Shown here: positions 1-64,000 of the stretch, piece by piece | Layout: each line of letters starts with the position of its first letter | Numbering within the stretch: the first letter of the stretch is position 1 | Assembly: GCA_022925895.1 (NCBI GenBank) | Contig: JAKSYS010000059.1 | Coordinates: 1-64,000, forward strand | Origin: Fragilaria crotonensis | Taxonomy: Eukaryota; Bacillariophyta; Fragilariophyceae; Fragilariales; Fragilariaceae | DNA length: 64,000 bases | Direction: 5' to 3' | Program-made: the position numbers and the translations under genes | Notes under the pieces: model-generated | Told to the model about the DNA's origin: nothing | Databases searched by the model: none | The model's input: the letters and a program-made list of their open reading frames with translations, nothing else

Positions 1-157
1 CAAGGAACATGTGAACTGTACATTTCAGATTTAGAGCATCACCACCCCTGAAGCTATTTGTGCCCAATGGTCCAATCGGACCATTTCTGTCCAAAAAAGC
101 AGCAAAAATGCATACCACCGGTTAGGGCCCAATGTCCGCAATGTCCGCTAATGACCG

Positions 158-890
158 CTCGGGAGCTATTTGACATGGATACATCTGTGCAGGGTGCACA
201 GATTTATCCAAAATTGGGTAAATCTGGGACATCCGGAATTCCTTCTTGAACCTCACTTTACCGAGAGTTTTTTTGGGCTGTCAAATCGAGTCACGTGACA
301 CACGACCGCTTAATAAATAACGTCAATGGATACTGGCTGGCGTCATGAATGCAAGTGGGGGCTTGGCAGGCTCGGAGGTTATTTCTTCTCGTAAATAAGT
401 CCACGATTAGAAAGCTTCTCATGTATAAGTTGATGAGAAGATTTCTTCTCTTAAATAAGTTGATGAGAAGATTTCTTCTCGTAAATAAGTTCACGATTAG
501 ATACCTTCTCGTTTTTAAGTTAGACTTCTACGAGAAAGTGTATTGACAGGATGAAATCTTCTCTTAAATAAGTTCATAAGAAGATTTCTTCTTATGAATA
601 AGTTCATGAGAAGAATTCTTCTCGTAAATAAGTTCACGAGAAGATTTCTTCTCGTAAATAAGTTCACGATCAGATTTCTTCTCGTAAATAAGTTCGCCAC
701 GATGCCACGCTGGCTCGCACGCTAGCCAATACTCTTCCGACATCGCAATGAACATATTCAGTTTTGAATATTGATGAAATTTCAGTTTTAAATCTACGTA
801 TATCTGTGTCACGCACTAACATTATAAGAAGGAATTCCGGATGTCCCTGTGCACCCTGTACAGATGTATCCATGTCAAATAGCTCCCGAG
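158..890. repeat. Nested foldback inside the Harbinger-like element
   Basis: The arm at about 158-245 (beginning CTCGGGAGCTATTTGACATG and ending in the 'gacatccggaattccttctt' motif) is repeated in inverted orientation at about 828-890. The left arm has a short internal insertion of about 20 bp. The space between the arms contains the minisatellite. It may be an independent MITE inserted in the larger element. Confidence 0.65.
370..695. repeat. About 30-bp minisatellite
   Basis: About ten imperfect tandem copies of a roughly 30-bp unit built on 'agaagatttcttctcgtaaataagttcacg'. Short open frames through this stretch on both strands merely translate the repeat (repeated RRNLL / KFTIR-type peptides) and are not considered genes. 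Confidence 0.75.
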
Positions 891-1401
891 TAAACCAATA
901 GGATTATGTCACGAGTTCATTTTCAGTCACTGTTTCCATGAATGATATTTCAAAAGTACAAGTACAGTGTAGCCCATATCATACCACTGTACATCAGCAT
1001 ACTTTGTCATCAATCAATCATCTCGTTCCGGCGGTACTTGTACTTGTACTCGCTCCTTTGTTCCGGTTCAACTTCTCATCATGCAGGACGTAATCTTCGA
1101 CTCTGATGATGATGACGACATGTGCTGTGATTGTCAACAGAGACAGTCGCTGATGTAGGAATTGTGGAAGATACGATGACGACAACGTTCTTGGCAAATT
1201 TATGGCGCAAACAAAATTTGCGGCGCGCGCCAGTAATTGAATCATGGACCAAATGTGTGTGCTCACGGGTGGTATGATTTGCCTTCAAAGTGGCACCCTA
1301 TAGAAACCTAATTTTTATCCATCGGACAAAAATAGGTTTCTAAAGGGTGCTCGACCAATTTTGCGTGCGCAGATATAGCATCAGGGGTGGTGATGCTCTT
1401 A

Positions 1402-1740
1402 CGTCGGGCAGCGCCAAGTTGATGGTGCCTATGTTGTGAAGCGGAACAGTACTACGTACCATTCTGTACTTTTACATTTGGGTTTTGCCTAATTGAGCTA
1501 TGATCATTTAAATATAAATATATTATTAATACTAGTAGCTAGTAGTTCTTTCGCGTATAGTCAATATTCGTTCTACTCGCGTACCACCTTTTTTTACCAT
1601 TTCATTACTGGCACACCAAATGGACCTCATCTGTGTCCACAATATGGATAGAGGACCAATCTGCCAATTGCAGCGTCCAAAGCCAAACCGGAGGATCCTC
1701 AGAGGAGACACCACAAACTTGCTCAACCAGCATTGCTTCT
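1402..1740. other. AT-rich intergenic stretch
   Basis: Nothing supportable as a gene. It includes an AT-rich run near 1508-1535. Confidence 0.4.
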
Positions 1741-1743
1741 TGA

Positions 1744-3500
1744 TTGTTCCCATTTGCACAACTTGAGGCATCAGTAAGTCTAGGAACAATGTACGTCACT
1801 GACTTGAAGATTTCCTACGCACGCCTCATGAACACGCCAAGTCCCGCCCCCGGGTTCGACACCGACACACGTGCTTGCAGTAGCGTTAGAATTGGTGCTG
1901 CTATAATTATCTCCGCGTGCCCAATTCTGCTCGTGTGTTCTCCTCCACCATGTCACTTGTTTTCCAAATTTCCGAATTGTTTTACCAACTCTGGCAACGC
2001 CTTTGTCGCCGAAGATGCCGCGCTCGCCGATCCATCAGCAACCGACTTGGCTTTTGCAGCGTACCAGTGGTTTAAAACTGGCGACTGTCGTCTTGAGACG
2101 TTCAACCTGCTCGAAACCAGAGTTTGTTGCAAGAAATTTGACATATTCTGCAGAGATTGCTGGGTGGTTCTCAAAATTCACATCCATGTATGTTGCCATG
2201 ATGTCGTGGGTCCGGAAACAGGACCACAACACATGAGCACAAATAGAACTTGGGTCTTCTACTCTAATTGTGACCACCACTCCTTCCTACATACAAGTCT
2301 TAACAAATTCTGTCCAAAATCTTCATCACAAGGGACCATCCTTGTTCTGCTGTGAATTTTGATGCTACCACCAACTTGTCATGTATGGAATGCACAAAAG
2401 CAAGGATTTGGATCAGAAGCATGACCGTTAGGGGTTAGGAGCAACTGTCTTTTTGGGCCATGTCCGAGCACGTGTCCAATGTCCTGCAAAATGGACAAAT
2501 GCAGAAGATTCAGCTGCATCACAATATGATTGTGAATGCCTTCTCCCCCAGCTTTCCAAACTTTATGATCCGGCCGGAAGATTGTTAAGCTTGGACTTGT
2601 GCCAATCCGTTGCCATCGATACTTGTCCCGAGTGAAGCAACCGAGGCCTCTTGAAATACTAAGCCTTGATTGCGGCTGCTTCTGCTCCTGTTGCAATCGT
2701 CAATTTGACTCTTGACTCCATTCTTTTGAACTGTCGTCGGCTTCCACGTCGTCGGACCCGAACACTTGATCCAACATCAACAGTGGGTCCATGATTAACC
2801 CGTATTGTTTGCTTGGAAAGTTGCTCTTGATCCAGACCTGACAATCCAGCAGGATGGTCCTCCATCCCAAGTCAGCAACCTTCACTGACTTATCTTCTGC
2901 CACTGCCTAGGGAGCCCCGATATCGTCGTCGTTCAACTGCTTCAACTGGCGAGTGAATGAGTCAAACTTAAGTTCCATCTCCTTATCGCCGTGACCGTCC
3001 CGACGCTCCCCCCGGCAACATGGCTGGTCCGAAACATATCGGTAAGGTTGTCCATTTCATCTTTGCTGGTGCCCGAGGTCTTTGGTCTCTTGTCGCGACT
3101 CAAATTCCAAGAGGTGCTTAGTTCCGACTCCAACGACTTTTCATTGGTCGATGCTTCCTTCACCTTACCGGACATCGTCACGAAAGTACAGGTTATACTG
3201 GTACCGCAAGTAGGACTACAACTGCTATCAGTACAAACTCATCAGATGCAAAGGAGGGGGAAAGACCAATGTTGTTGCACGAATTGTTGCTGTTGCTGTG
3301 AGCTGCCACCAGCCACCGTCTGTCTGTGTCAACATCTTCTGGTACATGTAAGAGGCCCAGAAAATAGAGGGTTTCTTATGTCCCAACCTGCTTAACAATA
3401 AATCATCTCCGGCACTTGACCGAGATTGTACAGACAACCGAGATAGGTGCGTGTTGTCCCTACAAATTTTTTTGTGAACTTGTCCTTTGTGTTCACGATG
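1744..3500 (-). pseudogene. Decayed minus-strand coding-like sequence
   Basis: Several overlapping short minus-strand frames have protein-like composition, and the coding-like frame switches repeatedly. Examples are the frames around 3181-2942 (Ser/Lys/Glu-rich), 2903-2700 (contains VADLGWRTILLDCQVWIKS) and 2280-1953. This pattern suggests an old gene or transposon ORF broken by indels. No family was recognised. Similar minus-strand remnants continue at 6514-8938, on the far side of the retroelement relic, so the relic may have split one ancestral unit. That link is an inference. Confidence 0.3.
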
Positions 3501-3741
3501 GCATCACTTAAAGACCCGCCGCATCTTTTCTTTGCTTGTCAGGGGAATGGTTTTTGCATTCATGTTACGATATAGATTCATTCGGAACAACGGAGAATTT
3601 GATTTGACAGGAGCGCAAGAACCGTCGCTCCTACTTTGATGTGTCATATTGGTATTGTCTGCCCTTTCCCTCAAATTATAAAAATTCAAGATACAATGAT
3701 TGTTTTGCACATCGGATTTGGAATAATGTTATCTCAATAAA

Positions 3742-6255
3742 ATGGAGATGACGACGCTACTTGGGAGATATTCTCAGCAGCAAGGTCTATACGGAAATGA
3801 ACAAGGTTGATTGAGTAATGCAACACCCAAGACATGGGGCTTTTTGAAGCAGCAATTTGGGAACCTGATTGGCGATTCTTCCTTTTGTGCTGGATTGTCA
3901 TCGAGAGTTCGAGTTTACAGAGTGATTGAGAGTGGCCTCGTTGTGCTGAACATCAGTAAATCTCTGCCCACAGCTATTCGTCACGGTCCACTTGAACTCG
4001 GCGGTTTGGCCCTTTATGATCTCCGGACCGAAATCGGAATTGAGAACATCAAGTTTCTTCGTGATGCTATATTTGCCAATTCATCTGCTGGCAAGTTGAT
4101 ACTTTTAAATCTTCAGTATCATCAATTGGAGGCTGGGATAGCGGAACCGTTGCTTGAGCAACCAACAGTCCCCGTACCGTACCTGACTCCGTCGTGGCTC
4201 CTCTCCGTTCGGAAGTTTTTGGCAAAACACAATATGTCAATCACATTGACAGAGCAACCAACCATTCAGAAAACAAGTCATCTGGATCAATTCATCATGC
4301 AACCCGAACACTTGAAACGGTATAGCCTCATTCAACAAACGGATCTGAATCTTGTTCGAATATACTTGCAAGTCAATACTCTTGCAGACATGATAGACAC
4401 GTCCCAACCAAATAAGATATCGCTCTCCTATCTCGACGGCCACAGGCCTCCGCAATGGGTGGAGACTCTTCGGTGGCCTCGTCAGGCTCCACCATCTCCC
4501 TCGAAACGCAGACTATGGAAAAGGTTTATCGTGTCGTCATATTTACGGTACATACCATACTGGAAACAAACACCAATTTGTGTCACGCCTGATGTACCTC
4601 GATCCGTCTTCCTTGAAGTCTCTCCACCAAATCACAATCCAGAGATCGGTCGCTCGATGACGTTACAAGAATATTTGCAGACATTGCCTCGAACCCAACG
4701 TCGAATGGTTTCGGCTGTGGAGCAAGTTGCCACCGACGTCCAAGTTTGGAGGGCATTTCGTTCACGGGAGCGTTTACACATAGCCTCTGACGGAGGGCTT
4801 CATGAACAGCATGGCACGTTTGGATGGGTACTTGCCACTTCAAAACACATCCTATTTAAATGTGGCGGACCGGTTGACGGCCCATTTGACACCGTTAATT
4901 CAACTCGGAGCGAGTTATGTGGTTTCGCTTCTTCCCTCCTCCTAATAGCGTCAGTCGCTCGGAATTGGGGGTTACGGCACCGCTGCACTTTCAGATGGCT
5001 CACTGATAGTCGATCTGCTTTGGCTAAGGTATATAAAACGAATCGACGTGGTTGCAGTTCGAGTCGCCAAACTTTCGATTCTGATCTTCTCTCCATGATA
5101 CGAAGTCTATTGATCGAAATACGTCGAGTCGTCGCTTTTCGGTGGGTCAAAGGACATCAAGACTCTTTAAACTCTTATGACCAATTGCCAAGGGAAGCAC
5201 GCCTAAATATCGACGCAGATTATCTTGCTACTCGCTATCGTCTACGTGGGAAGTTGAAATCTACTCCCAAGGTCGACCATCACCCATCACAGCGGATATC
5301 AATCTCTATTTTGGGTACCAGGCTTACGGCTCAATATGATGAGTGCATTCGTTACCATATAAACGGATACCACATGAAGCAGTACATGCAAGAGCGCAAG
5401 CATTGGGATGATAATACATGGCGAATGATCGACTTTGGAAGTTTTGGACAGCATTTTAAACAATTGGCTCCGGCGCAGCAAACACGGCATATGAAGTTGG
5501 TCCATGACCAGTTACCTCTCGGCAAACGCCGGTACACGATTTCTCAGAGTCAAGACGAAGCCTTGAAGAAATGCCCGTGTTGTATGGTGGCTGACGAGGA
5601 TCCTCATCATCTCCTGCGATGTCAGTCAAATTCTTTCATGGCCCCTGGACTATTATCATTACGTCGTTTCAACACCGAGGGGTCTCATCCCTTTGGTCGA
5701 ATTCTCGCCGATGGTATACAGTACTGGATCAACACTGGCACATCAGATTATCGCATGGACTTATCGGATTATCCACTTCATATGAGGGATACCATTGCGC
5801 GAATCTTATTGGAGCAAGAACGGATCGGATGGGACAACGCATTGAAAGGTTTCTTAAGCACTTCCTGGATGGATCTCGCATCACTTCGGTATGAGGATAC
5901 ACGGGTGGATCGCACCGCTGGTGCAAAGTGTATCCGTCGAAGCCTTCAAGCCCTATACTCGTATACCACCGGCGTGTGGAAGACACGGAATGTTGCCCTT
6001 CACGACTCAGAGAATGTCCTCCATCGACGGTTACAGTCAACTATGTACGACACTATCGTATATTTGCATCAACATCCTGACCACCTGTGTTTTGATGATC
6101 GGTACTTGTGCGACATGTCTTTGGAAAAGCTACTTCGGAGTTCACCGTCTACCCAGCGACGATGGATAAAAAGGATGAAAGATTCAAGAGCGTTGCACAC
6201 GAGACTCGGTGAACGACAAACTTTGATCACCTCCTTTTTTAACATGGCAACATGA
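3742..6255 (+). pseudogene. 5'-truncated retroelement ORF with RNase H domain
   Basis: An open frame of about 814 codons runs from 3811 to 6255. It is preceded in frame by an ATG at 3742 and a TGA at 3808, and has no good ATG at its own 5' end. The N-terminal part contains a 'PLELGGLALYDL'-type segment like that following the reverse-transcriptase domain of non-LTR-like elements. An RNase H domain follows, with all four acidic positions: D in SDGG (about 4789), E in RSELCG (about 4912), D in TDSRSA (about 5003) and D in NIDADYLA (about 5215). A Cys/His cluster CPCC...HHLLRC lies at about 5571-5625. The reverse-transcriptase domain itself is missing. I read it as a truncated, probably dead copy; a domesticated RNase H gene is the less likely alternative. 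Confidence 0.65.
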
Positions 6256-6513
6256 TGGACGGTATGAATATTACGCTCACGTGATATGTGTGTTCTTTTT
6301 TTAACGTTTCCTCGCCGACACATGAGTCGGCCCGGTAAGGGTACACATCCGGGTCCGTATGGTCCTCGGGCGGTGATAACCCGATAATTAGGTTTTTGTT
6401 TTGTTTTGAGAGTGGCCTTGTTGTGAGGGCAGCTTTAAAAAAGATGAACTGCACCATGCATGTATTGTAAGAACAACGTACCAATCATAGACATCATTGT
6501 CAGATGCTGCCTG

Positions 6514-8938
6514 TTAGGAGTTAGGGGTTACTGGAGCTCCTTTGTCACATTTGAAAGCCCTTCCATGAAAACCAAGGGCAATTTCTTTTGAGAGCCGATT
6601 GATTGTTGATTCCCCTTTTAAAGCAGGCCACAATCTCTCTCGGCGTGTCTCAAAGGCTCCATTTATGTTAAGTCCTCGTAGTATAAGCTCATTTGTTATG
6701 AGTCCTGAAAAGGATTGTCGTTGTGTTGAGTTTGTAGGACAGTAATGAATCAAAAGAGGATCATGCCTTGAACCTTCAGAGGGGATGTCGAGTTCAATAT
6801 CAAAACAAGTCATCATCGACTCAGCTTGGACTTCCTCAAGGGCCCCTCCCATTGTTGATAGGAAATCCTGCACCTCCGCCTTCATAGTCAAAACTCTTTC
6901 TCGTGTTGCCATTGGCTTATGGAAACACATCCAGTCGGGATCTTTGGAGTGCTGAAAGCACCATCGGGCACACACACTATTGTTTGGAGTGTCCACGCTG
7001 TTTGATTCTGTCGCACATCCTGTGCAGGGTAGTGTGTGAACCTTTGCCGCACCCCCCTTGCAAAGGCCCTTCTACTGAGCGGATAGGCTGCAAATAGTCA
7101 TCCACAAGAATGGACAGAAACCCGCCATCTCATCAGGTATTGTTGTTGCATCGGAAAGATCATCCAGAAATTTGAAGAGAGGGCAGAACTGAGTAAATGT
7201 CTCCTTTGTCTCCCAACCCATCATTATCTTCAACAAAAGGCACGAATTCCGAGACTGAACACACATGGTTGCAGGATTGTCTAGAAGTGGTCGCTTGGTT
7301 AGAGGACACTGAGTTGCAAGGTCCGTCTTAATTCCACCCGCAACTATGGAAAGATTTTTGGGGAGGAATGCTCCATCAATTGAGGAGGCAACAGACAAAC
7401 CCTTGTCTTCCCAATTTCGTCCAAGTAGAATGCTTTTGTTATGCAAACCATTACCTTTGCATAGTCAAATTCAATGTACTTGCCTTTTGTCCTTTGTTTC
7501 AATTGAAATGGACAAAGCTGAGTTGCAAACCATTCAACAGTACTTGCCATTTGCTTTATCTCCAACTTGGATGGAATGATGGACCCTCAAAATCTCTTGA
7601 CACCACATGTTTCAACTCGATGTTTATTTTGATCTCTATGTACGACAGGGTTCCTCCCGCCAAATCCATCTCTTGTAAGATGTTGCATGCTGGGGTAAAC
7701 ACAGTATCTCAAAAATACTTTCTGACAAGGTTTAATAAGTGAGTGTGAAACACTTCATGATTCCACAGTGCTTTGGCTATAATGGCACTAGTACGAGGAG
7801 CATTGCAGTGTCAATTGTGTCATACTGTGACACTGTTGATCGCTTCCAACAATTCATCTTGATTGGCCCCATTCTCACCGTGGCCGATGGTGCTCTTCTT
7901 CTTTACTTCGTCCTGTATTTTAGCAATCTCTTGTGTGAGCTTTCCATCTTCTGAGGACATGTATCTTGCCCTTGAGTTCCCAAATAGAAATACAATCTTT
8001 GTTTTTGTCTTGAAGTTGACAATTCCTTGGTATTGCTGGTCTCAAAGTAAGCAATTGTTGGGGAGACAATGCTTGTTCTCACAACTGCTGGTCCTGTTGG
8101 TTGCTTGTCGACACCATTGCAACTCCTGCTGTTGTAAATCATCGCATCCAAATCTGCATCACCCTGGTATTCCTCAAGATCATCGGCTTCATCAAGAGGA
8201 GTACTAGTATCATTGTAATTGTCTGCTCCTAATCCTACTTGTTCTTCTTGTCCAACATCCATTCTTGTCATGCTGGGGCTTGAACTACAACTGCTGCTGT
8301 CTGAATCTTGATTGGTCATGTCCAAACCCGTCACTTGCATTGCAAGTCCTCGCTAGCAGAAGTCTTTGCAAAGCGTTGTCGGATGGGAAAAAGACTCATG
8401 GTGTGCCGTGCATGTGAATCGCGCTGATACCCGCAAAACGTTTCTTGACCGATCCGGAGGGAGCGAATCCCAATAATCACATGCGTGGCAAAAGGAGAAC
8501 CCATTGCATTGAAATGAAAAATGTCAAGCAATTCCATAGTCAGAGCATGTCGGTGTTCTTCCCTCTGAACAATCACTCGGTTTTCCTTGGTGGAGTAACT
8601 CCTTCTCAATTCAGAGCATTGGGCGGAGTTGCCAGGTCTTCCTCTTGTTGAATTTGAGCCGCTCTTCTTGTGTTTCTTGTTCTTGGCGGTGTACTTGTGC
8701 TTCTGTCATCATCAACTCATTCTGAAGTACTATTGATCAACTTCATTCTCTGACGCTTTCGCATCGTTTCCATTCTTGCAGCACGTCCGTAGGATGCATC
8801 TGTGTACGAGACATCATTCCCTGAACGGGTTTTGACCATTCTGTCACAAGTAAGCAAGCAGAAGAGGAAATGAAGTGCTTTGCTACTATGCAAGGGAAGA
8901 AGGATGTTAAACAAGAAGGAGAGTGTGAGACTTCGCAT
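6514..8938 (-). pseudogene. Decayed minus-strand coding-like sequence, second part
   Basis: Minus-strand frames at 8938-8717 (contains MVKTRSGNDVSY), 8340-7903 (acidic, Ser-rich), 7565-7344, 7446-7072 and 6996-6514 (160 codons, the longest) look protein-like but are in different frames and separated by stops. Introns could explain some breaks, but no clean chain of GT-AG junctions was found. The product is not recognised. It is most easily explained as a degenerate transposon-type gene continuous with 1744-3500. Confidence 0.3.
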
Positions 8939-8939
8939 T

Positions 8940-10440
8940 TCGCAGTTCCTCTGGAGTACTCGGAGTTCCCGAATTTGGATCTTTCCAAATGACCCACACG
9001 TAGGAATTTACGCAAAATATCTCTAAAACCCGGATATATAATTTTTTAATGATGACCGAGAGACTCAGACCGCAAATCTACTTTTGCACGCAGCCGAGTT
9101 CCGCGTTAGAGTTTGCGTGAACAAAGCCTTTAACACCGTATTGGAAGCTCCCAATTTGCAAGAAGCTCTAACGCATAACTCAGCTGGGTGCAAACAAACT
9201 AGAGCGCTTCACAATTACTTAGGACAATGGTTTACTTAGAGGTGTTCGCAACTGTTACGGTACGCACACCTTGGGTCATTCATCCTCTGGTCGCTATTGC
9301 CCTTCTCCACCGCAACAGACAACGATGCACGTCACTTCGTTCCTTGAAAAGCTGTCTTTACGTCCTCATGGGAACGGAAAGTACAATTGCATTTCTTCAT
9401 GCAACAAATAGAACAATCGGAACCAGTCACACGAACAACAGGATAAATCTTTTCACTAACAGCATTTGGTGTCTTACCTTGCTTCCCGCTTCTACCAGCC
9501 CCCATAGTACGAACCGCCCGGGGCGGTGAGGGTGGGCGAGCAGCCCGCGCAGAGCCCTCAACCACAACAAAGGAAACACGCTGGCATCATCATCCACTAG
9601 GGAATCAAGAACAGAGTCAACATTGGACACTAAGGAATCAAGGACAGAGTCAACATTGGACATAATGACAGAAGAAGGAGAAAGAAAAAGGAAAAAGAGA
9701 CTGCTTGGTGGCTTCGCTGGCGATAGGCCTTGGATGTACGGTCCAAAGATAAAGGCTAGAGCCAAAAAGAGTGGACGAAGGTTTGTCCCGCTGAATCCTT
9801 GCATGCTCTGATAGTTGAATACAAAGAAGTAAGAGGTAATGACTTTGATCTCATGACCTGAGTATGGGGTTAACAGCCTTTAAGTAGCCAACTAGTGACT
9901 CAGTAGGTTTGTCCTTCACACAGAAAGAACATCTTCCTTGTTCTCAACCAACACTCTGCCGTTACTCGTACGTGGTTAAACGGTGTCCGCGGGATACCGA
10001 TGGTCTTTTAAACGCGATGATGGCACCAGTGCGTTAGAAACTGAAATGAGAGAGGCAGTCGAATCATATACAGTAGAAGCTACTGGTGTAGTGTCTCCTG
10101 TGCGACAGTATCCAACTTGACCTGTAGGTACGCGGAGGCGGGACTCTGAATCGCCCCGCTAGTTCCGTAGCATGGCAGAGGTGTGAGGTAACTGTGAAAG
10201 GTTGTGGACGTGAGTTGGTGGAGGTAACGATCCTTACTAGGTATCCTTGTTCCCTCGGTACACGAGTTTCTCCAGTTGGAGTTGCTCGGAGTGGGCAGGT
10301 GGGGTAGTTAAAAACTAGACTGCTAGTCTTGTGCAAAGCGCCTCTTGCTGGTGACCATCGCAATGGCGGAGACCAGCTTATTGTGTGCTTTGCCTGTTTC
10401 GTCCGAATGCGGTGCCATTGCGCCGCTTTCCGAACAAACA
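8940..10440. other. Intergenic or degenerate stretch
   Basis: No convincing gene. A 33-bp direct duplication (ggaatcaagaacagagtcaacattggacac-type unit) lies at about 9600-9662. A short minus-strand frame at 9565-9332 ends in a Cys-rich segment (CSICCMKKCNCTF) that may be a relic of a transposase C-terminus. This cannot be confirmed by eye. Confidence 0.3.
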
Positions 10441-10822
10441 ATGTGAGGATCCGATTAGGTTTCACCAATTTGACGTCAGCACCCACGTCACAGTAATAAT
10501 CTACAGTGAGACCTCCTGTAGAAGAATTTTGAAGACATCGGAAATTTGAATGGCTGACAAAACACGGAATCTTTGTTGTTGACTTCTATCGGTGCTTTTC
10601 CTAATGCGCATGCCAAGCCTTTGTCATGTCAGATAGATAACTGCTACTCTTCTCCTCCTATCAGTAATTCATGTGTCCGTTTGAATCCTCATGTGTTCCC
10701 TTTGAATCACTCAGTACTACACTGTACTGCAACAGTACTACCGTACTCAAAGGACTATTTGGTGCGAATTTGATCTTCAAATAGCCTCAAATGAACAAGT
10801 AACAGTGCGACAGTATGATGGG

Positions 10823-12222
10823 GACTATTTGAAGATCGAATTTTGATCACCAAATACCAAATAGTTGCCATTGTACTGTACTAGTGTTACTGTACTGTGA
10901 CGACTATTTGAAGATCGAATTTCGATCACCAAATAGTCGCCATTGTACTGTACTGGGATACTACTGTGACGACTATTTGAAGATCAATTTTGATCACCAA
11001 ATAGTCGCCATTGTACTGTACTAGTGTTACCAGACTGTGATGACTATTTGAAGATCAATTTCATCACCAAATAGTCGCCATTGTACTGTACTGGTGATAT
11101 TGTACTGTGACGACTATTTGAAGATCGAATTTGATCACCAAATAGTCGCCATTGTACTGTACTAGTGTTACTCGTATTGTGACGACTATTTGAAGATCAA
11201 TTTGATCACCAAATAGTCGCCATTGTACTGTACTGGTGATACTCGTACTGTGACGACTATTTGAAGATCGATTTGATCACCAAATAGTTGCCATTGTACT
11301 GTACTAGTGTTACTCGTACTGTGACAACTATTTGAAGATCAATTTCGATCACCAAATAGTCGCCATTGTACTGTACTGGTGATACTCGACTGACGACTAT
11401 TTGAAGATCGATTTCGATCACCAAATAGTCGCCATTGTACTGTACTAGTGTTACTCGTACTGACGACTATTTGAAGATCGAATTTCGATCACCAAATAGT
11501 CGCCATTGTACTGTACTGGTGATACTCGTACTGTGACGACTATTTGAAGATCAATTTTGATCACCAAATAGTCGCCATTGTACTGTACTAGTGTTATCAG
11601 TACTGTGACGACTATTTGAAGATCGAATTTCGATCACCAAATAGTCGCCATTGTACTGTACTGGTGATACTCGTACTGTGACGACTATTTGAAGATCGAA
11701 TTTCGATCACCAAATAGTCGCCATTGTACTGTACTAGTGTTACTCAGACTGTGACGACTATTTGAAGATCAATTTCGATCACCAAATAGTCGCCATTGTA
11801 CTGTACTGGTGATACTCGTACTGTGACGACTATTTGAAGATCGATTTCGATCACCAAATAGTCGCCATTGTACTGTACTGGTGTTACTCGTACTGACGAC
11901 TATTTGAAGATCGATTTCGATCACCAAATAGTCGCCATTGTCTGTACTGGTGTACTCGTACTGTGATGACTATTTGAAGATCAATTTCGATCACCAAATA
12001 GTTGCCATTGTACTGTACTAGTGTTACTCGTACTGTGACGACTATTTGAAGATCGAATTTCGATCACCAAATAGTCGCCATTGTACGGTACTGGTGGTAC
12101 TCGTACTGTGATGACTATTTGAAGATCGAATTTCGATCACCAAATAGTTGCCATTGTACTGTACTAGTGTTACTCGTACTGTGACGACTATTTGAAGATT
12201 GAATTTCGATCACCAAATAGTC
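10823..12222. repeat. 72-bp hairpin satellite array, about 20 copies
   Basis: About 20 head-to-tail units spaced 69-79 bp, mostly 70-73. Each has the arms GACTATTTG...CAAATAGTC around an inner near-palindrome GATCGAATTTCGATC, followed by a 'cgccattgtactgtactagtgttactcgtactgtga' spacer. The spacer alternates between 'actagtgtta' and 'actggtgata' in many neighbouring units, giving a dimer of about 143 bp. Each unit can fold into a stem-loop. No gene lies inside. Confidence 0.9.
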
Positions 12223-12296
12223 CCCATCCTACTCATGATGTCGAACAAGAACGAAAGTCTAAGTCAACATTGTTATTAATTCTAAATGTACTACTT

Positions 12297-12980
12297 TTAA
12301 AAACTCCATGATGAGACATATGTTTTGCACACCTTGCCAACAGGACACCCCGAAACTAGGGACCCTTTGGGTGGTGGTTTCTCAGAAGCCATGTTGGCTT
12401 TCTCGGTGAAGATAATCTTGTCGAGTGCCTCGTCCTCAACAAGAAGACCTCTCTCTTGTGGGCTTTTTGAGGCATCAACAAGACTAACTAGTTCCTTTGC
12501 TCTTGGCATAATGCTGTCATATGCATTGTAACGTTCCAATTCGGGTATGTCTTCATGGTGAAGAGCACGCGATCCAAAATCAATGCAGACAGTTTCTAAA
12601 CTTTAGATTCCATGAGGATGTTGTCATTGTCGTCATTATGAGTATTCGTGTGCTGTACATCAACAAAATTATCAGAAACATCAGTTTCTTCATGTCCAGA
12701 ACAGAGGTCGTTGAGTGGTGCCTCAGGCAAGTGGATCTCTTGCGACATTGATTAGCTAGGACCGAATAATGTGCTTGGAACCTTTGTACATAGAAGTAGT
12801 GTACTGAAAGAGGTCATACTTGGTTTCCAATGATGCATTGAAATCATCGGTTGCATGACAAAATGACCTTTGAAAGGCAAAGAAGCAGTCCATGACATAG
12901 CCTTGAGAGCAGATAGAGTCTGATCCACTGGATGTGGATCCTGCATCAATGGTCCTTCTTGCTTGTTGTGGATGATCCTA
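12297..12980 (-). pseudogene. Broken gene next to the satellite array
   Basis: Three minus-strand blocks read as one protein in order but are in different frames. The first is an exon-like block from about 12979 (after a tctctttag acceptor) to about 12770, ending KGSKHIIRS-stop. The second is an Asp/Asn-rich block starting at the ATG at 12748 (MSQEIHLPEAPLND) with a stop at about 12604. The third is a block shifted by one base that continues to 12297 and ends SGCPVGKVCKTYVSSWSF. The family is not recognised. It may be the gene originally carried by the inverted-repeat element. Confidence 0.4.
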
Positions 12981-13761
12981 AAGAGAACAAAACAGGGGTT
13001 GGTTACAGAATAATCGGTAGGTGGGTGCTGTAGTAACGCAAAATGGCAACAGACAGAGAGCAAACAAGAGCAAAACAGAACAACAGCAACAAGAGAAACA
13101 AAAGCAGCAAGGAGAGCAAGAACAACAAGAGAAACAAGAATGACAGGGAGACAAAGTGCCGTACCATCGTGGTTGTGAAATATCAAAATTATGAGTTTTG
13201 TGTGAGTAAACTTGAATCCACTACTGGTACCCTGTTATATACACATCTAGACACGATCATTTTTATTTCTATTCAAACAAATGTGGCGCTGATTTATGTT
13301 CCTTATCTAGAACGTAGTTTTGCACAAGAGGTGGTTTGAAAAGTGGGCGCTGAGAAAATCAAAGATAAAGATTCCGTACAAGTTAAATTCCGCAACAAAA
13401 GTGCTGAAAAGTGCTGACGTCAAATTGGTGAAACCTAATCGGACCCGTACGATTGTACCGTAGAGTGGGTGTGTCTGTTCAATTCCGCAAATTTTGTTTA
13501 ATACGTAGGACTAGTACGACTCGCCGTGTAGATATGTTCTGCGCTACGTAGGGTTGTGTAGAATGCAGTGAGCTGCCACGTGATCCTGCACTACGCAACT
13601 ACCGGGTACTGACGGTGTGACGTAAACTTTTTCCGTCGCAAGATCCATGTCTGAGAAGCCAGGTTCATAGTTCTGACAGCGATTTTCGTTACTTCCAAAT
13701 CCCGCAAAACGCTTGACGCGCAGTCCCTCATCATAAGCGAATGATACCTCGAGACCTTACC

Positions 13762-16518
13762 ATGACGCCGCACATGACAAACAGCACAAGCACAGAATCC
13801 CTTGAAGACGGCTCAACTCGTCTCATTGAAGAGATTCAAGCAGCAGTTCGAAATCACGATTGGGCTACTGTGCACCGCCTGTCGGGGGAATTTCTGGTCT
13901 TGGAGGAGGCCTCACTCGACAGCAGTCTCAGCAGCAGAATTAGCCATTCCGGCTTGTACGATCGGCTAACTGTCCTCCAGGCTGCACCTCTCGTCTATTT
14001 CTGCAGGGACAAGAGAGCTTGGCAGCCATTGCCTCCCATCAATTTTCGGTGGGAAAAGGAAGAGCTAATCAAGGCTTTGGGCGACGCGCGCGAGAAAGGA
14101 AGCATCGATGTTGTCTTTGATGTTGCAACGCCAGACCGATTGAACGCATTTTTAGCAAACGACGAGCGAAGTCCAATTCTACACGTAACAAGTCACGGTA
14201 TCGTTGATGGTGCGTTGGTGTTTGAGGACGGCTTTGGGCTACCGACATTCATGACCGTCGAGGCCCTCAAAAAGTACCATTCGCTTTCATCACTCACCGC
14301 TGTCTTCGTATCGGCGTGCCACTCGCGGTCGATTGGGGAGGCCTTTGTTGCAGCTGGTGTCAAACACGTTATCTGCTGCACGAATGAAGCGAAATTGAAG
14401 GATTCAGCAGCGATCAAGTTCACAGGTGCTTTCTACCGGGCGTTAGCTTATGGGCGGACACTCAAGGATGCCTTCGAGTTGGCCAAGCACCATGTTATGC
14501 ACGAGCCCTCAATCGACGAATCTCATGTTGAGGTGGACAAGTTTATCCTGTTGCCTGAACGCGATGATAACTATCACAACGTTCCGATTTTCTTCCAGCG
14601 ACCTTCTGTTCGACCGCCAGTAGTAGAGACCACACCACGGCGCGTCTTGATCCCGAGTCTTCCAGACCATTTTATGGATCGAAAAGTGGAAGCCTTTGAA
14701 ACAATCAACCACTTTCTAGGAGGATGCGACGTCGTGAACCTGGTGGGTCCGGAGGGAATTGGAAAGACGTCGCTCGCAACTTTTGTTGCGACGTACGTAA
14801 GCGAGCGGCATCACGTAAGCGAGCGGCACTACTTCTCGAATGTTTTGTGCTTTTTGAACGAAGAAATGAAGTCGCTCGAACAAATCCGCCAGGAAATGAA
14901 TGAACTTGTTGATAAGGACAAGCGAACCTTGCTTGTTCTGGACGCTGGTAAATACGAGCACCTCGGGAAAGCTGTCATTACAGAGGAATTACTGAAAATT
15001 TTGAGCCTGCCTACAACTGTGAAGATGCTTATCCTGAATGAAGAAGAGGGAGCTGTCGAGTTTCCGGCCAATGTTCCTGTCAAGAAAGTAGAATTGAAAC
15101 CATTCACGTATCATGCGAATGTCATCCTCTTTGCAACATTGTGTCCCCACGTCAAGGAGAATGCCGATGCTATGGTGCACTCGGTGGATAACCTTGTGAA
15201 TCTTGTTTTCAGGCGAAAATTGTTCATGGAGAAACGTCGAGTAACCGACGCAATGCCAAAACGAGCGGCAGAACTCTTTGAAAAGATGGGAAAGGGGTAT
15301 CCAAAGGAGATAGTACGTATTGCCAAGACCTTGTCGCTTGGCGACTACAAGGCTATCATATGTAAAGCCAAGAAGTATGACGTGATATTGAAGCCCATTG
15401 AAACACGACACGAGCTTGAATGCGCCATCCTTGGGGCCAGCCTCGAGATATTACAAGCAGTGAAGGATGGTTTGATCCATAAGGCCCAAGCGGGACGGGA
15501 CGTACTCCAGGAACTCGAGCGCCAACGGGAGAGTAAGCCCTATGTGATGAACCTGAGACAGGAGTATTATCAAGTCAAAGCAGACCTGCACGGAGCTACG
15601 ATCGCATGGGAAGAAGCCGCTCTTTCCGCCTCCAGGAGTGCAGTCACCGAATTGTACAAGAGGAAGAAAGATCTGTCTGACAAAGTTAAAGACCTCAGCT
15701 TTCGGATAGAACTTGAAGAAAGAGCCATGGCCATCAGCGACGGGGTAGCCTGCGGAGCGTATGGTGATCAGTCGGCCGTATCGCCTGACGACGATGATGT
15801 TGAGGACATCCCCCCTGTGGGACAGATCTTTGTCGTTGACGACAGCGCTGAACCTCCTCGCCCTATCCCGCAGATAGCTGTCCGTCCGCTTCTTACTTAT
15901 CGTATCAAGACCGGACATCCATTCTCCCTCCAAATAAACCACGGCCCCGCGCAGTCCTTTTCCTATCCTTCTTCTGACAAGGCCGCCATTGTGGTGGCTT
16001 CCAACGAAGCGTGCACTGGCGGTCAAGGCATCTTGAGTGCGGTCACGGCTGCCGGCGGACCGGCGTTGCTGCAAGAGGTGAACGAGTTGCCGGTCGCACT
16101 TCACTCCGAATTCGGACGGATCCGGTGTTTGGCCGGCGATGCCAAAATTGTGGGACCCGGGTCGTTTGGTGCCCTCGGGGTGCCATACGTCATGTTTGCC
16201 GTCGGTCCCTGGTTCACTTCAGAAAATGAAGAGCACAGACTGTTGTTTCTGACGGGCGCGTATCGGTCGGCACTGAAGTTAGCGGAGGAGTACAAGCTGG
16301 AGGCGGTCGCGTTCTCTCTGATTGGAAGCAGTTGCCGGGGAGGGAAGAGTTGGAAAGAAACGGTTGCGATTGGCCTGAATACAATCATACGGTTCAAGGG
16401 CTACCCAGAATTGAAGGAGATTCACCTTTACGGGTTCACAGAGGGCGAAGCGACTGAATTGAGGGAACGGAGCATGGAAGCCAACGCTAACTTCGAACAC
16501 ATGGAACAGCTCGAGTGA
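13762..16518 (+). CDS. CHAT protease-like / P-loop NTPase / macro-domain protein, copy 1
   Basis: The intact frame is 918 codons from the ATG at 13762. A further ATG lies seven codons upstream at 13741, but it is GTG in copy 2, whereas 13762 is conserved. Counting from 13741, a CHAT (caspase-like) domain covers about residues 80-285, with the His in LHVTSHG (H152) and the Cys in VFVSACHS (C193). A STAND-type P-loop follows at GPEGIGKTS (336-344, Lys342), with the Walker B-like TLLVLDAG (D401). Next is a charged coiled-coil of about residues 570-680, then an acidic linker. The last part, about 720-905, is a macro domain with ASNEACTGGQGIL, VPYVMFAVGP and GSSCRGGKS loops. The layout suggests a nucleotide-regulated cysteine protease with an ADP-ribose reader, comparable to NLR-type proteins. 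No signal peptide or membrane segment is seen, so it is probably cytosolic or nuclear. The function is inferred. Confidence 0.85.
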   Translation: MTPHMTNSTSTESLEDGSTRLIEEIQAAVRNHDWATVHRLSGEFLVLEEASLDSSLSSRISHSGLYDRLTVLQAAPLVYFCRDKRAWQPLPPINFRWEKEELIKALGDAREKGSIDVVFDVATPDRLNAFLANDERSPILHVTSHGIVDGALVFEDGFGLPTFMTVEALKKYHSLSSLTAVFVSACHSRSIGEAFVAAGVKHVICCTNEAKLKDSAAIKFTGAFYRALAYGRTLKDAFELAKHHVMHEPSIDESHVEVDKFILLPERDDNYHNVPIFFQRPSVRPPVVETTPRRVLIPSLPDHFMDRKVEAFETINHFLGGCDVVNLVGPEGIGKTSLATFVATYVSERHHVSERHYFSNVLCFLNEEMKSLEQIRQEMNELVDKDKRTLLVLDAGKYEHLGKAVITEELLKILSLPTTVKMLILNEEEGAVEFPANVPVKKVELKPFTYHANVILFATLCPHVKENADAMVHSVDNLVNLVFRRKLFMEKRRVTDAMPKRAAELFEKMGKGYPKEIVRIAKTLSLGDYKAIICKAKKYDVILKPIETRHELECAILGASLEILQAVKDGLIHKAQAGRDVLQELERQRESKPYVMNLRQEYYQVKADLHGATIAWEEAALSASRSAVTELYKRKKDLSDKVKDLSFRIELEERAMAISDGVACGAYGDQSAVSPDDDDVEDIPPVGQIFVVDDSAEPPRPIPQIAVRPLLTYRIKTGHPFSLQINHGPAQSFSYPSSDKAAIVVASNEACTGGQGILSAVTAAGGPALLQEVNELPVALHSEFGRIRCLAGDAKIVGPGSFGALGVPYVMFAVGPWFTSENEEHRLLFLTGAYRSALKLAEEYKLEAVAFSLIGSSCRGGKSWKETVAIGLNTIIRFKGYPELKEIHLYGFTEGEATELRERSMEANANFEHMEQLE

Positions 16519-17150
16519 AGTTGAATGTCCACCTTTTGCAATCGCTGTCTGCTTAATTGGCAGTGCGGTGCCGCTCCTACATGAAAACCTTTGCAGTTTT
16601 ATGCACGAATGCAGTGAAGTCCATTTCATCAACTTTCACTACGCTACTGTACCGCTCCTTTTTGAATTCCTTGGCCATTATACACGAAATCACTCAAGTC
16701 CAGTTCATCAACTTCCACTGCGCTGTCGCTCCTACAAGAAAACCTTCGCTATTATATTTGGAAGCACTCAATTCTATTTCATTTGCATGCACTACGTTGT
16801 CCCTCCAACAAAAAAAAAATGGCAGTAATGTTCGAAATCATCACTCAAGTCCATTTCATCAACTTGCACGACGCTGCCACTCCTACGTGAGAAAACATTT
16901 TGCCATGATTCACGAAAGCACTCCAATTATTGTGCGCTCTAAAAAAAACTCCAAGAAAAAGATTGTTTATATAATTGCTGATATCACTGTTGACAATGTG
17001 TTTGTGTAACATTGGAGCAAATAGCATCAGCTATGCCCCCCTCGCTTCCTTGTCCATGCCATGAAGTCATGTCTCGTTCTTGAATCACATTATCGTCGCC
17101 GCCGAGGCGTATTCTGTTCTTTTAGTTTTGGTTTCTTGAAAAATAGAACA
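16519..17150. repeat. 3' flank shared by the two CHAT-macro copies
   Basis: The sequence after the stop codon is clearly homologous to 22444-23040 after copy 2. It consists of degenerate short repeats of 'cgctcctacatgaaaacctttgc...tcatcaactttcactacgct', spaced roughly 60-75 bp, so it is itself repetitive. No coding sequence is supported. Confidence 0.65.
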
Positions 17151-17153
17151 TGA

Positions 17154-17515
17154 TCACTTCAATTCATTACTATTAGAAGTAGTAGTGTTATTCGCGCGAT
17201 GTAAGTCTATCGTCGGAGTTCGTTCTCGCGTACAACCTCGTGCCGTTTCATGTTGTTGGACCGCCCGAACAAGTTGTGCCATGATTGCGTTTTGTTGTTC
17301 TTGATCGGTAGTACTGCTAGGAGTCAGCATGCTGTTTTGCAGTAGGAGCTTCCCGAAGGCTTCCATGGCACCATGAACATCCTTGTTTAGCCAAGGTCGA
17401 TTGTAGGGTAGCGAAATCAAATCATTTATTGCTCTAGTTGTTGCTAGGAGATGGAGACGGTGTTGGATTCAAGGTGGCGTCACCTCGATTCAGTGACGTT
17501 AAACTCTCTGGGTGG
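17154..17515 (-). pseudogene. Duplicated 3' fragment of the 755-aa gene
   Basis: It matches the 3' end of the gene at 23118-25385, covering its last 60 or so codons (NKDVHGAMEAFGKLLLQNSM...AQLVRAVQQHE). Beyond the matched coding part the fragment has lost the parental stop codon, and upstream it has frameshifting indels. It is a by-product of the tandem duplication that copied the CHAT-macro gene and its convergent neighbour's tail. Confidence 0.8.
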
Positions 17516-17700
17516 GAAGGATGCACGCCCCGGGGACTCTGGATGTCCTCTTTTGAGACAAAATGATTCTCAAGATGGCAATGTTATCATCGGAATCACC
17601 CCATGGGGATCAGGTTGTGGCAGGGCGGAGAAGTTTGGTGTGTACGCCAAGGTTTCTTCTTATATTGGTTTCGTTCAAAAAGGTATCTGGGAGATGAGCA
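17505..17700 (+). pseudogene. Trypsin-like protease C-terminal fragment
   Basis: Within a plus-strand open frame, about 60 residues match the end of S1 serine proteases: ARPGDSGCPLL (active-site serine loop, usually GDSGGP), then GITPWGSGCGRAEKFGVYAKVSSYIGFV. The His and Asp parts of the triad are absent. The 5' side of the open frame is the antisense of the neighbouring duplicated fragment. It is therefore a broken gene piece sitting at the breakpoint of the tandem duplication. Confidence 0.65.
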
Positions 17701-19490
17701 GCCATATTTTGCTTTCTTGTGTGATCCATGCTCCTTCAGCAGCTCCCGTCTACTACGGGAACTTGCCTTTCATTGGCCTGTCAGTGCAAAGGAGGGGAAT
17801 GTGTGATCGCAGTCGCCAATACTGGGTTGTCGACGCATGCCAGGGGCGGGACCAGACATGAAATACCTAGGTCTCTCGAAGCGTTCCCGCGATATGAGTC
17901 GAACACGGTAGCCATGAATGTATTTGGCGAAGGACTTGGACTGGAGCTACAAGTCAAAACAATGACAGCAATGGACAATAGAGTCCACATTTAGGGTCAC
18001 CATTGCCTGCTGCATTAGACATGACCTACTACCTGTTACAGTACCGATTCGTTCGCAGCAGCACACGTCCTGATTCTTCATAAGGACAGTCCTGCACTGG
18101 CGTGCTATGTTACATGAATGATGAATGTTGAACGTTGGTCGAGTTGCGTTTGATTGAGTTTCATCTCAATATTGCATATGGCGTTCGCCAAACCTGCATT
18201 CTTCGGCAGAGGGCGATACTGACGAGCGAGGAGGGCATATTTCGTGTCACGAAGTCATCTGTCGTCATCGAATGTCGAAAGTCGAAAGCATCTATTGCGC
18301 CTTGTGCCTTGCAATCTTGCAATGTGGCTTTTGGGGAAGGTCCGGCGAAGGAGCAGTTTACGCAAGTGCTGTGGCTTCGTTTGAAAGTTTGAATTACTAG
18401 TCGCAGGCAAAAGGCAAAAGTGCCGGAACTTCCTCGTTCCTGGTTTGTGGTCTGTGGGTATGACATACAAGGTACAGTATGTACTGTATGTACTGGTACG
18501 AGTACGTGGTCCTCTACGTCATTCGGCGGTATGCATACATACTTGTAGCGGGTGGGTACTTGTAGCGGGTGCGATGTGCGATATGGGGAAATGGCGACAT
18601 GCCGAGGGTGTTGTTCGAATCTCTGATCTCCGCAATGGATACTAATGACATGCGTAGATGGTACATACAGCTCGCCGTACATCAAGTATGTACCGTATCC
18701 GAACTCCGGATAACCGAACGCGTACGAATCCTCGTAGACCTACCATCGAATCTTCAGTCGTGCATTGAGGTTAGATGACTTCAACGATTGCAGTCAAGCA
18801 AATAGCAACGTGGCAGAATGGCAGTATGGCTGATGGGATTTGATTTTGATCAACAACGGAAACGCGACAATGTTCCGGTTCTTGAATCTTTTATCATACA
18901 CTGATGGGAACTCAAATAGAATTCTTTTTTTTTTTTTAATGGAGAAACCAGTGCCGATTGCCGATAGGGCGGCTACGAGAACCGGAGCAGTAATGCTCGG
19001 TGCCTTGGGGATTGTGCGTACATGACATACTCCGAGAACACCGTACAATTAGAATATTGCGGTATTTCCTTTCGCCATTCTAATCGTGAAAAACTATTTA
19101 TTTAGCTCGCTTCACTGTGAAGAAAGATGTGGGCGTACCATTGCTGCGTTGAAACAAAGGCATGTAAACTTTTACCGTCGTACGAAACCACTACGAGCCG
19201 TCTGTTCAAGAATTATTGATGGACGATGTCCGAGAGCATGAGGCCAAGTCTACGTGGCACATTAAAACCTGGTTACAACTCAACGAATCAGTTCTGAGGA
19301 CAAGTATGCAACGGGCGACGCGACGGGCGATAGCGGGAATGAAGACGATAAAGTCGTATTGGACTACTATGCATTAAGGCGGAAGGATCACCTATGGATG
19401 TGCGGTCTAGTCTACTACCAGGCTACGGTCGCACCGTGTGAGTCGTGTGTTCATATATACCGGACATAGCGGCAGCACGTTAAATTAGAA
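17700..19490. other. Intergenic, unique between the duplicated units
   Basis: No gene supported. It contains short GTAC-rich runs near 18470-18510 and an A/T run at 18928-18940. It separates the two copies of the duplication. Confidence 0.45.
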
Positions 19491-19637
19491 TTGGTGTTTT
19501 TTTACCGTCGCCAGATCCGTATGATGGAGGCCAGGATCATAAATTCTGACATGCGTTTCCCGTTCCTATCGAAATACCGCAAAAACCGTGACGGCCCAGT
19601 CCCTCATCGTAAGCGAGTGATACCCCACGTCCTCGCC

Positions 19638-22443
19638 ATGACGCCACGCATGACGATAAGCACAAGGACAGAATCCCTTCGAGACGGCTCAACTCATCTC
19701 ATTGAAGAAATTGAAGAAGCATTTCGAAATCGCGATTGGGCTACTGTGCACCGCATGTCGGGGCAAATGCTGGTTTTGGAGGGCTCTCTGGAATTCTCCT
19801 TGCCGTCATCGGGAAACACCGTCGCATCACGCAGTGACAGTGACAATGATATTAACAACTGCAACCGCAGCAGCAGCAGTCTCAGCAGCAGAATTAGCCA
19901 TTCTGGCTTGTACGATCGGCTAACTGTCCTGCAGGCTGCACCTCTGGTGTATTATTGCATGGAAAGGGAGTTTGGCAGCCATGGGCTCCCATAAACTTTC
20001 AGTGGGAAAAGGAAGAGCTAATCAAGGCTTTGCGCGACGCGCGTGAGACAGGAACCATCGATGTTGTCTTTGATGTTGCAACGCCAGACCGATTTAACGC
20101 ATTTTTAGCAAACGACCAGCGAAGTCCAATTCTACACATATCATGTCACGGCATGGTCGGTGGCAAATTGGTGTTTGAGAACGGATTTGGACAAGAAAAA
20201 TTCATGTCCGTCAAGGACCTCGAAGAATACCATTCGCTTTCATCTCTTTCCGCTGTCTTCGTATCAGCGTGCCATTCGCGGTCAATTGGGGATGCCTTTG
20301 TCAATGCTGGTGTCAAACACGTTATTTGCTGCACGAATGAAGCAAAATTGAAGGATTCGGCAGCGATTGAGTTCACCGGTGCATTCTACCGGGCATTAGC
20401 TCATGGGAACACAATCAAGTATGCCTTTGAGCATGCCAAGGAACAGGTCATGCATTCGCCCTTCATCGATGAATCTCATGTTGAGGTTGACAAGTTTATC
20501 CTGTTGCCTGAACGCGGTGATGACTATCATGACGTTCCGATCTTCTTCCAGCGACCTTCTGTTCGACCGCCAGTAGTAGAGACAACATCACGCCGCGTCT
20601 CAATCCCAAGTCTTCCAAAGGAGTTTATGGATCGAAACCAGGAAGCCTTTGACATTATTAACCGCCTTCGAGAATGTGACGTTGTGAAGTTGGTAGGACC
20701 GGAGGGAATTGGAAAGACATCGCTCGCAACTTTCGTTGCGACGTACGTAAGCGAGCGACACCACTACTCGAATGTTGTTTGTTTTTTGAAAAGCGACACT
20801 GTTGTGTCGCTCGAAGAGATCCGCCAGGAAATGACTGAACTCGTGGACAAGAAAAGAGCACCTTGCTTGTTTTGGACGCTGGTGAATACACCCACCTCGG
20901 GAGATCTGTACTTACAGAGGAACTTCAGAAAATTTTGAAGCTGCCTACAACCGTGAAGATGCTCATCGTGAGTGAACACGAAAGGACTGTCGAATTTCCG
21001 GCCTATGTTCCTGTCAAGACAATAAACTTGAGACCACTGACCTACTATGCGACTGTCACCCTATTTGCAACTATGTGTCCCTACGTTAAGGAGTGCGCTG
21101 ATACTATGGTATACTCGGTGCATGACTTTGTGAATCTTGTTTTCAGGCGAAAATTGTTCATGGAGGAACGCAAAGTAAACAACGCCATGCCAAAACGAGC
21201 GGCAGAACTCTTTAAAAGATTGGGAGCGGGATATCCAAAGGAAGTAGTACGCATTGCCAAGACCTTGTCGCGTGGCCACTATATGGATATCATTAAAAAA
21301 GCCAAGAAATACGACGTGATATTGAAGCCCTTTCATACACGACACGAGATTGAATGCGCCATCATTGGGGCCAAGCTGGAGATTTTACGAGCACGGAAGA
21401 ATGGTTTGATCCATAAGGCTCAAACCGCACGTGATAGGTTGCAGGAACTCGAGCGCCTCCTAGAGAGTAAGCCTTCATTGATAAAACTGAGACAAAGGTA
21501 TGATCGAGTCAAGGCAAAACTGCAAGAAGCCACGATCGCGTGCGAAGAAGCCTACTATTCCGGCCGCAGAAACAACGTACTGTCCAGGACGAAAAGAGAT
21601 CTGTCCAATAAATTAAAGAAGCTCGCGGATCAGATACAGCTTGAACGTGAAGTGGACAACAGCGAGGGTGTTTCTTGCGGAGCGGATGATGATCAATCGG
21701 ACGAAGTGCCTGACGATGACGAAGTTGAGGACATCCCCGCAGTCGGACAGATCTTTGTCGTTGACGACAGCGCTATACCTTCTCGTCCTATCCCACAGAT
21801 AGCGGTGCGTCCGCTTCTTACTTATCGTATCAAGGTCAAGCATCCATTTGTCCTCCAAGTGAACCAAGGCCCCGCGCAGTCCTTTTCCTATCCTTCTTCT
21901 GACAAGGCCGCCATTGTGGTGGCTTCCAACGAAGCGTGCACTGGCGGTCAAGGCATCTTGAGGGCAGTCACAGCTGCCGGTGGAACGGCGTTGAAGCAAG
22001 ACGTGGACGAGTTGCCGGTGGCACTTCACTCCGAATTCGGACGGATCCGGTGTTTGGCCGGCGATGCCAAAATTGTGGGACCCGGGTCGTTTGGTACCCT
22101 CGGGGTGCCATACGTCATGTTTGCCGTCGGTCCCTGGTTCACTTCAGAAAATGAAGAGCACAAACTGTTGTTTCTGACGGGCGCGTATCGGTCGGCACTG
22201 AAGTTAGCGGAGGAGTACAAGCTGGAGGCGGTCGCGTTCTCTCTGATTGGAAGCAGTTGCCGGGGAGGGAAGAGTTGGAAAGAAACGGTTGCGATTGGCC
22301 TGAATACAATCATCCGGTTCAAAGGCTACCCCGAACTGAAGGAGATACACCTTCATGGGTTCACAGAGGACGAAGCGACTGAATTGAGGGAACGGAGCAT
22401 GGAAGCCAACGCTACCTTCGAACACATGGAACAGCTCGAGTGA
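19638..22443 (+). pseudogene. CHAT / P-loop NTPase / macro-domain protein, copy 2 (two frameshifts)
   Basis: This is a paralogue of 13762-16518. The conserved ATG is at 19638. The frame is broken twice by single-base differences relative to copy 1: near 19955-19975, just before the CHAT core, and near 20848-20865, just before the Walker B strand. The three pieces together keep every motif: LHISCHG and VFVSACHS of the CHAT domain, GPEGIGKTS, LVLDAG, the coiled-coil and a complete macro domain ending at the same HMEQLE terminus. Copy 2 also has an extra Ser/Asn-rich insert near 19790-19870. It is either a recent pseudogene or an intact gene with two sequence errors; read support at the two sites would decide. 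Confidence 0.8.
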
Positions 22444-23117
22444 AGTTGAATGACCACCTTTGCAATCGCAGGCTGCTCAATTGGCACGGCGATGCCGTTC
22501 CTACATGAAAAACCTTTGCAGTTTTATGTACGAATGCAGTGAAGTCTATTTCATCAACTGTCACTACGCTACTGTACCGCTCCTACATGAAATCCTTTGC
22601 CATTATATGCGAAATCACTCAAGTCCAGTTCATCAACATCCACTGCGCTGCCGCTCCTACATGAAAACCCTCGCAATTATACACGGATGCACTCAATTCT
22701 ATTTCATTTTCATGCACTACGTTTGTCCCTCCAACATAAAAATACAATGGCAGTCATGTTCGAAATCATCACTCAAGTCCATTTCATCAACGTGCACGAC
22801 GCTGCCACTCCTACACGAGAAAACATTTTGCCATGATTCACGAAAGCACTCCAATTAGTGTGCGCTCTAAAAAAAACTCTTAAGAAAACAATTGTTGATA
22901 TCGTTGTTGACGATGAGTTCGTGTATTATACTTGAGCACATCGTATCAGCAACGTCGTTCTTGGATCACATTATCGTCGTCGACAAGGCGTATTCTGTAC
23001 TTTTAGTTTTTGCTAGAGTGTGATCCTTTTTATGCATTATCATTAGTTTTAGTAGTGTTATTCGCGCGATGTAAAGTCTATAGTCGGTGTTGGTTCTACT
23101 CGCGCATCACCATTTTT

Positions 23118-25385
23118 TTACCGTTCCATTTCATGTTGCTGGACGGCCCGAACAAGTTGTGCCATGATTGCGTTTTGTTGTTCTTGATCGGTAGTATTGC
23201 CAGGTGTCAGCATGCTGTTTTGCAGTAGGAGCTTCCCAAAGGCTTCCATGGCACCATGGACATCCTTGTTGGCCAAGGTCGATTGTAGGGTAGCCAAATC
23301 AATCATTGTATTGTTGTTGCTCGGAGAAGGAGACGCTGTTGGATTCAGCGTGGCGTCACCGCGATTCAGTGACGGTGTTGTTGGCGCTTCCGCAGTCTTC
23401 ACCACTTCAATGTCCAAACCCAAGGTGGGCGATTCCAAGTGTGCTTCTGGAATTGGCGCCACACCACCACTATAATTTGCATGATTATTGCTGTAGCTGC
23501 TTCGACGAAATGTGGGAGAAACAAAGGATGTTGGAGATCCAAAGAAGGCCGAGTCCACCGATGATGCGGCAGAAGATGAATCACTCCGAAAACTCATTTG
23601 AGTTTGCCACAGTTCCATGGGAAGGTGGTGGTGTTCTTGTTCTTCTTGATCGTCATTGTCAAACGCATCTATATCAAGTGTATCGTCGAGTTGTCGTTGA
23701 GTCATGATCACGGAAGACGAGGAGTAAATTTCGGCATTGGTAGATTCGGCTTCCGACGCTCCTCGTTGGAGTGCCTTTAAGAGGCGCCGCTCGTGTTGAT
23801 CAGGTGTCTGGTGCAAGGCTGATGTTGATCGAGCGGCGTACGGTGAAGTGAGTGCCGCTGCTTCAGATTTGACTTCAATTGACTTGTACTTGCTCTTTGG
23901 CGACGATGACGATTTCGAGGATCGTTTCTTCTTCTTTTTCTTGCTGGGCGCCAAAGGATCTGATTTTTTCATCAATTTTGTCACTTTCGGATTAAGAAGA
24001 ATGGGCTTGGCAATCTGGCTGCAAAATTTGGCCGTATATCCCTTGGGGATGGCCACGAGAACTTCACCTCGAATAATCTTTGCGCATGACACATGTTGTG
24101 ACGTTGGCGACGCGGCACTAGCCATCATGTCAACATCCAGAGTTTGGCCGTCGAGTCGGCACATTCCAATGTAGGTTTGGGTGGCCAATGCCGGTTCTGT
24201 GGCGTTGGGGGGTATGCATTGTATCAAATGGTGGACCGTCGTTTCGAGTGGGGCGTAAAAGACTTGAATGATCTCGAAAATTTTCTTTTTCGGAGCAACG
24301 AGCAGTATGAATATTTTGAAGCTAGCAGACGACGATGGTGAGCTGGTGATGGGAATGGAAGAAGGAGAGCGTTGTTGCAGTTGCTGTTGTTCAACTGTGA
24401 CATTGGGACGTGTCTTGAACTGAAGTTTCTTCGATTTTGAGGCCTGACGGTGCAGTGGTGACATGGCCGCCTTGCCTTCTGTGAGAGGGTATTGGATGCC
24501 CTCCAGAGGTGCATCGAGGGGACGGGAGTTGACAAGGTAACGGCCCTGTGCCGTAGGTTCGTGAAGAAATCGTTCAACGGAATCGTTGACTGGTTCGTCC
24601 TCTTCTTCATCTTCCTCCAAGATGGTGTCTCCGTTCATACGATTCGCCTGTTGTTGCAGTTTGAGTTGCCACAACTCCTGACCATCATCGTCGTGGTCGC
24701 TGTCGTTTTTAGGTTTGACGATATGTTTCCTTTTTTGTAGAAAGGGATCCATGGGAGAAAGAGGAATGTCTCCTTCGGGAATTTGATAATTGGTGCGTTC
24801 AATTCCGATTCGGTTCGAATCGGCACTGTTCACCGACTCGTCATCCTCCTCAGAATAACTTGGAGCAGATATACCTAGACGTTGGGGCTCTTGTTGCATC
24901 TGTTCCTGAATTGGAGACGGAGTAGGTTGTAATGCAGATTTTGCTTCCTCATCAGCATCATCGTCCTCATCCTCATCCTCATCATCATGGTCCAATTCCT
25001 GTGAATCACGGGACCTCCCAAATCCCTTGTTCTTCTTTGTTTTAATACTCTTCTCTGAAGGACTCTTGTTGTCTTCTCCAAACAACGCTCGTGAACTCGA
25101 GAGGGCGAATGACGCAAATATGCCTAGCGGTGACGCCGACGGATTGTAGTAGTTGTTCGAGTTGCCATTGAAATTGTCGTTGTCATCCCCTGGTGATACG
25201 AACGACGACGTTGTGGCCATGGTTCCAGGCGTCGCGGCTCCGTACTCGAGTCGAGATGAGGAAGTGGAGCTCTTATTGTCCCTGGATAGATTTCCGAGTA
25301 TGCCATTTTCAATGGAAACCGTTTTGGGAATGGGAGACGAGAACGACGACGGTGGTAATTCTTGTTTTTGTTCCTGCTGTAACAT
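23118..25385 (-). CDS. Conserved hypothetical protein, 755 aa
   Basis: A single-exon open frame starting MLQQEQKQELPPSS. Most of the protein is low-complexity and probably disordered: Ser/Asn-rich at the start, an Asp/Glu run around residues 130-150, then Gln-rich segments. One ordered block lies at about residues 355-465 (FKIFILLVAPKKKIFEIIQV ... CAKIIRGEVLVAIPKGYTA). It resembles uncharacterised diatom proteins from memory, but I know no function for it. It is followed by a basic KKKKKKRSSKSS stretch that could be a nuclear localisation signal. The C-terminus (KDVHGAMEAFGKLLLQN) is helical. The gene is convergent with copy 2 of the CHAT-macro gene, and its 3' end was copied to 17154-17515. 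Confidence 0.8.
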   Translation of the reverse strand: MLQQEQKQELPPSSFSSPIPKTVSIENGILGNLSRDNKSSTSSSRLEYGAATPGTMATTSSFVSPGDDNDNFNGNSNNYYNPSASPLGIFASFALSSSRALFGEDNKSPSEKSIKTKKNKGFGRSRDSQELDHDDEDEDEDDDADEEAKSALQPTPSPIQEQMQQEPQRLGISAPSYSEEDDESVNSADSNRIGIERTNYQIPEGDIPLSPMDPFLQKRKHIVKPKNDSDHDDDGQELWQLKLQQQANRMNGDTILEEDEEEDEPVNDSVERFLHEPTAQGRYLVNSRPLDAPLEGIQYPLTEGKAAMSPLHRQASKSKKLQFKTRPNVTVEQQQLQQRSPSSIPITSSPSSSASFKIFILLVAPKKKIFEIIQVFYAPLETTVHHLIQCIPPNATEPALATQTYIGMCRLDGQTLDVDMMASAASPTSQHVSCAKIIRGEVLVAIPKGYTAKFCSQIAKPILLNPKVTKLMKKSDPLAPSKKKKKKRSSKSSSSPKSKYKSIEVKSEAAALTSPYAARSTSALHQTPDQHERRLLKALQRGASEAESTNAEIYSSSSVIMTQRQLDDTLDIDAFDNDDQEEQEHHHLPMELWQTQMSFRSDSSSAASSVDSAFFGSPTSFVSPTFRRSSYSNNHANYSGGVAPIPEAHLESPTLGLDIEVVKTAEAPTTPSLNRGDATLNPTASPSPSNNNTMIDLATLQSTLANKDVHGAMEAFGKLLLQNSMLTPGNTTDQEQQNAIMAQLVRAVQQHEMER

Positions 25386-26095
25386 CGTACTGAGGACCGA
25401 TACTGAATGCTACTACTAGTAATATGGGAAAATGGGAGTCAAGCGCTGATCAATCGAGAAAGAAATGGAGCGATTCAACTTGTTGTTGTGCTTGTTGTTT
25501 GTTGTGTCCTTGTGTGTTGTGCACAAACGAGCGAGTATGTGATGTGTGGACACTTCGTTGCGCCCTTCAGTGCTGCCTGTGCGATACCAACATACAAACT
25601 CGGTTTCGTTGGAGCAAACGAACAAAAACGAACTGGGGTACTGTAGCTCTAGTACGTGCAAACGACGTGCTATGCCTGCGCGTCAAGTTTTTTGGATTTG
25701 AATCCTGCTGTGACGTCAAATTGATTCCTTCGATTTGTTCACACTCCACACGCGCATGTATGGTTGCGGCTAGTAGTAGTTGTACCATAGACCTGGTACT
25801 AGGAGCACTGCTTGCAATACGTCTGTACTTCTCCTCCTGTACTGTACTCCGGTGTTGATTTACTCGTGTGCGATACGAAGTACCTGGTACTGGGTACTTG
25901 TTCTCCCTTGCACTCCACCCTCAACACAACGACTCTGTAGAATCCAACTCCGAGTATGAATGTACTTGTACCTGGTACTCCAGTAAATTTGCTCAGTAAC
26001 GCTGACCAAACAGAGAAATGTTTCTTCCACGGGGAGGACAGTTCTCAGAAGTGAGTACTGAGTACAACTCCAGTTGGAGTTTGGAGTTGTATCAT
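25386..26095. other. Intergenic with GTAC-rich motifs
   Basis: No gene supported. Many short 'gtacctggtactgggtact' and 'actccgagtat'-type runs occur at 25795-26090. It is the presumed promoter side of the 755-aa gene. Confidence 0.4.
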
Positions 26096-26101
26096 ATGCC
26101 A

Positions 26102-27274
26102 GCAAGTTGCGGTCATTCTCTTTAAACACAAAACTTGTTGTCAGATGGAATCGGCATCGTAAAGGAAAGGCAATTTATTCTGAAAGGACGATCTGTAGTA
26201 TATGTGAAACATAATAGAATCGAAGATCCGAAATGTCATAGATTCCATATGAGTCAAGGGAACAATATCCCCGTATATAAGAAACAACAAATGATTAGCA
26301 ATGATGTCGAATTTCAGTTTACTTAGGGGTACATCCTAAAATCTCCATACAAGAAAACTGCAATCCAACGTACGAGTAGATGGATTCAGAAAGAGGCATG
26401 TCGGAATCCAACGTACTGAAGACGGAATCTGTCTAAACTCTAAAGTGAAACCTCTAAAGTTTTGTCTAATGTCTAAAGTGTTCCACGGAATCTCTCTAAT
26501 GTCTAAAGTCTTTAGAGAGAATGAGACTTTAGACAAAACTTTAGAGGTTTCAAGAAATGTTTAGAGATTCTGCAGATTCCGTCATGACCACGGACGAGTT
26601 TCCACGATTTCAGCTTAACAAGTTTCAGTACAAAATGACCATGGAGCGGTAATTCTCTCTAAACATAAATTTCGTCTCTTAGCTTCTACATACAATCAAT
26701 ACTGCGAAGAGGTGCCTTAAAGGAGATTACCGCACCTTCCACGGTCATTTCGTGCTAACTTGGTTAAGTTAAAATCGTGGAAACTTGTCCGTGGTCATGA
26801 CGGAATCTCTCTAAACTCTAAGTGAAACCTCTAAAGTTTTGTCTAATGTCTAAAGTGTTCCACGGAATCTCTCTAATGTCTAAAGTCTTTAGAGAGAAGG
26901 AGACTTTAGACAAAACTTTAGAGGTTTCAAGAAATGTTTAGAGATTCCACGGATTCCGTTAAGACCATGGACGAGTTTTCCACGATTTCAATAGGACAAA
27001 TGCATGTCGTACTTATTCCTAACAGCTTCCACGGAAGGTTTAGGTGTCATCCCTTGTAAACCGAAATAGACTTCAAATCATTCGTTCTATAAACAACACG
27101 TAGGAATTGTTCCTTTGTCTCATATCTATAGTAGTTGTGATATTGCAGACATTAAATTCGATTTCGTTTCTCTGATATGACAGATCGTCCTTTCAGAACA
27201 AATGTCGTTTCGTTTCGGATGTCGCTTCCATCTGTGAACAAGTTTTGTGTTTAGAGAAAATTACCGCAACTTGC
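26102..27274. mobile_element. Nested foldback (MITE-like) cluster
   Basis: Outer inverted arms of about 110-120 bp run from 26102 (GCAAGTTGCGGTCATTCTCT...) and back from 27274, including the shared 'ctgaaaggacgatctgt' motif. Inside, a second inverted pair lies at 26579-26659 and 26723-26803. Two direct copies of a hairpin unit (26412-26595 and 26803-26985) each carry a perfect 19-bp inverted repeat CCTCTAAAGTTTTGTCTAA (26451-26469/26529-26547 and 26828-26846/26906-26924). No coding sequence. No clear target duplication was found. Confidence 0.75.
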
Positions 27275-27806
27275 AGTAATGCATAGCACAATCATCAATT
27301 AAAAGTTGTAGTAGACCCTATCCAGTACCGTGGATTTTTATGCAAAAATGTTTGAACTCGCGCCTCGCGCCTCGCGCCCCGTATGAATACACACCTCCTC
27401 ATACGTCAGTCCGAGGAGAAATATGGCGGTAGGAGGTACTGGTACAGCATCTGGTACTTAGAACACAGTGTCATATACTGAGTACTCCGTAGTAGTAGTT
27501 TTGTAGTGTATCATTTTTAAAACAGAGTATGGCCGCAATATTCAACTTGTGCGTCGTACGACCGCAGCCACAAGAATTGGATCCGCACGTGATGGAGATT
27601 CGACAAGCCAATTTCACTGACATACACATCACCTCACCTGAACTCACTTCCATCTACGTTGTACTCGGAGTTCCTGACACTCCAATAAGCTCCCGAAAGT
27701 GTTGTTCTCACTCATCAAAGGTTATTATAATTACTCCAAATTCTACGACTTCGGCTCCAACCTCTACTCCTGCTATCTGCAACCACCACAATAACAACCC
27801 AACACT

Positions 27807-28930
27807 ATGAATTGCTCCACTTCATTCCTCCTCGTCCTCCTCATCTTCAACTTCCTTTCCGAAGCAACGGAATCTAAAAAGTCATCATCGAAAGCCAAGA
27901 GAAAGTTGGTCCCGTACGACACGTCCCTCTATCTCAACATTTGTGTCGCGACCCATCCAACATCGTCGACACGACACTACAAAGCGGATAAGAATCATCA
28001 TCGCGCCTTGCAATGGTTGTTGCAAACATCAGGTGAGCGGAGCATCATAGGAGAAAGCACCCATCAACACCGGGCCGCATGTTGGATGTTGTATGGTAAT
28101 CCTCCTCGAAGTGCCAAGACAAAGACGAGTACTACAACTACCACTATTTCCACCAAGGACCAGGCTGCCATGGACAAGAAACTCGTCGTCAAGGCATCGT
28201 CCCAACAATTTGCGCAGAGGTACGCCTTGGCCGTGTTGTATTATGCCACTCAGGGGGATGACAAGTGGGAGATTAAAACCGATTGGATGTCTGGGAAGCA
28301 CGAGTGTTCTTGGTACGGGGTCGTCTGTGGTGACACTCCGTTGGATCGTCACACGGTTGTCGGACTCGACTTGGGATTCAATCAACTCAACGGACTGTTG
28401 CCACGCGAATTGGCCCTCTTGCAGAACATTATTGAAGTGGACTTTCATGGGAATGATCTGCAGGGAATTATTCCCATGGTATCATGTTTGCATGGAAGAA
28501 GTGCAAAATCTTGAGGTTGCACATGAATGGATTCTTTGGAGAGTTGCATTCGGAGATAGGACACATGGTCTCGTTGGAAGAATTGCATCTCTTTGGCAAT
28601 TACCTCGGCGGTAAATTGCCCAAGGAATTGGCCAAGCTTCAGAAACTTAGAGTCATTGACGTGTACGCCAACGCCTTCGAAGGGATCATTCCATCGCAGT
28701 TGGGAAGTTTGAAGCAATTGAAGGAACTCGATGTGCATGATAATTTCTTCATTGGAAGCATGCCTCGAGAAATTTGCGATCGCAAGCTAAAGTTCTTAGT
28801 CGCGGACTGTTTGGAGGGCGCCTACAAGGAAATCGGATGCACTTGCTGTACCATTTGTTGTGAGGGATTGCCCAATATGAAATGTATTGATCAAGCTACT
28901 GGAAAGGAAGTTATTGTCGGCATGCAATAG
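27807..28930 (+). pseudogene. Secreted leucine-rich-repeat protein (one frameshift)
   Basis: Starts at an ATG at 27807 with a signal peptide (MNCSTSFLLVLLIFNFLSEA). An LRR N-terminal cap follows (DWMSGKHECSWYGVVC), then plant-type LRRs: VVGLDLGFNQLNGLLPREL, the second repeat to about 28475, and repeats including LEELHLFGNYLGGKLPKELAKL and LRVIDVYANAFEGIIPSQLG. A Cys-rich end (CTCCTICCEGLP) closes the protein. The frame changes by one base between about 28475 and 28490: the first frame ends at 28514, and the second carries on as MFAWKKCKILRLHMNGFFG to the stop at 28930. Both sides are good LRR sequence, so a single-base deletion or sequence error is the simplest reading. It is probably an extracellular recognition or adhesion-type protein of about 374 aa. 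Confidence 0.75.
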
Positions 28931-29324
28931 GGATTGCAGTAAGCACGTTATGGCTACTGAGGAGCACTATTGAAAAGGAGTGATAAACGAACGTAGATGA
29001 TACTGAAACACATATTGTTCGTTTTCTATGTATGCAGTAGCAGCATGCATGTAACACTGATCACTCGCCCAGGCATCACGGCAGCACTGTAGCGTCGACA
29101 TTTCCCGACGTAGGTTCCACATCTTCACGGGCTAGATTATAGAGAGCAAAACCATTGACAAGACAGCGGAATGTGAATCTACAGATGGCAAGCCATTCTT
29201 GTCACATTTTATGTATACTACGCATCCGGAAGTGTGCCTGTGCTCCCAAGTGTCTCGGCCGAGTTAGGCCACGCGACGTTCGCAACACCGGTTCCACATC
29301 GTCAGAATATTCTCCCATGACAAA
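28931..29324. other. Convergent intergenic region
   Basis: Lies between the LRR gene (+) and metalloprotease 1 (-). No feature beyond probable 3' untranslated sequence was seen. Confidence 0.4.
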
Positions 29325-31954
29325 TCAATTCTTGCTCTCGGCCAATGTTGATAGGTGTCTCGTTGTGCCATCAGCAGGTAAGTAGTTCAGGATACCATTC
29401 CAAATACGATCGGGATAGCTGGCACCGAACGGAAACTTGTTTCCATTGCTTCTGATAATTTTCAAAGAAGCATCCTCGGCTGTGACTTCGCCGTTAGTAT
29501 AACGCATGGAACTTTCACCGAGTGTTATGTAGAACGAGTACGTTTCGCCAGCATTGATGGTAACAGGATCCACATCCTTCTGGGGAATTGGAGTGGGATT
29601 TGGAGATCCCTTGCCCACTACCACGGTGTCAGCAATTTTCGTCCAGGCCGAGGCATCCCTTTCAAAACCCACATAGCTCCCCTTCTTGACGTACACGAAA
29701 GCGTGGACGCTTCCCGTGCTATAGGTGTGGATGTCAAATGAGTTCACCACAATGTTCTTCGAAGCCAACACCTCAATCATATTTCCAGCCTGACCATTGC
29801 CTCCGGCAAATGTGGTAGTCAGCTGCAGCTGCGCGTTATCGGCTGCTGATCCTGATGTCGTTCTCGTAGTGAAGGATCTTGTAGTGGTGAGTGCACTGGC
29901 TGACTTTCGGTAGTAGACAATACCGTTCCAGGCGCGGAGTGGGAAGTCTGCGCCAAAGAGATATTGCTTGGCATATCCATTCCTAATCGTCAAGTCAGAA
30001 TTGGATACTAGGGTTGTCCCATATGTTCTGCCCGCCGAGTATCGATTCAGGTTCGTGCCTTCAGTGAAAGTTACGTAGAAAGACCGAATAGTGCCTGCCT
30101 TGATAAGCACGGGGGAGAAAGTACCCTCCGGTAACATGCTGGGGCTGCCCATTCCGTTGGTTCCAAATGTGGCGGTTCCGATCTTCACCCATTTGGAAGG
30201 AGTTGACTGGGTACCAAGAAATCTTCCAAGAGAAATCTTCCTATACACTTCGACCGTCACAGTGGACGCTGAAGTAGCGTGCACGGCGAAGTTGGTAATA
30301 AAAACGTCCTTCGTAGCCCTAATATCGAACATGTTTCCGGCGGCACCGATGAATCCTCCCGCAAAGGTTGTAGATAAGGAAAGGGAGGTTGATGGCCCCG
30401 GATTGGTGACTGAAACAGTAGGTGCTGGTGTTGGAATCGTCGGTGGCGGTGCTGGAGGCGAAGTAGGAGGGGGTGCCGGAGGCGACGTAGGAGGCGGATT
30501 AACTGGAATGGACTGCCGATAGTTTGCATAGGCGGAAAGGTTGTTTCGGATCTGTTGCGCGTTGTTAGCTCGGGATGATCCAAGGGTTCTGCCGTTGTAG
30601 TTGATGTTCGGATTCGAAAAATATTGAATGCGAGGACAGCTTGGACTGCAGTCATATGCCAAGATAGAGCGGAATTGTGCTGAGGGATCCTGATACCCAT
30701 AGTTGCTTCCGCCAGAATCACCACCGGCATTCGCCAGATCGTGGTTGCATCCCATGTTGTGGCCAATCTCATGAGCAAAAGAGTAGTAACCTGTGGCACA
30801 GCTCCACTGCACAACAGAAAAGGCATCACCAGCAGTCGGGGTTGATGGCATATACCCTATACCACAGTACGACCCGGTGTCCACAAGCATGGTGACGAAA
30901 TCAGCACCATATTGGTCTCGCATGGCGTGCACGTAGTCAAGTTGGCCATCGCCATTGTCGTGGAGGAAACGAAGAGTGGCATCCCAAAAAATGGCGTAAT
31001 CGTTGAATGCAGATTCGAAGTGGGTTTTGACCAATCGGAATTTGGTTGGGATGCCGGAGAGTTCATACGCTCTGTTGGTTTCTGCCACGGCCAGAGAGAT
31101 GACTCCTTCAATCTTGGCAAGGTTTTGGGGAGTGGCAGCACATGTCCCGCCGGTACCTAATCCGGCTGCAGAGCACATGGCTCCTTTAGTGTAGAGCACC
31201 TATCGAAGGGAAGCAAAAGGAGTTAGAACAATCATCCATGTTAACATTAGGCCAAATCATATAATAACAAGTTGTGAGGACTTACCATGATATCAAGTTC
31301 ACTCGAACTATCCAAACGTCTCAAGTTACGACGTCCACGGCGTCCTCCGTCGGGCAATCCATCGATTTCGTCGATCGTATCCGGGTCAACATCATTGTCG
31401 CCTTCCACATCAGTTACTGGTCCTTCTAATTCCCTATCGAACGACTGCCTGACTTCCTCAGCAACGACATTTCCGTCTGCCAATGTACGAATTTGATAAA
31501 CTGTGCCATTCTTTTGCATCGTTCCAGTCGTCACCGTTTCCCCCCATCGGGTCTTTGTCTTGACCATGGTGAGGTGGTTGCCGGTGGTCTCGTCCATACC
31601 AAACCATGAATCAAAAGGATCTTGCTTTCGATCATCCCGTCTCATCCTCAATGTCTGTGAGTCTTCATCACTCATTAGCTGGACGTCAACATCATCTTCA
31701 TCGTCGTCAAGAAGCAACTCTCTCAAATCAACAATGGACTTTCGCCTTTTGATGTTTCCATCGGCGTCCATCACATCTTCGGGCTCTCCCGTGGGCTGGA
31801 TCTTGCGGCGGAAAGATCGGCCTGCCTTTTTGCGTTGGACACGGAGCTGGCGATTCTCATCACTGTCGCTCTCATCTTTTGGGGACTCTTTCACTGCCGA
31901 AACACATGATGATATTGTCAAGGCGAGGAGGAGAAGGCATGATACGAGCTTCAT
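29325..31954 (-). CDS. Secreted reprolysin-like zinc metalloprotease 1
   Basis: Two exons on the minus strand: 31954-31286 and 31199-29325, joined over an 86-bp GT-AG intron (gtaagt...tcgatag); about 847 aa. The start ATG at 31954 gives the signal peptide MKLVSCLLLLALTISSCVSA, which the two paralogues also have. An acidic and basic prodomain ends in a dibasic-rich stretch (GRRGRRNLRR) just before the catalytic domain. The catalytic domain begins DIMVLYTKGA, with the zinc motif HEIGHNMGCNHD at about residue 366. The Met-turn position reads SILAYDC, with Leu in place of Met. A Pro/Thr linker is followed by two related beta-rich C-terminal domains (each beginning TTFAGG...GAAGNM / GQAGNM). It is probably an extracellular endopeptidase activated by prodomain removal. 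Confidence 0.85.
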
Positions 31955-33282
31955 CCTGGATGAATTTGGTGCAACTATCTTGTAACAAGTTGCTTGGACA
32001 ATGATTGTGAGCATTCCATGGAGGGATACCTGGTACTGCGATGCGAAATCAACATTACGAATGACTCCCTGCGTTTTCGGGCCTGGAATCGATGACTGGG
32101 GGCAATAGAAAGAAGATGTCTGCGTCTTATCATTTATTATACCGCTAAAAAAAGACAGGTAAATTGACGTTATATAGATTTATTCCGTTGACGTCACACG
32201 ATCAATGTATCTACTGCCCGTTGCATCATTCGATGGTCTTTGCACTTTGCACTACGAGCATCCTGGACATATCAGGTAGCGGAATTGCATTATGCCTCAG
32301 CACATTTTTTTCACGATAGTCATACACAATTCTATGACTCTATGATGCACATTACAGCCTATAGTAAAAGTAATTAGGGAGTACAGTACGACGCCCTCCA
32401 TTAATGAATTTCTCAATGTATGGGAATCAAAATCAAGCACCAGGCACGTGGCCCAGTGTAGTACAAGTACAGTTCTACTCGGAAAACTCCGAATTTCTCA
32501 GCTTAGTAGGGGAGTACTCGTACTCGGGTCTCGGGTACGCTGGACGCTTCAGGCGTAAGAGACTTACAAGAAGATCAAGAATCAAGAAATGCGTTTCGAA
32601 ATTCCCGGGAGCTCGGTCCCAAGTCACGTGCCTCTGAACAAGGGGCAAGGGGCAGGCATGTCACAATCATTTGTGTCAAGCAGGTCGAAATAGATTAAGT
32701 TGAGGCGCGACTAAAAATGTCGATAGTCGTCTTTTTTCTAAATACGTCACACTCGTCCTGATTACATCTACAGTTGTATATAACGATACGAAGCGTCCAG
32801 CACTAAATGACAAGCGAGAACATGTACTCGAGCAAATGACATATGATGATTAACGATTAAGAATTAAGACCATCCCCACCGGTTCACGCTGCTTTATGTC
32901 CGCAGATGCACAGCTGTGTCGCGTGGCGGTCATGCACTGGGTGCTCAGTGCTCAGACACCATTGAAGGCTACCGGTAGTTTGCCTTGACATCGCGTTGTC
33001 CTGAGGAATTGAGTTGGAATTTGGGAGATGATAAAGCGATGTGCTCATGGTCAAAGCAAGTGCTTCAATCCAATTGAAACAGCGGATGATTCGGCGTGCT
33101 GCTGAAACAAAACTCTTGCTGGAAGGGGCAGATCGCACAGTTCTAAGATTGACTGTTGAGTGATCCTAGTTAGGTTTTCGTGCACATTCGTGAACATTCG
33201 TGAAAAGGGTATCCTTTGAGATTGAATAAGGTCTAACTTTATAATGTACATTCTACAATTGCATGGTACCATACCATCGCGG
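31955..33282. other. Intergenic between metalloproteases 1 and 2
   Basis: No gene seen. It contains the upstream region of metalloprotease 1 and GTAC-rich runs at 32458-32530. Confidence 0.45.
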
Positions 33283-36200
33283 TCAGCATTTTTCTTCCGT
33301 TACGACATCACTCGCAGTTTCGTCGGTCGCCGATAGGTGCCTGACAGTTCCAACAGCTGGAGCATACCTCAAGTTACCATTCCAAATGCGATCGACGTAG
33401 TTCACTCCGAACGGATACTTGTTTCCATTACTCCTCACGAACTTCAACGAGTCGTCCCCAGCCGTGACCACCCCGTTAGTGTACTTTATAGAAGGGTCGG
33501 TCAGCGTGATGTAGAAGGAGAAAGTTTCGCCGGCTCTGATGGAAACTGGTTTCACTTTATCACTGGGGATTGGAGTGGGATTTGGAGATCCCTTGCCCAC
33601 CACCCACGTGTCGACAATGTTTGTCCAGGCTGACGGGTTTGTTTCAAATCCAACGTAGCTTCCCTTCATGAAATACACGTAGGCGTGGACGCTTGATGTG
33701 TTAGCGGTGTGGATGTCAAATGCGTTCACAACGATATCCTTCAACGCTTGAATCTCAATCATATTTCCTGCCTGACCATTACCTCCTGCGAAGGTTGTAG
33801 TCACAACCTTTTGTACGCCCCCCTGTGGCGCTGCTATTGAAGTTGATGCCCGTGTTGTTGGTGCCCGGGTTGGTGGCAGTGTTGTTGGTGCCCGAGTTGT
33901 TGGTACGCTTGTTGGAGGCAATGTTAGTGGCAATGTTGTTGGTGCCCGAGTTGTTGGTACGCGTGTTGGAGGCAGTGTTAGAGGCAATGTTGTTGGCGCC
34001 CAAGTTGGTGGCAATGTTGTTGGTGCCCGATTTGTTGGTACGCGTGTTGGAGGAGATGTTAGTGGCAGTGTTGTTGGTGCGCGTGTTGGAGGCAGTGTTG
34101 TTGGTGCCCTTGTTGGAGGTGGTGTTAGCGCCAGCGTTGTCGGCGCGCGTGTTGGAGGCAGTGTTAGCGGCAGTGATGTTGGTGCGCGTGTTGGAGGCAA
34201 TGTTGTTGGCGCCCGAGTTATGGGGCCCGGCGTTGGAGGCACAGTCAGCGGCAGCGTTGTTGGTGCTCGTGTTGGAGGGAGCGTTGTTGGTGCTCGTGTT
34301 GGAGGCAGTGTTGTTGGCGCCCGTGTGGGAGGCAGTGTTGTTGGTGGTCGTGTGGGAGGCAGTGTTGTTGGTGGTCGTGTTGGTGGTCGTGTGGGAGGCA
34401 GTGTTGTTGGCAGCCGAGTTGTTGGCAGTGTTGTTGGTGGCCGTGTTGGAGGCAGTGTTGTTGGTGGCCGTGTTGGTAACAGGGTTGGCTTGGGCGTCTG
34501 AAGCGATGTTGCAAGGGTAGTGGAGGATACCCTTTCGTAGTACACAATACCGTTCCAGGCACGAGGGTTGTAGTCTGGGCCAAAAAGATATCCTTTGGCG
34601 TACCCCTGAAGAACTTGCATGTCAGAATTGGCGACCTGGACCGTTCCAATAGCTAAGCCCAACGAATACCGATTGAGGTTGCTTGCTTGGGTGAAGGTAA
34701 TGTAGAAAGCCTGAATGGTGCCCGCCTTGACAAGCACTGGAGCGAAAGTACCCTGTGGCAAGATTGTGGGAGTGAAGGCTGCGCTACTTCCAAAGGTACT
34801 TTGCCCAATCTTAACCCACTGCGAAGGATCGGCCTGAGATCCAACACAGGTTCCGCTTTTCGTGTACACTTCGATCGTTACAACAGATGGTGTTGTGGCG
34901 TGCATTGCGAAGTTGGTAACATACAAGTCTGTTGTTGCTTTGATGTCAATCATGTTTCCTGCGGCGCCAACATACCCTCCTTTAAGATCTGCCACCAATG
35001 ACAGGGTGTTTGATGGCGGAGCAGTTGGACCAGAAACAATTGGTGTCGGAGTAGACACGGGCGAAGTCGTTGTTGGCGGGATAGAGGAAACGGCCTGACG
35101 GTAATTCGCGAAGGCAGCAAGATTGTTTTTGATGACTGCAACATTGTCAGCTTTGGCAGATCCAAGAGGTTTGTCATTGTAGTTGAGGTTCGGACTTGAA
35201 AAGTATTGAATACGAGGACAGCTAGGACTGCAGTCATAGGACAAGATAGAACGGAATAGTGAAGAAGGATCCTGGTACCCATAATTGCTGCCAGCCGTTT
35301 CGCCGCCGGCATGAGGCATATCGTGGTTACAGCCCATGTTGTGACCTATCTCGTGAGCAAAGGAATAGTATCCGGTGGCACAGTTCCATTGCACGACTGA
35401 GAAGGCATCGCCGGCAGTCGGGGTTAATGGTCTATACCCGATACCGCAGAATGACCCGGTGTCCACCATCAAACTGACGAAATCAGCGCCATATTGGTCT
35501 CGCATGGCATGCACATAATCAAGTTGGCCATCGCCATTGTTGCGTAGGTTGCCGAGGGTGACTTCCCAAGCATTGCTGTAGTCGTTGTAGGAAGAATCAA
35601 ACTGGGTCTTGACCAATCGTAGTCTGGTTGGAATGCCAGAGAGTTCGTATGCTTTGTTGGTTTCAGCAACGGCAAGAGTGATGATTCCTTCAATCTTTGC
35701 AAGGTTTTCGGGTGTAGCTGCACATGTGCCTCCAGCACTGAATCCGGCTGCAGAGCACATGGCTCCTTTAGTGTATAGCACCTATCGAAGGGAAGCACAA
35801 GGCGTTAGAACGCTCATCCATACTTACATTTCGAAAAATCATGTCACAAGGACTCACCAGGATATCAAGTTGACTCGAGCTATCCAAACGTCTCAGGCTA
35901 CGGCGTCCACGCCGTCCTCCTCCTGGTAATCCATCGATTTCGTCGATGGTATGCGGGTCAACATCATCATCTCCTTCAACATCAGTCATTGGTCCATCCA
36001 ACTCCGTATCGAACATCTGTTGCTTGACTTCTTCAGCAACAACATTCCCGTCGGCCAAAGTACGAATTTGATACACCGTTCCATTCTTTCCGTACATCGT
36101 TCCAGTTGTCACAGTGTTCCCCCAAGGGGTCGTAGTTTTAACCATGGTAAGATGGTGGCCGGTGGTCTCGTCCCGACCAAACCATGATTCGAAAGGATCT

Positions 36201-36535
36201 TCGATGCCATCATCTCGTCGCATCTTCAAAGTCTGTGAGTCTTCATCACTCATTAATTGAATATCAACATCATCTTCATCGTCGTCAAGAAGCAACTCTC
36301 TCAAATCGACAATAGATTGACGCCTTTTGATGTTTCCATCAGCGTCTGTGACAGGTTTGGGGGAGCCCTTGGGTTTGATCTTTCGGCGGAACGAGCGACC
36401 AGTCTTCTTGCGTTGTATGCGAAGCTGTCTATTGTCGCTTTCACTTCGGTTCTCATTCTTTGGGGACTCTTTCACTGCCAAAACACATGAAGATATTGAC
36501 AAGGCGAGCACTAGGAGGGACCTTAAAAGCTTCAT
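33283..36535 (-). CDS. Secreted reprolysin-like zinc metalloprotease 2 with long Thr/Pro linker
   Basis: Exons 36535-35858 and 35781-33283, with a 76-bp intron (gtgagt...tcgatag) at the same place as in its neighbours; about 1058 aa. The ATG at 36535 (MKLLRSLLVLALSISSC) is chosen because it aligns with both paralogues; an upstream in-frame ATG at 36709 would bury the signal peptide. The prodomain and catalytic domain (HEIGHNMGCNHD; Met-turn SILSYDC, no Met) are as in copy 1. The linker between the two C-terminal domains is enlarged to about 230 residues of Thr/Pro repeats of the TTLPPTRAP type. It is likely O-glycosylated, extending the last domain away from the protease. The protein ends TEEKC. 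Confidence 0.85.
33815..34500. repeat. Coding minisatellite for Thr/Pro repeats
   Basis: Tandem units of about 21-36 bp (gttggaggcagtgttgttggtgcccgt-like) inside exon 2 of metalloprotease 2. The array stays in frame and encodes TLPPTRAPT-type repeats. Long open frames in the other five frames are shadows of this repeat. Confidence 0.85.
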
Positions 36536-36709
36536 GATGGATGATTCGGGGCTTGTCGGATAACAAGCTATTGGCTTGAATTCTACGGAGTAGTTCTTCA
36601 GTGTGGTGTAGGTGGTTTTGGGTTTATCGTTCCTTATGTACCCCAACAATGTGATGAGTGTTCGCGATGTTGAAAATGTCCCTGCGTCCTTTTTTATATA
36701 AGCGGTCAC

Positions 36710-39700
36710 AGAACGATCACGATTAAAGGGGACTTTTGTACACTTGATTATGCCTCTTTGCTACGCCTGGAGAGGAACGCGTAAGAAACAAAAGTTGCCA
36801 ACTTCCATGTATCGTACTACCAGGTACTATCTTACTGGTGTCTTTCTTGTCGTCATTGGCAAAACGTAGGCGCACCCTGCTGACGGTACCAGGTTCTCTT
36901 GGTAATACGGTACATATGCAGTGCCGATTCCTCAACCGATGAGCCGATGCACAAATCAAGACTGGTAGCATGCATTCTCAAGGAATGACTGCTGATATCA
37001 TGGTTTCTGGTAACAGGATAACAGATGCCAAGAAGCAGTGTAGTAATGCGATTCTGACGCATTTGGGGCATTCTTGAAGTCATCTTCTCCACCACGTTGT
37101 CGTAGCGTTCCCGAAAGACCAGGACTTCGAGGAGAATCGTAGTAGGTGGGGTTTCCAAGATTCGATGAAATGCCAGTCATATTCTACAACTGCTCACTCT
37201 ACCAATAGTCCAGCCTCTACTAGTAGCCAGATGTTTCAAGTTTCTACTCTAGTAGAGGCTTAGAATTGGTTTTGGCTCGACGCGGTTTTTGGGTTTTTTC
37301 CAAAACCCAAAACCACTATTGGAAATTCATGAATGAATCGTGGTTTTCGTTGTTTCGTCGATAATGAATTGATGCCATGATCTTGTCCTTCAATGAAGGC
37401 AAACACCAACATGATACCAGCACATGGATCATCTGTAGCTGCCCAGTCAATTGCTGGTTGGCCATTTTGTGCTTTCATCTTCTTTGCTCTGCTTCCAAAA
37501 AGCCTCACAATGTTCAAATCCAAGAAATGAACTCAAAAGTGGCAGAAATGATGCTCATGTTGCTGAAGCAAAGGGTGATAGGAGCGGGATCCATGGAATC
37601 TTGACCATTGATGAGCCATACATGCAACACGAATGTTGTTTCACTTTCATTGAAACAATGAGATCTTACAAGACAGTTGCCTTTCAATCATGCTTCCACT
37701 TCTTCTGCCCTTGTTAAGTCATTCATGACCAGTAAGCCTTTCAAAGGTGAATGTAGAGATCAAATCAGGTAGGCTAGAGGATGACTCTGCAGTTCTGGGC
37801 CTGGACTAAGACCATTTCTTTGAGCCAGAATCAACAATGGGAGCCATTTAGAACATCCATGAGAAGCTTGCAATGCTGCACTCCTTGATGACCCACTGGT
37901 GTAATCTGAGGAGCTCAATCTGCTTTCATAAGTGTTAAAATGTTCATATTGACTGTTACAGTCAACTCTATTTTTGAGTTGATAGCAGAAACATACTTCT
38001 GCAATCTCGAATTTTTTGCTGGGGTTAATAATGCCAATTGAGGGGTGCAATAAACCCCATGGGCCACAATAATGTACTCCGAGCACTACTAGTAGTCTAC
38101 ACTTAGTACAGAACTATCGGTAGTAGTACATGCTCTGGTTTTGACGAAAGATGAGGGAAAAGAAGCTTTATTCATCCCAATAGTAAATTGGATTTTTACG
38201 TTTATGCATGTCATTGATTTTGTTGAAAGATAGGGCCTTTAGGCCTCTTTGACACGTTCCAGTTAACATAAACATCGAAAACGAAAAACGCTATGCGATC
38301 AGCCATCCGGCTCGTGCTCTCAAACGAGGTCATTCAGAACATGGTCACAATGTCACAATTAAGCTTACACCATTCCTTAGTACGCAGTCTAGCTATTGGG
38401 TAAAGAATAATGACGCTCGAGTTAGGTGTTGTAGTGACAGGGCCACAATGATCGGTCATTGTTCGATAACTGAACGCAACTTGGCGTCATATGCATACAG
38501 AATTTACTTGGAAGTACGATGTCTACTATGGCACATACCACATACATACCTCTAAGCTGGAAATAGTGTTACAGTTCCGAGCTCGGAGGACGACAGTAGT
38601 GCAGTACGACAGTAGGGGCGACCAATAGCAGCGGATGCGAGACAAGAGAATTCGAATTACTCCGCACTAGAGCATTGCGGTCCATTCTGTTTTCGTGGTT
38701 GAGTGTAATGTCTAACGTTGTTGATCAGATCTACGACTTGTGAAGCATATCAGTCAAGGATGGCGGTGAAAGGTGGATCCATCGCGGCAGATGCAAATGA
38801 AGTCTTCTGAGATTGACAGGTTCTTGTTTAGTGAGTGCCGCACCCCATTGCCGAAATCAAAGCCTTGAACTCTTCAATCTGAACTCTGGATACCATTTAG
38901 TGTAGCAATGGTGTGCGTGATGGATACGAATGTAGCAATGGCAATGCTGACGATGACAACGCGACGGTGGGTTATCAGATGTTGCTACATTTATCACTCA
39001 GCTCTCGCACCACAACGGAGAGTCAGTGTGTGGCCAGCAAGAGCGAATCTTAACGGTGTGCACAATTCTCCGTGCGCTGTACTGCTGGGATGGAATGAGT
39101 AAGCATGACAATGGATAACGCTGCACAAAACCAATGAGGTATCTCCTTGCCAACGTACTGACGGAGATGCCAACGAAAATCCTTCAATCCGCTCGACAAT
39201 GCGAATCACGACGTTTGTTGTCAAAGCCGTTGCGATGGATGCGGAAGGAGGACGCCTAGATGGACAGCCGTGGTACACATCCATATCCGATTCACAGGAA
39301 CGGACGGTTAGAAAGGCTAGGTATCTCCTTCGTGTCATGAGTGAGTTGCCAATGTCGGATGTTTTGGTCTTGGCACCACCCAGCCCTGTGTGGAGCGGAT
39401 ACATTCCGAATGAAACCATTTGAAGACAGTGCGACCAAGCCCTCCTACCTTAATTATACTCTGCGGTGCCACCATTTAGAATCAAGATTTCTCTGACAAC
39501 AACGATCCACCCGACTGCGACCTCTCGACGGTATGATTGGCATGCCCTTGCAACCCTAGAGGCAGACGACGGGCTTGTTTATACAGGCTTCAATTCCGAA
39601 TCCGTCGTCGAGCCATAAGGATTACAACATGATATCGTTCGTATCCTGGACGTACGCAATCAAATTCAAATGACAGCGATTGTGAGTCAGGAGACACGAC

Positions 39701-40300
39701 CACAAAATAGGATTCTGAGATATCCCAGTAAATGGGCAATTCAAAAGTTATTTGTTTGATGCAGCGTATTGGATTCCAACAATCATTCGCATAGAATCAT
39801 TTGCAGCTCGCGAATTGGATTGCCACGTGTTTTCAATTTGCTTCGCATTTTCATGTAGGGGCCGCCGTTTTGTTACTTGACCGTAATCTGTGACGCCACC
39901 ACGATATGCTGGGAATCCAAAGCTTCTAATATCCCTTGCCTGTAGATCAACCACCTCCTCGGCGTCCTAGCCGCATTGGACTCTGCAACGCGGACACAGG
40001 GATCCCGCTGTTTTGGAGAGGAAGTGTGTCAATATTCTAAAAGGGAACAAGCATGTGTGAGAGGGCACACCGGCCGCGGAAATGCGAGCAGGACACTGGC
40101 AACGACGTTGCGAACATGAACGGGGCATACCTAGGCCCATTCGTTGTTGTTATTGAATCAAGTGCGCACGGTGGGGGGGGGGGAATACTGTACTTCAATT
40201 TACGAGATACTTTGTTCGATGAACGCCGAGACTGCAGGACTAGTTCGATAAGTGATATGCATTTAAAGGATTACATCACGGTACGCAGTTGTCGCCGTTC
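36710..40300. other. Long intergenic region between metalloproteases 2 and 3
   Basis: No intact gene. At 37260-38086 the minus strand has short protein-like blocks in changing frames, suggesting a decayed gene of unknown type. A small inverted repeat (cctctactagtag...ctctagtagagg) lies at about 37213-37257. At 38908-39423 fragments on the plus strand have an unclear origin. A G-run sits at 40172-40182. Confidence 0.35.
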
Positions 40301-40304
40301 TTCA

Positions 40305-43036
40305 TTACTCCCCAATAACAACGACATTGTCGCTCTCCTCGGTTGCTGATAGTTGCCTAACCGTACCAGCGGCTGGAACGTAATTCAGGACACCATTCCA
40401 GATACGATCGGGATAGCTGGCTCCGAACGGATACTTGTTTCCATTACTTCTGATGAACTTAATGGACGCATCCCCTGCTGCGACTTTACCGTTGGTGTAT
40501 CGCATAGAACTGTCGGTCAGCGTGATGTAGAAAGAGTACGTTTCACCAGCTCGTATGGAAACGGGAACCACATCTTTCGCTGGGATTGGTGTGGGATTTG
40601 GAGACCCCTTGCCCACCACCCAAGTATCTGCAATTTTCGTCCAGGCTGAGGGAATTGTTTCAAATCCTACATAGCTTCCCTTCTTGTAATACACGTAGGC
40701 GTGGACACTTCCAGTATTGTAGGTGTGGATGTCAAAAGACTTTACCACAATGTTCTTCGAAGCCAAAACCTCAATCATGTTTCCAGCCTGACCATTTCCT
40801 CCGGCGAATGTGGTAGCCACGGCATCCGCCTGTCCCGAAGTTGGAAGAGGAGTCCGCTGATTAACCGGCACAGGAGTTGGGGGCTGTGTTGGCCGTACAA
40901 CTGGCATGGGAGTTGGGGACGGCGTTGGCCGGTTGGTTGGTCTAGGAGTTGCGCTGGCGCTTGCCTTTTCGTAGTAGACAATACCGTTCCAGGCGCGAGG
41001 GGTGAAGTCCGAGCCGAAAATATATCCTTTGCCATATCCCTGAAGAATTTGCATGTCCGAATTAGATACCTGCACCGACCCAACCGTTGATCCCTTCGAG
41101 TAACGATTGACGTTGGTGGCTTGGGTGAAGGTAACGTAGAAAGACTGAACAGTGCCGGCCTTGACAAGCACGGGAGCAAAAGTTCCCTTTGGCAAGATGG
41201 TGGGTAAGGGTGTCGCGCTGCTTCCGAAGGTGCTTTGCCCAATCTTAACCCATTTGCTTGCATCGGACTGGGAACCAACACACGCCCCGGTAGTAATTTT
41301 CTTGTACACTTCGATAGTCACAGTAGTTGCCGATGTGGCGTGCATTGCGAAATTGTTAACATACAAATCCGTGGTTGCCTTAATGTCAATCATGTGTCCT
41401 GCTGCACCAATGTTTCCTCCCGCAAAGGATGTCGACAAAGAAAGGGTGTTGGATGGAGCAGCCGTCGGACTGACAGCAACAACAGTAGGCGCCGGAGTGG
41501 AAACGGGCGGAGCCGTTGTTGACGGAGCCGTCGTTGGCGGAGCCGTTGTTGGCGGAGCCGTTGTTGGCGGGGTGGACGTGACGACGGCTTGGCGATAGTT
41601 GGCGTAGGCGGCAAGGTTGCTTCTGATCAGTGCCGCATTGTCAGCTCTGGCAGATCCAAGGGGTTTGCCGTTGTAGTTAAGGTTCGGACTCGAAAAGTAT
41701 TGAATCCGAGGACAGCTAGGACTGCAGTCATAGGCCAAGATAGAACGGAATTGTGCTGAGGGATCCCGATACCCATAGTTGCTTCCGCCAGAATCACCAC
41801 CGGCATTCGCCAGATCGTGGTTGCAGCCCATGTTGTGACCTATCTCGTGAGCGAAGGAATAGTATCCGGTGGCACAGTTCCACTGGACAAGTGAGAAGGC
41901 GTCGCCAGCAGTCGGGGTTAATGGTTTATATCCGATTCCACAGTATAATCCAGTGTCCACAAGCATGCTGACGAAATCAGCGCCATATTGGTCTCGCATG
42001 GCGTGGACGTAGTCAAGTTGGCCATCGCCGTTGTTGCGAAGGTATGCAAGGGTGGGGTCCCAAAGATTGGTGTAGTCATCGTAAGCAGATTCGAAGTGGG
42101 TTTTGACCAATTGAAATTTGGTGGGAATGCCAGAGAGTTCATACGCTCTGTTGGTTTCCGCTACGGCAAGGGCGATAACTCCTTCAATCTTGGCAAGGTT
42201 CGTGGGAGTGGCATCACATTTGCCTCCAGTGCCGAAGCCGGCTGCAGAGCACATGGCTCCTTTAGTGTAGAGAACCTATCGGTGGGAAACAAAAGGCGTT
42301 AGAAAAGTCATCCATACCGACATTGGGCAAACCTTGTAACAACAAAGCTAGAAGGACTCACCATGATATCAAGTTGACTCGAGCTATCCAATCGTCTCAA
42401 ATTACGGCGTCCTCGCCGTCCTCCGTCAGGCAATCCATCGATTTCGTCGATGGTGTCGGGGTCAACATCATCATCTCCTTCAACGTCCGTGGCTGGTCCT
42501 TCCTTCTCGCTATCGAACATCTCTTGCTTGACTTCTTCAGCTACTACATCACCATCTGCCAACGTACGAATTTGGTAAACTGTTCCATTCTTTCCGTACA
42601 TTGTTCCTGTAGTCACCGTGTTCCCCCAAGGCGTCGCAGTTTTAACCATGGTAAGATGGTGGCCGGTGGTCTCATCCAAACCAAACCATGACTCGAAAGG
42701 ATCTTCCTTACGATCATTTCGTCTCATCTTCAATGTCTGTGAATCTTCATCACTCATTAACTGAACGTCAACATCATCTTCATCGTCGTCAAGAAGCAAC
42801 TCTCTCAAATCAACAATGGACTTTCGCCTTTTGACGTTTCCATCGGCGTCCAACACATCTTCGGGCTCTCCCTTGGGTTTGATCTTTCGGCGGAAGGAGC
42901 GACCAGTCTTCTTACGTTGGACACGGAGCTGACGATTTTCATCGCCTTTGTTGACGACTTTGGGTGACTCTTTCACCGCCAGCACGCATGACGATGTTGT
43001 CAAGGCTAGGAGGAGGAGGGATGATAGGAGCTTCAT
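40305..43036 (-). CDS. Secreted reprolysin-like zinc metalloprotease 3
   Basis: Exons 43036-42362 and 42275-40305, with an 86-bp intron (gtgagt...ccgatag); about 881 aa. The signal peptide is MKLLSSLLLLALTTSSCVLA. An acidic prodomain ends GRRGRRNLRR, and the catalytic domain carries HEIGHNMGCNHD and the Met-turn variant SILAYDC. A Thr/Ala/Pro linker (PPTTAPPTTAP) is followed by two beta-rich domains separated by a Pro-rich segment (PTPSPTPMPVV). It is the third member of a head-to-tail cluster with copies 1 and 2. The shared intron position and architecture show local tandem duplication. Confidence 0.87.
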
Positions 43037-44271
43037 GTTGGTTGGGTTCGGTGCAACTGTCTTCGAACAAATTGCTCCCTTGATGTTATTTGTCGTCTCG
43101 TAGTTGTTTTGTGACTACTTCAGGTTAAGTTACCATTTATCCGAGCTTACGGGAGTAAGTCTTTGCGAGCCGTATGCGGTCACAAGATAAAAACAGTATG
43201 GTCGTGAGGTCTTTTTCAGCCCTCCGAGGAATGCCTCTTCGATGCGAAGACTGATTCTGCGGGACCAGAAAGACATAAACGTTGACTCCGATTACACTTG
43301 GTCATCGAACAATTGCTTTCAGGGGGTTGTCCTATGTCCCGTTCCGAACGTTCTGTATGAATGATTCATGTCCGATCGATGTCTGCGACACGGAGCACAT
43401 GGAAAAATCTCTGGAGTACGACCTACCAGTATCCCACTAGTTCTTGACTCAAAGCATTGCAGTCTTCACGAATATAAGCGCTCCGAGTAGATTATACGAC
43501 TATATCATACGGTACATCATATGCATGCAAGTCCTAAGATCGAGGCATACTTGTACCATACCGAGATCCGAATCCATAGTCATCAGTCATCATTCATCAT
43601 CCATCACTTTTGCCATGTAGTCAATGCGAGGTCATTTCTGTAAACGAGGACTGTTCACGACTATGATACCCTACACTATTCCACGGCTTTGATCTGTGGC
43701 AACGGGTCTTGCTTGAATTAGAGAATTAGAGTCACTATAGTGCATCTATGGCCGAGATTCCTTTCCGAAGTAGATTTCCGATATACTCGCCAGATGCAGT
43801 ACAACTATTAATACATCGTACCTGGCACAGTACATACAAGGAAAGGTTCATGAAAATAGTGGGATACACTTCTATCGTGGTCCCGGTACAAGAGTACTTG
43901 ACTGACCTATGACCTATGACATACAGGAAGCACGTCATTGCTCCTCTACCATTACGACATCAGTTTTACGTTCAAATAGGGGAGTGAGGATCAGTTGAAC
44001 TCCAGTTCTACAAAACTGCGCTCACTACAAGATACTGGAGTGTGCTGATGTCGATCAACGCTAGAGTAGAGGGAGAGCAGTAGACATCAAGCAATTGATC
44101 ATTGCTCTATGATATGATATACTTGAATTAGCAGAGAGCACAGAATACAAGCGCATCAGTGCAAGTTTGCCATATTGATAGTGATGTTGTTCGGATCAGA
44201 AGAAAAATGACGCACCAGAAGGCCCCTTGATACTCCGCATGGACCCCCTTTAACGATAAGTCATCCACATT
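43037..44271. other. Intergenic
   Basis: Presumed upstream region of metalloprotease 3. It is rich in short repeats such as 'catcagtcatcattcatcatccatcac' near 43577-43603. No gene supported. Confidence 0.4.
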
Positions 44272-45261
44272 CTATTCCAACATGATCGGATCATCCTCTT
44301 CCTTGCCATCTTCAAAATACTTCGATGTTTGTTGTAAACTCCTCTGTAGCACGGCTTCCACTTGTACCCTTCGAATGGGCTTGACGTGAAGTATTTTACG
44401 AACCATATCAAAACGCTTTCCACCGGCATACTTGTATTGACATTTTGCCGTTTGAACGAGATAGGACTGTTCTCCCACCACAACAATGTCGCCACAAGTG
44501 GTGGATTGGTCCAATATGAATTCTCCCAAGGCAGTTACTGTGGGGGCGTCATCATTAGACGACGATTTCGTCGTTTCAAAGAGAGATGCTGAAATGCGAG
44601 GAGTTGCAGCAGCACTACTACGACGTGAATTGGTGTTGCGTCGCATCTGTTGTTGTTGTTGTTGTTGTCGATCTCGTTCTGTATTCTTTCGAGCACGTTC
44701 CTTGGCGACTTCGGGTCTTGTGTAGGGATCGGGTGTAATCAATTGTACCACAAATGGAAGCTGATCGCGATTGTCGGATGGAGGCTTTCTTTTCGATTTT
44801 GGATTGTTCTTTTTAATCACATGATAATTGTTGTTGTTTGCGATTGATGATGATGTCTCATCGATGGGTAATGGAGTCGAAGGAGTGGATGCATCTTCAA
44901 TATCACTCGGGTCATTCCAATTCATGTCAGTCTCGTCGCGTTGGTTGTTAATGTCGTCATCATTTTGATTATCGGTTGTTGCGGCACAAATGATTGTCCG
45001 TTTGTCACGTCCATGATGACGGTGTCGTCGCTGGTGATCATGATTAAAACCATCATTATGATAATGAGGAGGTAGAAAACTGGAAGTGCGGAATGACGTT
45101 TGGGTGGAGATACGAGAAGTGGACAGTAAGCCCGACACATCGATTAGGAAGAATGGTGACAGTACTAGGGATAGTCGAATGAGGAATGATAGCCATTGGC
45201 CCCGAGTACTCGTTGCGTAATTCTGTCGATTTTGAGAGCGATGCAGCAGTTTCGGATTCAT
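44272..45261 (-). CDS. Putative plastid-targeted protein of unknown function
   Basis: 329 codons, single exon. The N-terminus has a hydrophobic signal segment (WLSFLIRLSLVLSPFFLI) followed by a Ser/Thr/Arg-rich, acid-poor stretch, as in the two-part plastid import signals of diatoms. The middle is low-complexity (His, Asp, Asn and Gln runs). The ordered part is the C-terminal 100 residues: LGEFILDQSTTCGDIVVVG and CQYKYAGGKRFDMVRKILHV. I recall this block as conserved among algal plastid proteins, but I cannot name a function. It is divergent from the NECAP gene, and a 7-kb MULE lies in the gap between them. Confidence 0.7.
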   Translation of the reverse strand: MNPKLLHRSQNRQNYATSTRGQWLSFLIRLSLVLSPFFLIDVSGLLSTSRISTQTSFRTSSFLPPHYHNDGFNHDHQRRHRHHGRDKRTIICAATTDNQNDDDINNQRDETDMNWNDPSDIEDASTPSTPLPIDETSSSIANNNNYHVIKKNNPKSKRKPPSDNRDQLPFVVQLITPDPYTRPEVAKERARKNTERDRQQQQQQQMRRNTNSRRSSAAATPRISASLFETTKSSSNDDAPTVTALGEFILDQSTTCGDIVVVGEQSYLVQTAKCQYKYAGGKRFDMVRKILHVKPIRRVQVEAVLQRSLQQTSKYFEDGKEEDDPIMLE

Positions 45262-45880
45262 GAATGCAAATTGACAGATGATGCGATGATGAGTGGTACG
45301 GAGTTTGGATTATTCAATCTATCAGACAGCAGTCTAAATGAGCCTGAGCAGCAAAGGTTGCTGCTTGCTCAGAGTAAAGTTCTAAAAATTGAGAATGAGG
45401 TGGCGTCAAGTTCCAAACGAAACGAAAGGCGATGTGGGATACTTGCAGAACTGCGGCCGGCGGCGTTGACGATGATGTCATCGAATAGATTTGGCCAAAC
45501 GGTACAGTACTAGTGTACTGTGTAATGCAGGACTCATACGAATACTGCGTACTAACTCGTACACATTCGGACTGTGATTAGTAGAAAGCAGGAATATGGA
45601 TACCGCTACATGGCGTACTGTCGTATTTCTGTTCCATGCTTCACAACTACGACAGTACGGTATTTCTGGTATGACGTACGAGTATCTCTTCATCAACAAC
45701 AACAATATATCATACTCGGTGCACAAGTACCTGGTACTACCGTACTTGTGCTCCTGCGTACTCCAGTAAAGCTAAAGGTACAGTAGCGAGAAGTGCCGGT
45801 CGTACTGTACGCCTTGAAATAGGCATCAGTCGCCTCCATCCTGTGAAACCCTTCTTTCTCATTCCACGTTTTCATGAGAG
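45262..45880. other. Intergenic, upstream of the plastid-type gene
   Basis: Contains GTAC-rich runs (for example 45501-45525 and 45718-45765). No gene seen. Confidence 0.4.
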
Positions 45881-46539
45881 TGCCTAATGCGCTTAGAATT
45901 AATGCGCTTATAAAGCACTTGCACCAATCAAAATCGTCCGGGACGTCATCATGGCAATTTAATTCTGTGCGACCCCCTGCTAATTTTAAGTCATCCTATG
46001 ACCATGTGGGTCACATTGCTTCTGCCGTTGGCCCAATGTGCGAAATCATTAGCGTACTGCAAATCACGTGTTGGAGAGTACACACGATGAAACCTCAAAA
46101 ATTACAAAATACACATATACTACAGTACAGTATATCTAGACAAAGCATACTCGGAGTTTGGAGTACATGTCTGATACATGATACAAAAGTACTCGGAGTA
46201 CTAAACGCAGAGTACTCGCTCTGGAGTCTTCTCAAAGTGCAAAATTTAATTCAACCGACAGTGCGAATACATGGAGGTCTGTATATGTTGTATATGTTCC
46301 ACTGTGCGTTGTGAATTTTTGGAATGTGTGCTCTACATGTACTACGAGTGCAAATTATGCATTTTCCATAAATTTGTTTTGCATGCAACACTTCTTGGTC
46401 CTCATTGTTGTTGCTGCTTTCGCTCATCCTTTTGGTACCTGATTTTGTGGCAATAGCAGCTTGTTGCTGTTGTGTGGGCAAAAGTGGTGGTTGCACTCAG
46501 GCCAGGCAACGAGGAATTCCAGCAGTCGACAAGCAGTAG

Positions 46540-46990
46540 GCAGTAGTAGACTTGCTGTGCCGGAAAGTGGTGGTTCTTGTGCTCAGACCCGCCAATAAGG
46601 AACTGCAGTCGTCGAGGACTGTCAACTACCTGACGTGGCGATAGCTGCTTGTTGCCATACAGCGACAAACGGTGGTTGCGCTCAGGCCAGGTGACAAGTG
46701 ATCGGCACTGGAGCCAGCTGCCGAGGAATCACAGTTGAGGATTGTCAACTACCTGACGTGGCGATAGCTGCTTGTTGCCATACAGCGACAAACGGTGGTT
46801 GCGCTCAGGCCAGGTGACAAGTGATCGGCACTGGAGCCAGCTGCCGAGGAATCACAGTTGAGGATTGTCAACTACCTGACGTGGCGATAGCTGCTTGTTG
46901 CCATACAGCGACAAACGGCGGTTGCGCTCAGGCGAGGTGACAAGGACTCGACTCTTGACTTGTTCTGTAAGTGGTGGTTGTGCTTAGGCC
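46540..46990. repeat. 123-bp subterminal tandem repeat in the MULE
   Basis: The unit beginning 'gtcaactacctgacgtggcg' starts at 46621, 46744 and 46867, a period of exactly 123 bp. Degenerate partial copies lie on both sides, to about 46540 and 46990. It is non-coding and close to the left end, upstream of the accessory gene. Confidence 0.85.
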
Positions 46991-47108
46991 AGGGGGGCGA
47001 CAAGGAATTGCATCAAGTACCTGACTTGGTGCTGGCTGATTGTTGCCGTAAGGAGTGGCAAGCAGTGGTGTGTTCTTGTCAGGCGTGGGTGGTTGTGGTG
47101 TTCTTGTG

Positions 47109-49390
47109 ATGATGCATCCCAACCCACCACATGACCGTGCTTTGATTGGTGCCAAGAGGAAGACCTCTTCAAGTCGAACTGCAGTTCTCAACCTGGGGCA
47201 ATCCCCAAGGGTTTATCCCGTGGGAGCTGCCTCAAAGAGTGGGAGACGTGTCGGGAGGGACAGTTGTGGCATTGGTTGCGATGATGTTTGCAACGATTCT
47301 GGCCAAGGAAGCGATGTGGATATGCATATTGCAACCTTGTATTCTGATAATGACAAAAAATTCGAAAATGCTCGGGAGGAGAAGCAAGAACCGCAACAAC
47401 AGAGCACCAGGGGTAAGAAACGCCGTGCTAGGAAGAAGAGGATCAGGGCTGCCAGAAGTGGCGACAATTTGGACAGCCATTGTAATGATAGTGATGGTTA
47501 CACTCCTGACGCGGAATATGTCAACAAGAAGAAACCGAAGGGGGACAGCAGCATTGAGAATGCCGACAAACTTCCTGATCGCATGCCCCGTGAATTCCTC
47601 CCATCGCAGGAACAAATGCTGGCTCTGCTTGTTAAGGGCTTGGCATTTGTGCCTGGCTCTTCTGACGAAATACTATTCAGGAAGACGTTCCGCCTGGATG
47701 TTGAGAATGATTGTCGTAAACCTGGTGATGTGAAGCTTTGTGGCACTCCTATGTCCTTCATTCTGAATTCACTTAATACTGTTTACCAACATGATTACGA
47801 TGTCCTGCAACTCTCTTCAATTTCGGATATGTTCCTGGAACACAATGCTAATGCTGGAGCATCTGTCGATTTTGTGCAGAAGGTGTACCTCATGGATGTG
47901 ATTTTGAACCGATCGATGAGTCCCTCCTCATCCCCTGCACCATCGGCTGGAGAAGGAGTTCTTATTGATCCAGACATTGTGGCTGTGATGAGGTGCTTTG
48001 AGGACGATGACTTGATGGACAGTGTTGACTTCAAGTTCCGGACATGCTTGGCTTTCATTCCTGATGCTGGGATTTTTTACTGTGCAAGGGAAAGACATCA
48101 CCCTGATTCGGGTGTCGATAATACTTTGATCCCCCTGGATATGAGTTGGCTTCGTCTCCACCATCGCCATCATTGCGATGGGTCAGGACTTTACAATTTT
48201 GGGGACGGTTATGTGAAGAGGTTGTTCATGGATGACGGTCAGCTGGTTTCCATCTGGAGAATTGGTTTGAGGTCCACTTGCCATAATGGCCATGCACGAA
48301 AGATATACCATGCGCACCAATGTTCCGATCGGATGGGTCCGAAGATGGCCCCAGATGTATTCTCTGGTGAGGATGCTGGGACATGGCCACAGGCAGAGCT
48401 TGCAGCTCTGTACAATTGCAAGTTAGCATCGGCCACCTCAGCCAGGGAAGGGGGGCGCCACTATGCACTCGGTTGCCATCATTTCAACATGCCGCCAACA
48501 TGTTGGATCCTTGACCCGACTTGTGATCCTGTCATTGATGTGATTATTGCCATTGACGATGAGGGAATTGCAAGGACAGGCAGACTGTCCTTAGCATTCG
48601 GCATGTCCAAACCCTCCACCCAGGGGCTGGTACATGGTTAGATGACGTAACAACCTGTAATTTGGCAATCCACAGTGGTGTTCAGACTTCTAATGCACGT
48701 GCTGGAAAGGGTGATGTTGGGTCCATGCATGCCCTTGGCACAAACATCACAAAGGGTGACATGAACCCTGTCCCGTACGCTACCAATCGGAGTGTTCATC
48801 AGGGCGTGCTTCGTGATATGGTTGTCGCATTGCATTCGATTGGGAAGGCATGTTTCCCCGATGTCCTTGGTGTCATCCTGGGTCTTGAGGCTGACTCTGG
48901 ATTGGAACCTGTGCAACCAATGAATGGAGATGGTGTTCAACGTGTTGGATATACGATTGACATGAGTGTCAATCTGGGTAATGCTTCGCATTATGATATC
49001 CATGACGCTTCACAGGGGTATGCAGTTTGGACAGAAGACAACCCGTCAGTGGGCTTTAACTGGTACTTTATCCTGCCAAATGTCCATGGTGTAAAGCCGG
49101 ATGGGGCGATCTTTTCAGGTCTTGCAGTTCGTCTTTGTCATGGAGTGGCAATATCATGGGATGGAAGAGTATTGCGTCACTGTACTTCCATTTCCATGCC
49201 TGATGGTCCAAACGGTGAGAGAGTTATGAAGGGGGCTCGACAGCAATTTCAGAACAATCTCTATGGAACTTTCACTGCCGCCAAAGAGAAGGTTGTAAGT
49301 GCTGGTAGGGATTTGTGCACTAAGAAGCAGGCTCTCAAAGGTGTTGAGCTTGTAGCTGGAAAGGATGAGGAGAAAGCGCGCTTGGTATGA
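47109..49390 (+). pseudogene. MULE accessory protein with 2OG-Fe(II) oxygenase-like fold (one frameshift)
   Basis: The first frame starts at the ATG at 47109 (an earlier in-frame ATG at 47055 lies in repeat-like sequence) and ends at 48641. The second continues to 49390 in another frame and is open upstream from about 48600 (WLDDVTTCNLAIHSGVQ), so one single-base frameshift lies near 48605-48637. The N-terminus is basic with RGKKRRARKKR. The C-terminal part has the order expected of a double-stranded beta-helix oxygenase: H-Y-D (48989-48997), then NWYFILPNV, DGAIFSGLAVR, LCHGV with the second His (about 49139), and GRVLRHCTS with candidate 2OG-binding Arg residues (about 49166 and 49175). The assignment is by motif only. 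Its role could be DNA-base or chromatin modification linked to the transposon. Confidence 0.6.
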
Positions 49391-49606
49391 AAGTTTGTAT
49401 GACGATAATCATTTTCATAACTATTACGAAGATATTCTACGGTTTTCCTTAGTCACAAAAACGTTATACACAAGCGTTATAACGTTATTGCTCCATAGCG
49501 TATGAATTGTTTTCTGACAACCTTACAATTTCTTATGTATATCGTGCTGCTTCTCCTGCTCATTCACAGTTCTTTTTGTTTGACGTAGACAAATAGTTGG
49601 GAGTCA

Positions 49607-52600
49607 CTAAATGCCTTTTCCATCCATTTTTGGGACTGTTTTTGCTCGTACATAAAATGTGATGTTTTCATCACTGCTTTCATTGTCTTTCCTCCGAAAG
49701 TTTCCGCCTCGCTCAATCAGCTGAACTCCCACAATATTGTTGTCTGGGGATGGAATCTGCGAGTGCTCAGAATTCTTGTGTCTGTAGATGCTGTTTGGAC
49801 GTGAAATATACTCCATGGCCTCATTGGAGAAGTGGACTGACCTTATAGAAAGATGGCGAATGGTATGAGAGGGAGGTGGAAGGTTGTCTTGTAGCTCGCG
49901 AGTGAGTTTCAAGGCATTACCAGCACTTGGCAACGTAACCTCATGGCAATTTTGATTGCCCAAAGTTCGATACCATTTATTCCACCCCATACTATTCTTT
50001 TTTCCAACAAAAGCCGCCTTGTCCATAACAGAACATCGTTTAATGGTATGCTGTGTCGAACCACAAAATGAGCATTGAGAAGGCCTGTTGCGGGCATCTG
50101 CTATTTTTGATGCCCGTGCATTTCTCTCATTCATGGAGGTCAAGCGTTTGTGCCGCACCTTCCCAGAATTGTGGCGCTGCATTTCGAAGTTGTTGCCAGG
50201 ATCACCACCAGCAAGTGGTGCAAAGATGCCTTCTCTCCTAAACTCAGCATTTGGCCCAAATGCCGCCAGAAATGCATCAGCGTCTGACATGAAGCCAACC
50301 AATGGTACAGATGACTGGTTGCCAGAAGAAGCAGACATACTCAGGGCATCTCGCATGCGAACTAAGACCCCTAAGCATTCGCAACGCAAGTCTTCGCTGG
50401 GAAGGCTTAATGCAAGGTTTGCAACACTATTTGCCACATCTGTGAAGTCCCGATAGGTCACATTCCTCTTTGTTGACTTCAAATTGCCAGTTATTCCTTC
50501 CATTGTCCTTTCCTGAGCTGCATCGTCACCTTCTTTACCCTCCTCTCCAAAGTACACATCATTTTCTTTATCTCCATCATCACCGCCATCGCTGATAGAA
50601 CACTCTGTACTAGGAATTTCACCGTTCAAAATTGCACCCTCATGATGTTCCAGGACTCCGAGTTCCAACTTATCACCAATACTTCCAATATATGTATCCC
50701 TGTCTATCACCCACATCGAAAGAATATTGGTAAACTCTGGATTTGGGGCTGCAATAGTCAGTGGCTGTGCGTGAAACTTTGGATGGACCAGATCCAACTG
50801 AAATGATCGCTTGTGGTAGGCAAAGAGATGCCTGCATTGCAGTTGGTAGGCAATGAAGACATTACATGAACACTTGCGCCCATCAATGATACGAGAAGGT
50901 TTTGATGATTTGCCTTGCCATATGACTTCCATCATTGGTGCTGCATCTTGATGCTCGCTACTGGTACCCGCAAGGGGGAGTGCACAGTAATACTCAGAAG
51001 ACTTCCGGTACTGTTCCTCACAGATTTTGAAACCGCGTTTTGATAGCTTGAGGAGCATAACTTTGATTTGTTCATCCGATGCAGTATGACTATTTGCAGC
51101 ACTTTGTCGCCTGTATTGATCCCGAAGCCTTGCCCTCTTATTAGAAAGCTCTGACATCCTCTGGATACAATCTTTAACCTGCGTTGCTGGGTCATCCCAA
51201 CTGCCACCACCAATGCGAGCAACATAGGAAGCATGGTTGGACTCAGCAACTGATGATCCAAGAAGCTCCTCATTGCAGGGTGTTGCACACACTGAATAAC
51301 GTGCAAATCTATGCCTTCCCGCATGTACAATGTTGTTGAAGTAATTGTTCAAGCTTTGGGGCTCATCCCGACTTTCCATTGTTGTAAGAATCATTAACCT
51401 TGTCTTCTCGTAGTCTTCCAAAGTGTATGACTCATGCACCAGAGCTCTCAGCATTCCGCCATAATAATTCCACTTGTCGACACCGAATTGTTTATACCAT
51501 GTGCCACAGTCTGCCGACAAAAGATGGTGTATATCATCAAGGAGTGAACAAGAGTCTTGAATGCCGAGGATACTAGCAGACTGTCACATGTTACTAACCC
51601 ATCACCATAGATAACTCGAAGGCCATCCAATTTTCGGTTGGAGGAGAAGTTATTGCAGCACCTAAGCAGCCATGCGTATGCCTCTATCCGCTCAGAGATG
51701 ACGATGGCTTCAGCGCATACAACCATATTGCCATAGCCATCCAAAGAGGTAACCGCAATATATGGGTAGGAGAAATGGTTGAGTTGACGTTTCATACCAT
51801 CCAACGAAATGCAAGATGCACATGAGTCCCAATCAAACCTCATTGTGGCTGTTTGCCAACAAATACCAACAATTGTGTCATTTTCATCGCGCTGGATATC
51901 AAAGAGAAATGATGGATCCTTTCTGTGTAGTTGACATAGGTAGTGAACAACCAAGCATTTGGTTCCCGGGTCAGACAGAGCATCCTTCAAGGTATCACTG
52001 GCAATTTCCTCAGCAATAGAGAGGTACTCTGGGGGTAGGTTGTCACTTAAAATGAAATCAGCTTCTTCATTCGACACGGTTCCTTGTGCAAGGAGTGTAT
52101 CAAATGCTCCATCAGATATCTTTGCCCTGACCTTTGCTTGCACATTGTTGATGAACTTGCTGGACACGTCAAACCCCTTTGGTAGCATATCACGAAGCAT
52201 AGCCCTCATTGTTTTTGTACTTGGCTTTTGACCGCTAGCCAGCAGCTGAACAATAGTGTGCAGTTTTAAATTCTTTGTGCGAGCTACATACTTTGATGCA
52301 TGTCCACCACTCCTCCATGCTGCCTTGAATTGCTCCCCTGAAGGCTTGCACCCCTTTCCATGCATGTATTGCACCTTTGAGATCCTGAATTCATCCTGTG
52401 CGGTGCCTCTCTTTTGAACAAATGAGGCCTTAAATTCACATCCACACTTGGATTTTGCAACTTTTCTTGGTACATAGATTTTGCCATTCTCTCTCGAGAG
52501 TTCTTCTCGAGCTTTCTGTCTCCTTTCGTTCTCCGAGTCTCGTGCTGTTGTTTCAAAGCACAGAACAGAATAGCCACGGTCAATCACAAAGAACCCAAGC

Positions 52601-52770
52601 TGTGATGCTTTATCGCGCATGGCATCAATAAGTTGCCTTCGGGTTGGGAACACAGTCCCTACAGGAAACTCGCTCTCGAACTCACTCTTGATGTGGAGTA
52701 GATTTCCCATCTCTGCATCAGAGTAGAAGAGGTCATCAGCATGATTATGGTCAGTGGTAGCTTCGTCCAT
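49607..52770 (-). pseudogene. MULE transposase (one frameshift)
   Basis: Starts at the ATG at 52770; the product is about 1050 aa once the frame change near 51560-51580 is allowed for. The N-terminal part has a FAR1/WRKY-GCM1-like Cys/His region (SKCGCEFKASF...MHGKGC). The catalytic core follows: SLDGMKRQLN with the first Asp, VIYGDG with the second, and SSVAESNHASY with a candidate Glu. A SWIM zinc finger CSCNVFIAYQLQCRHLFAYH lies at about 50835-50893. Near the C-terminus is a CCHC knuckle CSFCGSTQHTIKRC. The first frame stops at 51448. The second is open upstream with GIQDSCSLLDDIHH, so the lesion is a single base. It is probably inactive as it stands, or carries a sequencing error. Confidence 0.85.
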
Positions 52771-53156
52771 GGTGCTGAAAGTTGAAACAGGAGTCGGGTT
52801 TCTGTAAGTTGGTGAATTGCACTGCCGGTGTAGCTAGCTATCGGAGTGCAAATTTGCGTTTTGAAAATTTTATGAACATATCCGTGAAGGTTAGCGCGCT
52901 CGTTCGGCAGGTGGGAAATTTGAATCCAACCTGATTTGAATCCATTGATATTTTCAGACGAGGTCAAATGACTCTTTTTTGTAGAGGCAACCCCTCCCAA
53001 AAATGATGACGTCCCGGACAATTTTGATTGGTGCAAGTGCTTTATAAGCGCATTAATTCTAAGCGCATTAGGCATATTCCGTTTTCATCTACTCCGAGTA
53101 CTTCGCTACAGAGTTATATATTGCGATCATTCATCGTTGCTGCAGCCGGTCTAAGC

Positions 53157-54368
53157 ATGGTATCGGAAGGTAATATCAGTGATGAGGATGGGAAAGGCAA
53201 GGGCAATAGCAATGTCCAAGAAGACAATGAGGACGACTACCAGGTGCATCTTGTTCAGACGTTGTTGACAGTGAATGAAGTGTTTGTGTATCGGATTCCA
53301 CCGATGAAGACTTCTGGAGGTCATAGGTGCGTGTGGGCGTGTGTCGTTATCCCCTGGAATCCAATAATTGGATCGTCATTATTGCCAGTGCCCATTATGG
53401 TTAACATCCCCGTTGTACAACAAACAATCAATTAGCTTACCAAATGAATTGACTTCTTCTATCGTTTCAGAGCTGAAGACTGGGATTTATCGAATCCACT
53501 TCAAACATGTCGATTGACCGTTGATCGTATGGACCAGTCGTGTTGGATACAGCTGTTTGTTGATGCCTGGAAACCACTGCCAACAACAACAAAACCGGAT
53601 GCTCATGCTACGAATGATCGCGATCCTTCCGCCACCACAACTGGAGTCCGTAAAGTTGAATCCAGTCTATTTTGTCGTTCCATCATTACAGTAACGCCCA
53701 CCGATGACAACAACCATGCTACTTTCAACGACACCACAACAACATCTAAAGTACGTCACATGGTCGAACCCGTTGTGGATTCATCACGGTACTTTGTTGT
53801 CAAGATTCAAAATACCGCAACAACAACAACCAACAACAATACTAGTAGTAGAAATCATTCTGCCAATCGAACTGCCCACATTGGTTTGGGATTTCGAGAA
53901 CGTGACGATGCCAGCAATTTCATCTTGGCCTTGCAAGATTATGAAAAGAGTCGACATCGAGAATTTCAAGCCAACAAAATGTTGGAACAGTATGAACGGG
54001 AACAAAAACAACAGCAGCAAGGCCTAGCGTCTGAAGCATCGGGTGAATTGGAACATGACACAACAACAACAGCAGCAACAACGGCACCTCCCCTCATTAG
54101 CAAGTTAACATTGAAAGAGGGGGAAACCATTCACATTAAGCTCAAGGGACTTGCAGGGAGCGCCGCTAAGGAGCATAAGAAAGCTGCCAGTAATAACTCC
54201 AGTAGCAGCAGTGTCGGTGGTACGACGATCCCATTGCTGAAGAAGAAGCCACCCATTCTTGTGAAGCCGCCGCCACCACCACCGTCAGTAAATGTGGAGG
54301 ATGGAAAAATCGCGGCCACTCAAGGGGACGATGACGAGGATGAATGGACCGACTTTCAAGAGTCATGA
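53157..54368 (+). CDS. NECAP: NECAP-like endocytic adaptor protein
   Basis: Two exons, 53157-53326 and 53471-54368, separated by a 144-bp intron (gtgcgt...gtttcag) that splits an Arg codon; about 355 aa. The PHear domain of NECAP proteins is recognised from VYRIPPMKTSGGHRAEDWDL across the splice site, then VVDSSRYFVVKI and IGLGFRERDDASNFILALQDYEK. NECAPs bind AP-2 and regulate clathrin-coated vesicle formation. Ser/Thr/Asn-rich inserts enlarge the domain. A Gln-rich segment and a Pro-run (KPPPPPPSV) follow, and the end is acidic, EDEWTDFQES, where a W-x-x-F adaptor-ear motif (WTDF) is visible. The ATG lies only 83 bp from the MULE's right end. Confidence 0.88.
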
Positions 54369-54556
54369 TCCTGACGATCACGCTTTAGCTGATGTTACCA
54401 GCCTCCAGCATGGCAAGGTCGGGCCGGCACATCACAACAGTTTAACTATAGAACTCTATTACTTAGGGATTCCCAGAAAAGATCTCCCGCTTCTGTAGCC
54501 CTTTCAAAATTTTCCAAACACCTGTCTCACGAGTTGAGTGCACCGACTGAGCGGAA

Positions 54557-57500
54557 TTACAACAGAAACACACCAAACGTCGACACTAGTCCTGCAAGGG
54601 TGCTCCATAACTGGATTGATCGCCCAACATTCGGACAGTTTGACGTTGAATCTGTCGATGGCGCCGCCTGGGGTGCCGTCGTCTTGATCGTCGCCGGAGA
54701 CAACGTGACACGACTGGACCGACATGATGTACTATCAAAGTCGATGCACTCGTCATTCACAAACATGGCCCTGCAATTGTCATTGTTCGTTGCTTCTAAA
54801 GTATCCATGGTTGCGGAAACGTTGGAATACGTAAATTTACCACTTTGACTCCAGACAGGATACGTGTAGTCGCCTCCGTCAAAACACACATTGTCTAATG
54901 TTGTGGTGGACTTGGCATCGATGTACACACCGTACGACAATTCGTCCGTGGTATCGCTGGTTTCACCTAGTATGTGAAATCCATCCACAGTGGCCGAACT
55001 CGAGTCACTGACGTGGACGAAGGCCTGCATGAAATCAAGAAAAAAGTGCGACTCGATTGTCAGAAGTACCCATTACAGGACTGACATGTCGCTCAACGCA
55101 CTTTGTCAACTTACAAAAGGAATAGTGGAGTCAATGACGGAATCGGATAGTACTAGGGACGATGCATTCGAGATTGAGTACACTTCCCAGGATGTGAAAT
55201 TCTGTCTTGTTAACCCGACATGCCCAGACACAAAGACAAGATTGGCATCCAATGTCGACGCACCCGAGACAAACGCAAAGCTCTGTAAACAATAATCGGT
55301 GAGATGGAGATACGGACAAGAAAAACCATCCTGTCACAGCATCGACACGAGTTCAACTTACATCAAATGTATTCGATTGTGCGTATACATCGGTCAGTTG
55401 GAGAACGGCGCCCTCCAGGGATTGAAACATACCGACTTGCGCCGTACCTCCCTTGTTGTTGGACAAGCCGACTTGATCATACGTCGCAGTACTGTTGAGC
55501 ACAACCGCCATGCCACCCTTGACGATATTGTCAGAAAAGTCGGCATCACTCACGGACATGGATGAACCTGTGTCACACACCACCAGATCGCCCCGGTTTG
55601 TGTTCTTGGTTGCGGTAACGTTGGAAGCCTCCCACGTTGAGTTTGTCGTACAGCGAAATAGCGATTTCTATTTCAGCAGAAAATGTCCATGGTGAGAGAC
55701 TTATGTATAATTCTCACGAGTTCTGACAGCAGGGTCTACTCACTTCAATGGAATTCTCAGAAAGGCTGACTTGATTTAATAGCACTTGCGAAGAAGAATA
55801 CGCAAAGATAGCCGACTGTGTGGTGGAGAAAATGTGAGCAACTGCTATAGAGAGAGAAATTGGAGGGTGCATGTGAATGAACTTACATTTGCGATTTCAT
55901 TCAAGGATATGGTTGTATTGATTAAATGGAGCGTCGAGGAGTCCAAAACACTCATCAGATGGAACCCTGTAACATTGTTGATAGTTACCAGCGTATCTTG
56001 AATCTTGCAATTCGCATTCGATTCCAGAAAGAAGACTGCAACAGCGGCGAGATTCATGGATACTAGCGAGGCTTTACCAAACGAAAGAGATCCGCCACTT
56101 CTAACGTATATATGCCATTCGGCTTCATTTTCGATCCACCCGACTGCGTTCACGACAACCTCACTAAATACCTCAATACCAATCTGAGCGACATTCGAAT
56201 TAAACGCAACGGATTCAAATCGAGCCGTGCCTCGAAGGGTAGCGATCGAAAGCCCTCCAATATTCTTGTAAAATTTCGAATCGGTCATCACCATGTTGCC
56301 CTGGCTGGAAAGGGAGACAAGACTCTGCAAAGGCATCAAAAGTGTGAGATTGGTGTCCTCGTCTGGCTATGACGCAGCCGGGCAGAGACGTACTGTAGAA
56401 AACTTGTTTCCCGTGATCGCACACTCATTAACCGTGACATCGACAGTTCCCTCACAAGATAACCCGTTCACGAAGTTGTTCCCTGCGAGAGTTGTCCCGC
56501 TCAAGGAAACAGTCGATGTTCCTTGTCCGATAACCATATTGTTCACTGTGTTGTTTGTCAATTGACAGTCGTTGATAGTTATTGCCGCATTCTCCGCCCG
56601 AATGAGATCCAAGGTCATTGACACTGTTGAAACGGTCCCCGTTATTTGAACTCGCTCCAACTCCAAGACGCCATTGCTCGCATAAATCAAGGCATCCCCC
56701 GTCGTTGTACCATTGTTCGCAACGGACAATGTGGTGTATTCCATATTCTCAAAAGTACAATTGGTCAAATGCGTTTGGGACGTCCCATCTGCCATCACGA
56801 CGGGACCACCTTGTCCGACAAAGGAACAGTCTTCCACGTCCAGCGATCCAACGCCTGTGTGCAACAGGGACGAGGAATTGAAGGAAAGGCCACGAATGGT
56901 GATAGAATCCAAATTTTGAACTTGTACAGTAACATTTGTCAACAAACACTCGTTACTCAATGCACCGTCTGCGCCGCAGAGGAGGAAAGAATTGTTCATG
57001 AGAAGAGTTAGTGTAGATGACGATGATGATGCCATCGTGAATGCTGTGTTGGGGCACAAAACGTAGGAGGGAGGCACGGGGGCCGGTTTTCCGAGTTGAA
57101 CTAGATCCCAATCGTATTGAATTTGGCAATTCAAATCATCAATGGTCGAAAAGCCATTGGTTTCATTAGAAGCGGAGCCAGGACAGCCAACCCTACATTC
57201 TGAAGCAGGAATTGGCAATATGGTGGGGGCCTCCGACGGAAACGCGCTCAGAGCCGCGGAGAGGGCGGCAGATGGAAAATTGGTCGCAATGGCCGTGGGT
57301 GCCTGAGAATCAGGTACAGAAGGTGCTCCCGATGGAGTGACTGTGTTTGATGCGGGAGTCGATGGAGTTGGGACCGGGGAGACAAGGGTTGGAATGGGAG
57401 AGATAGCAGAAGGGGCTGAAGATGTTGTACCTTGTGATATTGCCGATGGAGCAAGAGAGACAGTGCCTGGAGCGGGGGAGACAGCGCTGGGAGCGAGAGA

Positions 57501-57812
57501 GTTCGTAGACGGAGCCGTGGATGTTGTCGCTTCAGCCGGAGAGACAGTGGCTGGATCGAGAGATGCAGCAGACGGTGCGGCAGATGTTGTAGCCAGAGCT
57601 GTAGAGATAGTTGACGGAGCCGGAGATATTGCAGCTGGAGCTAAAGAGACAGTAGATGGAGCGACTGGGCCCTGCGTTGCTGGAGCAATCGGCTCGGCGG
57701 ATACCGGCGAGAATGTTTTTTGCTCCTTGTTTTGACCTCCGGTTTCTTTTGGTACTTGTTGCGCCAACGCAACTCCAAAAAGCAGCGCAGCGATGAGCGA
57801 GCGATTCATCAT
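54557..57812 (-). CDS. Secreted, probably GPI-anchored beta-helix-like protein (six exons)
   Basis: Exons 57812-56394, 56324-55887, 55815-55744, 55667-55362, 55282-55115 and 55024-54557. All five introns are short (69-90 bp), GT-AG and phase 0, giving about 956 aa. The product starts with a signal peptide (MMNRSLIAALLFGVALAQQ). A long Ala/Pro/Ser/Thr stalk to about residue 200 follows, then a Cys pair region. The rest is many short repeats with regularly spaced Val/Leu/Asn (for example LTNCTFENMEYTTLSVANNG), typical of right-handed beta-helix proteins. The C-terminus is a short hydrophobic tail (LWSTLAGLVSTFGVFLL) after a polar Ser/Thr/Pro region, as in GPI-anchored proteins. It is likely a cell-surface or frustule-associated protein. 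No catalytic residues were identified. Confidence 0.75.
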
Positions 57813-59425
57813 CGTGACACAGAATGTACGCGGATTGTATATCTATTCGCCAGTGTTGAGTGGCGTGGTAAATTCGCAATCGGGCGGACACAGTAAAGTA
57901 AACATATTGTGGAGGAGGCGGATTAAAGGCAAAAAAATGATCGTATTCCAAAGGCGTTTTGTTCAATTTTTTGAAAGCAAGAGCACACGTTTATTCTGTG
58001 TATTCGGAGATGTATATGTATCAATGCGCCTCTATTTCGAGCCGGCAACCATTCTCGTGTGCATAAGATTAGGACGACCACGGAAAAAAAGATAATACGT
58101 GCATACGTGCTAAGACTACGTACAACAGTCGTGTGACAGCATAATAATAAGTCTTGCCACATCACACATCACCGTTATTACTACGTGTACGGGTATTTGC
58201 ACATGTTTTTGCAAAACATGCGCTACTCGTGATGACGGGGAGCCAGTGCATGTCCCCTAATCGAGCCGGCCATGACCTGCGGATCTGTACGGGAGTACTG
58301 AAATCTACTTATTACTGGTACAATGTACGGTATTTCTATCCTCAGAGGAGCAGTCTGAGATTCGTAGGTAGACAGTCGATGTGTAACTTAATTTGCAATA
58401 TAATTTATGAAGTCGATTTTTTTAGAAAAGCTCGATCGGCTCGATTAGGGGACATACACGGCTTCCCATCTGGTAGATCGCTTTTGTATGATGTAGTACG
58501 GAGTGTACATACTAAAGTATACAGTATATATATCCATGTATGCTATGCAAGTCCCATGCCTCAGATGTTTGATGGGTTGATGGGTGATGGGTGATGGGTG
58601 ATGGGTGATGGGTGATGGGGGGGTAGGATCCAGGTTGTTCCATTCGATATGAACATGCAGTTTGTCCCATTCGACATGAACATTCCATGATGCCTGATCT
58701 GGCGGCTGGTCAACTGGCTTCGTCGAAGTGGTGAGAAAGACGAGAGGTTGAGCCAGCTCCATCCTTCACAACTACGGGCATTTGCTAGCACCAGATCTTG
58801 ATGAGGTGCATTGGGCATTCAAGGATCCTTTACACTTTTCAGCGATGTATCCATAGATCACAAGCGTCAGTAATTTCCAGTACAAGTATTGTTTGTATAT
58901 GGTATAGAGACGCTTTAATACGAATACGGCATGCAGTACCAATTTTCTGGAGTCCGGGGTAAGGATGAACGATTGACTAAATATGCTCGAAGCTCCACGG
59001 GACCGTGATCGGAATATCACAATTCGATGACATTATCCCCAATCCCCACTCCTGGAGTCATGACTGCTGTAGTTTCGGAGGAAAGAAAACTTGATAGAAA
59101 AAAGTTAGAAGCACCTTTTGTTTACGGCTTTCTTAGTTCAGAAATTGTACCCACATCGAAGTTCGTCATAACGAAAACGCAGTCTCATCATCAACCGAGT
59201 ACAGTATGATACGCATAGGAAGCAGCGTTTCTAGAAATATTGACTGACGCGACACCAACAAAAGTGATCATTTCTCCTGCAATGACGCTATTGACGATCG
59301 TCAAAGGGGGCATGGTAACATTGATCGCAATTGCGAAAACGGTTCGACGCGCTCTTCTTCTTCCATTCGCCGCTACTGGTATGGAAGTATGTCGTACACT
59401 CCAGTAATCGTGTACGTCGTTACAA
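57813..59425. other. Intergenic with small foldback and short tandem repeat
   Basis: Contains an inverted repeat at 58238-58268 and 58436-58467 (around CATGTCCCCTAATCGAGCCG), forming a MITE-like unit of about 230 bp, and an 8-bp tandem repeat 'gggtgatg' at 58570-58620. No gene supported. Confidence 0.55.
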
Positions 59426-59538
59426 TCATCTCGTTGCTCGCCGACGACACAGTCTGGCTAACGAGCGAATTGCGGGAAATCGTCGACGTTTTCTTCTAGC
59501 CTTGCGCCGCCTCGCTGCTAAAATTGCCTGCTGTCGCA

Positions 59539-59578
<40 letters not shown>

Positions 59579-59947
59579 TATCCGCTTTGCTTGCTGCAGT
59601 TCTCGTCGAATCAAGTCCTCCTTGGCATCCAACAGACGGCCACGAACGGACCAGTACGATCCGAGGAGTCGATCAATGTAACCACAGAAAAGAGAATAGT
59701 TGTCGAGGCAATCGAGTGGAAGTTCATCGCACATCATGATATTTCCGTCCTGAATTGAGGCTGCGCCGGTTTGCATGCCACTTTGTGCCCATGAAACCAA
59801 AAAGCTGAGCTCATTCGGGTTGAATTCCTGAGAACCGACCTTGTACACTGGGATAGAAATGTGCAGCGCCACGTGTGAAGACGTAGTATGTTCGTGTCTG
59901 TCGACATGTTGCACTTCGTCGACATGGATCTTGACGAAGCCACCCAT
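59426..59947 (-). CDS. Hypothetical protein with polyglutamine run
   Basis: 173 codons from the ATG at 59947. The first 100 residues look like ordered protein (HVALHISIPVYKVG, FLVSWAQSGMQTG, LDNYSLFCGYIDRLLGSYW). A helical segment, a run of about 13 Gln (CAG/CAA codons) and a very basic end (RRRKARRKRRRFP) follow. A protein-like frame upstream (60219 to about 59960) is in a different phase, so this may be the 3' part of a larger frameshifted or spliced gene. No family recognised. Confidence 0.4.
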
Positions 59948-60219
59948 AATGTAGGTTTCAGTTTCCCATCCGCTTGACTACTTGATGTTGTTTCCTTGCC
60001 ATTGGCGGGATGAATCGAAGGCACAGCTTTCAGAATGGATGCCCTAAACTTGGATAGCAATGTCGACTCAATTGCCATGGTGGAGCATTCGAGTACTTGC
60101 ATTGCGTTTCGAAATGTTTCAAGTTCTTTTATGTGTGACGGGAGACGGGAGGTGGTCGATTCGTTTGACAACATTCGCCCACAGTACAAGTACTTTCTGC
60201 ACCCTGTTTCATCAGTCAT

Positions 60220-60465
60220 CAGTCATCAGTCATCAGGGACTGGGATTAGTGCGACATCCGTTAAAACCTGACTGGGCCAGGGCTATTCAAAGAATAGTTG
60301 CCGGAGTCCGATTCTGGAGTTCTGGAGCCATAACGCTACTGTATGTATGTGTTCAATACAATATTAAATTGGTATGCCCAACCCATTACATATGACTTGC
60401 CACATCAATAATCGTATTGAAGTCCTAACAAGGTACTTGTACCTCGAGAATGGTTTTACTTTGAG
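60220..60465. other. Intergenic up to the Harbinger insertion
   Basis: Nothing recognised other than a 'catcagt' triplet repeat at about 60208-60235. Confidence 0.35.
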
Positions 60466-60590
60466 TAAGAGCATCAACACCGGTAGCGCTATTTTCTGAT
60501 TTCGGTCAGATCTGACCGAAAAATTGTAAAATTATAACCACCGGTTGGGCCCGATACGCTACATTGTAACTTTTGCGACGCAATTTTCTG

Positions 60591-60640
60591 ACCAAACGCT
60601 ATTCCAACGTCTACATGTAGACGTTGGAATAGCGTTTGGT
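60591..60640. repeat. 50-bp perfect palindrome
   Basis: The two 25-bp arms, ACCAAACGCTATTCCAACGT... and the complement, meet at 60615/60616 without a spacer. It lies 156 bp upstream of the transposase ATG, inside the Harbinger element. It may be a transposase or Myb-protein binding site, or a hairpin in the 5' untranslated RNA. Confidence 0.9.
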
Positions 60641-60795
60641 CACCAAATGTCAGATTGTAGCGTGTCGAAATATGTCCTATTCGATCAGTTCGATTGCAGC
60701 ATCTTCCTCTATTTGATCAGTTCGATTGACTTGCTTCCATCGATCGTGCGCCATATCTTGGAAAGGATTCAAAAACCAAAACAACACCAATCAAC

Positions 60796-62163
60796 ATGGA
60801 TGTTCTTTTCCTCGTGTTGGACGACAATGCCGACATCATCGATATTGCGACAACCCTCATTCTCGCTGACGACGAGGAATTCCACGATGATGAAGTGGTT
60901 CCCCATGTGGTGGAAGAGGAACCACCACCTGCTGTGTGGGGTGGTTCTCGTCCTGGAAAGGCACCAAACCTTGAACGTCATCGTGTCAGGTACTCACACT
61001 TGTTATACAATGATTTTTGGGGCCCAACGCCGGTGTATGATGAATTGTACTTCAAGAAGTTTTTCAAGCTCCCAAAGGGCCTGTTTGACAACATTGTTGA
61101 GGAGATCTCCAATCGTGATCCCTATTTTCTACAGAAGCAAGATGCTGCCGGAAAACTTGGCCTTTCTACTCTACAGAAGGTTTGTTCTGCAGTCCGTCTT
61201 CTGACATCAGGCGTGTCGCCCATGGAACATGACGACAAGTATCGCATGGCAGCGTCGACAGGTATGCAATGCATGAAACGTTTCTGTGATGCAATAATTG
61301 CCGTCTACGGTGAAGAAGCACTTCGTTACCCGACAATTGACGACCTCAACAGACTTCTTGACGAGGGTAAAGCAACAGGATTCCCAGGGTGCATTGGGTC
61401 AATTGACTGCATGCACTGGGAGTGGAAGAATTGCCCTTCTTCTTGGAAGGGTATGTTTCAGGGTAAGAGTGGCGTGCCAACCGTCATTTTGGAGGCAATT
61501 GCTGACCAGAGTACCAGGTTCTGGCATTTCAACTTCGGATCACCGGGAAGTCTGAATGACATCTGTGTTTTGGATCGGTCGCCTCTTTTTTTCAATGCCG
61601 TTCAGGGGGAAGCTCCAAGGGTTGATTTTACTGTGAATGGTAACGAACACTCGGTAGCATACTGGTTGGCGGATGGTATCTACCCAAACTATGCGTGTTT
61701 TGTGAAGACCATTCCGAATGCGACGACTGCAATGCAGAAATTTTTCGTGACGGCTCAAGAGGCCAAACGAAAGGACATTGAGCGTGCCTTTGGGATATTG
61801 CAGGCTCGCTTCCACATCTTGTCTTGTCCGTGTCGTTTGTGGAACCGTCGCGCAATGGACACTGTGATGCGGACGTGTGTTATCTTGCATAATTTAATTA
61901 TCGACTACTCACGCGAGCACAACATCGACGGTGATTACCTCAATGATGACGCAAACTACGAACCAATGCATCACTTTGTTGTCGTACCTCGTGATCCGGG
62001 GCAAACAATTGACCAGAGAGAAGAGTTGGTGACAAACATGCAAAGTGTTGCAAGTCACAATTTACTTCAACATGACTTGATGGTCGAGATGTGGGAGAAG
62101 TGGAACGACGAGCACGGCGGAGAAGATACCGATGATGAGGACAATATGATGGACAACAATTAA
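60796..62163 (+). CDS. PIF/Harbinger DDE transposase
   Basis: 455 codons, single exon, start ATG at 60796. The DDE_Tnp_4-type catalytic core is visible: GSIDCMHWEWKNCP with the first Asp (about 61400-61440), GSPGSLNDICVLDRSP with the second Asp (about 61540-61575), and KDIERAFGILQARFHIL with the Glu (about 61770-61820). A helix-turn-helix-like region precedes the core (LGLSTLQKVCSAVRLL). The acidic C-terminus ends DDEDNMMDNN. The length fits complete Harbinger transposases. It cuts and reinserts the element together with the Myb-like partner. Confidence 0.92.
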   Translation: MDVLFLVLDDNADIIDIATTLILADDEEFHDDEVVPHVVEEEPPPAVWGGSRPGKAPNLERHRVRYSHLLYNDFWGPTPVYDELYFKKFFKLPKGLFDNIVEEISNRDPYFLQKQDAAGKLGLSTLQKVCSAVRLLTSGVSPMEHDDKYRMAASTGMQCMKRFCDAIIAVYGEEALRYPTIDDLNRLLDEGKATGFPGCIGSIDCMHWEWKNCPSSWKGMFQGKSGVPTVILEAIADQSTRFWHFNFGSPGSLNDICVLDRSPLFFNAVQGEAPRVDFTVNGNEHSVAYWLADGIYPNYACFVKTIPNATTAMQKFFVTAQEAKRKDIERAFGILQARFHILSCPCRLWNRRAMDTVMRTCVILHNLIIDYSREHNIDGDYLNDDANYEPMHHFVVVPRDPGQTIDQREELVTNMQSVASHNLLQHDLMVEMWEKWNDEHGGEDTDDEDNMMDNN

Positions 62164-62331
62164 ATGAATGTTCTTCTTTACTAGTTACTATTGACATAAA
62201 GTTAACTCCGAATTACGTCGCGACAAATACCTTGTTGTTCTTGTTGTTGTCATCGTGGTCGCCGCCGTTGCCGTGGCTGGTACTATGATTACTTCATTTT
62301 CATAGTGTTGTCACCACGACGTCATGGCTAC

Positions 62332-63624
62332 CTACTCCAACATGGTCAACTGACTGTCAACCACATCCTGAACGTTTTCGTTTCTCTGCAGAGCAAGGAC
62401 AAGGCACTGAGTTGGAGGAAGCGACTCCTCCTGACTCAAATCGATCGGTGGTGGTGCGCACCGGCCCATCCAATTGTCAAGGACTTTGTCCCTGACAAAA
62501 CCTCCAGGGACGTAAAGACCTTGAGCGTCAATATAACTGCCGTCGTCGTCATCGACATTGCTTTCGTTGTCAACATCGTCATTGGAAGCAGCAGGGGAGT
62601 TGTCAGTAGTAGGGGAGTCATTGGAAGCAGGGGAATCGTCAGTACTTGTAGGGGAGTCAGCTGGAACGACTTGACCCTCGTCTAAGACCGCAGCACCACC
62701 TGCCGTAGTACCAGTCGTAGTACCAGTGTACTTTTTAAGGTACTTCTTCCTCATTTCAGCAAAAAATGCATCAGCCTCAGCTGTGTGCGGAAACCTCTCG
62801 AAGAGCCTGTAAGCAAACTCTTGCTCGACAAGGTCGTTCTTCTTCTTTGCGGTCTCTGCAAGAGCAGCAATGGAATTGTTTCGGTGAGAAGTAGCAGCAT
62901 CAACCACATTATTCTTCGACACTGCTGCGTCCGATTTCTGCTTCTTGCTGGTGATGTTGTTCTTATTGCCGTACGCGACGGCCTTCGTCTTCTTTTTCCC
63001 CATTGTGGGGCGTGGTGTACACATACCTACACCAGCAGGTATAAGTCGTTGCACAGGCGCTGCAGAAACAGCCGTAGCACGTCTGCCAGCTTCTTCAGTA
63101 CCAGCACAAGCACCAGCATTGTCGTCGTTGTTGTCGTCATCGCAAAAGAATAAGGCACGCTGAACCCTAGAATCCATGACATCGGAGGGAATCTGGAACT
63201 TCACAAGATTCTCCTTGAGGACGGTCCAAACGTCTTCAAACTTAAAAGGCTTGAGGTACTTGCAAACATACCTCCTCTTCGCATCGTTGTAGTAATCCTG
63301 AAGGGACCATCCGCTATGATACTCCCGAAAGGTACTAGTCAACATACCGATGTACTTGTTGACGTCCGTTTGGAGGTATCGGTTGAATCTGTTCTGAAGG
63401 GAGACAGCAGTGCGTCCAGCACTCCCACCTTTCTCGATATATCCATCCCTGATCTTCCCCCAAAAGGTAGCTCCATTCTGATCAGTACCCACAGCGGCAT
63501 CGACAGTCACTGCGGCATACGCCTCAGCAAGCCACAAATCTTCTTCAGCCCTGAAGTTTGGCATGCATTTTGCACGCGAACCAGGTACCCCATCGTCTTC
63601 TCCTGTTCCTGTAGTGGTACTCAT
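62332..63624 (-). CDS. Harbinger Myb/SANT-like accessory protein
   Basis: 430 codons from the ATG at 63624. The N-terminal Myb/SANT-like region (FRAEEDLWLAEAYAAVTVDA, FWGKIRDGYIEKGG, LQNRFNRYLQTDVNKY) resembles the No-apical-meristem/SANT-type ORF2 of PIF/Harbinger elements, which binds the element ends and helps bring the transposase into the nucleus. A basic stretch (KKKTKAVAYGNKNN ... KKQK) could act as a nuclear signal. A helical segment and a long acidic Ser/Thr/Asp-rich part follow. It is convergent with the transposase, 168 bp apart. Confidence 0.85.
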   Translation of the reverse strand: MSTTTGTGEDDGVPGSRAKCMPNFRAEEDLWLAEAYAAVTVDAAVGTDQNGATFWGKIRDGYIEKGGSAGRTAVSLQNRFNRYLQTDVNKYIGMLTSTFREYHSGWSLQDYYNDAKRRYVCKYLKPFKFEDVWTVLKENLVKFQIPSDVMDSRVQRALFFCDDDNNDDNAGACAGTEEAGRRATAVSAAPVQRLIPAGVGMCTPRPTMGKKKTKAVAYGNKNNITSKKQKSDAAVSKNNVVDAATSHRNNSIAALAETAKKKNDLVEQEFAYRLFERFPHTAEADAFFAEMRKKYLKKYTGTTTGTTAGGAAVLDEGQVVPADSPTSTDDSPASNDSPTTDNSPAASNDDVDNESNVDDDDGSYIDAQGLYVPGGFVRDKVLDNWMGRCAPPPIDLSQEESLPPTQCLVLALQRNENVQDVVDSQLTMLE

Positions 63625-64000
63625 GATAACAAGTGCGAGCAGGATATGACAAGAGAGGACAGTGCCGAGACAGTTCCGACAAAGAACGGAGTGAAGTATG
63701 GATCACACGTCGTAATAAAAGGCGCGGATCCGATCTTAGTAATTTTGGGCGCGGGTCCGCGCCAGTTTTTGAATCTGACAAAAAAATAGCGTTACGGGTG
63801 TGGGATACGACCCATACAGGACATTTCCGAAATGTCCAAAATAGGTTTCTAAAGACACCTTAAGTTTCTAAAGACGCTACAAAATAGCGCTACCGGTGCG
63901 CATGCTCTAAGCTGTGCCGATTATGACTTCCTCTGACCATACCATGATCTAGTCACGAATTTTATTTGTAAGTGGTAAACACGGGATTGACGTGTGACAA

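Follow-up and report, generated by a model that had tools for sequence, protein, structure and literature searches.

The diatom Fragilaria crotonensis encodes a protein in which, with near certainty, an N-terminal caspase-like CHAT domain, a divergent STAND-type P-loop domain, a linker and a C-terminal macro domain are fused in a single chain. We read it as an NLR-like intracellular receptor-protease whose macro domain would serve as an ADP-ribose-type sensor, and we give this complete reading a probability of roughly 0.45. Its receptor-protease logic appears somewhat better than an even bet; the assignment of an ADP-ribose-type ligand is more tentative and falls a little short of even.

Overall architecture

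The gene lies in a window of 64,000 nucleotides (the whole stretch of DNA analysed here), and its features are listed in Table 1. The initial annotation had proposed one open reading frame holding CHAT, P-loop and macro domains, and this is what we find, with no intron visible across the stretch that can be aligned to relatives. The start residue of the nearest relative, P0001, aligns with Met12, and a start at this position would give 914 codons. In a Pfam scan, CHAT at the N-terminus and Macro at the C-terminus each exceeded the curated cut-off. The segment between the P-loop and macro domains, initially annotated as a coiled-coil, has about 31% charged residues and low conservation, and a crude heptad count did not separate it from the globular domains. 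The order of effector, STAND domain and C-terminal sensor is that of NLRs, the STAND part being assigned by hhalign; the fusion protein gave no Pfam match to the LRR, WD40, TPR or ankyrin repeats of other NLR-type C-termini, and the macro domain stands there instead.

In four database proteins that are 39–70% identical to the fusion protein (P0001, P0003, P0004 and P0005), CHAT likewise precedes macro. Because of this shared order, and because dN/dS against a tandem copy of the gene is below 1, we consider the pairing of CHAT and macro in one chain to be more than a chance association.

Table 1. Positions of the fusion gene, its predicted domains and motifs, and its tandem copy in the window
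Feature	Position	Strand	Basis or remark
Whole reading frame	13741..16518	+	925 codons from first ATG; Met12 at 13774
CHAT (caspase-like) domain, PF12770, aa 35-261	13843..14523	+	Pfam E 1.5e-11
His152 of LHVTSHG, predicted catalytic	14194..14196	+	9/9 rows; in register with 8tl0_A His
Cys193 of VSACHS, predicted catalytic	14317..14319	+	9/9 rows; in register with 8tl0_A Cys
Divergent STAND-type (NB-ARC/NACHT-like) P-loop domain, aa 300-550	14638..15390	+	hhalign; weak PDB matches
Walker A GPEGIGKT, aa 336-343	14746..14769	+	motif survey
Walker-B-like strand TLLVLDA, aa 396-402	14926..14946	+	single acidic residue
GKGYP, aa 517-521, conserved GxGxP	15289..15303	+	alignment A2
Charged helical/coiled-coil-like linker, aa 561-700	15421..15840	+	charge content, low conservation
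Macro domain, aa 720-915	15898..16485	+	Pfam core aa 752-868 = 15994-16344; PDB matches
Macro cleft loop 1 IVVASNEACTGGQGILSAVT, aa 750-769	15988..16047	+	deviates from MacroD-type NAAN...GGGVDGAI
Macro cleft loop 2 VAFSLIGSSCRGGK, aa 856-869	16306..16347	+	alignment of macro-bearing rows
Tandem second copy	19620..22443	+	frame breaks near 19960 and 20860

The CHAT domain

The CHAT profile scored 44.7 bits against a cut-off of 24. The His of LHVTSHG (residues 147–153) and the Cys of VFVSACHS (residues 188–195) are both invariant in alignment A3, and a profile of eight macro-less relatives matched the solved CHAT protein 8tl0_A with E = 4.6e-11 and both residues in register. The CHAT fold with its His and Cys, as originally annotated, is borne out by these results, and His152 and Cys193 are the predicted protease pair.

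The STAND-type P-loop domain

The second domain is more divergent. All Pfam P-loop families remained below their cut-offs (AAA_16, 19.8 bits against 32.6; nSTAND3, 17.1 against 27.2; NACHT, 16.3 against 26.7). In profile–profile comparison with hhalign, however, the NTPase slice gave 98.0, 97.4, 96.3, 99.8 and 98.1% with the NB-ARC, NACHT or AAA slices of five CHAT-bearing relatives, which were drawn from proteins found with the same family and are thus not independent of it, and 0.1–0.2% with three unrelated slices. The slice of P0025, for which 98.0% was obtained, belongs to a protein whose own NB-ARC match reaches 38.8 bits (cut-off 23.5). The sole NB-ARC match of the genome, C394, gave 24.7% and an AAA_35 slice 22.7%. 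In a PDB search with the NTPase slice, plant NLRs and Apaf-1 were weakly matched and the best matches were other P-loop proteins. The label of STAND NTPase therefore holds by profile–profile comparison but not by Pfam cut-off.

The annotated P-loop and Walker-B-like strand are both present. GPEGIGKT is intact, but TLLVLDA has one acidic residue where the Walker B of a typical STAND domain has two, and the P-loop is degenerate across the family. Read by eye, the P-loop Ser/Thr is absent from 18 of 30 rows, which comprise 28 of the 50 proteins found, the fusion protein and its paralog C230; the survey covered all but P0007, P0015, P0016, P0018–P0032 and P0047–P0050 (22 proteins), and its regular expressions overlooked some motifs, hence the count by eye. 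The Walker A Thr is retained in the fusion protein and P0001 and is gone in the other five of the seven macro-bearing rows. Gly517, Gly519 and Pro521 of GKGYP are invariant in alignment A2, and we take this motif to lie where the GxP motif of NB-ARC sits. The initial annotation described STAND NTPases as switches; since the P-loop Ser/Thr is missing from so many rows, a switch driven by ATP is unlikely to hold generally.

This loss would also suit a housekeeping role, in which a CHAT protease is carried on a pseudo-NTPase scaffold and serves neither immunity nor death. Two further observations agree with such a role: C230 has a CHAT match below the cut-off, a P-loop without GK and no macro match, and two CHAT–P-loop relatives derive from MMETSP transcriptomes. 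In our judgement, however, the broken copies in the genome, the apparent exchange between the tandem copies and the differing end domains of the family resemble a conflict gene, and we regard a housekeeping role as unlikely.

The macro domain

The annotated C-terminal macro domain is substantiated by a Pfam match (PF01661) of 52.2 bits against a cut-off of 22 (E = 7.4e-14) and by PDB matches to AF1521, MacroD-type proteins (MacroD2) and PARP14. MacroD-type hydrolases are characterized by NAAN and GGGVD in loop 1 and a SAG[IM]Y-type loop 2. In all seven fused rows the cleft motifs are VASN, GG[QMV]G[IV]L and G[SA]SCRG. Like MacroD-type proteins and AF1521, the fused domain is a macro domain by sequence and has Asn755 as well as the GG pair in loop 1. 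In every row, however, NAAN has lost its first Asn and GGGVD its Asp, so that the hydrolase motif set is not found, and the fusion to CHAT and a P-loop domain is a further difference. Of the genome's other macro proteins, the nearest is the stand-alone C293 (39%), which retains the MacroD enzyme motifs. Mean pairwise identity over the seven rows is 0.85 in the cleft loops, which were chosen by inspection, compared with 0.63 elsewhere in the domain, a level of conservation that 123 of 20000 random block pairs also reached. With the MacroD signature gone and the cleft loops nonetheless ranking with the best-conserved segments of the domain, the fused macro domain looks like a reader rather than a hydrolase, and the ADP-ribose removal entertained in the initial annotation is unlikely. 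AF1521 has an Asp that presumably contacts adenine; it is absent from all seven fused rows (GPAQ-type), and the ligand may accordingly differ from ADP-ribose, a weak objection because enzyme-like C293 (GSVL) is also without this Asp.

The conserved cleft bears on a further explanation, that of an integrated decoy, for which plant NLRs with integrated domains are a precedent. In that case the macro domain would have ceased to sense a signal of the host; it would mimic one of the host's ADP-ribose-processing proteins, and attack or binding by a factor of a pathogen would trigger the protease. Enzyme residues that are gone from a retained fold, an enzyme-like C293 as the nearest macro protein of the genome and the placement of macro and WWE domains in different branches of the family are all compatible with this model; a bait, however, needs no conserved cleft, and we think a decoy quite unlikely. 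That the macro domain instead trims signals as an active ADP-ribose hydrolase, with CHAT and STAND merely localizing it or being cut off from it, is very unlikely given the missing signature residues and the G[SA]SCRG loop, although hydrolases (AF1521, MacroD2) are among the PDB relatives and the top match in NCBIfam, to an O-acetyl-ADP-ribose deacetylase profile, has 60.3 bits, far below the cut-off of 200.

Alternative C-terminal domains in the family

In a midpoint-rooted tree of 23 rows (P0002 and P0006 partial, P0017 on a long branch, P0034 left out), all seven rows with a macro domain lie to one side of a 100/100 branch, a value that applies to this one branch and is not a test of two groups. 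WWE matches were found in P0013 (44.7 bits) and in P0034 (49.9 bits, no CHAT match), with a cut-off of 21.1, and macro and WWE sit in separate branches. In a relative from Cylindrotheca fusiformis, WWE occupies the C-terminal slot where the fusion protein has its macro domain, and for this reason we infer that ADP-ribose-reader folds were acquired at least twice in the CHAT–STAND family. Searches with short exact peptide patterns, which are weak evidence of absence, gave no confirmed relative of A2 in prokaryote genomes or of A2 and P0013 in viral contigs.

Other loci in the genome

Four loci of the family were found in the genome: one whole, two broken and one without a macro domain. The tandem copy is 77–78% identical to the fusion gene in two long pieces and 63–70% in two short ones, and its frame breaks are either those of a relic or assembly errors. 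By simple counting and with no significance test, dN/dS against this copy is 0.36 and 0.50 in two in-frame pieces and 0.33–0.52 by domain. C467 is broken near residue 100 and stops short of the macro domain; dN/dS against it is 0.445 in the long piece and 0.623 in the short N-terminal piece. These broken loci could indicate a decaying family, with the fusion gene perhaps on its way out, but its reading frame is whole, dN/dS is below 1, relatives at 39–45% identity keep all parts and the breaks are possibly assembly errors, so that decay is improbable.

Five PARP matches exceed the cut-off in the genome, and three membrane receptor PARPs combine a ligand-binding ectodomain, a membrane span, PARP and WWE. 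In Thalassiosira oceanica, at least two PARPs have been reported (PMC4245714). Silicon transporters encoded in the F. crotonensis genome mark it as that of a diatom.

Comparison with known systems

The initial annotation knew of no system with this domain order. No paper on a CHAT–STAND–macro order was found among the literature matches listed, but two near kinds are described. The first is fungal: NLRs with an N-terminal CHAT adjoin gasdermin genes, and a gasdermin of P. anserina is activated by a TPR-bearing CHAT protease (PMC12881547, PMC9815663, PMC10197012). Like the diatom protein, the fungal NLRs begin with CHAT and have a nucleotide-binding domain, and the TPR-bearing proteases join CHAT to repeats; the sensors named for the fungal proteins are WD40, TPR or ankyrin repeats, whereas the diatom protein has a single macro domain. 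No gasdermin match was found in the diatom genome, and the control genomes were silent too. The second is the bacterial EACC2-caspase group, in which a variable C-terminal domain, including macro, is proposed as the sensor, so that the pairing of a caspase-type protease with a macro domain at the C-terminus is already known in bacteria (PMC8195603). There, by contrast, the EACC2 module precedes the caspase, and STAND and macro are named as alternative C-termini, not jointly.

Proteins of the oomycetes Aphanomyces (P0021, P0022) and Phytophthora (P0048) and of the diatom Cylindrotheca (P0013, P0037) share a sequence-related CHAT–P-loop core (CHAT–NACHT/AAA_16) but have, in place of macro, TPR and SAM, or WWE, or nothing above the Pfam cut-off. 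The SAVED–CHAT protein 8tl0, with its CHAT His and Cys in register, carries a ligand-reading partner domain in the CHAT chain. The fusion protein, however, reached only 13.5 bits with the PADLOC SAVED_CHAT profile and has no SAVED among its Pfam matches; its PADLOC matches are weak throughout (best 15.2 bits).

Proposed mechanism and implications

In the receptor-protease reading, the macro domain would have given up MacroD-type ADP-ribose removal and act as a sensor that reads an ADP-ribose-type group, either protein-borne or a small molecule. Reading the ligand would alter packing in the helical linker and in the STAND-type domain and bring CHAT domains together; the assembled His152/Cys193 protease would then cut a target, perhaps leading to death of the infected or damaged cell. 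The ligand, oligomerization, protease activity, substrate and role in this scheme are inferred, whereas the sequence itself supports the CHAT, P-loop and macro parts in their conserved order, the kinship with other CHAT–STAND proteins and the altered macro cleft. The ADP-ribose link is strengthened by WWE in the same slot of relatives and by the PARPs of the genome. A wider ADP-ribose-gated caspase-like pathway in diatoms, in which receptor PARPs would write upon binding an outside ligand and CHAT–STAND–macro or –WWE proteins would read, leading to proteolysis or death, is a speculation to which we give little chance; if true, both the writer and the reader would represent single-chain components of a new kind.

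To our knowledge, how diatoms sense viruses or stress and decide on death is poorly understood. A caspase-like protease with a STAND-type module and either of two ADP-ribose-reader folds offers concrete, testable diatom genes, and through the fusion protein ADP-ribose signals may be coupled to the activation of an algal protease. The sensor-caspase idea put forward for bacteria (PMC8195603) would extend to a eukaryotic alga, with ADP-ribose as a candidate signal.

Domain architecture of the window protein

The genome that carries the window gene is a diatom's, because it holds matches to silicon transporters with E as low as 4e-193. The initial annotation had read one frame as a fusion of a CHAT domain, a STAND NTPase and a macro domain. 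HMM comparison bore out the two ends, CHAT and Macro both lying above their Pfam cut-offs, whereas between them Pfam gave P-loop families only, all below threshold. The predicted catalytic His and Cys of the CHAT domain are both invariant in the nine rows of a family alignment (A3); furthermore, a profile built from eight macro-less relatives (A4) picked up 8tl0_A, a CHAT chain of solved structure, with E 4.6e-11 and both residues in register.

Features of the window gene, its copies, and related proteins and loci
Feature	Location	Strand	Description
Window frame	window 13741-16518	+	open for 925 codons counted from the first ATG
CHAT	aa 35-261 of the window protein		Pfam, 44.7 bits (cut-off 24)
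Macro	aa 752-868 of the window protein		Pfam, 52.2 bits (cut-off 22)
Duplicated unit	window 13628-17498 and 19499-23374		
Second copy, frame breaks	near window 19960 and 20860		
C467 copy	contig C467		break near aa 100; stops short of the macro domain
C230 paralog	L010:7-3078	-	1024 aa, CHAT-like, long charged tail
PARPs over the cut-off	contigs C89, C41, C843, C328, C658		five loci
Receptor-type PARP	L023:1-2373 (C843)		ANF_receptor 120.7 bits
Receptor-type PARP	L024:1-2469 (C328)		ANF_receptor 139.6 bits
Receptor-type PARP	L025:1111-3561 (C658)	-	ANF_receptor 67.4 bits
WWE of P0013	aa 1016-1075		44.7 bits (cut-off 21.1)
WWE of P0034	aa 767-829		49.9 bits

NTPase domain

Against the PDB, the NTPase slice (A6, eight rows) gave 105 sequence matches at E up to 10. 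Among the best 60 of these 105, P-loop proteins of other kinds score highest (0.00035 for a designed one, 0.0028 for Vps4), and below them come plant NLRs and Apaf-1 (Sr35, 0.014; ADR2, 0.015; 7crb, which we take to be RPP1, 0.043; Apaf-1, 0.11). In hhalign, the slice reached 98.0% against the related protein P0025, which itself has an NB-ARC match of 38.8 bits; the alignment spans the P-loop, Walker B and the region that follows. With four more slices from CHAT-bearing relatives the values were 96.3-99.8%. Three unrelated slices gave 0.1-0.2%, an AAA_35 slice 22.7% and the NB-ARC from contig C394 24.7%. We read the domain as a descendant of STAND NTPases. The P-loop Ser/Thr is present in 12 of 30 family rows and absent in 18; among the macro-bearing rows it is found in two of seven (the window protein and P0001). 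The family as a whole is thus unlikely to share ATP turnover. In this genome a single NB-ARC match turned up (59.4 bits); it lies in a separate long frame on C394 (L035:1231-3792), the end of which looks TPR-like by eye.

Relatives and phylogeny

A search of 5.8 billion proteins, with scoring limited to the 8000 candidates with the most shared words, returned seven relatives. Four carry both CHAT and Macro (P0001, P0003, P0004 and P0005; 70, 45, 41 and 39% identical to the window protein, respectively), two have the P-loop part and Macro in sequences that begin downstream of the CHAT part (P0002 and P0006), and P0007 is a double macro protein. The wider CHAT-P-loop family gave 28 matches in an alignment search and 19 with the P0013 core as the query (P0013 counted); its named members come from Cylindrotheca fusiformis, C. 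closterium, a Bacillariaceae MAG, Phytophthora cactorum and Aphanomyces euteiches, and P0035 and P0036 from MMETSP transcriptomes. In a midpoint-rooted tree of the CHAT-NTPase core (23 rows, P0034 left out), a 100/100 branch sets all seven macro rows on one side, and P0013, which carries a WWE domain, falls in a separate ten-row group (100/99). P0034 also bears a WWE domain and gave no CHAT match. WWE domains are described as PAR-binding modules (PMC4245714).

Macro domain and its cleft

The solved relatives of the fused macro domain are AF1521, MacroD-type and PARP14 macro domains. Setting aside the gene's own copies, the nearest macro protein in the genome is C293 (244 aa, 39% identical), whose motifs NAAN, GGGVDGAI and SAGMY are replaced in the fused domain by VASN, GGQGIL and GSSCRG, with the seven fused rows in close agreement. 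Conservation is higher in two cleft loops (0.85) than in the remainder (0.63); 123 of 20000 random block pairs matched this, a descriptive figure as the loops were chosen by eye. A pocket altered yet still in use would look like this. The Asp that contacts adenine in AF1521 is absent in all seven fused rows; this says little either way, because the enzyme-like C293 lacks it too (GSVL). Sensor-only macro domains are named in a review (PMC9503650).

Gene copies

Between the tandem copies, two in-frame pieces gave dN/dS of 0.36 and 0.50. The dS is 0.09 in the macro part versus 0.31-0.56 elsewhere, and nucleotide identity climbs to 0.945-0.985 at 16000-16399; exchange of the macro end between the copies, by gene conversion, is therefore suggested as probable. 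Window 15800-16500, the macro-coding part, is much more alike between the copies than other parts. The C230 paralog has a sub-threshold CHAT match (20.3 bits) and none to Macro, and its P-loop lacks the GK. With P0037 and P0013 as queries, no CHAT-core locus beyond the four known was found in the genome, the only other matches being weak stretches on C471.

Several other features lie in the window. Between the two copies, at 17451-17861, lies a fragment that contains GDSGCP and by eye resembles trypsin. One cluster holds three similar frames, 29325-31199, 33283-35781 and 40305-42254 (-), that carry HEIGHNMGCNHD, a metalloprotease-type motif. RNase H-bearing retroelement-like and DNA transposase-like frames were seen by eye at 3811-6255, 49607-52770 and 60796-62163.

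PARPs in the same genome

Six PARP matches were found, five above the cut-off; each of these five has a WWE match within 0.5 kb on the same contig and strand, in one open frame with the PARP. Three (L023, L024 and L025) also carry an ANF-type ligand-binding region, and a hydrophobic stretch between it and the PARP is read, by eye, as a membrane span; the other two loci may be cut off at the 5' end. A survey of 2010 detected no PARPs in P. tricornutum and T. pseudonana (PMC2964712), but for Thalassiosira oceanica one of 2014 describes at least two (PMC4245714); PARPs in a diatom are thus already known. No receptor-type PARP was named in the titles and abstract openings of the literature matches listed.

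Discussion

Our search of open-access papers, partly by title and abstract and for broad queries among the matches listed, found no description of a CHAT, macro and STAND architecture; CHAT, NACHT and macro domain with ADP-ribose gave nothing there, and diatom with CHAT domain gave nothing relevant by title and abstract. We call the window protein a variant of the CHAT-STAND receptors. Its order of effector, switch and sensor is the same as in NLRs. Bacterial EACC2-caspase proteins have variable C-termini, macro domains included, and both a sensing role of the C-terminal domain and activation of the caspase are proposed for them (PMC8195603). In the window protein, reading by the macro domain would lead to CHAT activation, and we conjecture that the receptor-type PARPs and the CHAT-macro protein may act together.
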